NCBI GenBank assembly: GCA_015485355.1
Contig: WFTQ01000090.1
Location: 1-49,432, forward strand
Source of the DNA: a bacterium
GTDB taxonomy: Bacteria > Calditrichota > Calditrichia > RBG-13-44-9 > J042
DNA length: 49,432 nt
Reading direction: 5' to 3'
Shown here: one piece after another, positions 1-49,432 of the stretch
Layout of the letters: each line of letters begins with the position of its first letter
How positions within the stretch are numbered: position 1 is the stretch's first letter
The notes under the pieces: generated by a model
Databases searched by the model: none
The model's input: the letters and a program-made list of their open reading frames with translations, nothing else
Told to the model about the DNA's origin: nothing
Position numbers and translations under genes: made by a program

Positions 1-2
1 AG

Positions 3-764
3 GAAGAGAAGCCCGAGGAAAAGGAAATCAGTGAAGAAGGCAAAAAGATTGTAGAGGAGTCTGTGGCGGAGCGGGTTCAACGGCGGCGTCGGGCACGGCA
101 ATCGCGCGCTCAGCGGACCCGCCAGATGGAACAGGCGGTGGCCTCCACGGGAATTTTGGCGGTCGCCACAGCGGCCGGCGGTGGCGGCGGCGGTGATGTG
201 GGGTTTTCCGATGTGTTGAAGGATGTAGGGGGCGGCGGAGTAGCCGATATCGGTGAAGTGGTGGCCGGCACGTCGGGTCTGGTGGCCGCAACCAGCAGTA
301 AAGAGCGAACCCGAGTCGCCAAAGGCGGTGGCTATCGAGGGGCCGGAGAAGGCGTGGGTATCGATGACCTGATAGAAGGGGAAGGCGTTTCTCGTTCCGC
401 CTCTTTCCGTCGTCGGGGGGAAATTAAGCTCGCCGCCAGCGATCTGGGGCTTTCCGGAGCCGCTACCGGAGCAGCCTCCCGAGACCCGGAAAGCCTGATG
501 CTGGTCATCAATCAAAATAAAGGCTCGGTGGAATATTGTATCCAGAAAAGTCTGAAAGTGAATCCCAGTTTAAAGGGGCGCATCGATCTGGAACTGGAAA
601 TCGATCCCACGGGTAAGGTGGTCAAAGTGCGGGTATTGAAATCGACCATACCCGATAAGAAATTGGAACGCTGCATTCTGCGAACCGTGAAACGCTGGCG
701 GGGCTTCGGTAAAATCGATCCCACCTACGGCAATCTGCGACTGCGATTACCTTTTATTATCTGA
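3..764 (+). CDS. AgmX/PglI-type (TonB-like) C-terminal domain protein, 5' end missing
   Basis: The frame is open to the left edge, so the start lies outside the window; the first visible GTG (63) is probably internal. Visible part: an acidic/lysine-rich start (EEKPEEKEISEEG), an Arg-rich stretch, a long Gly/Ala-rich low-complexity linker (several GGGGG runs), then about 90 residues resembling the AgmX/PglI C-terminal domain, a TonB-like fold: a conserved Cys pair (EYCIQ and LERCI), the 'GRIDLELEIDPTGKVVKVRV' strand and the closing 'RLRLPFII'. Such proteins usually carry an N-terminal membrane or FHA/zinc-ribbon part and belong to envelope or motility systems. Domain recognition is by motif; the exact role is not known. 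A strong terminator follows directly. Confidence 0.75.
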   Translation, partial: EEKPEEKEISEEGKKIVEESVAERVQRRRRARQSRAQRTRQMEQAVASTGILAVATAAGGGGGGDVGFSDVLKDVGGGGVADIGEVVAGTSGLVAATSSKERTRVAKGGGYRGAGEGVGIDDLIEGEGVSRSASFRRRGEIKLAASDLGLSGAATGAASRDPESLMLVINQNKGSVEYCIQKSLKVNPSLKGRIDLELEIDPTGKVVKVRVLKSTIPDKKLERCILRTVKRWRGFGKIDPTYGNLRLRLPFII

Positions 765-794
765 TCCCTCTGGGTACCATCCATCGCCGGTTTC

Positions 795-823
795 AAAAAA
801 ACCTGCCCCGGGCAGGTTTTTTT
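795..823 (+). terminator. Rho-independent terminator after the AgmX-like gene
   Basis: Perfect inverted repeat AAAAAAACCTGCCC / GGGCAGGTTTTTTT (795-808 and 810-823) with a GC core and a seven-T tail, 31 nt after the stop codon. The mirror-image A run means it could also act on minus-strand transcripts. Confidence 0.9.
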
Positions 824-1067
824 ACATGCCCCGGCTTCCGAAAGTCCTGCTCCATCGAATGCCGATCCATCGGTCGTGAACAGCTCCCTCTGCCGGTGGT
901 GCGGTCCATGAAGGTGCCGTTGGGAGGGCGATGAAGCGGATAATGCTCCCAGCCATTCCCCGGCCTTTCGAAGTCAATTCGATTTTTCCGTCGTTGGAAA
1001 AATTCACTAAGGGGTGTACAAAGGGGATACAGGGGCGAAAACCCGAATGGTAACGGTGATCATCGAA
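824..1067 (-). pseudogene. Possible relic of a histidine-kinase ATPase C-terminus
   Basis: Between the terminator and the arsenate reductase no intact gene is seen. The minus strand frame running through about 1060-822 reads '..PLVNFSNDGKIELTSKG' followed by 'RGMAGSIIRFIALP', which resembles the last strand pair of HATPase_c domains (I.V..HGG.I.V.S..G.G....F.LP). Nothing recognisable lies upstream in that frame and no convincing start or Shine-Dalgarno is present, so this is at best a decayed fragment. The similarity is short and could be chance. Confidence 0.25.
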
Positions 1068-1490
1068 TCAGGTTTGTAAGTGCGTTCGATAAAACTCCGT
1101 GAAAGTGGTTTGGATGAGGTCTCGGACCCGACGAAATATCTTCAATTGCTCTTCCCTCGATCCCGTTGCACGGGCCGGATCCTCAAAGCTGAAATGAAGC
1201 CGGTGCTCGACCGGTCCCGTGAATACAGGGCAGGTTTCCCGGGCGTCATCGCAAACGGTGATAACGTAATGAAATGGCCGGTGTAGGAATGGGTCGATCG
1301 GTTTGGGTCGGGCCGGGGCCATGTCGATCCCTATTTCTTGCATGACCTGAACGGCCAGAGGATGTACCTGTGTTGCCGGATGGGTACCCGCGGAATATAC
1401 CTCTAATGTGGGGTCCAGCGATTTCAAAAACGCTTCCGCCATCTGGCTGCGACAGGAATTGCCGGTGCACAGGATCAGAATGCGTTTCAT
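1068..1490 (-). CDS. arsC: Arsenate reductase, low-MW phosphatase type (thioredoxin-coupled)
   Basis: 140 residues, the normal size for the family. The P-loop CTGNSCRSQMAE near the N-terminus is the low-molecular-weight phosphatase/arsenate reductase signature, with the nucleophile Cys at about residue 9. A second pair, C-x6-C in 'CDDARETC', matches the redox-relay cysteines of the Staphylococcus-type, thioredoxin-dependent ArsC, and 'FSFEDPARATGS' is the general-acid loop. It reduces arsenate to arsenite in the cytoplasm. I chose the internal ATG at 1490 because GGAGGGG lies just upstream; the longer in-frame start lacks this. It stands alone: no arsR, arsB or acr3 gene is visible beside it, so export would depend on genes elsewhere. 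A protein tyrosine phosphatase role is less likely given the extra cysteines. Confidence 0.9.
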   Translation of the reverse strand: MKRILILCTGNSCRSQMAEAFLKSLDPTLEVYSAGTHPATQVHPLAVQVMQEIGIDMAPARPKPIDPFLHRPFHYVITVCDDARETCPVFTGPVEHRLHFSFEDPARATGSREEQLKIFRRVRDLIQTTFTEFYRTHLQT

Positions 1491-1668
1491 TGCCCCTCCG
1501 GATTCAGATAGGGAATTTAAGTACTTTACTGAAATATGCAACCACTAAAGTTAATCCATCGCTTGTGGAAGATAAGGGAACCCCCATACTTAAATCACCA
1601 TCACCCGTTGGTCGATAGGAAAGCGGAGCCGTGTTTCGAGCCGGATTGGGGAATCAAATTTTTAAATC

Positions 1669-1697
1669 TTGTGAAATTTACCGTATTCCCTTAAATT
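1669..1697 (+). promoter_or_regulatory. Candidate sigma-70 promoter for aspS
   Basis: TTGTGA - 17 nt - TAAATT (4/6 matches in each box) in an AT-rich stretch 50 nt before the aspS start. Moderate match only. Confidence 0.4.
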
Positions 1698-1747
1698 GAA
1701 ATTTATGATTTTTGAAGCAAAGCAAAGGGGATGACGGAGGCGTGAAG

Positions 1748-3508
1748 TTGAAACGTACCCACACGTGCGGCGAGTTGCGTGTGGAGCATGTGGGTCAGAC
1801 AGTCATTTTGAATGGCTGGGTGGATAATTGGCGGGATCATGGGGGGATAATTTTTATTGATTTACGCGACCGGTATGGAAAAACCCAGGTTGTATTTTAT
1901 CCCGAAAACGGTGCGGTTTACCCTGCAGCCAAAAAGTTGCGTTCCGAATATGTCATCGCCGTAAAGGGGGAAGTTCAAGCCCGTCCCTCCGAGGCCGTCA
2001 ATCCGAAACTGGCTACGGGAGAGGTGGAAATCCGGGTTGAAGAGTTGGAGTTGCTGAACGTGAGTCGGGTGCCCCCGTTTGAGATAAAAGACTATGTGGA
2101 TGCTTCGGAGGATCTGCGGTTACAGTATCGTTATCTGGATTTGCGACGTCCCCGCTTGCAAAGGAACATGATCCTGCGGCATCGCATCGCCCAATTTACC
2201 CGGCGTTTTTTTAGTGAGGAGGGATTTATCGAAATTGAAACCCCCTTTCTCACCAAAAGCACCCCGGAAGGGGCTCGGGATTTTTTGGTCCCCTCTCGGT
2301 TGCATCAGGGGAAGTTCTACGCCTTGCCTCAATCGCCCCAAACCTATAAACAGATCCTTATGGTTTCGGGTTTTGATAAGTATTATCAAATTGTCAAATG
2401 TTTCCGGGATGAAGATTTGCGGAAGGATCGTCAGCCGGAGTTTACCCAGATTGATCTGGAAATGTCTTTTGTGGACGAAGACGATGTCATGGGGGTGGTG
2501 GAGCGTTATATTCAGCAATTATTTCGGCAGTTGTTTGATGAGGATATTCCCATCCCTTTTCCCCGGATTCCGTATCGCGAGGCCATGGAGCGCTATGGCA
2601 GCGATAAGCCCGACCTGCGCTTTGACCTGGAATTAACCGAAGTGACGGATGTGTTTAAGGGTACAGAGTTCAAGGTGTTTGCGAAGGTGGTGCAATCGGG
2701 CGGATACATTGGGGCCTTGTCCGTTCCGCAGGCCTGGGATTTCAGCCGCAAGCAGATCGACCAGTTAGGGAAATATGTGGAAAATCTGGGCGGGGGAGGA
2801 CTGGCTCATATGAAATGGGTGGATGGTCGTTGGGAAGGGGGCATCAGCAAGTTTCTATCGGAAAAAGAACACCAAGCATTGAAGGCCGTTTTGCCGGAAG
2901 CGGGCAACGCCCTGGTGTTGTTGGTGGCCGACGCTCACCGGGAAGCGGCCCAGGGGATTTTGGGGAATTTGCGTTTGCGTTTGGCTGAGGAACTGGGGTT
3001 CATCGACAAAAGTGTAAAAAAATTTCACTGGATCGTGGATTTCCCCCTGTTGGAGTACGACGAGGAGGAACACCGTTACGTGGCCCGCCACCATCCTTTT
3101 ACTTCACCTAAGTATGAGGATATCAATAAGTTAGAGACCCATCCTGAGCAGGTGCGCGCCCGGGCTTACGATCTTATCTTTAATGGCAATGAAATTGCAG
3201 GGGGAAGTATCCGTATTCATACACGGGATATGCAGGAAAAGATGTTCCAGCTGTTAAAGATCACTCCCCAGGAAGCCGAACGCAAATTCGGATTTTTAAT
3301 GGAAGCGTTTCAATATGGAGCGCCGCCTCATGGAGGGATTGCCTTTGGCTTTGATCGCCTGGTCATGCTCATTGCGGACGCCAACTCAATCCGGGACGTT
3401 ATTGCTTTTCCGAAAACCGCCAGTGCCGTGGGGCTGATGGAGAACACCCCTTCGGAAGTGGATCCAAAACAATTGAAAGAACTGGGGATATCCATCAAGA
3501 ATAAATAA
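1748..3508 (+). CDS. aspS: Aspartyl-tRNA synthetase
   Basis: Class IIb aminoacyl-tRNA synthetase that charges tRNA-Asp. About 586 residues, close to bacterial AspRS (about 590). Order: N-terminal OB-fold anticodon-binding domain (from 'KRTHTCGELRVEHVG'), class II motif 2 ('FRDEDLRKDRQPEFTQIDLE'), the bacterial GAD insertion domain in the middle, motif 3 ('GIAFGFDRLVML') near the end. The start is not ATG: the TTG at 1748 gives the family-typical N-terminus MKRTH..CGEL and has GGAGG at 1736-1740 with ideal 7-nt spacing. A GTG at 1742 is possible but too close to the GGAGG. The gene appears to be a single transcription unit with its own promoter. Confidence 0.97.
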   Translation: MKRTHTCGELRVEHVGQTVILNGWVDNWRDHGGIIFIDLRDRYGKTQVVFYPENGAVYPAAKKLRSEYVIAVKGEVQARPSEAVNPKLATGEVEIRVEELELLNVSRVPPFEIKDYVDASEDLRLQYRYLDLRRPRLQRNMILRHRIAQFTRRFFSEEGFIEIETPFLTKSTPEGARDFLVPSRLHQGKFYALPQSPQTYKQILMVSGFDKYYQIVKCFRDEDLRKDRQPEFTQIDLEMSFVDEDDVMGVVERYIQQLFRQLFDEDIPIPFPRIPYREAMERYGSDKPDLRFDLELTEVTDVFKGTEFKVFAKVVQSGGYIGALSVPQAWDFSRKQIDQLGKYVENLGGGGLAHMKWVDGRWEGGISKFLSEKEHQALKAVLPEAGNALVLLVADAHREAAQGILGNLRLRLAEELGFIDKSVKKFHWIVDFPLLEYDEEEHRYVARHHPFTSPKYEDINKLETHPEQVRARAYDLIFNGNEIAGGSIRIHTRDMQEKMFQLLKITPQEAERKFGFLMEAFQYGAPPHGGIAFGFDRLVMLIADANSIRDVIAFPKTASAVGLMENTPSEVDPKQLKELGISIKNK

Positions 3509-3527
3509 TTGCTTTTCCAATTGTCTC

Positions 3528-3556
3528 TTGACAAAAAAATTTATCTTTAGTATCTT
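3528..3556 (+). promoter_or_regulatory. Sigma-70 promoter for the lipoprotein-LysM pair
   Basis: TTGACA (3528-3533), 17-nt spacer, TATCTT (3551-3556), about 30 nt before the Shine-Dalgarno of the lipoprotein gene. The perfect -35 box and ideal spacer make this the clearest sigma-70 promoter in the window. Confidence 0.75.
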
Positions 3557-3593
3557 AACTTAACTAAATCAAGAAATTAAGAGGAGGCTTGTT

Positions 3594-3875
3594 ATGAAAG
3601 AGTCGAAAAAAGGGGTAGCGCTTCTGCTTGCGGCAAGTATGGCATTGTCCTTACTGTTGAGTACCGGTTGTGCCCGTCATCCGAATGAGGAACAGATTCG
3701 GGTTCTGGAAGAGACACGTGCTGCCGCTCTCGCCGCAGAAAAGCAACTGGAAGAAAAGCGACAGGAACGCATGAGGCTGGAAAAACAGCTGGAAGAAAAA
3801 AAGCAGATGCTGGAAAAAGCCAAGAAAGAACGGGATGAAGTGAAGCAACGTGTTGAAGCCACGAAAAGTGAATAA
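3594..3875 (+). CDS. Small coiled-coil lipoprotein
   Basis: 93 residues. Signal peptide with lysines (KESKKG), a hydrophobic core (about 9-23) and a lipobox LSTGC, so the mature protein would start at Cys about 26 and be lipid-anchored. The rest is almost entirely charged, heptad-like coiled coil ('LEKQLEEKKQMLEKAKKERD'). That size and architecture recall Lpp-like periplasmic spacer lipoproteins, but there is no sequence identity that proves it. AGGAGG precedes the ATG well. It is 21 nt upstream of the LysM protein, which also has a long coiled coil, so the two are probably co-transcribed and may interact in the envelope. Confidence 0.85.
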   Translation: MKESKKGVALLLAASMALSLLLSTGCARHPNEEQIRVLEETRAAALAAEKQLEEKRQERMRLEKQLEEKKQMLEKAKKERDEVKQRVEATKSE

Positions 3876-3896
3876 CAAGGTGAGAGGAGGCAAAAA

Positions 3897-4745
3897 ATGA
3901 AAAATACCGTCACTTTAATAGCCGTTTTAGTACTTTCGATTTCTGCTTTAAACCTGTCGGCGCAGCAATACAGCTACGATTATAAGACCATGAGCATGGA
4001 TGAGTACAAAGCTGAACTGGCCAAATGGCAACAGCGGGAAGCCGATGCCAAGGCGGCCATTGCTGAAGAAGATGCCAAAATCGCCCAGTTAAAGGAAGAA
4101 ATCGCTGCCGTGGAAAAAGAAATCGATGCCGTCTATGATGAAATTTATGCGTTACTGGAAACCGATGAAGCCGGATATAAGGCTTACCTGGATCAATTAC
4201 GATCCTTTGAGGACGAGTTGCAGGCCTTTGCCGCTATGTCCCCTGAAGAGATTTATGAGAAGCGCTCCGAATTGGATACCTATAAATCTCGCCTGGAAGA
4301 TTTCCGGAAAGACAAAAAGAGCCTGGGTGTAGAAGCCTACGAGGCCCTCAGCCGCATTGAAAACCTGATTGCTCAGGCCGAGAAGAAAGCCCAGCCTGCC
4401 GCCGCGGGCCGCTATGAAGTCCAGCGAGGGGATTATCTCTGGAAAATTGCCAAACGTCCGGACATTTACGGCGATCCCTTTGCCTGGATCCGCATCTATA
4501 CCGCCAATAAGGATCAGATTAAAAATCCCGACCTGATTTATCCTCGGCAGGTATTCCGAATCCCCAAGGTGGCCGGACCCAATGAATACTGGGTGGAACG
4601 GGGCGATTATTTGAGTAAAATTGCCGGATTGGCCAATGTTTATGGCAACCCCTTTAACTGGCAGAAAATTTATGAAGCTAATCGAGATGTGATTTCGGAT
4701 CCCAATCTCATCTTCCCGTATATGATTTTGGTGATTCCGCGTTAA
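3897..4745 (+). CDS. Exported coiled-coil protein with tandem LysM modules
   Basis: 282 residues. A cleavable signal peptide (1-22, ending NLSAQ) is followed by a coiled coil (about 35-155, rich in Glu/Lys/Ala), then two related LysM-type repeats of about 50 residues: 'YEVQRGDYLWKIAKRPDIYG..' and 'YWVERGDYLSKIAGLANVYG..', each ending in 'NPDLIYP..FRIP' or 'DPNLIFP..LVIP'. LysM binds peptidoglycan glycan chains, so the protein likely sits in the periplasm against the cell wall, with the helical part as a spacer or oligomerisation region. AGAGGAGG lies ahead of the ATG. Second gene of a two-gene unit behind the promoter at 3528; a terminator follows. Confidence 0.88.
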   Translation: MKNTVTLIAVLVLSISALNLSAQQYSYDYKTMSMDEYKAELAKWQQREADAKAAIAEEDAKIAQLKEEIAAVEKEIDAVYDEIYALLETDEAGYKAYLDQLRSFEDELQAFAAMSPEEIYEKRSELDTYKSRLEDFRKDKKSLGVEAYEALSRIENLIAQAEKKAQPAAAGRYEVQRGDYLWKIAKRPDIYGDPFAWIRIYTANKDQIKNPDLIYPRQVFRIPKVAGPNEYWVERGDYLSKIAGLANVYGNPFNWQKIYEANRDVISDPNLIFPYMILVIPR

Positions 4746-4779
4746 TTGTGACAGTCATGGTTTTCGTATGTTTAAAAAG

Positions 4780-4813
4780 AAAAAGGCTCTTGGGTTCCTC
4801 CGGGAGCCTTTTT
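4780..4813 (+). terminator. Rho-independent terminator after the LysM gene
   Basis: Inverted repeat AAAAAGGCTC (4780-4789) / GAGCCTTTTT (4804-4813), 14-nt loop, T-rich tail. Confidence 0.88.
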
Positions 4814-4861
4814 AATTTTTGGAAAATGGGTTAGATCATTAAGGAGGGAACGTAGGCAGCA

Positions 4862-5836
4862 TTGGAAAAAGTATTTGTATTGGATAAGGTCGATCCCCTG
4901 GTTCTATTAGGGCATGGTGATCAAAACTTGAAAATCCTGGAAAAGCATTTTCCCATACAGATCATAGCGCGGGGAAACCAGATCAAGTTGATCGGCCCCG
5001 ATGATGAAGTCGAACAGGTCGAAAACGTGTTGTCCGAACTGGTCTTCCTGGCGAACCGCAACAAAACCGTCACCCCCGAAGATGTTGAAACCGTGGTGCA
5101 CGTTGTTAAGGCCCATACTCCGGTCTTGGAGAGCGCTGTGGCGGTGGAGAAGGTGGTCAGCCGTTCCCGCGAGCTGGATGAGGTGATCCTGTTCACCAAG
5201 CGCGGGTTTGTCAAACCCCGCACTCCCGGTCAACACAAAATTGTGGAAGCCATCCGGGAATACGATATTGTGGTCGTCATCGGACCTGCCGGGACGGGAA
5301 AAACGTATTTGGCGGTCGCACTGGCCGTGGCCGCTTTGAAAAATAAGGAAGTGACCAAAATTGTGCTCGCCCGACCGGCGGTAGAAGCGGGAGAAAGCCT
5401 GGGATATTTGCCGGGCGATTTCCGGGAAAAAATCGATCCCTACTTGCGCCCCCTCTACGACGCCTTAGAAGAAATGCTGCCCCGCGAATTGATCCGCAAA
5501 TACATGGAGCAGGGGATTATCGAGGTTATTCCTCTGGCCTACATGCGAGGACGCACCTTAAATAATGCCTTTGTCATCCTGGATGAAGCTCAGAATGCCA
5601 CTTCGCTGCAGATGAAAATGTTTCTGACCCGACTGGGTATCAATTCCCGAGCGATTATTAACGGCGACATTACCCAGATTGATTTGCCCGATAAAAACAA
5701 TTCCGGCCTTCTGGAAATTCAGGAAGTGTTAAAGGATGTGGAAGGGATCGCCTTTGTGCATTTAGACCGTCAGGATGTGGTGCGTCACCGGCTGGTCCGC
5801 GACATCATTCATGCCTATGATGCTTATAAAAAATGA
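4862..5836 (+). CDS. phoH: PhoH-family ATPase
   Basis: 324 residues. N-terminal KH-like region (about 20-70), then a RecD/SF1-like P-loop ATPase: Walker A GPAGTGKT (about 141-148), Walker B 'FVILDEAQNA' (about 237-246), and the family stretch 'ARPAVEAGESLGYLPGDFRE'. PhoH proteins are cytoplasmic nucleotide-binding proteins linked to RNA handling; the precise substrate is unsettled. The start is TTG at 4862, because an in-frame stop lies 9 nt upstream. AAGGAGGG at 4841-4848 is somewhat distant (13 nt), so translation may be modest. The stop codon overlaps an ATG, and the thiolase follows at once, so the two genes are probably co-transcribed. Confidence 0.93.
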   Translation: MEKVFVLDKVDPLVLLGHGDQNLKILEKHFPIQIIARGNQIKLIGPDDEVEQVENVLSELVFLANRNKTVTPEDVETVVHVVKAHTPVLESAVAVEKVVSRSRELDEVILFTKRGFVKPRTPGQHKIVEAIREYDIVVVIGPAGTGKTYLAVALAVAALKNKEVTKIVLARPAVEAGESLGYLPGDFREKIDPYLRPLYDALEEMLPRELIRKYMEQGIIEVIPLAYMRGRTLNNAFVILDEAQNATSLQMKMFLTRLGINSRAIINGDITQIDLPDKNNSGLLEIQEVLKDVEGIAFVHLDRQDVVRHRLVRDIIHAYDAYKK

Positions 5837-5847
5837 AGGAGCAAACC

Positions 5848-7032
5848 ATGGCAACCTTTCGCGATGCCGTCATTGTTTCCGCGGTTCGAACACCTATTGG
5901 TAGCTTTAATGGGGCTTTGGCATCTTTATCGGCCCCCCGGTTGGGAAGTCTGGTGATTCAGGAGGCCTTACACCGTGCCGGAGTCGGTGCCGAGGAGGTG
6001 GACCAGGTCATCATGGGAAATGTGCTGGCGGCGGGTGTGGGACAGGCTCCGGCCAGGCAGGCGGCCATCTTTGCCGGATTGCCCACACGGGTGGATTGCA
6101 TGACCATCAACAAAGTATGTGGTTCCGGATTGAAAGCCGTGATGCTGGCCCGGAATGAGATTGCCTTACACGAGGCGGATGTAGTCGTAGCCGGTGGCAT
6201 GGAAAGCATGAGCAATGTACCCTACTTATTAACCCGAGCACGATTTGGTTATCGCATGGGGCACGGCCAATTGATCGACGGCATGATCCATGACGGTCTG
6301 TGGGACGTCTATAACAATTTTCATATGGGGAATGCCGCGGAATTGTGTGCCCGAGAGTGCCGTATACCTCGTGAAGCACAAGATGAATTCGCCGTCCTGA
6401 GTTACCGGCGGGCGTTGGAGGCCCAGGAGAAAGGCTATTTTAAAGAAGAAATTGTGCCGGTTACCATAAAGGGCAAAAAAGGCCATACCGTTGTGGAGGT
6501 GGATGAGGAGCCCGGGAAAGTTAAATTCGAAAAGATCCCCGATTTGCGACCCGCTTTTGAAGAGAAAGGAACCATTACCGCTGCCAACGCCTCTAAAATA
6601 AACGATGGCGCGGCCGCCCTGGTGGTCATGGCTGCAGAGGTCGCCCGTCAACGAGGAGTTCGTCCCTTAGCCCGTATAGTGGCTCAGGCCACCGCTTCGA
6701 AGGACCCCGAATGGTTTACCACAGCCCCCGCCGATGCGATCCAAAAAGTGCTGAAAAAGGCCGGTCTGACTAAAGACGCTATCGATTTGTTTGAAATCAA
6801 CGAAGCTTTTGCGGTGGTTACCCTGGCGGTGAACCACATTCTGGATCTGGATGTCAATAAGGTCAACGTTGCCGGTGGTGCAGTGGCGTTGGGCCATCCT
6901 ATCGGGGCCAGTGGCGCACGCATATTAACCACTCTGTTGTACAATTTAAAGCGGACGGGAGGGAAATTGGGCCTGGCTTCCCTGTGCATTGGTGGAGGCG
7001 AAGCGGTGGCCGTCATTGTTGAAATGGTATAA
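5848..7032 (+). CDS. Acetyl-CoA C-acetyltransferase (thiolase)
   Basis: 394 residues, the standard length for biosynthetic/degradative thiolase II. Active-site residues are all present: acyl-accepting Cys91 in 'NKVCGSGLKAV', His in 'GHPIGASGARI' and the second Cys in 'CIGGGEAV'; 'NEAFAVV' is also typical. It condenses two acetyl-CoA or cleaves acetoacetyl-CoA/3-ketoacyl-CoA in the cytoplasm. I prefer the ATG at 5848 with AAGGAG seven nt upstream over the ATG at 5833 that overlaps the phoH stop. The neighbours give no pathway context (no 3-hydroxyacyl-CoA dehydrogenase nearby), so direction of flux is open. Confidence 0.95.
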   Translation: MATFRDAVIVSAVRTPIGSFNGALASLSAPRLGSLVIQEALHRAGVGAEEVDQVIMGNVLAAGVGQAPARQAAIFAGLPTRVDCMTINKVCGSGLKAVMLARNEIALHEADVVVAGGMESMSNVPYLLTRARFGYRMGHGQLIDGMIHDGLWDVYNNFHMGNAAELCARECRIPREAQDEFAVLSYRRALEAQEKGYFKEEIVPVTIKGKKGHTVVEVDEEPGKVKFEKIPDLRPAFEEKGTITAANASKINDGAAALVVMAAEVARQRGVRPLARIVAQATASKDPEWFTTAPADAIQKVLKKAGLTKDAIDLFEINEAFAVVTLAVNHILDLDVNKVNVAGGAVALGHPIGASGARILTTLLYNLKRTGGKLGLASLCIGGGEAVAVIVEMV

Positions 7033-7098
7033 AATTTTTTCGGGAAGGAATCCCATTGAAATCCGGCCGGGATGCCCGGGGCATTCCGGCAATTTTAT

Positions 7099-7251
7099 GT
7101 GTACGCCCGGCGGGGCGCAGTCCCTCATCGGCCTGGCCGCATTGCCGGAGAGATCAATTGATGGTTAATACGGTTTATGAACCGCCGGACACGGAACCGG
7201 ATGTCCGGTGATATGAGAGGTGGGAGGGCGCAAGTCCTCCTCGGCGTCGAT
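7099..7251 (+). mobile_element. Deleted group II intron relic (5' end joined to domains V-VI)
   Basis: The segment begins GTGTACGCCCGGCGGGGCGC, which resembles the GUGYG..CGCCCGG start of many bacterial group II introns. After only about 60 nt it continues with TTTATGAACCGCCGGACACG, GAACCGGATGTCCGGTG and ATATGAGAGGTGGGAGGGC. That is the familiar bacterial domain V hairpin (CCGGAC..GTCCGG around a GGAACC tip, 7179-7212) followed by a domain VI-like hairpin (GGAGG / CCTCC). The maturase/reverse transcriptase and most of domains I-IV are absent, so it cannot be a self-sufficient element. Recognition is from memory of intron ends; no structure search was done. Confidence 0.6.
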
Positions 7252-7342
7252 CGGAAAAGCACCCCAGAAATGCTGCGGAAAAGGCCCTGAAACATTTTGG
7301 CGAAGGGGGAAACAGGCGTGGAGGTTTTGCGGGGAAAATGGG

Positions 7343-7371
7343 GGTAACTGTTCAAAAATTGGGGAGTTACC
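7343..7371 (+). other. Stem-loop upstream of nusB
   Basis: GGTAACT (7343-7349) pairs perfectly with AGTTACC (7365-7371) around a 15-nt loop; no T tract follows, so it is not a simple terminator. It lies about 100 nt before the nusB start and could be part of the leader if the promoter is upstream. Confidence 0.35.
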
Positions 7372-7467
7372 GGAAGGCGAAAACCATCGAATTGACGGAG
7401 CGCACTTTTTAAAAACAATATATGATGTATTTTTCACAAATTTAAGGGCAAAACGGAGTGGGGATCT

Positions 7468-7947
7468 ATGATTTCCAGAAGACAAGCACGCCGTATGGCT
7501 TTGCAAATTCTGTTTGCGAATGAATTTTTAAAAGAGGATGTGGAAACTGTTTCGCGCCGGGTGCTGGAAAGTCTGGAGGAAAAACCCAGCCCTTTCACCA
7601 GGGAATTGGTTGAAAAAACCACTCAGAGTAGGGACAAACTGGATCGCCTGATCGAAGAACACCTGAAAAATTGGGATATCAACCGGATCGCCCTTTTGGA
7701 CCGGGTGTTGATACGAATGGCCCTGGCCGAGATGTTATATTTTCCCGATATTCCCGTGGAAGTCACCATCAATGAGGCATTGGAAATTGGAAAAGAATTT
7801 TGTAATTTAAAAAGTCGTCGCTTTATTAATGGTATCCTGGATTCGATTTACAAAGATTTACGAAAACGCAATCAGTTAATGAAACAATGCAAAACCAACG
7901 CCAAGCATCAATCCGGGAGTGAGGTGAAAAAAGGAAATGTGATGTGA
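7468..7947 (+). CDS. nusB: Transcription antitermination factor NusB
   Basis: 159 residues, all-helical NusB fold. Typical N-terminus 'ISRRQARRMALQILFANEF' (Arg-rich, binds boxA RNA), middle 'NWDINRIALLDRVLIRMALAEML' and the C-terminal signature 'VTINEALEIGKEF', 'RRFINGILDSIYKDL'. With NusE/S10 it binds boxA of rRNA leaders and supports antitermination. The ATG at 7468 follows GGAGTGGGG. The last 16 residues are a charged tail beyond the usual end. The gene overlaps the next start by GTGA, so it is coupled to the phosphoesterase. Confidence 0.95.
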   Translation: MISRRQARRMALQILFANEFLKEDVETVSRRVLESLEEKPSPFTRELVEKTTQSRDKLDRLIEEHLKNWDINRIALLDRVLIRMALAEMLYFPDIPVEVTINEALEIGKEFCNLKSRRFINGILDSIYKDLRKRNQLMKQCKTNAKHQSGSEVKKGNVM

Positions 7948-8663
7948 AGATCGCCGTAATTTCCGATATTCATTCCAACCTGGAAGCTTTATCCACTGTT
8001 ATCACTTTTCTGAAAGAACAGCAAATCCGGAGGATCTTTTGTCTGGGGGATGTCGTGGGGTATGGTCCCCGTCCCAATGAATGTGTGGAACTGGTACGGC
8101 GGAACTGTGAAGTGTGTTTGATGGGAAATCACGATCACGCGGTGATCGGAGAAACCGATATTACCTATTTCAATGCCCACGCTCAGGAAAGCGTTCTGTG
8201 GACGCAGAGACAATTAACCGCCGCCAACATGCAGTTCCTTAAGAAGCTGAAATTTCAACATCAGTTGGATGATATATTGCTGGTGCACAGCACCCCTCTG
8301 CATCCCGAAGCGTGGGATTATATATTTTCGGAACGCGAGGCCCGTTATTATATGGATGAAATTCCTCAGCGGCTGGTCTTTATAGGCCATTCTCATCTGC
8401 CCATTGTCTTTTCCTATAATGAAGGCAAGAGATACCAGGAGCGCATGTTGTTAAATTTAACCCACGACCGTTACATCGTCAATGTTGGAAGTGTGGGGCA
8501 ACCCCGCGACGGTGACCCGAGAGCCTGTTTTGTACTGTACGATGTGGAAGAATACATTCTGGAATACGTACGGCTGGAATATGACGTCCAGAAGACCTAT
8601 CAGGAAATTCTGGATCATCACTTGCCTACTTTTCTGGCCATGCGCCTGCTATCCGGGTATTGA
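7944..8663 (+). CDS. Calcineurin-like metallophosphoesterase (YfcE/DUF2437-like)
   Basis: 239 residues. The dinuclear-metal motifs are in order: D-x-H in '[12 protein letters not shown]', GD in '[16 protein letters not shown]', GNHD in '[11 protein letters not shown]', then '[15 protein letters not shown]' and GHSH in '[12 protein letters not shown]', ending with '[17 protein letters not shown]'. This is the small cytoplasmic phosphodiesterase group; the natural substrate cannot be read from the sequence. The GTG start at 7944 overlaps the nusB stop (GTGA), a sign of translational coupling. Confidence 0.88.
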
Positions 8664-8791
8664 CCCGCCCTTTTCTATTTAATACTTTGCAAAATAGTGC
8701 AGGAATTGATATTTTTGAGGCTGAACTTTTTGTTTCTAAAAAAGTACTATGTAAAAAATTTAACCCATTTTTAATCAGAGGTGAAAGAGCA

Positions 8792-11700
8792 ATGCTAACT
8801 CAGGTGATTAGCAAAATTGTTGGTACCAAAAACGAGCGTGAGATCAAAAAGCTTATCCCTGTTGTCCAGCAGATCAATGATTATTATGAACGGTTTCAAC
8901 AATTGAGTGATGCGGAGCTGCAACGTAAGACGGAGGAATTTAAAGAACGTTTGAAGGCCGGGGAGACCCTGGACGATATTCTTCCCGAAGCCTACGCGGT
9001 CGTGAAGGAAGCCTGTCGTCGTATGGTGGGGAAGAAGTGGAGAGTCACGGGCCAGGAGATCGAGTGGGATATGATCCCCTTCGATGTGCAGTTAATGGGG
9101 GCCATCGTGTTACATCAGGGTAAGATTGCCGAAATGGCGACCGGGGAAGGGAAGACGCTGGTGGCCACCATGCCCTTGTATCTTAATGCTCTGGAGGGTA
9201 AGGGTGCCCACCTGGTCACGGTGAACGATTATCTGGCGCAGCGGGATGCGGAATGGATGGGGGAGATTTTTAAATTTCTGGGACTTTCCGTGGGGGTCAT
9301 TCTGAGCCAGATGGATTCCAAACAGCGCCGGGAGGCCTATAGTGCCGATATCACCTATGGCACCAACAATGAGTTCGGTTTCGATTATTTGCGGGATAAT
9401 ATGGCGGTCAATCCCGAGGACATTGTCCAGGTAAAGGGGCATAATTATGCCATCATCGATGAAGTCGACAGCGTTCTGATAGATGAAGCCCGTACCCCGC
9501 TGATCATTTCGGGACCTGTGGAGCACTCCACCCATGCCTATCATGAAGTTAAACCTCAGGTGGAGCGTCTGGTGCGCCTGCAAACCCGATATGTGAATTC
9601 CATGATTGCCGAGGCCGAAAAATTGCTGGAAGAAGGCAAGGACTATGAGGCCGGGGTTAAATTGCTCATTGCTCAGCGCGGAGCCCCCAAAAATCGAAGG
9701 CTTCAAAAATTATATCAACAAGCCGGTATTAAAAAACTGGTCTTCGACATCGAAAGTGCGTTTATGCGGGATAAGAAACTGCACGAGATTGATGAGGAAC
9801 TGTACTATACCATCGACGAGAAACGAAATATTGTGGATTTGACCGACAAAGGGCGGAATGAACTGTCTCCCTCCAATCCCGCGGAATTCATCCTGCCCGA
9901 TCTGGCGGAAGAATTCAGCCGCATAGAGGGAGATGATTCCCTTTCCCCCATGGAAAAAATGGAACAGAAAAACAAGATCCAACTGGAATATGCTCGAAAG
10001 AACGAAAAAATCCATAATATCACCCAGTTGTTAAAGGCGTATTCTTTGTTCGAGAGGGATGTGGATTACGTGGTCTCCGATGGTAAGGTGCTGATTGTGG
10101 ATGAATTTACCGGGCGCATCATGTACGGCCGGCGATACAGCGATGGGTTACACCAGGCCCTGGAAGCCAAAGAGAATGTCAAAATCGAGCGGGAAACCCA
10201 GACCCTGGCCACGATTACTCTCCAGAATTATTTCCGGTTATACAAAAAATTGGCCGGCATGACCGGTACGGCTGAAACGGAGGCCCAGGAGTTCTGGGAC
10301 ATTTACAAACTGGACGTCGTGGTGATCCCTACCAATAAACCGGTACGCCGGATCGATTATGAAGACGTCATTTACCGGACGAAACGGGAAAAATTTAATG
10401 CCGTGATCGAGGAGATTGAGCGTTTGCATAAGTTGGGTCGTCCGGTGCTGGTGGGGACCATCTCGGTAGAGACTTCGGAAACGTTAAGCCGGATGTTGAA
10501 ACGCCGGGGAATACCGCATCATGTGCTGAACGCCAAGCACCATAAGCAGGAGGCCGAGATCATCGCCAAGGCCGGGCAGCTGGGAGCCGTTACCATTGCC
10601 ACCAATATGGCGGGCCGGGGAACCGATATTAAACTGGGTCAAGGGGTGATTGAATGCCGGCGGGAGTGTTTCCGGGACGATGATGAGAAGATCACCGGTC
10701 TGGTGATACGACATAAAAATTTTAAGAACTGCAAGCTGGATACTCCGTGTGGTTTGCACATTATTGGAACCGAGCGGCACGAAGCCCGGCGGATTGATCG
10801 GCAATTGCGAGGGCGTGCGGGGCGACAGGGCGATCCGGGCGCCAGTCGCTTTTTCCTGAGCCTGGAAGATGATCTGATGCGACTCTTTGGCTCCGATCGC
10901 ATGATCAGGGTCATGGATCGCCTGGGGGCGGCGGAAGGGGAAGTGATCACCCATCCCATGGTGACCCGCGCGATCGAGAAGGCCCAAAAACGGGTGGAAA
11001 TGCAGAACTACAGCATCCGAAAGCATTTGCTGGAATACGATGATGTGATGAACAAACAGCGAGAGGTTATCTACGCCCGACGGCGAAAGGCCTTGATGGG
11101 GGAAAATACCCGCCAGGATCTGGAGCAAATTCTGGAAGAATTCCTGGATGCTCAATTCGAAAATTACATCGAGGGACGTAAACACCCCGAGGATTGGGAC
11201 ATTGATGCTCTGAGCGATGTGGTCTTCCGCACCGTCCTCGTAGATTTGAAGACCCTGGAAGATCGGATCTACACCATGACCCCCGATGAACTGCGGGAGT
11301 ATATTAAACAGGAAGCTTTTAAAATTTATGAATATAAGGAACAGAAGGTCGGGCGCCGGATCGTTCAGGATTTCGAGAAATACATCATCCTGCGCGTAAT
11401 AGACGAGAACTGGAAGGATCACCTCCATCAGATGGATTTGTTAAAGGAGGGCATCGGTTTGCGCGCCTACGGACAGAAAGATCCGCTGGTGGAATACAAG
11501 CAAGAAGCCTACCATATGTTTTTGGACCTCATTGACACCGTCAACCAGAAGACCCTGGAACTCCTGTGGCGCACGGAATTTGTCGAAGCGCCTCCGGCCT
11601 ATCGAGGGGCGCCTCCGCGGATCATGCTGGTTCATAATGATGCCACCAATATGGGGCTGTTGTCCCAGCAGGAAACGGCTACAGAAAGGGCGGCCAAAGA

Positions 11701-11812
11701 GCGAAGTCGGAAACCGCAGCCGGTAAAGGTCGAAACAAAGGTGGGACGAAATGATCCCTGTCCCTGCGGTAGTGGTAAAAAATATAAGAAGTGCCACGGC
11801 AAAGGCGTGTAG
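8792..11812 (+). CDS. secA: Protein translocase ATPase SecA
   Basis: 1006 residues, longer than Escherichia coli SecA (901). DEAD motor: Walker A in '[14 protein letters not shown]' (about 115-128), '[13 protein letters not shown]', 'DYLRDNMA', '[19 protein letters not shown]', motif VI '[20 protein letters not shown]'. The C-terminus carries the zinc/SecB-binding [13 protein letters not shown]. Extra length sits in the preprotein cross-linking domain (about 250-330) and before '[11 protein letters not shown]'; similar insertions are common in FCB-group SecA. SecA drives Sec-dependent export through SecYEG, needed for the signal-peptide proteins in this window. I start at ATG 8792, behind AGAGGTG, with the canonical '[17 protein letters not shown]'; the longer open frame upstream is not expected to be translated. 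Confidence 0.97.
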
Positions 11813-12306
11813 GATAGTGACTCCCTCAAGTTTTTAAAATGTTTGCCCCCGGTGGCGGTCCGGGGGGATTGGGTTTCCACCCGGTCTCGGAAACGGGGTT
11901 GCGGCACCGAGAGAACGCCTGGGATGGGTCCCCTTCTGCCCCCGAGGGCGGAGGCGGAACCCTGCTTCGAAATGCAACCCTCTTGACCCGGTAATGCGAC
12001 ATGGAGCCGCGCCGGGGACGATGCTTCGCCCCTGAGCATTCGAAAGGTTTGGCAAATTGGATGCATCCCCTCCTCAGTGCTTTTCAACAGCATGGCTGTC
12101 TTCCCTGTTTCGAGGATCATTCTATATTGTGCATTATGGTATCCTGTTCCCGGCATCCGGACGTATGCCCCGAAAGTTTGCCAAAGGAGCGGGATAGCTC
12201 CATCGAGAGAGAATTTTTTAAAAAAATCTGCGATTTACCCGATAAATATTTTACAAAGGGATTTTTTAAGGTCTATTAAATAACAATCCATAACAGGGAG
12301 GTGAAT
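11813..12306. other. Gene-free stretch between secA and the exported protein
   Basis: About 490 bases. The first 350 are GC-rich and hold no convincing gene or repeat; the last 100 are AT-rich and contain the promoter at 12250-12279. Confidence 0.65.
12250..12279 (+). promoter_or_regulatory. Sigma-70-like promoter for the exported protein
   Basis: TTTACA (5/6) at 12250-12255, 18-nt spacer, TATTAA (4/6) at 12274-12279, within an AT-rich run and about 28 nt before the start codon. Confidence 0.5.
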
Positions 12307-14574
12307 ATGAGAACCATTTTGGGTATAATCATAATCAGTATCGGTATCTGGGCTTCGGAACTGGAGGCTCAGAACTATCCCGGTGCCCCACCCGGTCTGG
12401 AATCGTTGACACCGAGACCCTCGGTTGCTCAGCCTTCTTTAGGGGACACCCCAATAGTGTTTGATGCGGATACCGTCTATTCGTTAGTGGCTTACACCAC
12501 CAGGGATCTGGTGATTTTCAATTATTTAGATGACATGTTTTTTTATATTTACAACAGTGAGGGGCGGTTGGTGGATTCAGCTCAATTGAAGCGGGATCAG
12601 TGGCATGTATCGGCATACTTGCAGCCCGGATTTTACACCATTTACAGCAACCAACGTTTTGCGTTGCTCGTCGGAGATCCGTTTAGCTTCGGCGTCCAGG
12701 GGTTCTATGCAGTGGATCATTATGGTCGACCTCTGTCCACGCATCTAATGACTTACTTCCCTCTCTGGTACTATGGTGATGAGCGCTTTATTGTGTTTGC
12801 CTACCAGGACAGCACCACGTTCCAGCTGGAAACCCTGGATAATAGCTATTCCGTATCGGGAATGTTACATCGGGGAGAACATTTCGAAGTCTCCGATAGC
12901 TTAGTCAACGGTAAATTTCTTCGAGTACGTTCAGATAAGCCCGTATCTGCTTTAAGCTATGGGGATCAGGGATATTATGTGCCTGCGGCCAATGGAACGT
13001 TTATTGGGACAAATTTTTACGGATATTCGGCCTATCTGGGTTATTGGCCCAATGCGGTGATCGCCGTTGCCTATCAAGATTCCACCGAGGTCATCATTCG
13101 TCATACCGCCACCCGGGCCATACTGGCTAAAGATACCCTGCAAGCCGGTGAGGTGTTGAACTATACGGTGGAGGAACCGTTGTACTGGACCCTGGAGAGT
13201 AGCCAACCCGTTACCGTGCTCAATTCGCCCTACGGGTACTATTATAGCATGTATTATTATTTGATCCGCCATATTGATTCCACCGGTACAGGGGTAGGTA
13301 CCTTGTTTTACAGCCCGGTTATAGCCTCGGCTTGGGTGAGCATATATTCTCAGGAAGATGGCAATACCGTGCAGGTTGTTGATCCATCCACCGAGGAAGT
13401 ATTGGCTACCTATCAACTGGATCGAGGTCAATGGGCTTATTATTATACCATGAACAAAATGGTTTTGCGAATTACGGGTACCCAAAATCTGTCGGTAATT
13501 TCCTGGTTCGGTGGCAGCCACGGGGGCGATTTTTCTCCGTTATATTTCACCAAGGAACCCCGCTTGATCGATCTTGCTGTTAAGAGACATAGAATGCGGT
13601 TTGAACCGTCAGATTCGCTGGATTTTCCCGGACGATCGATCAGGATTGGGGCCTGGGTGTACAATTTGGGACGGCTTCCCGTAGAACAAGCGTACCTGCA
13701 ATTTTTTGATGGTCCCCCGGAAGCGGGGCTGCCCATTGCTGCACCCTTGATCATCGAACGGATCGAACCGGGGGATTCGGTGGAGGTTTACACGCAATGG
13801 AGTGTACCCGAACGCCCGGAATATCACCATATTTATGTAAAAACATGGTCGGAGATCGGGCAAGAACGCACATTGGAAAACAACGTGGCGTATCAACCTC
13901 TGCTGCAAAATAGTGATCTCTATATGCCTGTAGCGGTTCGCTGGTCAAGCCGGCCCTCGCTGATACGGTTTCGGAACAATCAACCCGAAAATAAATCCCT
14001 GGAACTGTTCGCCGAACTGCACAACAATTCGGGTATGAATCTGGAATGGGTTTCCATTCAACTTAATCGCCCCTCCGGTTGGTCCTTAGCCGATAGTTCC
14101 AGGGATACCGTAATTGTGAATGGTTTTGGAAACGGAGAAAAAGTTTCCTTGAGCTGGAAGATTCGGGTGGATTCCCTACCGGACTCGGACCATGCTTTTT
14201 ACTTTTCCTTTTTGGTTATTGCGGGATATCTGGGAAATAAAACGGTAAAAGGATTGGTACATGTCGCTCAGGTGACGGCCGTTGATCCCGCGGAGGAAGA
14301 GACTTTCGTAAGCCGATTCGACCTTTTACCGGCGTATCCCAACCCTTTCAATCCGTTTACGACGGTGCCCTTTCGAATCCCTCGGCGGGAGCATGTAGTG
14401 CTGGAAATTTACAATATAATGGGGCAGCGGGTTGCTACTTTATTGGATCGGGAGATGTCCCCGGGGTTTTACCGGATTCGTTTCGAGCCTCAACAGCTGG
14501 GCAGTGGCATTTATTTTATTCGCATGCAAGCCGGTGCTTTCCAGGCCGTTCGTAAAGTGGTACTGATGAAATAA
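12307..14574 (+). CDS. Large exported protein with por-secretion (type IX-like) C-terminal sorting domain
   Basis: 755 residues. Signal peptide about 1-22 (RTILGIIIISIGIWASELEA). The first half has two or three related beta-rich modules recognisable by 'FAYQDSTTFQLETLDNSYSV' and 'VAYQDSTEVIIRHTATRAIL', with 'SDKPVSALSYGDQG' and 'SSQPVTVLNSPYG' turns, resembling the IgGFc-binding N-terminal type of module. The second half has CARDB-like beta domains ('YNLGRLPVEQAYLQFFDG', 'YVKTWSEIGQERTLENNVAY'). The end is the classic sorting domain: 'YPNPFNPFTTVPFRIP', 'VVLEIYNIMGQRVATL', 'GIYFIRMQAGAFQAVRKVVL'. So the protein is likely delivered to the cell surface or outside. The ATG at 12307 has GGGAGGTG upstream; the GTG at 12301 lies inside that site. 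Ligand unknown. Confidence 0.85.
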   Translation: MRTILGIIIISIGIWASELEAQNYPGAPPGLESLTPRPSVAQPSLGDTPIVFDADTVYSLVAYTTRDLVIFNYLDDMFFYIYNSEGRLVDSAQLKRDQWHVSAYLQPGFYTIYSNQRFALLVGDPFSFGVQGFYAVDHYGRPLSTHLMTYFPLWYYGDERFIVFAYQDSTTFQLETLDNSYSVSGMLHRGEHFEVSDSLVNGKFLRVRSDKPVSALSYGDQGYYVPAANGTFIGTNFYGYSAYLGYWPNAVIAVAYQDSTEVIIRHTATRAILAKDTLQAGEVLNYTVEEPLYWTLESSQPVTVLNSPYGYYYSMYYYLIRHIDSTGTGVGTLFYSPVIASAWVSIYSQEDGNTVQVVDPSTEEVLATYQLDRGQWAYYYTMNKMVLRITGTQNLSVISWFGGSHGGDFSPLYFTKEPRLIDLAVKRHRMRFEPSDSLDFPGRSIRIGAWVYNLGRLPVEQAYLQFFDGPPEAGLPIAAPLIIERIEPGDSVEVYTQWSVPERPEYHHIYVKTWSEIGQERTLENNVAYQPLLQNSDLYMPVAVRWSSRPSLIRFRNNQPENKSLELFAELHNNSGMNLEWVSIQLNRPSGWSLADSSRDTVIVNGFGNGEKVSLSWKIRVDSLPDSDHAFYFSFLVIAGYLGNKTVKGLVHVAQVTAVDPAEEETFVSRFDLLPAYPNPFNPFTTVPFRIPRREHVVLEIYNIMGQRVATLLDREMSPGFYRIRFEPQQLGSGIYFIRMQAGAFQAVRKVVLMK

Positions 14575-14609
14575 TCCCTCCGGGATCATACTTTCCGGCT
14601 TTTACCCGG

Positions 14610-14642
14610 GAGCGCCTGCCGGCGGAGGCGGGCGCTCTTTTT
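14610..14642 (+). terminator. Rho-independent terminator after the exported-protein gene
   Basis: GAGCGCC-T-GCC (14610-14620) pairs with GGC-G-GGCGCTC (14627-14637), followed by TTTTT. Confidence 0.85.
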
Positions 14643-14647
14643 ATAGG

Positions 14648-14735
14648 GTGTGCGCCCGGCGGGATGCACCAGGAAAATGCACCTAAATCAAAAGGGTTTA
14701 GGCGCCTTACCCTTTGTGGTGGTGGGGTAAAGGTA
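14648..14735. other. Structured non-coding stretch between convergent genes
   Basis: Contains a 21-nt block (14648-14668, GTGTGCGCCCGGCGGGATGC..) that matches the start of the relic at 7099-7119 in 18 of 21 positions, then ATGCACC twice, an inverted repeat CCTAAA / TTTAGG (14682-14702) and another TTACCC / GGGTAA (about 14707-14731). It may be a fragment of a group II intron 5' end or simply transcript-end hairpins for the two converging genes. Confidence 0.35.
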
Positions 14736-14772
14736 GAGGGTTTTCGGGGAAGAGAGGGTCGGGAATTCGGGG

Positions 14773-15918
14773 TTACAGGATTGCCAGGGACTTTTCCGGA
14801 ATCAATTGATTGGACTGCATTTCTTCGTGAAGGTGCCGCACCACCATGTGCAGGTTTTTCCCGGAGCGCACCCATCCCCGTTGCCGCATGTAGCTTGGGC
14901 CGACCTCGATTATGTTCCGAATTTTTGTCAGGTAAGGTTCAACGCCCAGGGAGGCAGCCAGGGGCTGGAGTTCTTGCACCAGCCGTATCAGGTCCTTTTT
15001 CAACGATATCACCTGATTCTTTTCCACATCGATGATTTTGGCCTGCAACCCATAACGGGTGGCGCGCCATTTATTTTCATAAAGTTTCCATCGTTCGTAT
15101 TCGACGGGGGTGGACAGGGATTGGAACTGGTCTTCGAATTTTTTAAACAATGTATAGATCAATGCCGATGCGGCCAGCGTTTCCGTCAACGTCGGCATGG
15201 CATCGCATATGCGGACCTCGATGGTGCCGAAACCCGGATGAGGGCGGATATCCCACCAGATGTCGCGAAAAGAATCGATTGATCGTGTGTCCAACAGGTT
15301 CTGCACAAAGTGGCTATACTGTTTCCATCCGGGAAAATAGTAGGGAATTCCCGCATTGGGCAATTCTTCGAAAATTTTGATGCGGGAAGAGGCCAGGCCG
15401 GTATCGTACATCATCCAGAAGGGCGAGCTGGCGGAAATGGCGATGAAATGGGGCAAATAGGGCAACAGGGCGTTGGCGATGAACAGACCTTTATCCGGAT
15501 CATCGACCCCGATGTGTACATGAATCCCAAAAATCAGGAATTGGCGCACCGGCCATTGGATGCGCTGGAGTAAGTTCAGATACCGCGGATTGCGGGTAAT
15601 GGCCTGTTTGCGCCAGCTGCTGAAGGGGTGGGTTCCAGAAAGATTGATCCACACCCCGTGATTGCCGGCCACCCCCTGTAGGAGCTCGAATTTTTCTCGG
15701 ATGTCTTCTTCCAATTCCTCGAAAGTACGGCACACTCGTGTATTAATTTCAATCGTACATTCGAACAACTCGGGTTTGAAGAACGCTTGCGGAAGTTCAT
15801 TCAGAATCTCGGGGGCACGAGAGACCAGATCTCCGCTGTCCGGGTCGATGAGCTGGACCTCGATTTCAAGACCGATTGTGCTATTGTTCGAGGCATTAAA
15901 TTCGATCATCGGATTCAT
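14773..15918 (-). CDS. GCS2-type carboxylate-amine ligase (YbdK-like glutamate-cysteine ligase 2)
   Basis: 381 residues. Family marks: 'TIGLEIEVQLIDPDSGDL' at the N-terminus, 'LFECTIEINTRVC', 'FGIHVHIGVDDPDKG', 'SASSPFW..YDTGLASSRIKIFEELPNAG' and 'GFGTIEVRICDAMPTLTE'. YbdK proteins have weak gamma-glutamyl-cysteine ligase activity in vitro; their natural amine and acid substrates are usually unknown, so glutathione synthesis should not be assumed. No glutathione synthetase gene is nearby. No clear Shine-Dalgarno precedes the ATG at 15918; an ATG three codons in is also possible. Minus-strand neighbour of the adenosine deaminase with a 72-nt gap. Confidence 0.85.
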   Translation of the reverse strand: MNPMIEFNASNNSTIGLEIEVQLIDPDSGDLVSRAPEILNELPQAFFKPELFECTIEINTRVCRTFEELEEDIREKFELLQGVAGNHGVWINLSGTHPFSSWRKQAITRNPRYLNLLQRIQWPVRQFLIFGIHVHIGVDDPDKGLFIANALLPYLPHFIAISASSPFWMMYDTGLASSRIKIFEELPNAGIPYYFPGWKQYSHFVQNLLDTRSIDSFRDIWWDIRPHPGFGTIEVRICDAMPTLTETLAASALIYTLFKKFEDQFQSLSTPVEYERWKLYENKWRATRYGLQAKIIDVEKNQVISLKKDLIRLVQELQPLAASLGVEPYLTKIRNIIEVGPSYMRQRGWVRSGKNLHMVVRHLHEEMQSNQLIPEKSLAIL

Positions 15919-15990
15919 TGTTTGATAAAAATTAAATTGAACATAATAATAATTAAAAATGCTGCATAAGGCAAGTTGAATCCGGCGGTA

Positions 15991-17019
15991 TCAGTATTTT
16001 TTTAGCTCATCATTTACCATATTGAGCATAATGGACTTGGCTCGATTGGGCAGGAAGGCGCTCTTGAATCCGTCGATGATGATGGATTTGATGTCTTCTA
16101 AGGTAAAGTCCAGGTGTTTGGCGGCCAGATACAATTCTTTGGTGACGGTGGTATCGGAGATCAAGCGGTTGTCGGTATTGATGCATACCCTGAGGCCATA
16201 ATCGTAATAGAATCTTAACGGATGGGATGCCAGGGAGCCGGCGGCTCCGGTTTGCACGTTGCTGGTCAAACAAATTTCCAGGGGAATTCGATGATCATTG
16301 ACATAATTAAGCAGGTCGCCATCCTCATAGAGCCGGGTGCCGTGGCCGATTCGATGGGCTCCACAATAGTGGATTGCCTGGTGGATGCTCTCAGGGCCGT
16401 AGGCTTCTCCGGCATGGGCGGTGGTGTTGATGTTGTTATTGCGGATAAGGAAAAAAGCCTCTTTGTGATGTTTTGCCGGATAGTTTTCTTCCTGACCGGC
16501 CAGGTCGAATGCGACCACTCCCCGATTTTTATACGCCACGGCTAATTCCGCCAGTAGCAACGAGGTTTCCGGATTGATATTCCGCATACCACAAATGATG
16601 ACCCCCGTTTTAATGTTGAATTTTTTTTCCGCCGCCTGTAATCCTTCGATAACGGCGTCGACGATGGTGGTGAGCTTAAGCCCCTTTTGAGTATGCAAAA
16701 TGGGTGAATAGCGCACCTCCATGTACCACACATTTTCCGCCGCGGCGTCCTCGGCCAACTCATACGCCACCCGGTATAGGGCCTCGGGTTCCTGCAAAAC
16801 GGACAGGGTGATTTCGAAGCCGCGAAGGTACTCGGCAAGGTTCTTACAGTTCTTGCCGCTCATCACGATTTTTGCCAATTTTTTAGGATCGCTGGAGGGC
16901 AACTCCACATGTTGTTTTTGGGCCAGATCAATCAACGTTTCGATTCTCAAAGAACCGTCCAGGTGCACATGCAAGTCCGTTTTGGGTAATTTTTCCAGAA
17001 TTTCGTAGGGAATTTCCAT
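15991..17019 (-). CDS. add: Adenosine deaminase
   Basis: 342 residues, standard length. Zinc and catalytic motifs: 'KTDLHVHLDGSLRIETL' (two zinc His), 'GVVAFDLAGQE', 'TTAHAGEAYGPESI' (zinc His, catalytic Glu two residues on), 'RIGHGTRLYED' and 'INTDNRLISDT' (metal Asp). It hydrolyses adenosine/deoxyadenosine to inosine in purine salvage; a related substrate such as 6-aminodeoxyfutalosine is conceivable, but the classical men pathway is present in this same window, which argues against it. It lies in a minus-strand group with a TPR lipoprotein and an MtaD-like deaminase, which together suggest nucleoside recycling. Confidence 0.93.
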   Translation of the reverse strand: MEIPYEILEKLPKTDLHVHLDGSLRIETLIDLAQKQHVELPSSDPKKLAKIVMSGKNCKNLAEYLRGFEITLSVLQEPEALYRVAYELAEDAAAENVWYMEVRYSPILHTQKGLKLTTIVDAVIEGLQAAEKKFNIKTGVIICGMRNINPETSLLLAELAVAYKNRGVVAFDLAGQEENYPAKHHKEAFFLIRNNNINTTAHAGEAYGPESIHQAIHYCGAHRIGHGTRLYEDGDLLNYVNDHRIPLEICLTSNVQTGAAGSLASHPLRFYYDYGLRVCINTDNRLISDTTVTKELYLAAKHLDFTLEDIKSIIIDGFKSAFLPNRAKSIMLNMVNDELKKY

Positions 17020-17065
17020 GGGTCGTCGTCCTTCCGTTCGTTTTTAAGCAGCAACCTGAAACCAG

Positions 17066-17956
17066 TTACTTCAGTTCCAGTTTCGGTTTTTCCGTGGTAT
17101 CGGGGGCCGCTGTTTGGGTTGTTTGATTGGTGTCGGTTGGGGAACCGGGGCCGGCTTGTTTAGTCCCGCCCGTATCTTCCGGAAGGGTGGTCTTCGGGAT
17201 TGTATCCGGAGGAGTCGGCAGGGTGATCATGGTGTCCATGGGTGCCGGTGCCGCCGGGGCGAGGGTTCCCAGGGTGTCTGCACCGGCGGCCTGGGGGAGA
17301 CCCTGGTATTGGGCCCGCCATTCCAGGCGCTGACGTAAGTCTTCCATCGCCTGTTCCGCCCGTAACCGCCATTCCGTTTCCGGATAATTGTTGATGGTTT
17401 TTTCGTAAGCCGTGATGGCCTGTTTGTAGTCTTTCAATTTTTCGTAAAGGGTGCCGATCTTGAATTGGGCGTATCCTTTGGCGACCTTATCGTCGCTGTT
17501 GGGATAATCGATGGCTTTCCGGTAATATTCAATCGCTTGTTCATAATCCTGAGTGCTTTCACCCGTCAGCTGCTGGGAGATACCGGCGGAATTTTCATAG
17601 AATTCCGCAATGGCATTGTAAATCTGGGGAATACGGGACGGAATGATGTTTTCCCGGAGTAGATTGTACAGCAGGTCGAACTGTTTTTCGTATTGTTCAA
17701 AGGCACCGTAACATTTACTGAGCCCGATGGCGGCATCGATGTATTCGCGGCTGGTGGGATAGTTTTGATAAATCAGGCTGTAGGCAATAAAAGCATTTTC
17801 AAAATCGCCTGCTTCATAAAACTGGTTCCCGTACTGAAGCAATTCCGTGGGGCCGGCTCCCTCCTGCTGGAATCCTTCCTGGGTGGTTTTTTGGGTGCAA
17901 AACACCACTAAGCTGATCAGGAAAAGCAGAAAAACGGGCGTTTTAAACAGGCGCAT
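17066..17956 (-). CDS. TPR-repeat lipoprotein
   Basis: 296 residues. Signal peptide with core 'PVFLLFLISLVVFC' and a probable lipobox Cys at about residue 20. Then TPR-like helices (about 40-215): 'QYGNQFYEAGDFENAFIAYS', 'AIEYYRKAIDYPNSDD', 'IGTLYEKLKDYKQAITAYEK'. The last 80 residues are a Pro/Thr/Asp-rich disordered tail. This is the YfiO/BamD/YbgF-like arrangement of an outer-membrane or periplasmic scaffold, though no specific family signature proves BamD. AAGGAGG ahead of the ATG fixes the start. It probably shares a transcript with add and the amidohydrolase. Confidence 0.82.
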   Translation of the reverse strand: MRLFKTPVFLLFLISLVVFCTQKTTQEGFQQEGAGPTELLQYGNQFYEAGDFENAFIAYSLIYQNYPTSREYIDAAIGLSKCYGAFEQYEKQFDLLYNLLRENIIPSRIPQIYNAIAEFYENSAGISQQLTGESTQDYEQAIEYYRKAIDYPNSDDKVAKGYAQFKIGTLYEKLKDYKQAITAYEKTINNYPETEWRLRAEQAMEDLRQRLEWRAQYQGLPQAAGADTLGTLAPAAPAPMDTMITLPTPPDTIPKTTLPEDTGGTKQAGPGSPTDTNQTTQTAAPDTTEKPKLELK

Positions 17957-17987
17957 TCTCTAACCTCCTTAAAATATGGGCTCCAAT

Positions 17988-19295
17988 TTACGAAATTCTT
18001 TTGAGGAGTGCACTACATTCATTCCAGGCCCGGTCTACGATTTCGTCTTTATTGTATGCCAGGGGAAGGCCATCCTTAACTACCCAGTTTCCATCGACAA
18101 TAACGTGAACCACGTTTTGGGTTTGTGCCGAATAAACAATTTGAGAATAGATATTATCGGCCGGTACGACCTGAACTTTATTGAGATCCAGAACGGTCAG
18201 GTCGGCCAGCTTGCCGGGTTCGATGCTGCCGAGGTGGTCGCTCAAGCCCAGGGTGCGAGCCCCGTTGATCGTCACCATGTCGAAGACGTCCTGGGCGGTG
18301 ATCGAGGTGACCCCGAAGCGGGGTTTGTGGATCAGGGAGGCCAAACGCATGTCGATAAAAATATCCAGATTGTTGTTGCAGGGTGCCCCATCGGAACCCA
18401 GCGAAACGTTAATGCCTTTGTGTAACATGCGCGGGATGGGAGCAAATCCCGATCCCAGTTTTAGATTGGCGGAGGGGCAATGAAGCACGTTGATCCGATA
18501 CTCCCGTAAATATTCCAGCTCCTGTTCAGACACCCAGACGCAATGAGCCAGGCAAAGTTTGGGAGAGGCCAGGCCTTTCCGGATAAAAAATTCCACATTG
18601 TCCCATCCGGTTTGCTGTTTCACCAGTGCCACTTCCTTTCGGTTTTCCGAGGCATGGGAGTGGATGAGCAGAGTATATCGGTGGGCTAAGTCGTTAATCC
18701 CCTCCCAGAGGGCCTCACTACAGGAAAGAACGAACCGGGGGGCCAGAGCGTAATGGATTCGGCCGTTGCCTGCACCATGCCAACGCTTGATTAACGATTC
18801 GGTGGACTCCAAGGCTTCTCGGGTGGTTTCTTTATAGGGTTGGTCCCCGTAATCCATCATGACCTTGCCGCTGAATCCTCGAATGCCACTGCGGACCATC
18901 TCTTCAAATACCACGTCCATGTGTCGACCATTGCCCATATCCAGGATGCTGGTGACCCCGCTGCGCAAGATTTCAAATAGTCCCAACTGGGCCGACACCC
19001 GTAACGAAGCCTCGGTATGAGCCATCTCCATGGGCCAGATGTGACGGCTCAGCCAGTCCAACAATTCCAGATCATCGGCCAGATTGCGAAAGAGGGTCTG
19101 ACAAAGGTGCACGTGGGTTTGAATTAATCCCGGGATGACGGTGAACCCGGTCAGATCCAGCTCTTCTACACCGGGATTGGGTAGATTCGGCCCCAACGAT
19201 TGAATGCGGTTTTCCTGAATGAGAATATCCCCTTCAATGATATCCCGATCGGCGTTCTGGGTAACGATGGTGGCGTTCTTCAACAGAATATTCAT
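17988..19295 (-). CDS. Amidohydrolase, MtaD/SAH-deaminase (TrzN/AtzA) family
   Basis: 435 residues. Metal-dependent hydrolase of the cytosine/MTA-SAH deaminase group: 'IPGLIQTHVHLCQTLFRNLA' (HxH), 'DDLELLDWLSRHIWPME', 'LLIHSHASENRKEV' and 'LCLAHCVWVSEQE' (metal His), 'SLGSDGAPCNNNLDIFID' (catalytic Asp). The family deaminates 5'-methylthioadenosine, S-adenosylhomocysteine or adenosine, and some members act on guanine or triazines; the sequence cannot choose. With adenosine deaminase in the same group, a role in clearing SAM-derived nucleosides is the best inference. I start at ATG 19295 ('MNILLKNATIV'), the family-typical N-terminus, rather than the longer open frame. Confidence 0.88.
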   Translation of the reverse strand: MNILLKNATIVTQNADRDIIEGDILIQENRIQSLGPNLPNPGVEELDLTGFTVIPGLIQTHVHLCQTLFRNLADDLELLDWLSRHIWPMEMAHTEASLRVSAQLGLFEILRSGVTSILDMGNGRHMDVVFEEMVRSGIRGFSGKVMMDYGDQPYKETTREALESTESLIKRWHGAGNGRIHYALAPRFVLSCSEALWEGINDLAHRYTLLIHSHASENRKEVALVKQQTGWDNVEFFIRKGLASPKLCLAHCVWVSEQELEYLREYRINVLHCPSANLKLGSGFAPIPRMLHKGINVSLGSDGAPCNNNLDIFIDMRLASLIHKPRFGVTSITAQDVFDMVTINGARTLGLSDHLGSIEPGKLADLTVLDLNKVQVVPADNIYSQIVYSAQTQNVVHVIVDGNWVVKDGLPLAYNKDEIVDRAWNECSALLKRIS

Positions 19296-20694
<1,399 letters not shown>

Positions 20695-20698
20695 CACG

Positions 20699-20724
20699 CA
20701 TCCCCCGGCGCCTGTCGGGGGATG
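20699..20724 (+). terminator. Stem-loop between gapA and pgk (weak or partial terminator)
   Basis: CATCCCCCG (20699-20707) pairs with CGGGGGATG (20716-20724), followed only by TTTCGTT. It may trim or protect the gapA part of the transcript and let much transcription pass. Confidence 0.45.
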
Positions 20725-20854
20725 TTTCGTTAAAACCGCCGGCAAGGCTTCACCTTTGAAGCAATGTCTGTCCCCAGTGCCCTATGGAGGCGAAGCAAAA
20801 GCCCTGCGTAAGCGGGGATTCGGTGGGGAAATCCAAGAGTGGAGGAAGGCAACC

Positions 20855-22054
20855 ATGGCGAAATTGACCATTGATGATCTGGATTTAAAGGGGAAAACGG
20901 TATTGGTGCGGGTGGATTTTAACGTCCCTCTGGATGATCGACGGCACGTTGCCGATGATTTTCGGATTCGGGCGGCACTGCCTACCATTCAAAAGATACT
21001 TCGAGAGGGCGGGCGGGCGGTCTTGTGTTCTCATCTGGGACGTCCCAAAGGGCGGCGCAACGCACAATATTCGCTCAAGCCCGTGGCGCAGCGCCTGGCG
21101 GAATTGTTAGGGCAAGAGGTCCGGTTTGCCCCGGATTGTGTGGGTGAGGCGGTGGATCATCTGAAACAACAATTAAACGCCGGTGAGGTGTTGCTATTGG
21201 AGAATCTGCGTTTTCATCCGGGGGAAGAGGCCAACGATCCGGAATTTTCCCGCCGGCTGGCCGGGTACTGCGATGTGTATGTGAACGATGCCTTTGGAAC
21301 CGCCCACCGGGCGCATGCCTCCACGGTGGGGGTTACCCGCTATTTTCAATGGTGTGCCGCGGGGTATTTAATGCAGAAGGAACTGGAGTATCTGGGGCGT
21401 GCCCTGGAAAAACCCGAGCGGCCCTTTGTCACCATCCTGGGCGGTGCCAAGATTTCCGGAAAAATCGATGTGATGATCAACTTGCTGGACAAAACCGATG
21501 TGTTGCTGATCGGTGGAGGGATGGTTTTTACCTTTTTTAAAGCGCAAGGGCTGGAAATCGGCCGCTCGATTCTGGAAGCCGACCGCTTGGAGATGGCCCG
21601 CACCATATTGGATCGGGCTTCCCGAAGCCGCACCCGACTGGAGTTGCCCACCGATGTGGTGGTTGCCGACCAGTTGAAAACGGGTGCCCGGACGCAAGTG
21701 GTGCCTGTGAACCAAATTCCGGCGGGTTGGATCGGAGTGGACATCGGTCCGGCCACCCTGCAGAAATTTAAGGAAATCCTTGCCACTGCCCGCACGGTTG
21801 TCTGGAACGGTCCCATGGGGGTTTTCGAAATTCCCGATTTTGCGCGGGGTACCGAAGCCATGGCCCGTTATCTGGCCGAAGTGACCCAAAAAGGGGCTGT
21901 CACCATTGTGGGAGGAGGCGATTCCGCCGCAGCGGTCAAGCAGTTTGGATTATCGGACAGCTTGTCTCATGTTTCCACCGGTGGCGGTGCCTCTCTGGAA
22001 TTCCTGGAAGGTAAAACCCTCCCGGGTGTGGCCGCTTTAACCGACAAGGAATAG
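20855..22054 (+). CDS. pgk: Phosphoglycerate kinase
   Basis: 399 residues, the usual bacterial length. Family signature 'GKTVLVRVDFNVPLDD', substrate loops 'VLCSHLGRPKGRR' and 'LLLENLRFHPGEE', hinge 'VNDAFGTAHRAHASTVG', nucleotide-binding 'FVTILGGAKISGKIDVM', 'VVWNGPMGVFE' and 'TIVGGGDSAAAVKQFG', and 'SHVSTGGGASLEFLEGKTLPG' at the end. Transfers phosphate from 1,3-bisphosphoglycerate to ADP. I chose ATG 20855 because GGAGGAAGG lies just upstream and the following residues are canonical; the longer open frame starts in non-conserved sequence. Middle gene of the glycolytic operon. Confidence 0.97.
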   Translation: MAKLTIDDLDLKGKTVLVRVDFNVPLDDRRHVADDFRIRAALPTIQKILREGGRAVLCSHLGRPKGRRNAQYSLKPVAQRLAELLGQEVRFAPDCVGEAVDHLKQQLNAGEVLLLENLRFHPGEEANDPEFSRRLAGYCDVYVNDAFGTAHRAHASTVGVTRYFQWCAAGYLMQKELEYLGRALEKPERPFVTILGGAKISGKIDVMINLLDKTDVLLIGGGMVFTFFKAQGLEIGRSILEADRLEMARTILDRASRSRTRLELPTDVVVADQLKTGARTQVVPVNQIPAGWIGVDIGPATLQKFKEILATARTVVWNGPMGVFEIPDFARGTEAMARYLAEVTQKGAVTIVGGGDSAAAVKQFGLSDSLSHVSTGGGASLEFLEGKTLPGVAALTDKE

Positions 22055-22217
22055 CGTCAGCGGCATCGGGAGACGGCTTTCGGAGGTCGTTTCCCCCCCG
22101 GCGCAAGGCGCTTGGCAGGAGCCGCTTGTGCGCAGGGTCATCCCTCAAAAGGGAGATCCAGTGTATGTTTGAGGTCGGCAAATGGGTAAGGTTACCTGTA
22201 AAAGGAAGGGAGTGATC

Positions 22218-22985
22218 ATGAAGAAAAACGTGATTGCCGGTAATTGGAAGATGCACAAAACGAACCGAGAGGCGCTGCGTCTGGTTACCCGGTTGATGAA
22301 GTTAATGGAAAAGCACCCACCCCGAAAAACCGAAGTGGTGGTTTGTCCTCCGTTTACCGCCCTGGCGCCGGTGGCCGAACTGCTGAAAGGAAGCGCCATT
22401 CGCCTGGGGGCCCAGAACATCTTTTGGGAAGAGGAAGGTGCCTTTACCGGTGAAGTTGCTGCTCGAATGGTCAGAGGTGCGGGGGCCCGCTATGTGATTA
22501 TCGGTCATTCCGAACGGCGCCGATATTTCAAAGAGGACGAAAGTGTAATCAATAAAAAGATTCAATTGGCCTTGAAAAACAAGCTTCAAGTGATTCATTG
22601 TGTGGGCGAAACCCTGGAAGAGCGCCGGCATAACCTGACCCAGGACATCATCATCAATCAACTGGAATGGGGGTTGAAGGGATTGACGGGGGATGATTTT
22701 AAAAAAGTTGTGATCGCCTACGAGCCGGTTTGGGCCATCGGCACGGGAAAGACCGCCACACCGGAGCAAGCCCAGGAAGTCCATGCCTTTATTCGCGAAA
22801 TCTTAAATACTTTGTATGGCAACCAAGTCGGTTCCCGCATCACCATTGTGTATGGGGGCAGTGTAAAGCCCGAGAATGCGGCGGGATTGCTGTCTCAACC
22901 CGATGTAAACAGGGCGCTGGTGGGAGGAGCCTGCCTGGATGCCCGGAGCTTCTTTAAAATCATTCAGGCGAGCGAAACCACCTGA
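22218..22985 (+). CDS. tpiA: Triosephosphate isomerase
   Basis: 255 residues. 'NVIAGNWKMHKT' (substrate Asn and Lys), catalytic His in 'YVIIGHSERRRYF', catalytic Glu in 'VIAYEPVWAIGTGKTATPEQ', and phosphate-binding 'IVYGGSVKPENA' and 'ALVGGACLD'. Interconverts dihydroxyacetone phosphate and glyceraldehyde-3-phosphate. The ATG at 22218 follows GGAAGGGAG; the upstream in-frame ATG gives a non-family leader. Last gene of gapA-pgk-tpiA, separated from pgk by about 160 nt without recognisable structure. Confidence 0.97.
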   Translation: MKKNVIAGNWKMHKTNREALRLVTRLMKLMEKHPPRKTEVVVCPPFTALAPVAELLKGSAIRLGAQNIFWEEEGAFTGEVAARMVRGAGARYVIIGHSERRRYFKEDESVINKKIQLALKNKLQVIHCVGETLEERRHNLTQDIIINQLEWGLKGLTGDDFKKVVIAYEPVWAIGTGKTATPEQAQEVHAFIREILNTLYGNQVGSRITIVYGGSVKPENAAGLLSQPDVNRALVGGACLDARSFFKIIQASETT

Positions 22986-23395
22986 AAATGCCCCCCGGCT
23001 GTGAACGGGAACGGGAGAACAGGATCCGTTTCCAAGCCCTCTCCCGCGCCCGGAGACCGGCGTGTCGGTGCATTCAGGCTGTAAGAACCATCGAATAAAG
23101 CAAGAAGCAGCAGAAGGCTGTATTTTTAAAACGCGGATCCTTTAATCCATAGCCGGCCTTTTGGCGCATCACGCCTGCTTGAAAACTTCCCTTTCCTTTT
23201 GCTGTCGGTTGTTCCGCAACCCTCGGGTTTTGCCTGCGGGTTCCGAAAAGTCCCCCCGAAACGGCTTCCGGCAACCCATCGGTTTTTCCCGGGAAATCGT
23301 TTTGCATTTTTAATCGACCCGGCTTAATTTAGAGGCGTCAGTTGGCACAATTTCTGCATTTATTGCAAGGATATGGAAAAAAGACGAGGGGGATG
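22986..23395. other. Intergenic region before the two-component system
   Basis: About 400 bases with no gene. The first 300 show nothing I can name; the end carries the sigma-54 promoter at 23342-23358. Confidence 0.6.
23342..23358 (+). promoter_or_regulatory. Sigma-54 (RpoN) promoter of the kinase-regulator operon
   Basis: TTGGCACAATTTCTGCA: the invariant GG (23344-23345) and GC (23356-23357) are exactly ten bases apart, and TGGCAC and TGCA match the -24/-12 consensus. The predicted start of transcription is near 23369, leaving a leader of about 27 nt before the kinase start. A TTG codon that opens the reading frame lies inside this promoter, so it cannot be the true start. Confidence 0.8.
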
Positions 23396-24916
23396 ATGCA
23401 TTTTCGCCGATTGGGACTCAAATATCGGTTTATCGGTATTACCATTGCGCTGGTGGTACTGGTCACCTTCACCGGCAGCCTGGTGTTGCACTGGCTGTAC
23501 CGTTCTGCGGGCAATACCTATTATCCGGGTTACCTGGCGGCGGTGGCCGGATTTTATATTTTGATCGGAATTATCGGAGTGTTATTGATCTCCAAATACA
23601 TGATTCAGCCGGTGGTGCATTTGACCCGCAAAGTGTACGAGGTCCGCAGTGGAAATCTGGATATCGAATTTTCTCATCATCAAAATCACGTGTGGATGGA
23701 TGAGATGGATCAGCTATACGAAGGGTTTGCTCATATGGTGCGGCATTTGCGTCAGACCATCGAGGAATTGACCCGGGCCAAAGAGCAGGCCGAAACCGTT
23801 TCCCGGGAGCTTTACAAGAGTAAGAAGCGCCTGGAGGCGGTGTTCAACAGCCTGTCTGATGGGATCATGATCATCGACAGGAATTTCCGTATTGTGACGG
23901 CCAATCCGGTTATATTAAACCTCATGGGGCGTACCGAGGAGGAGATCAAGGGCAAGTACTGTTTTGAGATGTGCAACGGGAGTCTGCGGCGCTGTCAGTT
24001 TTGCCGGGCTTCGGATACTTTTCGGTTCGGAGAGCATCAAATCACCTATTGTACCAAACCGGACCCTTCCGGAAAGGGGGATCGGATTCTGGAAGTGCAT
24101 GATTTTCCCATGTTCGACGAAAACAGAGAGATTGTTCAGATTATTGAATATGTCAAGGATGTCACCGACGCCATGCAGATGCAGGCCAAACTGGAAAGCT
24201 CTCGCCGGTTGGCGGAGATCGGCGAGATGGCCGCCAAGGTGGCCCATGAAGTCCGCAATCCTTTGAATGCCATCAAAGGGGCTACTCATTATCTGCGGGG
24301 CGAAATTCGGGATCGGAACGTGACGATGTACCTGGACTTGATCGAGGAACAGGTGGAGCGGGTCAATCGAGTGGCCACCGATTTATTGGGTCTGGCCCGT
24401 CCGTTGGAGCCCGTCTTTCATCCCGGAAATCTGAAAAAGGTCGTTCATCAGGCGTTGTGGGATACCCAGCAGGCCCTGTCCGATAAACAGATCCGGGTGA
24501 ATCTGAAGCTGCCCTCCGAGGTGCCTGAAATCCCTCTGGACGAAAAACAGGTGGAACAGGCCCTGGTCAACCTTATTTTGAATGCAGTGGATGCGATGGA
24601 GCCGGGAGGAGAGTTGACCCTCGAATTGAAAACCGTTGGTGGTGCCGATGGGCAGCAGGGGCAGTTTGTTCAATTGATTGTCGGCGACAACGGGTGTGGT
24701 ATTCCCGCAAACCTCAAAGAGCAGATTTTTCAACCCTTCTTTACCACCAAGCTCAAGGGAACCGGACTGGGATTGACCATTGTAAAGAAGATTGTAGAAC
24801 ATCATCAAGGAAGGATTGACATCGATAGCCGGGAGAAGCGGGGCACCCGAATCGTTTTACATTTTCCTATAACCATCGGTCGCCATGAAGCCAGGATATA
24901 CAGTTTTAGTAGTTGA
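23396..24916 (+). CDS. Membrane sensor histidine kinase (HAMP-PAS-HisKA-HATPase)
   Basis: About 506 residues. Two membrane helices close together (about 12-33 and 46-67) with only a short loop outside, HAMP-like linker (70-120), coiled coil, PAS (about 145-265), HisKA with phospho-acceptor His284 in 'KVAHEVRNPLNAIKG', HATPase with N box 'NLILNAVDAMEPGG', 'DNGCGIP' and 'GTGLGLTIVKKIVEHH'. The PAS holds four cysteines C-x3-C-x6-C-x2-C (residues 189-203), a pattern seen in other PAS kinases that may bind a metal or sense redox. The tiny periplasmic loop also suggests cytoplasmic or membrane sensing. Start taken at 23396 (or 23393), after GAGGGGG. Overlaps the next gene by 32 nt. Confidence 0.92.
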   Translation: MHFRRLGLKYRFIGITIALVVLVTFTGSLVLHWLYRSAGNTYYPGYLAAVAGFYILIGIIGVLLISKYMIQPVVHLTRKVYEVRSGNLDIEFSHHQNHVWMDEMDQLYEGFAHMVRHLRQTIEELTRAKEQAETVSRELYKSKKRLEAVFNSLSDGIMIIDRNFRIVTANPVILNLMGRTEEEIKGKYCFEMCNGSLRRCQFCRASDTFRFGEHQITYCTKPDPSGKGDRILEVHDFPMFDENREIVQIIEYVKDVTDAMQMQAKLESSRRLAEIGEMAAKVAHEVRNPLNAIKGATHYLRGEIRDRNVTMYLDLIEEQVERVNRVATDLLGLARPLEPVFHPGNLKKVVHQALWDTQQALSDKQIRVNLKLPSEVPEIPLDEKQVEQALVNLILNAVDAMEPGGELTLELKTVGGADGQQGQFVQLIVGDNGCGIPANLKEQIFQPFFTTKLKGTGLGLTIVKKIVEHHQGRIDIDSREKRGTRIVLHFPITIGRHEARIYSFSS

Positions 24917-26285
24917 TGACGAAGAACCCATTTTACGGGTAATGGAGGCCAATCTGGCCCGGGAAGGGTATGAGGTACGAACGGCCAGGGACGCCGCCAC
25001 GGCCTTGCACGTCTTGCAACAGGATCCCATCAGTACCGTCATTGTGGATTACCTCATGCCCGGGATGAATGGTATCCAGATGATTCAACGCTTGAGGGAG
25101 TTGCAACTGGATGTTCCGGTAATTGTTGTTACCGCCTATGGTACCATCGAACAGGCCGTCCAGGCCATGAAACTGGGGGCCTTCAATTACCTGACCAAGC
25201 CCATCAATTATGATGAGTTGATTTCCATCGTTAAGAAGGCCGTGGAACAACATGCCCTGGCCCGGGAAGTGCAACGATTGCGGGAAGAGATTACCTCCCA
25301 GTATGGGTTTCATCAGATAGTGGGGCAGAATCGAAGAATGCAGGAAATCTTTTCCCTGGTACGCGACGTGGCCGAAACCGATGCCACCGTGTTGATCCGG
25401 GGAGAGACCGGCACCGGCAAGGAACTGATTGCCCGGGCATTGCATTTTAATAGTCCCCGTAAAAACCAGCCCTTTGTGCGGGTGAATTGTCCGGCCATTG
25501 CCGAAACACTGCTGGAAAGCGAACTGTTTGGCCACGAAAAAGGCGCCTTTACCGGGGCGATTAAAATGCGGGTGGGACGCTTTGAACAGGCCGATGGTGG
25601 AACAATCTTTCTGGACGAGGTGGGAGACCTTCCCCTGCGGATTCAATCCAAGTTACTCAGGGTGTTGCAGGAAAAGGAGTTCGAACGCGTGGGAGGGAAT
25701 AAAACGATTAAAGTGGATGTGCGCATTGTTTCGGCCACCAACAAAGACCTGGAGGCGGATGTCCAGGCCGGCAATTTCCGCCAGGACCTGTTTTATCGCC
25801 TGAACGTGGTGCCCATCGTGGTGCCGCCGTTGCGGGAACGGCCCGATGATATTCCGCTGTTGGCCATGCATTTCTTAAAAAAATATGCCGAACGGTTTAA
25901 AAAGCCCATCCAGGATATCGTTCCGGAAGGCATGGCTCTGCTGGTCGAGCAAGCCTGGCCCGGAAATGTGCGCCAGTTGGAAAACGTGATCGAACGTGCC
26001 GTCATTCTGGAAAAGAGCGAGCAATTGCAACCCGAAACGCTGGCACGATGCCTGGAGTACAAACCGACCCATTTATACGCGTTTACCATCAATGCGCATA
26101 AACCCCTGAAAGAATTAAAGGAACAGCTGATCGAAAATTTTGAAAAGGAATACATAATTACCCTGTTAAAGGAATACAAAGGGAACATCAGTGCGGCGGC
26201 AAGGGCTTCCGGAATCCACTACAAAAACTTCTACGAAAAAATGCGCAAGTACAACATCAAACGAGCGGATTATCAAAACGAATAA
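24885..26285 (+). CDS. NtrC-family sigma-54-dependent response regulator
   Basis: 466 residues. Receiver domain with phosphorylatable Asp55 in '[12 protein letters not shown]' and the switch Thr/Lys ('VVTAYG', 'YLTKPI'); AAA+ activator domain with Walker A GETGTGKE (about 173-180), the sigma-54-contact loop GAFTGA (220-225), Walker B '[13 protein letters not shown]', and '[11 protein letters not shown]'; C-terminal Fis-type helix-turn-helix ('[20 protein letters not shown]'). Activates transcription at RpoN promoters after phosphorylation by the kinase encoded just upstream, with which it overlaps. Because the pair itself sits behind a sigma-54 promoter, positive autoregulation is likely. Targets outside this operon are unknown. 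Confidence 0.95.
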
Positions 26286-26743
26286 CCTCCGTCCGACGTC
26301 CGCACAGGATTCATCAAATACCCCGAAAAGTGACGCCAAAGCCCAGGAAAAGGGAACCCTCTGCAGAGGAACCTGGATTTCTTCCCCACAATGCAAGGGG
26401 AAATGAACGGTATGCTGACAAAGGGGAGAAAAAAAGGAGATGAGCACCGCTGCAGCCCTCCGGCCGTGTAACTGACCGGGACAATAATCCCGAAAAAGCG
26501 TTGCCAGCCCACCGAAAAAACCATAGCGCAACAACGCAACATTATGGTATTTGGGTTATAACCCCATTGCCATAATTATGGTAATTCCACCATAATTCCG
26601 CTGTGTGGGTCAGACCATGGGGAAGGGTAGGGGCGATCCCCCAGGCCCTTATTCCAATGCCTAATGGTTTCATGGGGGGAAATCGTTCACAAGTGCCAGT
26701 TTCTGGAACAAAGTTTGCAACCCTCTACCCCCTGGAGGCAAGT
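26286..26743. other. Intergenic region upstream of the sHdr cluster
   Basis: About 460 bases without a gene. The first 250 bases show no named structure; the AT-rich part at 26541-26596 is packed with palindromes and a promoter match, annotated separately. Confidence 0.65.
26541..26596 (+). promoter_or_regulatory. Palindromic operator and promoter upstream of the sHdr cluster
   Basis: Within 56 bases: the perfect 12-nt palindromes GGGTTATAACCC (26553-26564) and CCATAATTATGG (26570-26581), plus two more copies of the half site, ATTATGG at 26541-26547 and CCATAAT at 26590-26596. A promoter match TTGCCA (5/6, 26567-26572) - 18 nt - CATAAT (5/6, 26591-26596) is interleaved with them. A dimeric repressor binding here would block both promoter boxes. 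No regulator gene is seen nearby on either strand, so the factor is unknown; ArsR-type regulators control sHdr genes in other bacteria. Confidence 0.55.
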
Positions 26744-26977
26744 ATGGAATGGGTGGTCAGTCGGAGATTGGATTGTCGCTGGATGTACACCCCGCTGGCG
26801 GTGGTGCATTTACACTTTACTCTTCGGGAATTGCATCCGGGCGAAGTTGTTGAGCTATTGATTAATAACGAAGAAAGTTATGCCGACGTGCACAGCTGGA
26901 GCCGGATGACCGGAAATTCTATTCTGCAGGAACGCCGGAAGGAAAGTCACATGTCTATCCTTGTTCAAAAAACCTGA
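26744..26977 (+). CDS. TusA-like protein lacking the active-site cysteine
   Basis: 77 residues with GGAGG at correct spacing before ATG 26744. It aligns end to end, without gaps, with the true TusA encoded 12 nt further on: LDC at the start, 'VV' in helix 1, 'L.PGEVVELL' against 'LEVGQILEMI', 'SWSRMTGNSIL' against 'AWAKQTGHELL', and '..ILVQKT' against 'FLIKKT'. The sulfur-carrying Cys of the CPxP motif is Thr16 here (YTPLA instead of CPMPV), and the second Pro is Ala; only the upstream Cys11 of 'LDCR' remains. So it cannot act as a normal persulfide carrier. It may be a docking or regulatory paralogue, or a decaying copy. It is too diverged to be a recent duplicate. Confidence 0.75.
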   Translation: MEWVVSRRLDCRWMYTPLAVVHLHFTLRELHPGEVVELLINNEESYADVHSWSRMTGNSILQERRKESHMSILVQKT

Positions 26978-26988
26978 TGGAGGAACCC

Positions 26989-27228
26989 ATGGCCGATATT
27001 CCCATTGCCGAAACCCTGGATTGCAGCGGGCTGTTGTGTCCCATGCCCGTGGTTAAAACCAATAAGGCGATCAAGAATTTAGAGGTGGGGCAAATCCTGG
27101 AAATGATTGCCACCGATCCGGGTTCCATTCCCGATATGAAAGCCTGGGCGAAGCAGACGGGGCATGAGTTGCTGGAAGCCAAGGAAGAGGGGGGAAAATA
27201 TCGCTTTTTAATTAAGAAGACCCATTGA
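26989..27228 (+). CDS. tusA: Sulfur carrier protein TusA
   Basis: 79 residues. 'ETLDCSGLLCPMPVVKTNKA' contains the CPxP motif with persulfide-forming Cys17; 'EVGQILEMIATDPGSIPDM' and 'AWAKQTGHELLEAKEE' are the normal TusA strand and helix. In sulfur oxidisers TusA passes sulfane sulfur between rhodanese/DsrE proteins and the sHdr complex in the cytoplasm. The ATG at 26989 follows GGAGG by 5 nt, and the preceding gene stops 12 nt upstream. Directly followed by dsrE3A, the usual partnership. Confidence 0.93.
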   Translation: MADIPIAETLDCSGLLCPMPVVKTNKAIKNLEVGQILEMIATDPGSIPDMKAWAKQTGHELLEAKEEGGKYRFLIKKTH

Positions 27229-27329
27229 GCAATCCAGGACCAATTCCGGCTGGAAGACTGAGGAAATGGCCTGTATTCCACTATGCCGAGAAAAGTGGGC
27301 AACTACCATCAAACCGAGAGGGGGTCAAT

Positions 27330-27842
27330 ATGTCGGATCAAAACGGGCGTCGTCGTTTAGCCATAATTGCCAGCAAAGGGACGCTGGATTGGGCCTATCC
27401 ACCCTTTATACTCGCCACCGCAGCGGGGGCAATGAATTGGGAGGTGGCCATTTTCTTCACCTTTTATGGATTACCGTTGCTGAAGAAGAGGCTGGATGCA
27501 TCGGTTAGCCCTCTGGGCAATCCGGCTATGCCTATGAAGATGCCCTTCGGGCCTCTGGAAAAAATTGAACTGCCCGTTCCCAATCTTATTATGAGCAATG
27601 TCCCGGGTTTTCAGCAAATGGCCACCGCCTTAATGAAAAAGACATTCAAAAAAAAGGGTGTGGCGACCATCGAGGAACTGCGTCATATGGCCGTGGAAAT
27701 GGATGTGCGCCTGATCGGTTGTCAGATGACCATGGATGTGTTTGGGTTTAAGCGCGAGGATTTCATCGATGAGGCCGAAATCGGGGGAGCGGCCACGTTT
27801 CTGGAATTTGCAGCCGATGCCAATGTGAGTTTGTTTATCTGA
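27330..27842 (+). CDS. dsrE3A: DsrE3A-type sulfurtransferase
   Basis: 170 residues. Begins with 'RRLAIIASKGTLDWAYPPFI' and has 'EVAIFFTFYGLPLL', 'SPLGNPAMPMKMPFGP' and 'RLIGCQMTMDVFGFKREDFI', which is the DsrE3A pattern. The only cysteine, Cys131, is at the expected sulfur-binding position at the start of the second half. These proteins bind sulfane sulfur and exchange it with TusA in organisms using Dsr or sHdr sulfur oxidation. The start follows a GAGAGGGGG stretch; about 100 nt separate it from tusA. Confidence 0.92.
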   Translation: MSDQNGRRRLAIIASKGTLDWAYPPFILATAAGAMNWEVAIFFTFYGLPLLKKRLDASVSPLGNPAMPMKMPFGPLEKIELPVPNLIMSNVPGFQQMATALMKKTFKKKGVATIEELRHMAVEMDVRLIGCQMTMDVFGFKREDFIDEAEIGGAATFLEFAADANVSLFI

Positions 27843-28194
27843 CACCGAACCGTTAGGGTGACCAACGAAACAGAAAGGGGAACCATCGGGAAAATCAACC
27901 AGGGACGGCTATGCGGGGGCGGAGGCCTGTTTTTCAATGTCAACCGATTCGCGCCGGTCCGGCGTGGTATCCCGGGTAGGGTGGAATCCCCCGATGGCTC
28001 CAACCGATTACCCCCCGCGGGTGGTTTCGTTCGTGCCCGGAACCAAGGCCGGGTGGGGGTGAGGAGGGAAAGCGCTTCTTTTGAGATCCCGGTTGGTTGC
28101 CGCGTCGGCCATAGGGAGATGCGGGTATCAAAGACCTTCGGGGTCGCCGGGATAACAACGATCGGCCAATAAAAACAAAAGGTTGACCAGAGTC
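27843..28194. other. Gene-free spacer inside the sHdr cluster
   Basis: About 350 GC-rich bases between dsrE3A and the lipoate ligase. A GTG-initiated frame of about 100 codons exists here, but it lacks family features and has the local GC composition of non-coding sequence, so I do not call it. No terminator with a T tract is seen, so read-through remains possible. Confidence 0.5.
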
Positions 28195-29283
28195 ATGAAA
28201 CAGCCCATTCGCTTGATTGATGCCGGCCGGATTCCGTATCTGGAGTCCCAGACAATTTATCATGCCGTGGCCTATGCCATGACACCCGAAACACCGGACA
28301 CCGCCATTCTGGTGCGTCCGGACACACCATACGTGTGTGTAGGGTTCCATCAGGAAACCGAACGAGAAGTGGATCTGGACTACTGTCGGGAGCATCGAAT
28401 TCCGGTTACCCGCCGTGAGGTTGGTGGAGGAGCCGTATTGCTGGACGATCGTCAGATCTTTACCCAGTGGGTGTTTCACCCGGAGCATGTGCCGATGAAG
28501 GTGGTGGATCGCTTTCGTTGGCACGCGGCACCCATAATGGCCACTTATGGGGATTTCGGTGTGGAAGCCAATTTTCGCCCCATAAACGATATTCATGTGA
28601 AGGGTAAAAAAATTGGGGGTATGGGAGCGGCGGCCATTGGAAATGCCGAGGTGGTAGTCAGTTCTCTTATGCTGGATTTCGATACCCGCACCATGGCCCG
28701 GGTACTGAAGGTGCCCAACGAAAAGTTTCGGGACAAGGTGTTCCAGGGGCTGGAAAATTACATGACGACCCTTGCCCGGGAACTGGGACAGGTCCCCGAT
28801 CCTGAGGAAGTCAAGCGTCGCTATATAGCTCATCTGGAGAAACTATTGCAACGTCCCGTGGAGGAAGGGGAGCTCACCGTGGGGGAGAAAGCTATGCTGT
28901 CGGCGTTGAACGAACGATTCTCCACCCGGGAATGGCTTTTCCAGAAAGGGGGGCTGGTGCGGGACGCCGTAAAAATCCACGCTGGGGTGTGGGTTGGCGA
29001 AACAGCCTATAAGGCCCCCGGAGGACTCATTCGCATTACCTTGCGAATCCGGGAAAATACGATCGATGATCTGGCCATTTCCGGTGACTTTACCTTTTAT
29101 CCCCAGCACCAGCTGGCGGCTTTCGAGGCGCATCTAAGAGGAAAGTCGCTGGAGCCGGCGGCACTGCGAAACACGATCGAACAATTTTATACCGCCGCAA
29201 AAGTACAAACGCCCGGTATCGAGGTCGAACACTGGTTAACCGTGTTCGGACAATTGTTGGATGCCGTTGCAAAGCACAGTTGA
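28195..29283 (+). CDS. Lipoate-protein ligase of the sHdr type, sLpl(AB)
   Basis: 362 residues. Lipoate/biotin ligase fold: 'AILVRPDTPYVCVGFHQE', 'VTRREVGGGAVLLDDRQIFT' (substrate loop), 'INDIHVKGKKIGGMGAAAI' with the expected catalytic Lys about 139; then a fused C-terminal accessory domain (about 230-360, 'GWVWVGETAYK-APGGLIRI'-like), which makes it the bipartite LplA-type rather than the small LipB type. In sHdr clusters this enzyme attaches lipoate or octanoate to LbpA, which is encoded 850 nt downstream. No lipoyl synthase is encoded in the window, so lipoate must be made elsewhere or scavenged. The ATG at 28195 was preferred over TTG 28183; ribosome-site evidence is weak for both. Confidence 0.88.
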   Translation: MKQPIRLIDAGRIPYLESQTIYHAVAYAMTPETPDTAILVRPDTPYVCVGFHQETEREVDLDYCREHRIPVTRREVGGGAVLLDDRQIFTQWVFHPEHVPMKVVDRFRWHAAPIMATYGDFGVEANFRPINDIHVKGKKIGGMGAAAIGNAEVVVSSLMLDFDTRTMARVLKVPNEKFRDKVFQGLENYMTTLARELGQVPDPEEVKRRYIAHLEKLLQRPVEEGELTVGEKAMLSALNERFSTREWLFQKGGLVRDAVKIHAGVWVGETAYKAPGGLIRITLRIRENTIDDLAISGDFTFYPQHQLAAFEAHLRGKSLEPAALRNTIEQFYTAAKVQTPGIEVEHWLTVFGQLLDAVAKHS

Positions 29284-29288
29284 GACCG

Positions 29289-29543
29289 GTGAGCCAATGG
29301 AAAAATAAAATACTGGATTTAACAGAGCTGAGCGAAATGTATGTCGAAAAAGCCGGGCAATGGGTGTTGCTGGAAATTGTGGGATACGATCAGCGGGGCC
29401 AGGCCAATCGGGTGCGTGTGGTGGAAATGGCACCCGATAAAGATGAATTATTGGATTACTTGATGGACCGGGAAGACCAATGGGACTGGAACAAACGATT
29501 TGTCATCGTCCGGGCGGACCCCGGTTTATGCACCCTCATCTGA
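29289..29543 (+). CDS. Small conserved-looking protein of unknown function in the sHdr cluster
   Basis: 84 residues from GTG 29289 (or 87 from TTG 29280, which overlaps the ligase stop). Acidic, soluble, no signal or membrane segment. Two tryptophans (AGQWVLLEIVGYD, DQWDWNKRFVIVRAD) and one Cys near the C-terminus. The start 'LSEMYVEKAGQWVLLEIVGYD' is faintly like DUF5678-type small proteins ('Y..Y.GKWVAL..G.'). Tightly packed after the ligase, which supports a real gene, but no clear Shine-Dalgarno. I do not recognise a family and give no function. Confidence 0.55.
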   Translation: MSQWKNKILDLTELSEMYVEKAGQWVLLEIVGYDQRGQANRVRVVEMAPDKDELLDYLMDREDQWDWNKRFVIVRADPGLCTLI

Positions 29544-29636
29544 TCGGGTTGGAGGAAACCAGTTCCCGAGAAACGACAGGACAGGGAAAGTGGAAATAAA
29601 GCGCAACAGAAACCCAAAATAATTGAGGAAGGCAAG

Positions 29637-30017
29637 ATGGAGGATCTGGAAGGCAAAAAGATTCTGGTCATTCAAACCCACGGGGTGGATACGCCTACCC
29701 GCACCTATTCCCCGGTGTATTATGCCATTGCTGCAGCGGCCATGGAAATGGAGGTGATGATCTGGTTCACCATGAACGGTACCAATCAGTTGCGGAAGGG
29801 AGAGGCGGAAAAAATTGAATTAAAACCCGGTAGCGGGGTTACCCTGAAAACGCTGCTGGATCAGGCCCTGGATGCAGGGGTGCAATTATCGGTCTGTCAA
29901 CAAAGTATGGACTTATGGGACATGAAACCCGAGGATTTGATCGATGGGGTGAAAATTCTGGGGGCTACCAGCATAATCGACCTGGCCCTGGAGGCGGATC
30001 ATGTCATGTATTTTTAA
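29637..30017 (+). CDS. Second DsrE3-family protein (DsrE3B/C-like)
   Basis: 126 residues. DsrE fold: 'KKILVIQTHGVDTPTRTYSP', 'YYAIAAAAMEMEVMIWFTMNG', 'GVQLSVCQQSMDLWDMKPED' and 'GATSIIDLALEADHVMYF'. One cysteine, Cys87, at the sulfur-binding position, preceded by the normal valine. Shorter than DsrE3A in the same cluster and lacking its central Pro/Met-rich insertion. Having two DsrE3 proteins beside TusA and LbpA is usual in sHdr clusters, where one type works with TusA; the subtype here cannot be fixed without a tree. ATG 29637 follows GAGGAAGG. Confidence 0.88.
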   Translation: MEDLEGKKILVIQTHGVDTPTRTYSPVYYAIAAAAMEMEVMIWFTMNGTNQLRKGEAEKIELKPGSGVTLKTLLDQALDAGVQLSVCQQSMDLWDMKPEDLIDGVKILGATSIIDLALEADHVMYF

Positions 30018-30124
30018 CGACATGACCTTTTCTGCCAGGGGAATTCCCCGGCAAGCGGAGGACAGGAGGATGCCGTAGAGAGCCGCCGGGGGGAAGTGAA
30101 TCCGAAAAGTTAAGGAGTTTAATG

Positions 30125-30583
30125 ATGTCAGACGTTGGGATTGTCCGTGGCTGTAAAATTCCCAGAGATTTGTATTATTCCGTGGAGGATCACACCTGGG
30201 TGCGAACGAACGCTGATGGTACGGTCACCGTCGGGATGACGGATGTGGCCCAAAACCTGGCCGGACCCGTGTTGCATGCCAAAGTGAAAAAGGTTGGGTT
30301 GACTCGCGCGAAAGGTAAACCCATTGGTACGGTCGAAAGTGCCAAATGGGTAGGACCCATCAAGACTCCTGTTTCGGGGGAAATCGTCGCCGTGAATGAA
30401 AAACTGGCCGACGATCCCCAGCTCTTGAATCGCGACCCCTACGGGGATGGATGGGTGGTCAAAATGAAACCGACCGATTGGGATGCAGAAGTGAAGGCCC
30501 TGGTTACGGGCGAGGAAGCGGTGCAAAAGTACAAAGAGAAAGTGGAGCGGGAAGATATCAAGGCCTGCGATCACATCGAGTGA
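30125..30583 (+). CDS. lbpA: Lipoate-binding protein LbpA (GcvH-like)
   Basis: 152-153 residues. Homologous to glycine-cleavage H protein: 'VEDHTWVRTNADGTVTVGMT', 'GKPIGTVESAKWVGPIKTPV' with the lipoylated Lys (residue 74 from this start) in the ESAK motif, and 'DPQLLNRDPYGDGWVVKM'. In sHdr systems LbpA is dedicated to sulfur oxidation rather than to glycine cleavage, and no gcvT or gcvP gene is present. Two ATGs are adjacent; 30125 has the better distance to AAGGAG (7 nt). Acts in the cytoplasm as the swinging arm of the sHdr complex; the ligase at 28195 is its presumed modifying enzyme. Confidence 0.94.
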   Translation: MSDVGIVRGCKIPRDLYYSVEDHTWVRTNADGTVTVGMTDVAQNLAGPVLHAKVKKVGLTRAKGKPIGTVESAKWVGPIKTPVSGEIVAVNEKLADDPQLLNRDPYGDGWVVKMKPTDWDAEVKALVTGEEAVQKYKEKVEREDIKACDHIE

Positions 30584-30705
30584 GACTTCGGGCGGACGAA
30601 AGCCGCTCCCTAAGCGAATGCTCCGGAGAGGTGTAGAATCGGCCTTTCGCACAAAGCGTTCCGTAAACCTTGAAGGGCGCCGTTATGTAGCAGAAGGAGA
30701 GGGGT

Positions 30706-31434
30706 ATGAACGTCGATATTAACTCCATGCCGTTGGATTTGACCGGGGGAAAATACCGCGATATTCCCTACGAAGAGAAGGAGCGATTGTTTAATGAAGT
30801 CAAAGCCGACGTGCGCTTTCACGATGTACTTTATGGTTGTTACGAATGTGGGGTATGTGTGGCGGCTTGTCCCTCGGCACGGTTTTACGATTTCAGTCCC
30901 CGCGTCATCGCCCAGGCCGTGGCGCGCGAAGATGTCGAGCTGGTCTACATCCTGATGAACGATAGCATCTGGGATTGTTCCCAATGTTTTTCCTGCGATC
31001 GCTGTCCCCGGGGCAATTCTCCGGGCGGCCTGATCACCTTGATGCGGGAAGTAGCGGTACGAAACGGACTGGAATCCGCAAAGGAAGCTCTGGAAGGCTA
31101 TGGCCGCATTATTTACAAGATTATGTCCACCGGAACCCAGGTTTCCCCGGACATGCTTCAGCCCAACGCCTTTCCGGACTGGGGGCATCACGTCAACGAG
31201 ATTGCCGATAATCTGGATCTATGGCGGCGGGCCCTTCCACCGGAAACCCTTCACACCGTGGAAACCGGATGGAGCGTAAGCGAAAAAACCATCATCGAAC
31301 TGTACCTGATCTGGCACATGACCGGCGTGATGGACATGATTAAAGAAATAGATGAAGGCCTTTTTATGATTTTGCAGGATGTTATGGAAGAAAGGCTGGA
31401 AGATGCCGGCTACGATGTTACCTTCGATGAATAG
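30706..31434 (+). CDS. hdrC1: sHdrC1, iron-sulfur electron-transfer subunit
   Basis: 242 residues. First cluster motif C-x2-C-x2-C-x3-CP at Cys45, 48, 51, 55 ('CYECGVCVAACP'), second at Cys91, 94, 97, 100 ('CSQCFSCDRCPRG', with two rather than three residues before the last Cys, as in sHdrC1 proteins I know). It is a soluble ferredoxin-like subunit that links HdrB1 and HdrA. AGAAGGAGAGG before the ATG gives a strong start. First gene of the core shdrC1-B1-A-H-B3 set. Confidence 0.92.
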   Translation: MNVDINSMPLDLTGGKYRDIPYEEKERLFNEVKADVRFHDVLYGCYECGVCVAACPSARFYDFSPRVIAQAVAREDVELVYILMNDSIWDCSQCFSCDRCPRGNSPGGLITLMREVAVRNGLESAKEALEGYGRIIYKIMSTGTQVSPDMLQPNAFPDWGHHVNEIADNLDLWRRALPPETLHTVETGWSVSEKTIIELYLIWHMTGVMDMIKEIDEGLFMILQDVMEERLEDAGYDVTFDE

Positions 31435-31475
31435 GGGGGCTTTACCCAGGGGAGCAAATGAAAAGGAGAGCCATT

Positions 31476-32681
31476 ATGGGACAGCAGGTCATCCCGGTCG
31501 AGGAATTGATAAAGTCGCAAAAAAAGCCCGGATTTAAATACACTCCGGAAGAAGCGCCCACCGAAGACTATCGGGACATACTGTTTCAGCTGGAAAAGGA
31601 GGGCGAATTGGAAGTGCTGCGGGTTCCGGAGCCGTATGTTGAGGTGACCACCAAGTATGGTCGCAAAAAGAAAATTCCTCTGGAGCACACCTGGCACCAC
31701 AAAAGCTGTGGTCAGTGTGGCCACATTCCGGGGTATTCGACATCCATTTTCTGGTTAAACCGTCAGTTTGGGTTCGATTATGTGGATCCAAGTGACCAAA
31801 CTTCTTGTACGGCATGGAACTACTATGCCTCGGCCACTTCCAACGCCGAGGCGCAAGCCGCCGTTGCGGTTCGCAACTTTGCCGCAGCCGCGGAAACAGG
31901 GCGTTTTCCCCTCATTCACTGTGGGACCAGTTTTGGGCACTATAAAGAAGTACGCCATGAATTGTTGCATCATCATCAGGTGCGTCGCAAAGTGCGAGAG
32001 ATTATGGAGCGCCTGGGTAAGCGATTGGTCTTTCCTGAAGAGATTGTGCATTATAGCGAATGGGTGTATGCGATTCGCGATCGGATAGCCGAGCGGCAGG
32101 TGATCGATATGAGTGCTATTGTGGCATCGGTGCATCCGGCCTGTCACTATCACAAACTGGTGGAAGAGGACGCCATTTATGATCCCGAAATTTATGGGGC
32201 ACAGCGTACCGCCATTGTTACCGGAACCCTCAAAGCTCTGGGAATTCAGATCGGGGAATATTCCAGCTGGTACGACTGTTGCGGTTTTGGTTTCCGCCAT
32301 ATTCTGGTATCCCGGGATTTTTCCCGCTCCTTTGCGGTGCAGCGCAAGATCGAAGTGATGAAGGAGGAGGCCGATCCAGATATTGTGGTCACCCACGACA
32401 CGGGTTGTGTCACCACCCTGGACCAGAGCCAATTTGCCGGGAAGGCCCATGGCAAGAAGGTGGGGATTCCGGTGATGTCCGATTCCCAGATCGCCGCCCT
32501 GGCCATGGGGGCCCATCCCTATAAAGTATTGCAATTGCATTGGCACAATACGGAAAACCGCCCCTTTCTGGAAAAATTGGGGATCGATCCCGAAGAAAAG
32601 TGGCGCGAGTTTGAGGACGCCCTGGAAAAGTTGAAACGTGGAGAGAAACACTATTTAACCTGGGAGGATGCAGATGCCTAA
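31476..32681 (+). CDS. hdrB1: sHdrB1, CCG-domain subunit
   Basis: 401 residues from ATG 31476 (AAGGAG at 31462). Heterodisulfide-reductase B-type protein with two CCG-like halves. The second is canonical: 'VHPACHYHK', 'WYDCCGFGF' and 'THDTGCVTTLD'. The first is modified: 'KSCGQCGHIPGYS', then 'QTSCTAWNYYAS' in place of CCG, and 'LIHCGTSFGHYK' in place of CxxC. So one full non-cubane cluster site is expected, plus one altered site. sHdrB1 is proposed to carry the catalytic sulfur chemistry of the complex. Overlaps the sHdrA start. Confidence 0.92.
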   Translation: MGQQVIPVEELIKSQKKPGFKYTPEEAPTEDYRDILFQLEKEGELEVLRVPEPYVEVTTKYGRKKKIPLEHTWHHKSCGQCGHIPGYSTSIFWLNRQFGFDYVDPSDQTSCTAWNYYASATSNAEAQAAVAVRNFAAAAETGRFPLIHCGTSFGHYKEVRHELLHHHQVRRKVREIMERLGKRLVFPEEIVHYSEWVYAIRDRIAERQVIDMSAIVASVHPACHYHKLVEEDAIYDPEIYGAQRTAIVTGTLKALGIQIGEYSSWYDCCGFGFRHILVSRDFSRSFAVQRKIEVMKEEADPDIVVTHDTGCVTTLDQSQFAGKAHGKKVGIPVMSDSQIAALAMGAHPYKVLQLHWHNTENRPFLEKLGIDPEEKWREFEDALEKLKRGEKHYLTWEDADA

Positions 32682-33738
32682 TCAAGACATTCTGGTTATC
32701 GGTGGAGGTCCTGCGGGACTGGAGGCCGCCCGCTGCATCGGAGATATAGGCTACAAGGCCATCCTGGTGGAAAAACGCGACCGCCTGGGCGGTACCCCGG
32801 ACGAGGCCGGTTATGCGGCCTTGACCCCTGATCTTCGTAACGCCGAAGAAGCGATGTCCGCCATGGTGCAGGCGGTGGAAAACCATCCCAATGTCGACGT
32901 TCGGTTGGGTACCACCGTGGTGGCCGCCGGCGGCAGCGCAGGAAATTTTACCATTACCTTGAAAAATGGCACACACGAAGAAAACCTCAACGTGGGGGCT
33001 GTCATTATTGCCACCGGTTTTCAGCATTTTGATCCCGGTCGCGAAACCCAAAAATACGGCTATTACGAATATGAAGACGTCATCACCCTGGTGGATTGCG
33101 AGAAGATGCTCCGGGCCCACCGGTTTGTGCGACCCTCCGACGGCAAAAAACCAGAGCGGGTTTGCTTCATTCAATGTGTGGGTTCCCGGGATCGACGCAT
33201 CGGCAACGAATATTGCTCTAAAGTCTGCTGCGGTATCGCTTCGAAAGAGGCCATAGAAATCCGCCAACTGGTGCCCGATTGCAAGGTCTTCATCTTCTAC
33301 ATTGATATGCGCATGTATGCCTATTGGGAACCCGACCTGTACTGGAAGGCCCAGGAGGAACACAAAGTGAATTATGTAAAAGGGATTGCCACGGAAATAG
33401 TTAAAAAAGGCGACCGGTTGCTGGTAAAGGGCGAAGACACCACTTTGCGGCGTCCCTTTGAAATTCCCATGGATATTGTCATTTTGTCTGTGGGCATGGA
33501 ACCCAGTCAGGGGACCCGGGAAATGGCCCGAATCTTTGGCCTGAAACAAAATAAGTATCAGTTTATCGAGGCCGTTGGGGCTCCCATGGATACCGTGACC
33601 ACCTCGGTACCCGGGGTGTTCGCTTGCGGGGCCTGCACCGGACCTGCGGATTTAGAGGACGCCATATCCGCGGCGGGATTGGCGGCTATGCGAGCCATTA
33701 AAACCATTCGGCACCATAGCAACAAAAAGGCCAGTTAA
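32674..33738 (+). CDS. hdrA: sHdrA, FAD subunit of the sHdr complex
   Basis: 354 residues, much shorter than methanogen HdrA because the N-terminal cluster domain and ferredoxin domains are missing, as in all sHdrA. FAD/NAD(P) motif 'ILVIGGGPAGLEAARCIGD', second nucleotide motif 'NVGAVIIATGFQHFD', cluster-ligating cysteines 'CFIQCVGSRDRRIGNEYCSKVCCGI', and the closing 'VFACGACTGPADLEDAISAAG'. It carries FAD and a cluster and is the electron hub. ATG 32674 is chosen over 32668 since GGGAGG sits 6 nt before it; the gene overlaps hdrB1 by 8 nt. Confidence 0.93.
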   Translation: MPNQDILVIGGGPAGLEAARCIGDIGYKAILVEKRDRLGGTPDEAGYAALTPDLRNAEEAMSAMVQAVENHPNVDVRLGTTVVAAGGSAGNFTITLKNGTHEENLNVGAVIIATGFQHFDPGRETQKYGYYEYEDVITLVDCEKMLRAHRFVRPSDGKKPERVCFIQCVGSRDRRIGNEYCSKVCCGIASKEAIEIRQLVPDCKVFIFYIDMRMYAYWEPDLYWKAQEEHKVNYVKGIATEIVKKGDRLLVKGEDTTLRRPFEIPMDIVILSVGMEPSQGTREMARIFGLKQNKYQFIEAVGAPMDTVTTSVPGVFACGACTGPADLEDAISAAGLAAMRAIKTIRHHSNKKAS

Positions 33739-33751
33739 GCAGAGGTTGGTG

Positions 33752-34498
33752 ATGTCTCCGCCTGTTGATAAACAATCGGCCAAAGATTTTATGCTGGAAA
33801 CCCTCTCGCGCATAACGGTAGAGGAACTGGAACAAATTCAGGCCGATCTTGACTCCAAGGTAGAACGCATGCAGGCTCATGTGGAAGAGGCCGTTACCGG
33901 GCGGTTCACCCGGCAGTCCCTACAGGGATTGCTGCGCTGTGTGTTCGCCACGCGGCGAAGAGCCAAACGGATTCAAGCCCACTACTCTGCTGAATATTTT
34001 GCCCAACGGATTGCCCGGTTGTTGGAAGAAGACCCGCCCGTGGAGCAGCGCTTTCAGACATTTTTCAACGCCTTCCCGAAAATAGACCCTTCGTTACGGT
34101 ACGATCTGACCAGTGAGATCTTATTCTTTTCCCGCCCGAAGCATTACTGGCTGTGGACCCGCTGGATATGGGACCCTCGTACCCGTACCGGCTCCCTGCC
34201 GCTGGTGTTGATGGAACCCTTGCACCTGGAAGGCCAAACCGAGGGCGAGATTTACCGGAAAGTCGGCGAGGCCATACAAAGTTTGCAAGAGATCGGGCGT
34301 TCCCGGGAAATTCCCTCGTTTCTGCAATCCCCTTTTGGCGTGTACACGTATCTGGCCTGTGTGTATGTGATCTATACCTATACGGTGTTGCGAATGCGCA
34401 TGACCCAGGAATTCAATAAAGTTATGCCCCAATTACCGGAATTTACCCGAAGACTTCTCGGCATTTATAGTTTGGAGGAACACAAACATGCCAGTTGA
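33752..34498 (+). CDS. sHdrH, hypothetical conserved subunit
   Basis: 248 residues, ATG 33752 after AGAGG. In sHdr clusters a protein of this size and of unknown function sits at this position; it has no cofactor motif, no Cys-rich region and is mostly helical with many Arg/Glu. One hydrophobic stretch 'YLACVYVIYTYTVL' (about 210-224) is possible membrane contact or a buried helix. Overlaps the next gene by 11 nt, so it is translationally coupled and likely part of the complex. Assignment rests on position and general character. Confidence 0.8.
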   Translation: MSPPVDKQSAKDFMLETLSRITVEELEQIQADLDSKVERMQAHVEEAVTGRFTRQSLQGLLRCVFATRRRAKRIQAHYSAEYFAQRIARLLEEDPPVEQRFQTFFNAFPKIDPSLRYDLTSEILFFSRPKHYWLWTRWIWDPRTRTGSLPLVLMEPLHLEGQTEGEIYRKVGEAIQSLQEIGRSREIPSFLQSPFGVYTYLACVYVIYTYTVLRMRMTQEFNKVMPQLPEFTRRLLGIYSLEEHKHAS

Positions 34499-35750
34499 TC
34501 CAAAACAAATCCGCGCCAAGGATAAGGTGGTGGTTGACGGGATAGAGCTAACCAGTGATTGGAACCGTATGTTCGATCAGCGTCCCGTGTTCGACTATGA
34601 TGTGGAAGTGTTGGAAAAAATCGCCGGTATTCCCGGAGCCGAGTCCATGGCCTGGTGTTACCAGTGTGCCCAGTGTGTACCGGTATGCCCGGTCAACGAA
34701 GTGGGCGATTATGGGCCGCGGAAGATCTATCGCCGGCTCCAGTTGGGTATCGATCTGATCCCCGATGAGGAACTGTGGAAATGTACCACCTGTATGCATT
34801 GCTTGCGGGTGTGTCCGAAAGACGTGAACATGATCGATATCATGCCCGCCGTCCGGGAAGAAGCGGTGATGGAGGGCCACGTTCCCCCGGAGCTGCAAGA
34901 GGTATTCGAAAATACGTTTGAATACGGCAATCCCCTAGGAGAATCACCCCGAAAACGAGCCGATTGGGCGAAAGATGCGGGCGTGCCCGTACCCCTGATG
35001 AAGGAGAAAAAGAAAGCCGACATTCTGTGGTTTGTCGAGTGCTATCCTTCCTATCACCCGCGGGGCAAAGAGACCAGTGTGGCCCTGGCCAAAGTATTGC
35101 ATGCCCTGGGAGTGGATTTCGGCATTCTGGGAGTGGAAGAAAAATGTAGCTGCGATTCCCAACGCCTGGCCGGAGAACGGGGTTTATTCGAAGAATTTGC
35201 GGAAGAAAACATCAAAACCTTCAGCAAGTATCAATTCAACACCATTCTGGTCACCGATCCGCATGCCTTAAATGCTTTTAAAAAGGAGTATCCGAAATTG
35301 GGTGGGCGGTACCATGTGGTACACTATACCACTTTTCTGGCTCCGTTAATCGACCGACTGGAGTACCGAAATACCCTGAACTACAGAGTCACCTTTCATG
35401 ACCCCTGTTATCTGGGGCGCCATCACGGGGAGTATGATGCACCGCGGCGGATTCTCAACCGGTTGCCGGGCGTGGAACTGGTGGAAATGTGGCGCTGCCG
35501 GCAGAATAGTTTTTGCTGTGGTGGCGGCGGCGGCGGCATGTGGCTGGACGGCTTCATGGCCGATCATGTCAGGGAACGTCTATCGGAAAATCGGGTGCGA
35601 GAAGCCGTCGAAACCGGTGCCCAGGTGTTGGCCGTATGCTGCCCTTACGAAATATCCCGCTTCGAGGATGCCGTCAAATCCACTGGCAACGAAGGCAAGC
35701 TGATGGTGAAAGATATCATCGAACTGGTGGTGGAGGCCATGGGCGCGTGA
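34488..35750 (+). CDS. hdrB3: sHdrB3, fused sHdrC2-sHdrB2 subunit
   Basis: 420 residues. N-terminal HdrC part: two 4Fe-4S motifs 'CYQCAQCVPVCP' and 'CTTCMHCLRVCP'. C-terminal HdrB part with two CCG halves: the first is degraded ('FVECYPSYHPRG', 'EKCSCDSQRLAG', 'VTDPHALN'), the second is canonical ('HDPCYLGRHHGE', 'NSFCCGGGGGGMW', 'VCCPYEISRF'). A single fused protein in place of separate C2 and B2 subunits is the mark of the type II sHdr layout. It is also clearly homologous, over about 240 residues, to the soluble half of the EMO protein encoded at 37870. Start ATG 34488 after GGAGG. Confidence 0.92.
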   Translation: MPVDPKQIRAKDKVVVDGIELTSDWNRMFDQRPVFDYDVEVLEKIAGIPGAESMAWCYQCAQCVPVCPVNEVGDYGPRKIYRRLQLGIDLIPDEELWKCTTCMHCLRVCPKDVNMIDIMPAVREEAVMEGHVPPELQEVFENTFEYGNPLGESPRKRADWAKDAGVPVPLMKEKKKADILWFVECYPSYHPRGKETSVALAKVLHALGVDFGILGVEEKCSCDSQRLAGERGLFEEFAEENIKTFSKYQFNTILVTDPHALNAFKKEYPKLGGRYHVVHYTTFLAPLIDRLEYRNTLNYRVTFHDPCYLGRHHGEYDAPRRILNRLPGVELVEMWRCRQNSFCCGGGGGGMWLDGFMADHVRERLSENRVREAVETGAQVLAVCCPYEISRFEDAVKSTGNEGKLMVKDIIELVVEAMGA

Positions 35751-35917
35751 CCGGAACAACGGCCGTACCGGGGTGAACGCCCCCATGAAAGGAAAACCAT
35801 TTTGGAATCAACGGTCCAAAAGGAAATCTGACCACATCAGTTAAAACCGCCGCTCGGGTTGCGTACTATGAGCCGGAAAAAGACATCAACACAGGCAAAC
35901 AATCGAGGAGGTGCTGT

Positions 35918-36682
35918 ATGCATATCATTGTTCCCCTTCGTCAGGTTCCCGACCTGGTGGAAGACCTGGAAATCGATGCCTCGGGAAAAGATCTGGATCG
36001 GGAATGGCTGAAGTACAAAATGAATGAATTTGATGATCATGCTCTGGAAGAAGCGCTGTTATTGAAGGAAGAGGTTGGGGGTGCTGTTACCGCCGTTGCC
36101 CTGGATGGCGGCGAGGTGGATAAGTTGCTTTTTACCGCCGCCGCGAAGGGAGCGGATAGGCTGGTTAAAGTGCGCGGTGATTTTCCCACGCCGTTGAACA
36201 GCCATGCCATGGCCAGGGCCTTGGCCGGTGCAATCCAGGGCCTGGATTATGATTTAATCCTCACCGGCGTCCAGGCGGTGGATGAACTGGATGGCCAGGT
36301 GGGTGTCCTTCTGGCCCACTATCTGGGTATCCCGCACGTATCGGTGGTGACGGATGTGCAGGTTCACGATGGAAAAGCAGTGGTGCACAAGGAATACGCC
36401 GGCGGAGTGATGGGAGAATTTGATGTCATCCTGCCGGCGGTTCTGGGTATCCAGGCGGCGCGACAAACGCCGCGCTACGCTCCGGTCAGCCGGGTGCGAA
36501 TGGCCATGCGCAAATCCACCATCGAGGAGGTCTCCGCCGAGGCCTCCGCCGAGGGCGCCCCGGATATTCGAAAACTGTTTAAACCCGAAAAAGGTGCCGG
36601 AGCACAAATGCTGGAGGGCTCGCCCGAAGCAGTGGCCGAAAAAATTATACACATATTAAAAGAAAAGGGGATTGTGCAATGA
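35918..36682 (+). CDS. etfB: Electron-transfer flavoprotein beta subunit
   Basis: 254 residues. EtfB/AANH-fold: 'MHIIVPLRQVPDLVEDLEID', 'LDREWLKYKMNEFDDHALEEAL', 'DYDLILTGVQAVDELDGQVG' and 'KEYAGGVMGEFDVILPAVLGIQ'. With EtfA it forms a soluble flavoprotein that accepts electrons from the sHdr complex and gives them to EMO. GAGGAGG before ATG 35918. A 167-nt gap without clear structure separates it from hdrB3; its stop overlaps etfA by ATGA. Confidence 0.95.
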   Translation: MHIIVPLRQVPDLVEDLEIDASGKDLDREWLKYKMNEFDDHALEEALLLKEEVGGAVTAVALDGGEVDKLLFTAAAKGADRLVKVRGDFPTPLNSHAMARALAGAIQGLDYDLILTGVQAVDELDGQVGVLLAHYLGIPHVSVVTDVQVHDGKAVVHKEYAGGVMGEFDVILPAVLGIQAARQTPRYAPVSRVRMAMRKSTIEEVSAEASAEGAPDIRKLFKPEKGAGAQMLEGSPEAVAEKIIHILKEKGIVQ

Positions 36683-37644
36683 GCGATGTATTGGTATTTG
36701 CCGAACATCTCCAGGGCAATTTAACCGATTCCACCTTTGAATTGCTGGGCAAAGGCCGGGAGCTGGCCCAGACCACGGGAGGGCATCTCATCGCCGCCCT
36801 GTTGGGAAAGGGAGTGGAGCCACTGACCGAACAAATGGGTGTGGCCCATAAGGTGGTGATGGTAGAACATCAACAGTTGGCAGCGTTTAATCCGGAGGCC
36901 TACGCAATCGCCCTGAAGGCTGTGGTGCAATCGTTGAATCCCTCCATCATCCTGATCCCTTATACTTCCATGGGCATGGATCTGGCCTCCGCCCTTTCGG
37001 CGGACTTGGGCATTCCTCTGGCCGCCTACGTGTCCGAGGTAAAGATCGAGGATGGAACATTGATGACCGTCAGTCAGATGTACGGCGGAAAGGTAAATGT
37101 AGAGTCTGAATTTTCCGGAAACCCAAAAATCGTCTCCGTGTTGGCGGGGGCCTTTCCGGCCGAGGCCGGGAAAGTAGAGGGAACTCCCGTCATCGAAACG
37201 ATGGAGGCCCCCAACGCATTGGCCAACCTGCGGGTAACTTTTAAACAATGGATTGAACCCGAAGGGGGTGATGTGGACATTACCCAGCAGGATGTATTGG
37301 TCAGCATCGGTCGAGGCATTCAGAGCCAGGAAAACATTCCCATGGTTGAAGAATTGGCCCGGAAATTGGGCGGTGCACTGTCGGCTTCGCGACCCATTAT
37401 TGACAATAAATGGTTGCCCAAAAGTCGTCAGGTGGGGAAATCCGGATTAAAAGTAAAACCCCGATTGTACCTGGCCCTGGGGATTTCGGGGGCCCCGGAG
37501 CACATCGAGGGTATGAAAGACGCTGAGCTCATCATCGCCGTCAATTCGGATCCCAACGCCCCCATTTTTGAATATGCCCATTATGGGGTCGTGGGGGATT
37601 TGTTCGACCTGCTCCCGATCCTCAAAGAAAAATTGGGAGGTTAG
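36679..37644 (+). CDS. etfA: Electron-transfer flavoprotein alpha subunit
   Basis: 321 residues. N-terminal AANH-like domain, C-terminal FAD domain with 'PRLYLALGISGAPEHIEGMK' and 'IIAVNSDPNAPIFEYAHYGV' and 'VGDLFDLLPIL'. The usual GISGAxQH reads GISGAPEH here, a small change near the flavin. Coupled to etfB by a 4-nt overlap. Part of the same transcription unit as EMO, 225 nt downstream, which makes a dedicated Etf for this pathway likely rather than a fatty-acid oxidation Etf. Confidence 0.95.
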   Translation: MSDVLVFAEHLQGNLTDSTFELLGKGRELAQTTGGHLIAALLGKGVEPLTEQMGVAHKVVMVEHQQLAAFNPEAYAIALKAVVQSLNPSIILIPYTSMGMDLASALSADLGIPLAAYVSEVKIEDGTLMTVSQMYGGKVNVESEFSGNPKIVSVLAGAFPAEAGKVEGTPVIETMEAPNALANLRVTFKQWIEPEGGDVDITQQDVLVSIGRGIQSQENIPMVEELARKLGGALSASRPIIDNKWLPKSRQVGKSGLKVKPRLYLALGISGAPEHIEGMKDAELIIAVNSDPNAPIFEYAHYGVVGDLFDLLPILKEKLGG

Positions 37645-37869
37645 GGGTCGCCAAAAGAATAAAAAAGAACCCGACGCCGTGGAAATACCCTGACGGGGAG
37701 AACGGGAAGGCAAGCTCGCTACCGATCGCGCGGTTTTCCGAAAGGCGATGAGGCCGACTGCAGGTGAGTATGACCGGAAGGCTTGGGAGATTCTCAAGCC
37801 GGGTCGGCTTATTCCCGTGCGGGCTTCCAGCCGTTTGCTCCGTGCGCCACACTAAACGGAGGAGCGCCG

Positions 37870-39954
37870 ATGCCTGAATTGATACCCAGCCGAGAGGTTT
37901 TTCGCCATTTCCCCTTCTGGGCCCAGTTTTTGTTTTACCTCACTGCCTTTGCCGGTACAATCATCTTTTTCTACGGGTTTTATTCCCGTATCCGGAAATA
38001 TCGGCAGGGCCGTGCGGACAATCGTTTTGACCATCTGACCCGACGGTTTCTGAATGCCTTGAGCATTGTTTTACGGAACCAAACCCTGTATCGGGGCGAT
38101 GCTTACGCCGGTTTCGCCCATTCCCTGATTCTGTGGGGATTCATCGTACTATTCATCGGAACCGTCATTGTCTTTCTGGATCACGATATCCTGCGGCTCA
38201 TGGGGATGCATTTGCTTCAGGGAACTTTCTACCTGTGGTTTTCTTTAATTCTGGACGTTTTTGGGCTTCTGTTTCTGGTCGGGCTTTTTCTGATGTGGGC
38301 CCGCCGCACCCTGATCATGCCTTACAAACTGGATTATGCCCGTGTGGATCGTGACGAAGACGAATACGACCGTTCGGGATATCTGGCGGATGACGGGTTT
38401 TTCCTGGGTTTGCTGTTCTTTATCGGCGCCACGGGATTTTTGATCGAAGGGTTTCGGATTTACGCCGACCAGCCCCCCTGGGCCGGATGGTCACCGGTGG
38501 GATGGTTAACCGCTCAGTTCTTAAGCCTCATGCGGTTAAGCCCGGCAACGGTGAACTTCTGGCATGCCGCTGCCTGGTGGACCCATGCGGTGGCCGTGAT
38601 GATTTTTCTGGCCTACGTTCCCTTTTCCAAGGCCATGCACATGGTTACCGATTTTGTCAACCTGATGTTTCGGGATAACCGCGTGCCCCGCCGTTTGCCC
38701 GGTGTGAGCGAGACCCAACTGAAAGAGGGGATGGGATATAAAACAATCACCGATTTTACCTGGAAAGAATTGTTGGATCTGGATGCCTGTACCAAGTGCG
38801 GTCGATGCCACGAAGCCTGTCCCGCCCGAAGTGCCGGCCAACCCCTGTCGCCCCGGGATTTGATCCTGGATTTGCGTACTTTCGCCGACGCCACCTTCGG
38901 TACCGGCGAATGGTTTTCTCAGCGAGTGAAAGGATGGAATACCGACCGTGCGGTGATACCCGGAGGAATCATCAAGGCGGAAACATTATGGTCTTGCACC
39001 ACCTGCATGGCCTGTATGGAGAGTTGCCCGGTGGGCATCGAACACCTGCTGTATATTGTACAAATGCGTCGTACCCTGGTCGACGAAGCGACCATGGACG
39101 ATTCCCTCCAGGAAGCCCTGATGAATATTGGCGATTACGGAAATTCTTTTGGTCAGCCGGCGCGGGCCCGCGGGAAATGGTCGCAGGAATTGGACTTTCC
39201 CATTAAAGATGCTCGTAGGGAAGCGGTGGAATATCTCTGGTTTGTGGGCGATTATGCTTCCTTCGACCCGCGCATTCAAGAAAATTCCCGCAGGGTGGCT
39301 CGAATTTTTCATCGATTGGGTATTGATTTCGGCATTCTGTACGAAGGCGAGAAGAATGCCGGAAATGATGTCCGCCGGGTGGGCGAAGAGGGTCTTTACG
39401 AAATGCTTGTCGAAGACAACATGGCTGTTTTGCAACAAGCGAAATTTCAAAAGATTGTTACCACCGATCCTCACTCCTATAACACCTTGAAGAATGAGTA
39501 TTCGGAATTCGGGTTGCAAACCCCCGTTTATCATTACACCCAACTGCTGGCTCGCCTGATCGACGAGGGCCGACTGAGGTTCCAGAAAAAGCTGAATTAT
39601 CAAGTCACGTATCACGATCCCTGTTACCTGGGGCGTTACAATCGGGAAACAGAGGCGCCCCGCAAAATTTTGCGGGCGCTTGGAGTGGAAGTGAAAGAAA
39701 TGCCCCGTTGTGGAACCAATACCTTCTGTTGCGGCGCCGGCGGTGGGCGCATCTGGATGGACGATGCCCATATCAAAGAGCGTCCCAGTGAACAGCGCAT
39801 CAAGGAAGCCCTGACCCTGGGCAAACTGGACTATTTTGTGGTGGCCTGCCCCAAAGATTTTGCCATGTACTCCGATGCCGTGAAAACTTCGGGCAATGAG
39901 GGAAGCATCAAAGTTTGCGACATCATTCAACTGGTAGAGGAAGCGTTGGGGTGA
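37870..39954 (+). CDS. Membrane Etf:menaquinone oxidoreductase (EMO)
   Basis: 694 residues. N-terminal half: five or six hydrophobic helices resembling the NarI/HdrE-type heme b membrane domain ('FWAQFLFYLTAFAGTIIFFY', 'HSLILWGFIVLFIGTVIVFL', 'MIFLAYVPFSKAMHMV'), with several His. Then two 4Fe-4S motifs 'CTKCGRCHEACP' and 'CTTCMACMESCP', then two CCG halves. The first CCG half has lost every ligand ('FVGDYASFDPR', 'EKNAGNDVRRVG', 'TTDPHSYNT'); the second is intact ('HDPCYLGRYNRE', 'NTFCCGAGGGRIW', 'VVACPKDFAMY'). Passes electrons from EtfAB to menaquinone in the cytoplasmic membrane. Start ATG 37870 after GGAGGAG. Last gene of the cluster. Confidence 0.92.
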   Translation: MPELIPSREVFRHFPFWAQFLFYLTAFAGTIIFFYGFYSRIRKYRQGRADNRFDHLTRRFLNALSIVLRNQTLYRGDAYAGFAHSLILWGFIVLFIGTVIVFLDHDILRLMGMHLLQGTFYLWFSLILDVFGLLFLVGLFLMWARRTLIMPYKLDYARVDRDEDEYDRSGYLADDGFFLGLLFFIGATGFLIEGFRIYADQPPWAGWSPVGWLTAQFLSLMRLSPATVNFWHAAAWWTHAVAVMIFLAYVPFSKAMHMVTDFVNLMFRDNRVPRRLPGVSETQLKEGMGYKTITDFTWKELLDLDACTKCGRCHEACPARSAGQPLSPRDLILDLRTFADATFGTGEWFSQRVKGWNTDRAVIPGGIIKAETLWSCTTCMACMESCPVGIEHLLYIVQMRRTLVDEATMDDSLQEALMNIGDYGNSFGQPARARGKWSQELDFPIKDARREAVEYLWFVGDYASFDPRIQENSRRVARIFHRLGIDFGILYEGEKNAGNDVRRVGEEGLYEMLVEDNMAVLQQAKFQKIVTTDPHSYNTLKNEYSEFGLQTPVYHYTQLLARLIDEGRLRFQKKLNYQVTYHDPCYLGRYNRETEAPRKILRALGVEVKEMPRCGTNTFCCGAGGGRIWMDDAHIKERPSEQRIKEALTLGKLDYFVVACPKDFAMYSDAVKTSGNEGSIKVCDIIQLVEEALG

Positions 39955-40351
39955 TGCCTTTACGGAGAAGTCTAACCGGGGTTCAGACAACCGTCGTTCC
40001 GGTGGAACCGCCCCGCCCGGCACCTGCAAACGGTGACGCCCGACGAGAACGGAGGAAAATTGACCCCGAACTTCGGGAGGGTGCGGCGCACAGAGCCGGG
40101 GAGAATGATTGCGGGTGAATACCGCTAATTCTGAATGAGCCTTCAATCGGTGAGTTTCCGTTGGGGATATCCGGAAAGGCCGGGCCGGAAGCCCCATGCT
40201 TCCCGGGAGTCCAACCCTCCGGACGTCAGGGATGCATCGCCCGGCGAATGCCCGCTTGCATAAGGGGCATATCCAATCATTACCTGCCCACCGCCTATTG
40301 GATTACCGAGTACTTTCCGGATGTAGACCCGTTCCCCCGTATGAGGTTCCC
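39955..40351. other. Convergent intergenic region EMO / menE
   Basis: About 400 bases between converging genes with no credible gene. One weak stem ATGCCC (40248-40253) / GGGCAT (40265-40270) was seen without a T run; no classical terminator found. Confidence 0.6.
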
Positions 40352-41824
40352 TTAAAGGGGGGCGGATATTTTCTGGCGGGCGATTTCCTGAAACACTTTT
40401 CGATTGGGTTTAACCATGTAATGGGTGTGTACCGGCCAGGGAAGGAAATGGTCTGGTATTTTGAATCGCGGTAAAAATGCCTGAAGCATTCCCCGCAATT
40501 GTTCTGCATCCAGGGGATGGTTGTTGGGCTCCATTTCTAAAAAAGCCACCGGACGGGCGCCGAATTCCGGATGGGAGAGGGGAACAACCAATGCCTGCTT
40601 TACCCCGGGCAGGCGCATCAACATGGCTTCAATTTCTTCCGGATGGATGTTTTCCCCTCCCGATACAAACATGTTATCCTTTCGTCCGATCACTTTCAAA
40701 TACCCATCAATGGTCCAGCGTCCAATATCGCCGGTATGGAACCAGCCCTCTTCATCCACCGGAAGTTGCAACTTTCCGCCGTCCCAGTATCCTTTGAACA
40801 GTGTGGGCCCTTTTACCAGAATTTCCCCGTCGGGGGCGATCTGAACTTCCCGATACGGCAGTGGTCTGCCGGCGGTCAGTAGCCGTTGGAGATTGTCCCC
40901 CGGACGGGTGGTGGTGATTTGGGAGCTCATTTCCGTAGACCCGTAGGTTGTAAACACCGGCAGATGCTGTTCCAGTGCCTTCTGAATGAGATGGGGTGGG
41001 ATAGGACCGCCGCCGACTAAGATACATTTCAGCGACGAGCGAAAACCTTGGGCCGGCAGGCTGTTGACGAAACGTTGCAATTGTGTAGCCACCATGGAAA
41101 CGTGGGTGATTTGAAAAGTTTGGATAATGTCCGGGGTTATCTGGCGGTCTTCCGGCACCACGATGGTGGCGCCGGCCAGAAGGGTGCGAAAGAGGACAGC
41201 CAGGCCCCCTACATGAAATAAGGGCAGGCTGATAAACCAGCGATCACCCGCTTTGAGGGGTATATTCTGATTAGCGCCCCGAGCACTACAATAGTGATTG
41301 GACCAGGTGTGGCAAGCCGCCCGGGGCCGACCCGTGGTCCCCGAGGTGAAGATAAAGGTCAATTCCGGATCCACCTGCATCCAACGACCTTCCGGCAACC
41401 GGTCCGGTGAACCGGAAAATAAACCTTCCAGCTCTATAACCGGCGGGGCGAGACGGTCCGGAAGCCCTCCGATCAGGGATTTTTCCACGATCAGAGCCCC
41501 GGCCTGGACTTGATCCAGGTGAAGCCGAAGATTCTCTCCGGGAAGTTTGGGATTAAGGGGAATGGCAACCATTTCCCCATACCAGCAGGCCATCATCAAA
41601 ACGATGAGTTCCCAACGGTTGGTGGACCAGAAGGCTACCCGCTGGCCCGGCTGTAGTCCCAGTGCGGTCAATTTTCCTGCACCTTGCCGGATGAGACGCC
41701 GGTATTCCTCGTAGGTGATCCGGCGCTCCGGGCTGATTATGGCGGGTACCTCCGGCAATTGCCGGGCCCGATGTTCTAAAATGGGGATCATCCCTGATAC
41801 CTGAGGCTTTAATGCACCCTTCAT
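40352..41824 (-). CDS. menE: o-Succinylbenzoate-CoA ligase
   Basis: 490 residues. Acyl-CoA synthetase/AMP-binding superfamily: 'LTFIFTSGTTGRPRAACHTW' (P-loop), 'VFTTYGSTEMSSQ', 'GWFHTGDIGRWTIDGYL' and 'IGRKDNMFVSGGENIHPEEI'; C-terminal Lys region 'KPNRKVFQEIARQK'. Activates o-succinylbenzoate for MenB. Its ATG overlaps the menC stop (TGATG), so the two are translationally coupled. Last gene of the menaquinone group on the minus strand. Confidence 0.9.
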   Translation of the reverse strand: MKGALKPQVSGMIPILEHRARQLPEVPAIISPERRITYEEYRRLIRQGAGKLTALGLQPGQRVAFWSTNRWELIVLMMACWYGEMVAIPLNPKLPGENLRLHLDQVQAGALIVEKSLIGGLPDRLAPPVIELEGLFSGSPDRLPEGRWMQVDPELTFIFTSGTTGRPRAACHTWSNHYCSARGANQNIPLKAGDRWFISLPLFHVGGLAVLFRTLLAGATIVVPEDRQITPDIIQTFQITHVSMVATQLQRFVNSLPAQGFRSSLKCILVGGGPIPPHLIQKALEQHLPVFTTYGSTEMSSQITTTRPGDNLQRLLTAGRPLPYREVQIAPDGEILVKGPTLFKGYWDGGKLQLPVDEEGWFHTGDIGRWTIDGYLKVIGRKDNMFVSGGENIHPEEIEAMLMRLPGVKQALVVPLSHPEFGARPVAFLEMEPNNHPLDAEQLRGMLQAFLPRFKIPDHFLPWPVHTHYMVKPNRKVFQEIARQKISAPL

Positions 41825-42969
41825 CAGCCGCTCCGAATTAAAGTGAGCATTTCTCGATTCAGTTGATACTGTTGGGCCTGGATCTCGGGCAGGTGCAGCG
41901 CACCACCCACAACTTTTAAAGGGCGATGCAACAGGTCCCGTTCAAAAAATTGAAAGGTTCCCAGACCCTGGGGCGTTAATTGCCGTATCCAGGCACTGGC
42001 CAGTTGCGCTAATGTTGCCACCGTATAACCGGTATAAAAGGAACAGCTTAAAATGGTCTGGATGCCCCGCTGTTCCATCTGGAAAATGTAGCGGCGGGTA
42101 TTGCCCATTTCACCGTAACATTCCGGTTTAAACACCACGGCCTGAACCCCCGTCATCAGGGCTTCTTGAGGGTCTTTAAATTCACTGAGGGATTCGTCTA
42201 ACGCTACCGGCATGCCGGTGGCCTCGTAAAACCGGGGGACCTCCCCAACTTCCCGCAGCGGTTCTTCAATGTATTCGATGTGAAAGGGATACACAGCCCG
42301 GGCGAATTGGACCGCGGTGGCCAGGTTCCACCGCCGATTGGCATCCAACCGTAAACTTACCGCAGGTCCCAGCACGTCCCGAATTTTTCCCAATATTTCG
42401 ATCTCTTTCGTGAGGGCTCTTTTTCCCACTTTAATTTTAATGGCCTGATATCCTTCTTCGCGAAAGGCCAAACATCGCGAAACAGCCCGCTCATCCAGCT
42501 CGCTGAGCAATGCGTTGATGGGAATCGATCGGTGGGGCATTCCATTCCAGAGCTGGGCCAGGGGGATCTGTTGCTGCCGGCAGAGTAAATGTAAAAACGC
42601 CTGGTCCAGCCCAAAACGGATGAGGGGGGACAAGCGGGCCCGCCATTTCCAGTGAAGAGGAAACAGATCGCTGAAGCGCTCCATCAATGAAATCTCCCCA
42701 CGCAGCAACATCTCGAACGTATGGAATAATTCCTCTCGAATCTTAAATTCACTTTCCGGGTGGAAGCCCGGAATGGGGGATATTTCGCCCAGACCTCGAT
42801 GACCCTCTTCATCTTCTAACTCAATGAAGTAGCCCTTTCGTACGCGCATGGATTTTATGGATAGATGAAAGCGTTTCCGCAGAGGAAGTCGGTACTCATA
42901 CAACCGGATATGCCGGATGGTGGAGCGGGCCGGCGTGGGAACACCATTTTTTCGAACATCCGAATTCAT
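41824..42969 (-). CDS. menC: o-Succinylbenzoate synthase
   Basis: About 381 residues from ATG 42969 (TTG 42987 also in frame). Enolase-superfamily fold with the MenC set: Lys in 'YQAIKIKVGKR', metal ligands Asp in 'SLRLDANRRWN', Glu in 'EYIEEPL' and Asp in 'VALDESLS', and Lys in 'AVVFKPECYGEMG'. Dehydrates SHCHC to o-succinylbenzoate. The ribosome site is weak for the ATG. A nine-codon open frame with a good GGGGAGG site ends (TGA) two bases before this ATG, so it may help start menC by coupling. Confidence 0.9.
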   Translation of the reverse strand: MNSDVRKNGVPTPARSTIRHIRLYEYRLPLRKRFHLSIKSMRVRKGYFIELEDEEGHRGLGEISPIPGFHPESEFKIREELFHTFEMLLRGEISLMERFSDLFPLHWKWRARLSPLIRFGLDQAFLHLLCRQQQIPLAQLWNGMPHRSIPINALLSELDERAVSRCLAFREEGYQAIKIKVGKRALTKEIEILGKIRDVLGPAVSLRLDANRRWNLATAVQFARAVYPFHIEYIEEPLREVGEVPRFYEATGMPVALDESLSEFKDPQEALMTGVQAVVFKPECYGEMGNTRRYIFQMEQRGIQTILSCSFYTGYTVATLAQLASAWIRQLTPQGLGTFQFFERDLLHRPLKVVGGALHLPEIQAQQYQLNREMLTLIRSG

Positions 42970-43288
42970 GTTCAGACAATCCCGCAATGGATTGGTTTCA
43001 TCGAATTGTTTCCTCCCCGGAGAACCTGCCTCCGATACAATGTTGCCGAGTCGGGCCTGCAGCCATTCCGATGCCCGAAAATTGGGTGCGGATCTCCCAA
43101 AAAGCCGTTCCTTTCTGTGTTTGTGGGTTGGGCAACGGACTTCCCGAATCCTGAAACGGCATTCACCCTGTTAGTGATCGATTGCTCGACCGATCGGTGT
43201 CGGTTGTGCGTCATACTGAAAGGCCCACCGGTATTCAAGACTGTATCAACGTGCGCCCCGGAAAATCAACGGCAATGGTTTCGAAGCG
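42970..43288. other. Intergenic region between menA and menC
   Basis: About 320 bases. A minus-strand nine-codon frame (ATG AAA CCA ATC .. GTC TGA, about 42972-43001) preceded by GGGGAGG is the only item of note; nothing else recognisable. Confidence 0.4.
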
Positions 43289-44200
43289 TCATCCGGGCAG
43301 AATCCATCCTATGGAGAATAAAAGGCTGTATATAAAAACCATCTTGCCCGTCCGGACAAGGGTGTGATTCAGTACCGCTGGATCGCTAAAGCTAAAGATG
43401 GTTTTGATTTCGCTGAATGCAGGGATCAGGATTGCGAGGGCCAGAATACTGAAGTAATGGGTGTGGAGTTTCATGGCCAGATAGATGGGCACAAATGCGG
43501 CAACCAGGATACAGAAGACGTATTCCCATTGGGCGAAGTGTTTACCAAAGCGCACGGCCAAGGTTCTTTTCCCTGCCAGGCGGTCGGTATCGATGTCGCG
43601 GAGGTTGTTGACCGTGAGCAGCGCGGTGGAAAGCAAGCCCGGAGCTAGTCCCGCAATGGGGACTTCCGGTCTGAGGGCCAGGGCCTGCACGTAGTACGTC
43701 CCGGCCACGGCCACCGGGCCGAAAAAGATCAGTACAAAAATGTCCCCCAATCCGTTGTAGCCCAGTGGAAAGGGCCCCCCGGTGTAGAGAATACCGAAGA
43801 GGATGGAAAGCAGGCCCACGATTAAAATCGGCCAGCCTCCCCTCCAGATGAGGTAGACGCCCACCAGAAATGCCAGGCTGAAGGTGAAGATGAAGGCGCG
43901 TTTCATGGCGACGGGGGCGATTAGTCCCGCCTGGGTCACCCGAAGCGGTCCCAGGCGCTTTTCCTGATCGGCGCCTTTCAGGTAGTCGTAATAGTCGTTG
44001 GCCAAGTTGGTGCCCATCTGAATCAGGAGCGCGCCCATCAGGGCGGCCAGGGCCGCCGGTGGATGGAAATGCCCATCCGCGTAAGCCATGGCGGTGCCCA
44101 TCATCACGGGAGCAATGGAAGCCCATAAGGTTTTGGGACGAGCCGCCATCCACCAGAGCTTCCAACGAAACGGTGCCGTTTGCGTCTTAACCCTATCCAT
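43289..44200 (-). CDS. menA: 1,4-Dihydroxy-2-naphthoate polyprenyltransferase
   Basis: 303 residues, very hydrophobic with about eight or nine membrane helices. UbiA-family motifs: first Asp-rich 'NLANDYYDYLKGADQEKRLG' and second 'NNLRDIDTDRLAGKRTLAVRFG'. Attaches the polyprenyl chain to the naphthoate ring in the cytoplasmic membrane. The typical MenA N-terminus 'WWMAARPKTLWASIAPVMMG' is present. Positioned between menB and menC. Confidence 0.94.
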   Translation of the reverse strand: MDRVKTQTAPFRWKLWWMAARPKTLWASIAPVMMGTAMAYADGHFHPPAALAALMGALLIQMGTNLANDYYDYLKGADQEKRLGPLRVTQAGLIAPVAMKRAFIFTFSLAFLVGVYLIWRGGWPILIVGLLSILFGILYTGGPFPLGYNGLGDIFVLIFFGPVAVAGTYYVQALALRPEVPIAGLAPGLLSTALLTVNNLRDIDTDRLAGKRTLAVRFGKHFAQWEYVFCILVAAFVPIYLAMKLHTHYFSILALAILIPAFSEIKTIFSFSDPAVLNHTLVRTGKMVFIYSLLFSIGWILPG

Positions 44201-44334
44201 CAGTCTTTTCCGATCGCTTCCTCCCGAAAGGAAATGCCTTCCGGGAGGGATAATTTATGCATTGGGAAGGAATTACCCAACAGTTGGCGAAATATTTTCT
44301 CCATCCGCACAGGGTAGGGGAATCGGTTCGTTCC

Positions 44335-45156
44335 TCAGGGCCTCCGCGGAAACCGGGAGAAATCCGGCTTTCTTTTTTCTAAAAAAGCGTTACGGCCTTC
44401 CTGTCCTTCTTCGGTCTGGTAAAATAGCATGGTGGCACAGCCGGCCAGTTCCTGCAACCCCGCCTGCCCATCACAATCGGCGTTGAGAGCCGCCTTTAAA
44501 CAGCGAATGGCAGTGGGCGAATTCGCCAAAATTTCTTTGGCCCATTTGATGGTTTCTTCTTCCAGCTTTTCCAAAGGGACCACCGTGTTAACCAGGCCCA
44601 TTTCCAGAGCCTGCTGGGCGGTATACTGACGGCAAAGGAACCAGATTTCCCGAGCCTTTTTCTGTCCCACCACCCGTGCCAGGTAGCTGGCGCCATACCC
44701 GCCGTCAAAAGAACCCACCCGGGGACCGGTCTGGCCGAAAATGGCGTTATCGGCGGCAATGGTAAGGTCGCATAATACATGCAGCACGTGCCCTCCCCCA
44801 ATGGCATAACCGGCGACCATGGCAATGATCGGCTTGGGGCAGGTACGAATCTGACGCTGAAAGTCCAGCACATTCAACCGGTGGATCCCTTTTTCGTCGA
44901 CATAACCCGCTTCGCCGCGAACCTTCTGATCGCCGCCGGAACAAAACGCCTTGGTTCCCTTACCGGTCAGGATGATCACGCCGATCCGCTCGTCATCCCG
45001 GGCGTCGGCAAGTGCCCGGGACATTTCCATGACCGTGAGAGGACGAAAGGCATTCCGTACCTCCGGACGGTTGATGGTGATTTTGGCCATTCCCTCGGCC
45101 TTGTGGTACTCAATGTCGGTGAATTTTCCGGCTTCTACCCAATTGACCGTACTCAT
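44335..45156 (-). CDS. menB: 1,4-Dihydroxy-2-naphthoyl-CoA synthase
   Basis: 273 residues. Crotonase fold with the MenB-specific features: '[20 protein letters not shown]', '[13 protein letters not shown]', '[14 protein letters not shown]', '[20 protein letters not shown]', and '[20 protein letters not shown]' (active-site Asp), and the C-terminal '[20 protein letters not shown]'. Cyclises o-succinylbenzoyl-CoA. AGGAGG precedes the ATG. Confidence 0.97.
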
Positions 45157-45347
45157 GTGATCCTCCTGTAATTACGATGATGTGTCTCGATGCCATGCCT
45201 TTCTCTTGATGGATTTACAAACCCGCTGGATGAACTCCGTGTCTGTTGATTAACCCACCCAGGCTCGGATCCCGATGATGGTTTCCTTTCTGGAGGTACC
45301 TGGGTGTTGTCTTTCAGGTATCCTTGGTGTTGTTGTTCGCCTGGAGG

Positions 45348-46169
45348 CTATGGCGTCCAGGGAATCCATTCCCGTAGGGCCTGAACGAAGGCTCCAGGAT
45401 TTTCCCGGTGAATGTTGTGCCCGCAATCGGGAATCACCTTGATTGTGCATCGGCCGGTTACCCTTGCCATTTTTTCTGAAATAGCCCTAAATTTAGGGTC
45501 TTTTTCGCCCACCAACAATAATAAAGGTTTTTTCAAAAGGGGCAATTTATTCCACAAGGGCGGCTGACTGCCCGCTCCCATTTCTCGCAGTACCTGCGCC
45601 AAAAGGGCCGGATGGTTTTTCTGACGCTGCTGCAAAAGACGAGGAAAAACGGGGTGTTTCCGCAAGGAGGCGAACAACGGTTGCCGGTACCAGCGATCCA
45701 GAAAGCGGGGAAAAGCCTCCTGTTCCAGTTCCCGGGCCAGCTGTTCATCCCGTTGCCGGCGCCGGTACCGTTCCGCCGCATCCTGAATACCGGGCGAAGC
45801 CGACTCCAGCACCACACATCGGGCCATTTCGGGATGGTGTAGGGCCAGGTATAGAGCCAGGCGACCTCCCATAGAATAGCCAATAAGAATAACGGGTGGC
45901 CACCCTTGTTCGGCATGCCAGCGGGCTATGGCTTGTGCTACAGTGGACAGGGTAAAACATCCCCTCCCGGAGGAGGATTGGACAGTGGTCCTCCCGTGTC
46001 CGGGTAAATCCAGAGCCAGAGCCCGCAGCCGGGAGGGTAAAAGGGAGAACACCTCCGCCCAATCGGCGGAACTCCCCATAAACCCATGAAGGAACAAAAG
46101 AACAGGGTCGCCGGATGTCCCGCCACTGAACCCATGAAACCGATAAATGCATCCATCGACTTGAATCAT
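45348..46169 (-). CDS. menH: SHCHC synthase, alpha/beta hydrolase MenH
   Basis: About 273 residues from ATG 46169 (a GTG at 46226 would add 19). Alpha/beta hydrolase: oxyanion loop 'LLFLHGFMGSSADW', 'ALDLPGHGRT', nucleophile Ser in 'ILIGYSMGGRLALYLA', Asp in 'LLVGEKDPKF' and His in 'IPDCGHNIHREN'. Removes pyruvate from SEPHCHC after MenD. Family assignment as MenH is strengthened by its place between menD and menB. Distance to menD about 80 nt. Confidence 0.88.
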   Translation of the reverse strand: MIQVDGCIYRFHGFSGGTSGDPVLLFLHGFMGSSADWAEVFSLLPSRLRALALDLPGHGRTTVQSSSGRGCFTLSTVAQAIARWHAEQGWPPVILIGYSMGGRLALYLALHHPEMARCVVLESASPGIQDAAERYRRRQRDEQLARELEQEAFPRFLDRWYRQPLFASLRKHPVFPRLLQQRQKNHPALLAQVLREMGAGSQPPLWNKLPLLKKPLLLLVGEKDPKFRAISEKMARVTGRCTIKVIPDCGHNIHRENPGAFVQALREWIPWTP

Positions 46170-46252
46170 CTCGCTGGCCTTATTCCTTTTGATCGTATCG
46201 GCTTTCCCGGAGCTCCTTTTCGTCACCCGATACCCCGATTGAATACCGGAGA

Positions 46253-48007
46253 TCAGTCACCCAGGGCTTCCAGAATGCGCCGGCGGATGCCTTCCTGCAG
46301 GTCGCGATTTTCCCGGGCATTGGTGTGAACTTCGATCAGGGTAGACCGGGATTGGTGAAGGGCCGCCTGATATTCCCGTTGTAACGCATCCAGGGACGTG
46401 GGATTTCGATATGCCATTCCAGCGAAAGAAGCCAGTTTTTCGAACGTCAGGTGATGGGGGGTGCGGAAAAAGGGTTCAAACACGTCCTGAAACCGGGCGA
46501 TGGGGAGAAATTCAAAAATTCCGCCCCCGTGGTTGTTCACCACAATAAGGAGCACGGGAACAGTCACGCGCTGAACCAGAAGCAGGGAATTCATATCGTG
46601 AAGTACCGACAGGTCGCCGACAATCGCGGTTAACGGTTGTTGCCGGCCGACGGCCAGGCCCGTTGCCGTGGCGATGAGTCCGTCAATTCCGCTGGCACCC
46701 CGATTACCTTCCACCCGGAGGTTTTTGCCTGCCGGCGGCGAGAACATGTCCAGCTCCCGAATGGGCATGCTGTTCCCGGCGAAAAGCAGATGCGTTTCGG
46801 GCACAAGGGTGGCAATCAGTCGAGCGACGGAAATTTCAGAAATCCGGGGAAAGGCGGCCAGTGCTTCTTTCAGAATGGCGGCCACACGCCGATTGGCCTG
46901 CTTCAGTTTCTGTAGAACGGATGAGGGGGGCACAGGAATTTCGGTCCCAAACAGACGCTCCACAAACGGCTCCAGCTCGGCCTGCAGCCGCAGGGTGATG
47001 CAGTGGCCGGGATCGTGCCGTGCCGGATGGGGGGCAACGTGAATGTAATGCCGGGGAGGATAGGCTTCCAGCCACTGCAGGTAACGTTTGGAAGTGACCG
47101 GACTCCCCAGGTGCAGAATGGTATCGACGTTCAGTTGTTTTTGAAGGGTTTTCGAGTGCAGCAGCTGGTCAAAGTAAGGGATGACGGGAAATGCTTCCGA
47201 AAGCAGACGCATCCCGGAACGAATGTCTGCAAAGACCGGCCAGTTAAGGCGGCGAATCAATTTAACCAATGCCTGAAAGGGATCGCGGATCCCGGGCCAC
47301 CCCAGAACAATCAGACCCCGTCGGCTGCCCAGCAGGAGCGTTTTGATCCGGCGGATGGGGTCATCCGAGGGGATAGATGGGGCTTGGCTGTAAGCGGTGT
47401 AAGGGCGGGAGCTTTCCTGCCACCCTTTCAGCTTACGAAGGTAGCGCGCAGGAACCGTTTCGGGCGTGGGGGCCAGCGGTTCCCGGAACATGCAGTTGAG
47501 GTGTACCGGGCCTGGAGGGGTGGCCATTGCCCGATGCCACGATTGATCCACCGTCGTCAACACCATAGTCGGGGGAATCTGAAAGTCGGGTGCCGGCAAG
47601 TCGAATTCCCAACGGACGTAATGCGTGTAAATTCCCGGTTGCCGGATGGTTTGGTTGGCTCCGGTGTCCCTGAGCTCCGGAGGGCGGTCGGCCGTGAGCA
47701 GCAGCATGGGAATGCCCTCCAGGGAGGCTTCGATGACGGCCGGGAGATAATTGGCGGCCGCCGTGCCCGAGGTGCAGATGAGAACCGCAGGCCTCCCCGT
47801 GGCACGGGCGTAACCCAGGGCATGGAAAGCCGCCCCCCGCTCGTCGTAGGCAATCAGGTGCTCAGTCCGGGGATGGCGGGCTACCGCTACGGTTAAAGGG
47901 GTGGAGCGGGAACCCGGGGAAATGACAAAATAAGAAGCCCCCAGGCGCAGCAATTCCTCAACAATCAAACTGGCCCAAAGGGTATTTCGATTGGTGCGGT
48001 CAATCAC
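46253..48007 (-). CDS. menD: SEPHCHC synthase MenD
   Basis: 584 residues. Thiamine-diphosphate enzyme: 'FVISPGSRSTPLTVAVARH' and 'LICTSGTAAANYLPAVIEAS' (N-terminal ThDP domain), 'MPIRELDMFSPPAG', 'GNRGASGIDGLIATATGLAV' and 'AIVGDLSVLHDMNSLLL' with 'NNHGGGIFEFLP' (C-terminal ThDP/Mg site). Joins 2-oxoglutarate and isochorismate. Starts with GTG at 48007, preceded by GGAAGGAAAG. Follows menF on the same strand with a 276-nt gap. Confidence 0.96.
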   Translation of the reverse strand: MIDRTNRNTLWASLIVEELLRLGASYFVISPGSRSTPLTVAVARHPRTEHLIAYDERGAAFHALGYARATGRPAVLICTSGTAAANYLPAVIEASLEGIPMLLLTADRPPELRDTGANQTIRQPGIYTHYVRWEFDLPAPDFQIPPTMVLTTVDQSWHRAMATPPGPVHLNCMFREPLAPTPETVPARYLRKLKGWQESSRPYTAYSQAPSIPSDDPIRRIKTLLLGSRRGLIVLGWPGIRDPFQALVKLIRRLNWPVFADIRSGMRLLSEAFPVIPYFDQLLHSKTLQKQLNVDTILHLGSPVTSKRYLQWLEAYPPRHYIHVAPHPARHDPGHCITLRLQAELEPFVERLFGTEIPVPPSSVLQKLKQANRRVAAILKEALAAFPRISEISVARLIATLVPETHLLFAGNSMPIRELDMFSPPAGKNLRVEGNRGASGIDGLIATATGLAVGRQQPLTAIVGDLSVLHDMNSLLLVQRVTVPVLLIVVNNHGGGIFEFLPIARFQDVFEPFFRTPHHLTFEKLASFAGMAYRNPTSLDALQREYQAALHQSRSTLIEVHTNARENRDLQEGIRRRILEALGD

Positions 48008-48110
48008 GGCTTTCCTTCCTGCGTCGGCTCGGAAAGGCTAAAATTAGAGTACCCGAGCGAAAATAAAAAGCATTTTTCATTATTCCCTGTGGTGTGAGGG
48101 GGGATGAAAA

Positions 48111-48126
48111 TCCCTCCGCGGAGGGA
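48111..48126. other. Perfect 16-nt palindrome between menF and menD
   Basis: TCCCTCCGCGGAGGGA. On the minus strand it is followed by TTTTCATCC, so it could be a weak terminator or pause site after menF, or a protein-binding site upstream of menD. Confidence 0.35.
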
Positions 48127-48283
48127 ATCCAGGGCCTTGTCCGTTCGTCAGAGCATTGGGGAACTACCCGCGAATTGGATTGGGCGGCGCCTTTCTCCGG
48201 AAAATGAGAACCCCGGAGGAATGGATCGCTCCCGGTATCGTCAAAACGCCTTCGCACCTCGCCCGGGGCAGTGGCCGGGTTGG

Positions 48284-49432
48284 CTATCGCTTTCCGTTCA
48301 TTCGCTGAACGATGGTGAGGAAGTTGCTGATTTTGTTTTCAATTTCTTCCCACTCGGCTTCTGCGGTGGAACCTTCCACGATGCCCCCGCCGGCGTACAG
48401 ATGCAAGCGGTGGTCTTCGATCAGGCCGGTACGGATGGCTACGGCGAATTCCGCCTCGTTCCGGCTTACCCAGCCCACCGGTGCCGCATACCAGCCCCGC
48501 TGAAAAGGCTCCAGTTTCTCGATCTCGGTTTCCGAATTCAGGGTGGGATATCCTCCCACTGCAGGTGTGGGATGCAAACGGGAAAGAAGTTGAGCATCGG
48601 AGATATGGGGCTGTAACCGACCCCACAGCCTTTTACACAAATGCTGCACCCGGGTGAGTTTTAACACGGATGCCCGGCTGTCCACCGCGTAGGATTGGCA
48701 CACACCGGCGAGCACTTCGCGTATGCTTTGTACCACATAATCGTGTTCCCGGATATCTTTGGACGAATGCAGTAGCGTTTCCGCCAGCCGGCGGTCTTGG
48801 GCCTCCGTTAGTCCGCGGGGACGGGTCCCGGCGATGGCCTCGGTTTCAATTTTGCGGCCCACCCGATGATACAGACGCTCCGGAGAAGCCCCCAGAAACG
48901 CCGATCCCGGCGACGGCTGAAAACAAAAATGATAGGTTTCCGGCGAAGCCTGGGAAAGCCGTTTCAAAATTTCTAAAGGATGCAGGTCTTCTTCGAATTC
49001 GAAGGTGGAGCGGCGTGCCAACACAATCTTCTCGAAACTGCCCGAACGAATTTTTTGCAACGCCTGCTCAATCATCTCAGACCAGTCGCGATAGCCCGGG
49101 GTATCCAACCGTCGATGGTAGCGGGGGATTGTAACATCGATTTCGGAATCGTCCCATACCACCTGCTCCAGAAAATCCAGAATCCGTTCCCGCTGAAGCG
49201 ATAGCGGCTCCCGCGGATGGAGTTTAAGATTGAGTGCCAGATAGGATCGTTCGTTTTCCCGGAAGATTTCCAGTTGAGGAAGCACGAACCAGTAAGCGCC
49301 GAAGTCGGCCCAGAAAGGATCCTCGTTCAGACGGGGACTGAACTGGAATCCTCCTAAGTAGCGCAAGCGGGGAAGCTCCGCATCGAAATGGGCCTGGATT
49401 TGGCGAAAAATATGCGTGAATCCCTCCCGCAC
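48284..49432 (-). CDS. menF: Isochorismate synthase MenF, 5' end beyond the window
   Basis: 382 visible residues; family members are 430-460, so roughly 50-80 N-terminal residues lie off the right edge, and the apparent GTG at the edge is unlikely to be the start. Chorismate-binding fold: 'YRDWSEMIEQALQKIRSGSF', 'KIVLARRSTF', 'PGSAFLGASPERLYHRVG', 'IETEAIAGTRPRGLTEAQD', 'HDYVVQSIREVLAGV', 'LHPTPAVGGYPT' and 'YAAPVGWVSRNEAEFAVAIR', 'YAGGGIVEGSTAEAEWEEIE'. Converts chorismate to isochorismate, the entry step of classical menaquinone synthesis. Confidence 0.95.
   Translation of the reverse strand: MREGFTHIFRQIQAHFDAELPRLRYLGGFQFSPRLNEDPFWADFGAYWFVLPQLEIFRENERSYLALNLKLHPREPLSLQRERILDFLEQVVWDDSEIDVTIPRYHRRLDTPGYRDWSEMIEQALQKIRSGSFEKIVLARRSTFEFEEDLHPLEILKRLSQASPETYHFCFQPSPGSAFLGASPERLYHRVGRKIETEAIAGTRPRGLTEAQDRRLAETLLHSSKDIREHDYVVQSIREVLAGVCQSYAVDSRASVLKLTRVQHLCKRLWGRLQPHISDAQLLSRLHPTPAVGGYPTLNSETEIEKLEPFQRGWYAAPVGWVSRNEAEFAVAIRTGLIEDHRLHLYAGGGIVEGSTAEAEWEEIENKISNFLTIVQRMNGKR

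Follow-up and report, generated by a model that had tools for sequence, protein, structure and literature searches.

Fifteen genes on the forward strand (26744–39954) of the window, the 49,432-nucleotide stretch of DNA analysed here, form the sHdr cluster of a Calditrichota bacterium. The cluster is genuine, well conserved and of a known kind: intracellular sulfur oxidation with delivery of electrons to menaquinone. Set beside published systems, its regulation and its trimmed lipoylation look new, whereas the kind of system is not. In order, the genes are tusN, tusA, DsrE3A, Lpl-a, hyp87, DsrE, LbpA, HdrC1, HdrB1, HdrA, HdrH, HdrB3, EtfB, EtfA and EMO. Every gene named in an earlier sequence-only reading was found at its place, in the order and on the strand described, by open reading frames and Pfam/NCBIfam matches; an 87-aa ORF (hyp87, 29280–29543), which separates the second DsrE gene from the ligase gene, had been left out. 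That reading was right about type II sHdr, Etf and EMO, menaquinone and a Calditrichota host (with which the nearest named relatives agree), but not about a ‘complete’ cluster, a single tusA or thiosulfate.

The same gene order occurs in about 30 independent contigs (HdrB3 identity 59–91%), the closest relatives of the cluster being found in Calditrichota, KSB1, Bacteroidota and Planctomycetota. Because the order recurs in this way, and because no cysteine of HdrC1 or HdrB1 varies among the homologues compared, the arrangement is not a product of chance. sHdrC1 (30706–31434) carries two 4Fe-4S motifs and matches the HdrC family; sHdrB1 (31458–32681) carries a CCG domain and matches the HdrB family. 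In each, 8/8 cysteines are invariant in 30/30 homologues and are predicted to be cluster ligands. The best PDB match of sHdrA (32668–33738) is 6tjr, over its full length, and Cys170, Cys183, Cys187 and Cys188 are invariant in 33/33 sequences. sHdrH (33752–34498) has no Pfam match and keeps the same position in related loci; its AlphaFold2 model is all-helical, and a fold search of the model against the PDB returned no relative with E ≤ 0.001. The fused HdrC2-HdrB2 protein, sHdrB3 (34488–35750), combines a Fer4 domain with two CCG stretches in a single ORF of 420 aa and has about 30 syntenic homologues.

Type II sHdr is defined by the presence of C1-B1-A-H-B3 plus etfAB in one cluster (PMC11582611). 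Here shdrC1, B1, A, H and B3 are syntenic, HdrC2 and HdrB2 are fused as HdrB3, and etfAB lie within the same cluster (35918–37644), so that the type II assignment of the sequence-only reading agrees with the published definition; the separate hdrC2 and hdrB2 genes of type I are not found. That reading had also named a grouping of HdrA with methanogen Hdr as a result that would count against it. By score and by tree HdrA groups instead with sHdrA: it scores 315 bits against 6tjr and 175–208 bits against methanogen HdrA, and the methanogens split off with support of 100/99 in a tree that is unrooted and has 6tjr on a long branch. The protein has 356 aa, as against 643–671 aa in solved methanogen HdrA chains, and thus differs from the long HdrA, some 650 aa with additional domains, that typifies methanogen or bifurcating Hdr. 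Length, best matches and tree together exclude a methanogen-type origin.

Upstream of this core lie the sulfur carriers. Where a single tusA had been reported there are two copies: a canonical TusA (26989–27228; PF01206, 97.6 bits) with an intact LDCSGLLCPMP motif, preceded by a TusA-family protein that lacks the catalytic cysteine (tusN, 26744–26977; PF01206, 41.4 bits), the residue being replaced by Thr here and by Glu or Asp in tandem copies from KSB1. The DsrE3A-type carrier (27330–27842; PF13686, 173 bits; NF047629, 215.5 bits, over the cut-off) retains its sole cysteine in 23/23 homologues, and the second DsrE-family protein (29637–30017; PF02635/PF13686) retains Cys87 in 27/27. hyp87 has no Pfam match and is kept in clusters from Calditrichota, KSB1 and Bacteroidota; its AlphaFold2 model (pLDDT 85) found no relative with E ≤ 0.001 in a fold search against the PDB.

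Downstream, EtfB (35918–36682; PF01012) and EtfA (36679–37644; PF01012, PF00766 and PDB EtfA matches) are followed by EMO (37870–39954), a membrane Fe-S/CCG Etf:menaquinone oxidoreductase that matches the iron-sulfur-binding reductase 9ojn (E 4e-84) and has five hydrophobic segments, two 4Fe-4S motifs and a CCG motif, all conserved. Both EtfAB and the membrane oxidoreductase are therefore present inside the cluster, as had been proposed. Menaquinone as acceptor is likewise supported, since a men gene set (menF-D-H-B-A-C-E, 40352–49432) adjoins the cluster on the opposite strand as a convergent neighbour; menE, menC, menA and menB have Pfam matches, while menH, menD and menF were recognized from ORF translations only. 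Elsewhere the genome encodes an aa3-type oxidase, its CoxB over the family cut-off.

The thiosulfate suggested earlier as electron donor is unsupported: a search of the genome for SoxY, run without a positive control, gave no match, and a sulfide:quinone oxidoreductase (SQR) of type III is present instead (655.7 bits against a cut-off of 525, with PDB SQR matches). Because SQR is present, sulfide-derived sulfane sulfur is a better-supported source than thiosulfate. The sequence-only reading had proposed looking for soe and apr in the rest of the genome; neither AprA nor a SoeA-type sulfite-oxidising enzyme was found there, and the only candidate sulfite enzyme is a PF00174 protein, short and MsrP/SoxC-like. 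The gene set therefore does not account for complete oxidation as far as sulfate.

‘Complete’ proved to be the wrong word, because the clusters of most relatives carry a module, LbpA-b/LipS1/sLpl/LipS2 (LbpA-b being a second, cysteine-free LbpA and sLpl a second ligase), that is missing here. What is present is one LbpA of the LbpA-a type (30122–30583; PF01597), so assigned from its lysine, which aligns with the lipoyl-lysine of E. coli GcvH, from N- and C-terminal cysteines absent from GcvH (Cys11 and Cys149; the genome's own GcvH has 0 Cys), and from a tree that took in a GcvH-like protein from Acidithiobacillus ferrooxidans plasmids; the lysine and the two cysteines are the features by which LbpA is defined in the literature. 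(A plasmid search for type I references had returned only an isolated HdrB1-like gene and this GcvH-like gene, and no type I cluster.) With it goes a two-domain, Lpl(AB)-like lipoate-protein ligase (Lpl-a, 28195–29283; PF21948 and PF10437) that matches each of the two subunits of 3r07, a bipartite ligase. The whole genome has two GCV_H and two LplA/B-type proteins and no third of either; a search for lipS1/lipS2, again one that had been proposed, found no LipS1 and no module radical SAM, so that the dedicated lipoyl synthase usual (though not defining) for sHdr is wanting. The module is also missing from the same-genus locus (G001). From these comparisons we infer that the genus has lost lipoate-making genes that most relatives' clusters retain.

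Given the missing module, we propose that the single LbpA is probably matured by the clustered ligase together with LipA, a canonical protein that is encoded away from the cluster and scores over its family cut-off. Published LbpA maturation usually proceeds by sLpl(AB) with LipS1/S2, and the canonical enzymes tested did not modify LbpA (PMC6067878, PMC10332631), for which reason the LipA route stays a proposal.

Immediately upstream of the cluster lie a kinase, a regulator and sigma-54-like promoters, none of which figured in the earlier finding. All are on the forward strand. A consensus scan places one such promoter, TGGCACAATTTCTGCA (23343–23358), before the gene of a PAS sensor histidine kinase (23393–24916; NCBIfam AtoS/ZraS-type matches), and the same-genus G001 has a similar site, TGGCATAATTTGTGCA, at the equivalent place. 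The PAS motif of the kinase is cysteine-rich (C-x3-C-x6-C-x2-C plus a later Cys), and these cysteines are conserved in the orthologues that precede the cluster in G001 (83%), G021 (44%) and G031 (47%). The next gene encodes an NtrC/AtoC-type sigma-54-dependent response regulator (24885–26285; NCBIfam AtoC, 504 bits, below the family cut-off) whose counterparts in Calditrichota and KSB1 loci are syntenic and 57–91% identical. A further sigma-54-like promoter, TGGAACAAAGTTTGCA (26704–26719), has its -12 GC 25 nt upstream of the ATG start codon at 26744; its score is reached by 0.002 of Markov-1 resampled upstream regions, and it has equivalents in L020, L021, L022, L024, L036, L039, G021 and G031, whereas the scan found none in four relatives with the regulator (L041, L044, L050 and L051). 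The cluster is probably switched on from the 26704 promoter by its own two-component, sigma-54 system, in response to a signal that the kinase would sense.

In the working we propose, the most likely source of sulfane sulfur is sulfide that the SQR oxidises; the sulfane sulfur would pass via the DsrE-family carriers and TusA to the single LbpA, where sHdr (C1-B1-A-H-B3) would oxidise the bound sulfur to sulfite. EtfAB would hand the electrons to EMO and so to menaquinone, for final use by the aa3-type oxidase or by an anaerobic reductase. LbpA would be charged by Lpl-a with LipA, and the cysteine-rich kinase and NtrC-type regulator would probably act as activators. That a type II sHdr-LbpA system operates in Calditrichota in this manner is a conclusion we hold with considerable confidence.

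The same proteins might work reductively, menaquinol or Etf electrons reducing sulfur species on LbpA, or might act on organosulfur compounds. Direction is not fixed by gene content and reverse running is possible in principle; NapA-like and ArrA-like enzymes in the genome make anaerobic life possible, and organisms that use dimethylsulfide and other volatile organic sulfur compounds likewise carry hdr-like clusters (PMC6067878). However, sHdr-LbpA systems tested in vivo are oxidative (Hyphomicrobium; PMC6067878, PMC10332631), SQR and an aa3-type oxidase suit oxidation, and we consider the reductive or organosulfur reading unlikely.

The missing module could also be read in other ways. It might sit in unassembled sequence, the genome being a 114-contig MAG (98.74% completeness), but this is very unlikely: the HdrB3–EtfB interval, where the same-family relative L020 has the module (L021 being arranged alike), is fully assembled at 167 bp, no LipS1, third GCV_H or third ligase turns up anywhere in the genome, and the module's extra radical SAM, found in G003, G020, G021 and G031, is missing from G000 as well as G001. 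Slimmer still is the chance that the cluster is decaying, LbpA being left unlipoylated and the system idle. Absence of the module from both genome and same-genus locus would fit decay, as would the cysteine lost from the tandem TusA; yet the other genes are intact with invariant ligand cysteines, HdrC1, HdrB1, HdrA, HdrB3 and EtfB are 87–96% identical to their L020/L021 homologues, a dedicated ligase and LipA are still present, and regulator and promoter are conserved.

The genus may be a natural deletion experiment, in which type II sHdr would run on LbpA-a alone, charged by its own Lpl(AB) and canonical LipA, the relatives' module would have a separable job, and Calditrichota/KSB1 sHdr expression would be activated by a thiol-sensing kinase via sigma-54; for this whole set of propositions we see somewhat less than an even chance. 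The locus shows that LbpA-a and LbpA-b can occur apart in nature, and with that the reason for which many sHdr systems retain a pair of LbpAs becomes testable.

The cluster documents a type II sHdr system for Calditrichota; genomes of KSB1, Bacteroidota and Planctomycetota harbour close relatives. With the type II (‘Group III’) hdr-lbpA clusters of Actinobacteria and Firmicutes it shares the C1-B1-A-H-B3 order, fused C2-B2, etfBA and an LbpA with two cysteines and the lysine; it differs in having a single LbpA where those have two or three, in missing LipS1/S2, and in its extra cysteine-less TusA, hyp87, Calditrichota host and upstream sigma-54 two-component regulator. Type I sHdr (Hyphomicrobium denitrificans, Thioalkalivibrio) has HdrC1, B1, A, H, LbpA and TusA plus DsrE carriers in common with it, and HdrA matches 6tjr, but there C2 and B2 are separate genes and Hyphomicrobium has ArsR-type repressors (sHdrR, SoxR). 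Since the regulators described in the literature compared are such repressors, the locus offers a candidate activator for the pathway. In arrangement it recalls TspS/TspR, the two-component system with an NtrC-type regulator beside sulfur-oxidation genes that governs sox through sigma-54 in Acidithiobacillus caldus (PMC12194929), although the target there is sox and here shdr. EMO resembles the EtfD-type Etf dehydrogenase 9ojn in its C-terminal Fe-S/CCG part (two matched stretches), but is shorter (694 vs 1042 aa) and located within an sHdr cluster.

Fifteen consecutive genes, several overlapping by a few bases, lie on the forward strand at 26744-39954 (contig C90, positions 1-49432, of a 3.44 Mb assembly in 114 contigs, 98.74% complete): tusN, tusA, dsrE3A, lpl-a, hyp87, dsrE-b, lbpA, hdrC1, hdrB1, hdrA, hdrH, hdrB3, etfB, etfA and emo. 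The same-strand cluster described in the sequence-only reading is thus confirmed. A published rule defines type II sHdr by one syntenic cluster with shdrC1B1AHB3 and etfAB (PMC11582611); every one of these members is present, which supports type II. The system is of a known kind; what is unusual about it is its smaller set of lipoylation genes and that it is probably controlled by sigma-54.

Membership of the sHdr family is supported by HdrA (356 aa), which aligns along its length to 6tjr, presumably the sHdrA of Hyphomicrobium denitrificans, at 315 bits; methanogen HdrA score 175-208 bits. In a maximum-likelihood HdrA tree (unrooted, with 6tjr on a long branch) three methanogen HdrA stand apart from 6tjr and all related loci (support 100/99). 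The HdrA of this genome clusters with other Calditrichota (98/92) and, less strongly supported, with Bacteroidota. Eight cysteines are invariant in both HdrC1 and HdrB1 (30/30 homologues each), as are four core cysteines in HdrA (33/33); every copy of each DsrE-family protein keeps its sole cysteine, and the Fe-S cysteines predicted in HdrB3 and EMO are kept with almost no exceptions. EMO matches 9ojn (E 4e-84). HdrH gave a confident all-helical predicted model for which the fold search returned no PDB match.

LbpA carries a lipoyl-lysine that aligns to E. coli GcvH and exactly two cysteines, 11 and 149; this cysteine pair with the lysine is the LbpA signature (PMC6067878). The genome's own GcvH has no cysteine. 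LipS1 occurs in 13 of the 17 loci containing the TusA-to-EMO run, where LbpA-b, LipS2 and a second ligase usually accompany it; this module sits between HdrB3 and EtfB, 3′ of EMO, or ahead of TusA. The four loci lacking LipS1 are L021 (same genus), L048, L050 and L051; the L050 contig stops at EMO, and its close relatives L045 and L046 have the module 3′ of EMO. Here HdrB3 and EtfB are 167 bp apart, an interval that holds the module in the same-family locus L020. Genome-wide searches found no LipS1, two GCV_H proteins and two LplA/B-type proteins, the non-cluster one being a LipB-like ORF adjoining a dihydrolipoyl-dehydrogenase-like ORF. The module's radical SAM protein was found in the related genomes G003, G020, G021 and G031, and not in this genome or the same-genus G001. 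A radical SAM protein at L039 14998-16122, with no NCBIfam match at the limit used, accompanies LipS1/LipS2 in many relatives.

The LbpA tree separates LbpA-a (two cysteines) from LbpA-b (none) with 100/99 support, and GcvH falls to the LbpA-b side of that split; the single cysteine-free row within LbpA-a is L042, a sequence cut at its start. Because the module is absent from this genome and the same-genus locus, and because the two LbpA forms are split in the tree, we infer that this genus has lost LbpA-b with LipS1/S2 and kept LbpA-a together with the two-domain ligase that belongs to it. That ligase gave matches to each of the two subunits of 3r07, a bipartite ligase. LipA, encoded on C38 (372 bits, cut-off 310), would be the likely sulfur inserter for LbpA-a. 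The cluster had been called complete; this does not hold, LbpA-b and LipS1/S2 being absent though present in most related loci.

Nor is thiosulfate supported as the donor: SoxY was not found in the genome, by a search without a positive control, and a type III SQR is present (655.7 bits, cut-off 525; PDB SQR matches). AprA was searched for and not found, and one short PF00174 protein was. The molybdopterin proteins found (ActB/QrcB-C-like, NapA-like, ArrA-like and NuoG) include none that is SoeA-like. We read the ActB/QrcB-C-like protein as alternative complex III; CoxB is encoded with adjoining cox genes. The NapA-like protein falls under its family cut-off, and the ArrA-like protein scores 1169 bits (cut-off 1600; PDB ArrA match 6cz7). 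The latter, on C61 (L058/L090), has ArrB-like and NrfD-like neighbours, and may serve respiration of arsenate or another oxyanion. On the reverse strand at 40352-49432, convergent with the cluster, lies a menaquinone biosynthesis set (menE, C, A and B by Pfam; menH, D and F read from ORFs); L021 has menE, menC and menA-like ORFs at the equivalent place. Between EMO and menE in L021 (15700-17960), spurious ORF translations with repeated IRNPQSEIRN-like stretches suggest a repeat array.

Directly upstream of the cluster, on the forward strand, the gene at 23393-24916 encodes a PAS histidine kinase and the one at 24885-26285 a regulator of the AtoC/NtrC type. Orthologues of both precede the cluster in G001, G021 and G031; the regulator alone is seen in L041 and L051, and in L021, L024, L036, L039, L044 and L050 the sequence compared starts within the kinase gene. 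The PAS cysteines (C-x3-C-x6-C-x2-C plus one more) are kept in the four kinases complete across that region. A sigma-54-like site, TGGAACAAAGTTTGCA, lies 25 nt ahead of the first ATG, and only 0.002 of resampled sequences reach its score. Equivalents occur at ≤0.01 in L020, L021, L022, L024, L036 and L039, and by scan in G021 and G031; both here and in G001, a second such site lies ahead of the kinase gene. L041, L044, L050 and L051 have the regulator and no site was found there; the scan of Bacteroidota and Planctomycetota loci gave nothing comparable, a weak match in L049 excepted. On this sequence evidence, sigma-54 control of the sHdr cluster is probable. The literature searched held no report of such control of shdr; a precedent is TspS/TspR of A. 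caldus, whose sigma-54-controlled target is sox (PMC12194929), whereas here it would be shdr. Inverted ATTATGG/CCATAAT-type repeats at 26540-26600, about 110-160 bp before the site and visible also in L020 and L021, may be where the adjacent regulator binds.

The first ORF, at 26744 (tusN), has a TusA fold with Thr replacing the catalytic Cys; tandem TusA copies in KSB1 have Glu or Asp at this position. The 87-aa hyp87, common to Calditrichota, KSB1 and Bacteroidota clusters, gave no Pfam match and no significant match in a PDB fold search.

Related loci (L020-L052) occur in Calditrichota, KSB1, Bacteroidota (Saprospiraceae, Cyclobacteriaceae), Planctomycetota and delta/Myxococcota MAGs, with near-constant gene order across most; among named relatives the closest is JAADJD010000005.1, a contig from a Calditrichota MAG (L021; HdrB3 91%). 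Calditrichota HdrA form two separate lineages in the tree, one close to Bacteroidota and one with Myxococcota, which suggests transfer, with modest deep support. The 44 kb Acidithiobacillus ferrooxidans plasmid pACF1 (L093) carries an HdrB1-like gene (52% identity) together with a gene for a GcvH-like protein that has cysteines at its N- and C-terminal ends; no other hdr genes are annotated nearby.

Follow-up and report, generated by a model that had tools for sequence, protein, structure and literature searches.

A Cys-less TusA paralogue encoded directly before tusA and dsrE2 in Calditrichota, a candidate non-catalytic partner in sulfur transfer

In many bacteria, sulfur traffic centres on TusA, whose single cysteine is regarded as the very reason the protein exists. 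The stretch of DNA analysed here (the window; 49,432 nt of a Calditrichota genome, contig WFTQ01000090.1) raises the question of what a TusA might do without it. At positions 26744 to 26977 on the forward strand lies a gene for a 77-residue TusA paralogue in which LDCRWMYTPLAVV replaces LDCxGLxCPMPVV, directly followed by a normal tusA. The gene could be a dying copy or could encode a working, non-catalytic partner; judging from the comparisons below, it is probably the latter.

The Cys-less protein and its neighbour

The Cys-less protein aligns with the neighbouring TusA over 73 residues, 18 of them identical (25%) and 42 similar (58%; BLASTP, E=2e-15), and the alignment is ungapped, as the initial annotation had described. 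TPLA stands where TusA has CPMP, so that the persulfide-carrying cysteine of the CPxP motif, the mark of a functional TusA sulfur carrier, is absent, while the cysteine of the upstream LDC (Cys11) is retained. The Pfam TusA domain (PF01206) is recognised across residues 8 to 76 with 41.4 bits (curated cut-off, 28.6), and the other three Cys-less members of the same Calditrichota family score 42, 40 and 38 bits. An AlphaFold model built on the protein's own small alignment (pLDDT 95.7) shows the strand and helix order of TusA, and its best match among solved structures is E. coli TusA bound to IscS (3lvj_C; TM 0.89, 1.4 A), placing the model in the TusA fold. Together, the Pfam score, the BLASTP alignment and the structural match rule out a chance likeness. 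Against the NCBIfam equivalogs TusA, YedF and YeeD, the four Cys-less proteins of the family reach at best 24.5 bits (YedF), far from the cut-offs of 78-79, a failure that is not decisive alone since the normal TusA next door, at 61 bits, likewise scores too low. We conclude from sequence and predicted fold that this is a true TusA paralogue without the sulfur-carrying cysteine, in which the Thr-Pro pair would keep the start of the helix chemically reasonable without a thiol.

The gene boundaries given in the initial annotation are right, with an ATG start at 26744 behind a GGAGG ribosome site (CTGGAGGCAAGT-ATG). An alternative GTG start at 26603 was rejected, as the gene would then run through the conserved sigma-54 site described below. 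The neighbouring TusA (26989 to 27228, forward strand; LDCSGLLCPMP; PF01206, 97 bits) is the only other TusA-family protein passing the search in this genome. Its conserved ATG at 26989 begins 11 nt past the Cys-less stop at 26977, confirming the close packing noted earlier, and its Shine-Dalgarno sequence GGAGG sits directly behind that stop. A further in-frame ATG at 26977, overlapping the stop, is not conserved in one of the relatives (G003).

The third gene of the module (27330 to 27842, forward strand) had been taken for a DsrE3. It encodes instead a DsrE2-type sulfur carrier, with 215.6 bits against NCBIfam NF047629 (SulfCarrDsrE2; cut-off 210), and it is a constant member, dsrE2 being conserved in 5/5 loci that have the Cys-less tusA.

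Constraint and distribution of the Cys-less lineage

All four sampled members of the window's Calditrichota family have the Cys-less gene immediately ahead of tusA and dsrE2, and each genome encodes exactly one Cys-less and one normal TusA. Identity to the window protein is 71% in G001, 69% in G003 and 31% in G002. Among the 40 genomes of the class that were searched, these four are the only carriers. Searching 385 genomes with a profile brought up a single strong outlier, a genome of 4.6 Mb from outside the class (G229; E=5e-30), whose Cys-less copy reads LDCRWLYDPLP, with Asp replacing Cys; it reaches 34.5 bits against the NCBIfam TusA equivalog, again below the cut-offs of 78-79. Here, too, tusA comes next after the Cys-less gene (68% to that of the window) and then dsrE2 (78%), the product of the latter scoring 205.8 against NF047629, just under the cut-off of 210.

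At the position of the sulfur cysteine, the five orthologues thus have Thr in three (TPLA), Asp in G229 (DPLP) and, in G002, a residue other than Cys without a recognisable motif. The LDC cysteine, which the initial annotation reported as kept, is present in the window protein and in 4/5 orthologues overall, and is replaced by Tyr in G002. Invariant in all five are, among others, V4, S6, D10, R12, L23, G33-E34, E37, W52-S53, T56-G57 and Q75-K76; the partner TusAs differ from the Cys-less proteins at S6, R12, L23, S53 and Q75. A tree of 49 TusA-type proteins, to be read with caution because the alignment is short and some branches are long, unites the five Cys-less proteins in one clade (98/96) and their partner TusAs, also five, in a second (97/92). 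Across the deep branches, the Cys-less proteins share 27-46% identity, compared with 63-84% for the partner TusAs. The Cys-less proteins therefore resemble the TusA/SirA-like family (PF01206) in their whole-length domain match above cut-off and predicted fold, and differ from it in the missing CPxP cysteine, in a clade and an S6/R12/QK signature of their own, and in sitting beside a normal TusA.

Is the lineage nevertheless decaying? In favour of a decaying duplicate of tusA, the sulfur-carrying cysteine is missing and dN/dS is several times that of tusA. Among the three close orthologues, however, dN/dS is 0.21, 0.16 and 0.07, with bootstrap upper limits of 0.43, 0.31 and 0.19 (tusA, 0.01-0.03); these values are approximate, synonymous distances being near saturation, and lie far below 1. 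The reading frame is open, without frameshift, in 5/5 genomes. Neutral drift simulated over the same distances led to a mean identity of 11-31% and to a stop in more than 93% of 3000 runs, none of which (0/3000) reached the observed 69-70% identity. The low omega and the simulation together indicate a gene that is constrained, though less so than tusA, and these comparisons lead us to conclude that it is maintained by purifying selection. With an old split and co-inheritance as additional counterarguments, decay is highly improbable. The initial annotation had named a lack of homologues, relaxed selection or frameshifts in relatives as signs of decay and had proposed dN/dS as a check; five orthologues, an omega of 0.07-0.21 (upper bounds <=0.43) and five intact frames speak for maintenance.

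The search for homologues beside other sHdr clusters, also proposed there, succeeded in the four family genomes and gave CPxP-type TusAs elsewhere. In the other sHdr-bearing Calditrichota family (f6), the same operon is headed by a normal TusA (LDCRGLNCPLP), which alone passes the cut-off, and no Cys-less TusA was found; in one f6 genome, an additional TusA match below the threshold lies outside this count. The TusAs beside about 15 gammaproteobacterial sHdr clusters all retain the cysteine, and the f17 group is uninformative, no tusA having been found near its sHdr clusters. Candidates in Binataceae (L053), a gammaproteobacterium (L054) and G018 were dismissed because all keep the cysteine, as do the next 20 best profile matches in other genomes. 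A scan of IMG/VR gave no match, and plasmid matches stayed below 60% identity, the listed ones being annotated as TusA-family, as CstA or not at all (judged by annotation alone). We also noticed TusA-like proteins with a CPMH motif, cysteine included, and a DIVYLM stretch in two f118 genomes (L209, L211).

The G229 locus is informative about the unit to which the gene belongs. Downstream of its dsrE2 follow a fusion of rhodanese with metallo-beta-lactamase and a fused Fe-S/membrane subunit similar to proteins of the TtrB/NrfC type. No sHdr genes were found within the 30 kb read, nor did this genome turn up in an HdrB1 search that covered an equal number of relatives. Since this fifth copy adjoins tusA and dsrE2 without detectable sHdr, the unit appears to be [Cys-less TusA]-TusA-DsrE2 rather than a component of sHdr; being the first gene of an sHdr cluster, as initially annotated, is not an essential link. 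TusA and DsrE2 accompany the Cys-less TusA throughout, which sHdr, LbpA and the second DsrE do not. In partner TusA and DsrE2, the window family shares more identity with G229 (68%/78%) than with the sister Calditrichota family (52-55%/63-67%), suggesting that the three-gene unit was transferred horizontally. The Cys-less tusA, tusA, dsrE2, rhodanese fusion and fused Fe-S/NrfD-like subunit of G229 (L228, 9356-14218) form a sulfur-oxidation-like cluster without sHdr, in whose TusA CSEP replaces CPxP.

The operon and its putative sigma-54 control

In the window, the three-gene module opens a long forward-strand operon. It continues with a lipoate-protein ligase-like gene (sLplA, 28183 to 29283), a small protein gene (29319 to 29543), a second DsrE-family gene (29637 to 30017; DsrE3B-like by position) that adjoins lbpA, and lbpA itself (30122 to 30583), encoding a GcvH-like lipoate-binding protein. 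The shdrC1-B1-A-H-B3 core (30706 to 35750) and etfB and etfA (35918 to 37644; assigned by position and conservation across Calditrichota) come next. A type II sHdr cluster is defined as shdrC1B1AHB3 plus etfAB (PMC11582611), and the window operon has this gene content, the genes lying together between 30706 and 37644; C1, B1, A and B3 resemble Hdr families with scores below the methanogen cut-offs, and H, without a family hit, was placed by synteny. The described type II set differs in lacking the Cys-less TusA, as does the sister Calditrichota family. The small protein (about 74 aa, ending in ADPxLCTL) yielded no Pfam family and has one weak relative in G040; it is confined to the Calditrichota family of the Cys-less TusA. 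Considered as a partner because it co-occurs within that family, it was demoted as it is absent near the G229 module.

Upstream of the Cys-less gene, at 26704 to 26719 on the forward strand, is a -24/-12 element, TGGAACAAAGTTTGCA, the sole perfect match to the sigma-54 pattern in the window and the inferred operon promoter. The Cys-less gene is preceded, at a distance of a few tens of nt, by TGGAACN4TTTGCA in 4/4 family genomes. About 110 bp above it, a perfect-match palindrome, TATGGTAATTCCACCATA (26577 to 26594), unique in the window, is a probable enhancer (UAS) for an NtrC-type regulator, and the form TRTGGYN6RCCATA was present upstream of the operon in all eight Calditrichota loci examined, sister family included. 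A sensor histidine kinase (23342 to 24916, forward strand) and its paired NtrC/AtoC-type sigma-54-dependent response regulator (24885 to 26285, forward strand) precede the operon. The regulator's orthologue adjoins the operon in G001 and in f6 and lies elsewhere in G002 (65%); next to the module of G002, G003 and G229, the two-component genes are missing. The rpoN gene is present in the window genome (G000), G001 and G003, and was not found in G002, a genome 89% complete. A GG-N10-GC element, an NtrC-type activator and rpoN in the genome thus come together, and a sigma-54 control unit for the type II sHdr operon is plausible on these sequence features. The same scan found neither the sigma-54 element nor the palindrome near the G229 module. 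Such control would be unlike the ArsR-type repressors sHdrR/SoxR described for Hyphomicrobium (PMC12423496).

Two further observations concern this region. Where the histidine kinase ORF starts (23343-23358), TGGCACAATTTCTGCA is one mismatch away from the sigma-54 pattern, which might reflect autoregulation or chance. In G003 (L034, C566), where the kinase/regulator pair is not next to the operon, the operon and its promoter elements lie beside an unrelated gene that, judged by eye, resembles one for a hydroxyacyl-CoA dehydrogenase.

What the Cys-less protein might do

Our leading reading, to which we give a probability of roughly 45%, is that the protein has been kept as a TusA-fold subunit, itself non-catalytic, of a unit in which TusA and DsrE2 transfer sulfur. 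Such a protein would retain the fold, be unable to hold sulfur at the CPxP site and most likely work through binding, pairing with TusA and/or the DsrE2 oligomer in a structural or gating role that positions or shields the real carrier. Its gene would come first among the cistrons of a sulfur-oxidation operon driven by sigma-54, translated just before tusA and perhaps coupled to it; that it is expressed, what it binds and how it affects sulfur flow are all inferred. The intact domain and predicted fold (41 bits, pLDDT 95.7, TM 0.89), the purifying selection, the loss of the cysteine in all five orthologues and the one-to-one pairing with a normal TusA in the family genomes are consistent with it. 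So are the two clades (98/96; 97/92), the conserved sigma-54 site and the fifth copy, again before tusA and dsrE2 outside the class. On the other side, the fast evolution fits either a loose binding role or weak constraint, and the known orthologues number five, from a thin sampling of phyla outside Calditrichota. In Metallosphaera cuprina, moreover, TusA requires its cysteine both to contact DsrE3A and to form dimers (PMC4175335), so that a Cys-less form might not bind canonically.

That dependence also weakens the proposal of the initial annotation, docking or competing on DsrE3A as TusA does; together with the constant neighbourhood of TusA and DsrE2, it leads us to favour a structural or gating partner of these two over a decoy on DsrE3. 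A broader version of the competitor, an antagonist or flow regulator that occupies the site of TusA on an acceptor (DsrE2, the Hdr complex) or a donor and so limits sulfur delivery, would profit from the shared fold and core residues. As first cistron with its own Shine-Dalgarno sequence and a conserved promoter, it would be the earliest product to appear once the operon is turned on. It would, however, need the contact surface of TusA, and the active-site loop and helix 1 are strongly unlike between the paralogues (LDCRWMYTPLAVVHL vs LDCSGLLCPMPVVKT); with the Cys-dependent TusA-DsrE3A contact (PMC4175335) also against it, we regard this as unlikely. Somewhat less likely still is a carrier in which Cys11, where strand 1 ends, stands in for the CPxP cysteine. 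Three orthologues have no cysteine other than Cys11, and 4/5 retain it, but G002 has Tyr, many ordinary TusAs have the same residue, making its retention nothing special, and the cysteine required in a studied TusA is the CPxP one (M. cuprina Cys18; PMC4175335). There is little to recommend a sensor adaptor reporting the state of the relay to the neighbouring kinase and NtrC-type regulator: the two-component system and sigma-54 promoter are adjacent in the window and G001, yet the sister sHdr family has the same pair and palindrome without a Cys-less TusA, and the pair is not beside the module in G002, G003 or G229.

Cys-free subunits beside Cys-bearing ones are familiar from other sulfur relays, namely SoxZ in SoxYZ and DsrF/TusC in DsrEFH/TusBCD. 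The analogy is one of working principle; those subunits have other folds and are demonstrated parts of complexes, whereas the Cys-less TusA is known from sequence and predicted fold. In gene order, the module resembles the rhd-tusA-dsrE2 and tusA-dsrE2 clusters of sulfur oxidisers (PMC4175335, PMC6335251), differing in the extra Cys-less gene before tusA and in having no rhd in front; the link to sHdr is shared by 4/5 Cys-less genomes, one being without detectable sHdr. We found no description of a Cys-less TusA beside tusA in the open literature searched, nor a precedent in that on sulfur oxidation in Calditrichota.

In sulfur oxidisers, the gene for DsrE2 frequently occurs linked to tusA, and M. 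cuprina DsrE2B accepted no sulfur in vitro (PMC4175335). Tentatively, and with slightly less assurance than for the subunit reading itself, we propose that the Cys-less TusAs are a separate lineage, mobile by horizontal transfer, that serves the TusA-DsrE2 relay as a dedicated non-catalytic subunit in bacteria with and without sHdr and could show the role of DsrE2. A lineage selected without the cysteine and adjoining a normal carrier and DsrE2 in two distant groups would mean that a binding role of the TusA fold is separable from sulfur carriage, and the Cys-less TusA may serve as a natural separation-of-function tool for DsrE2.
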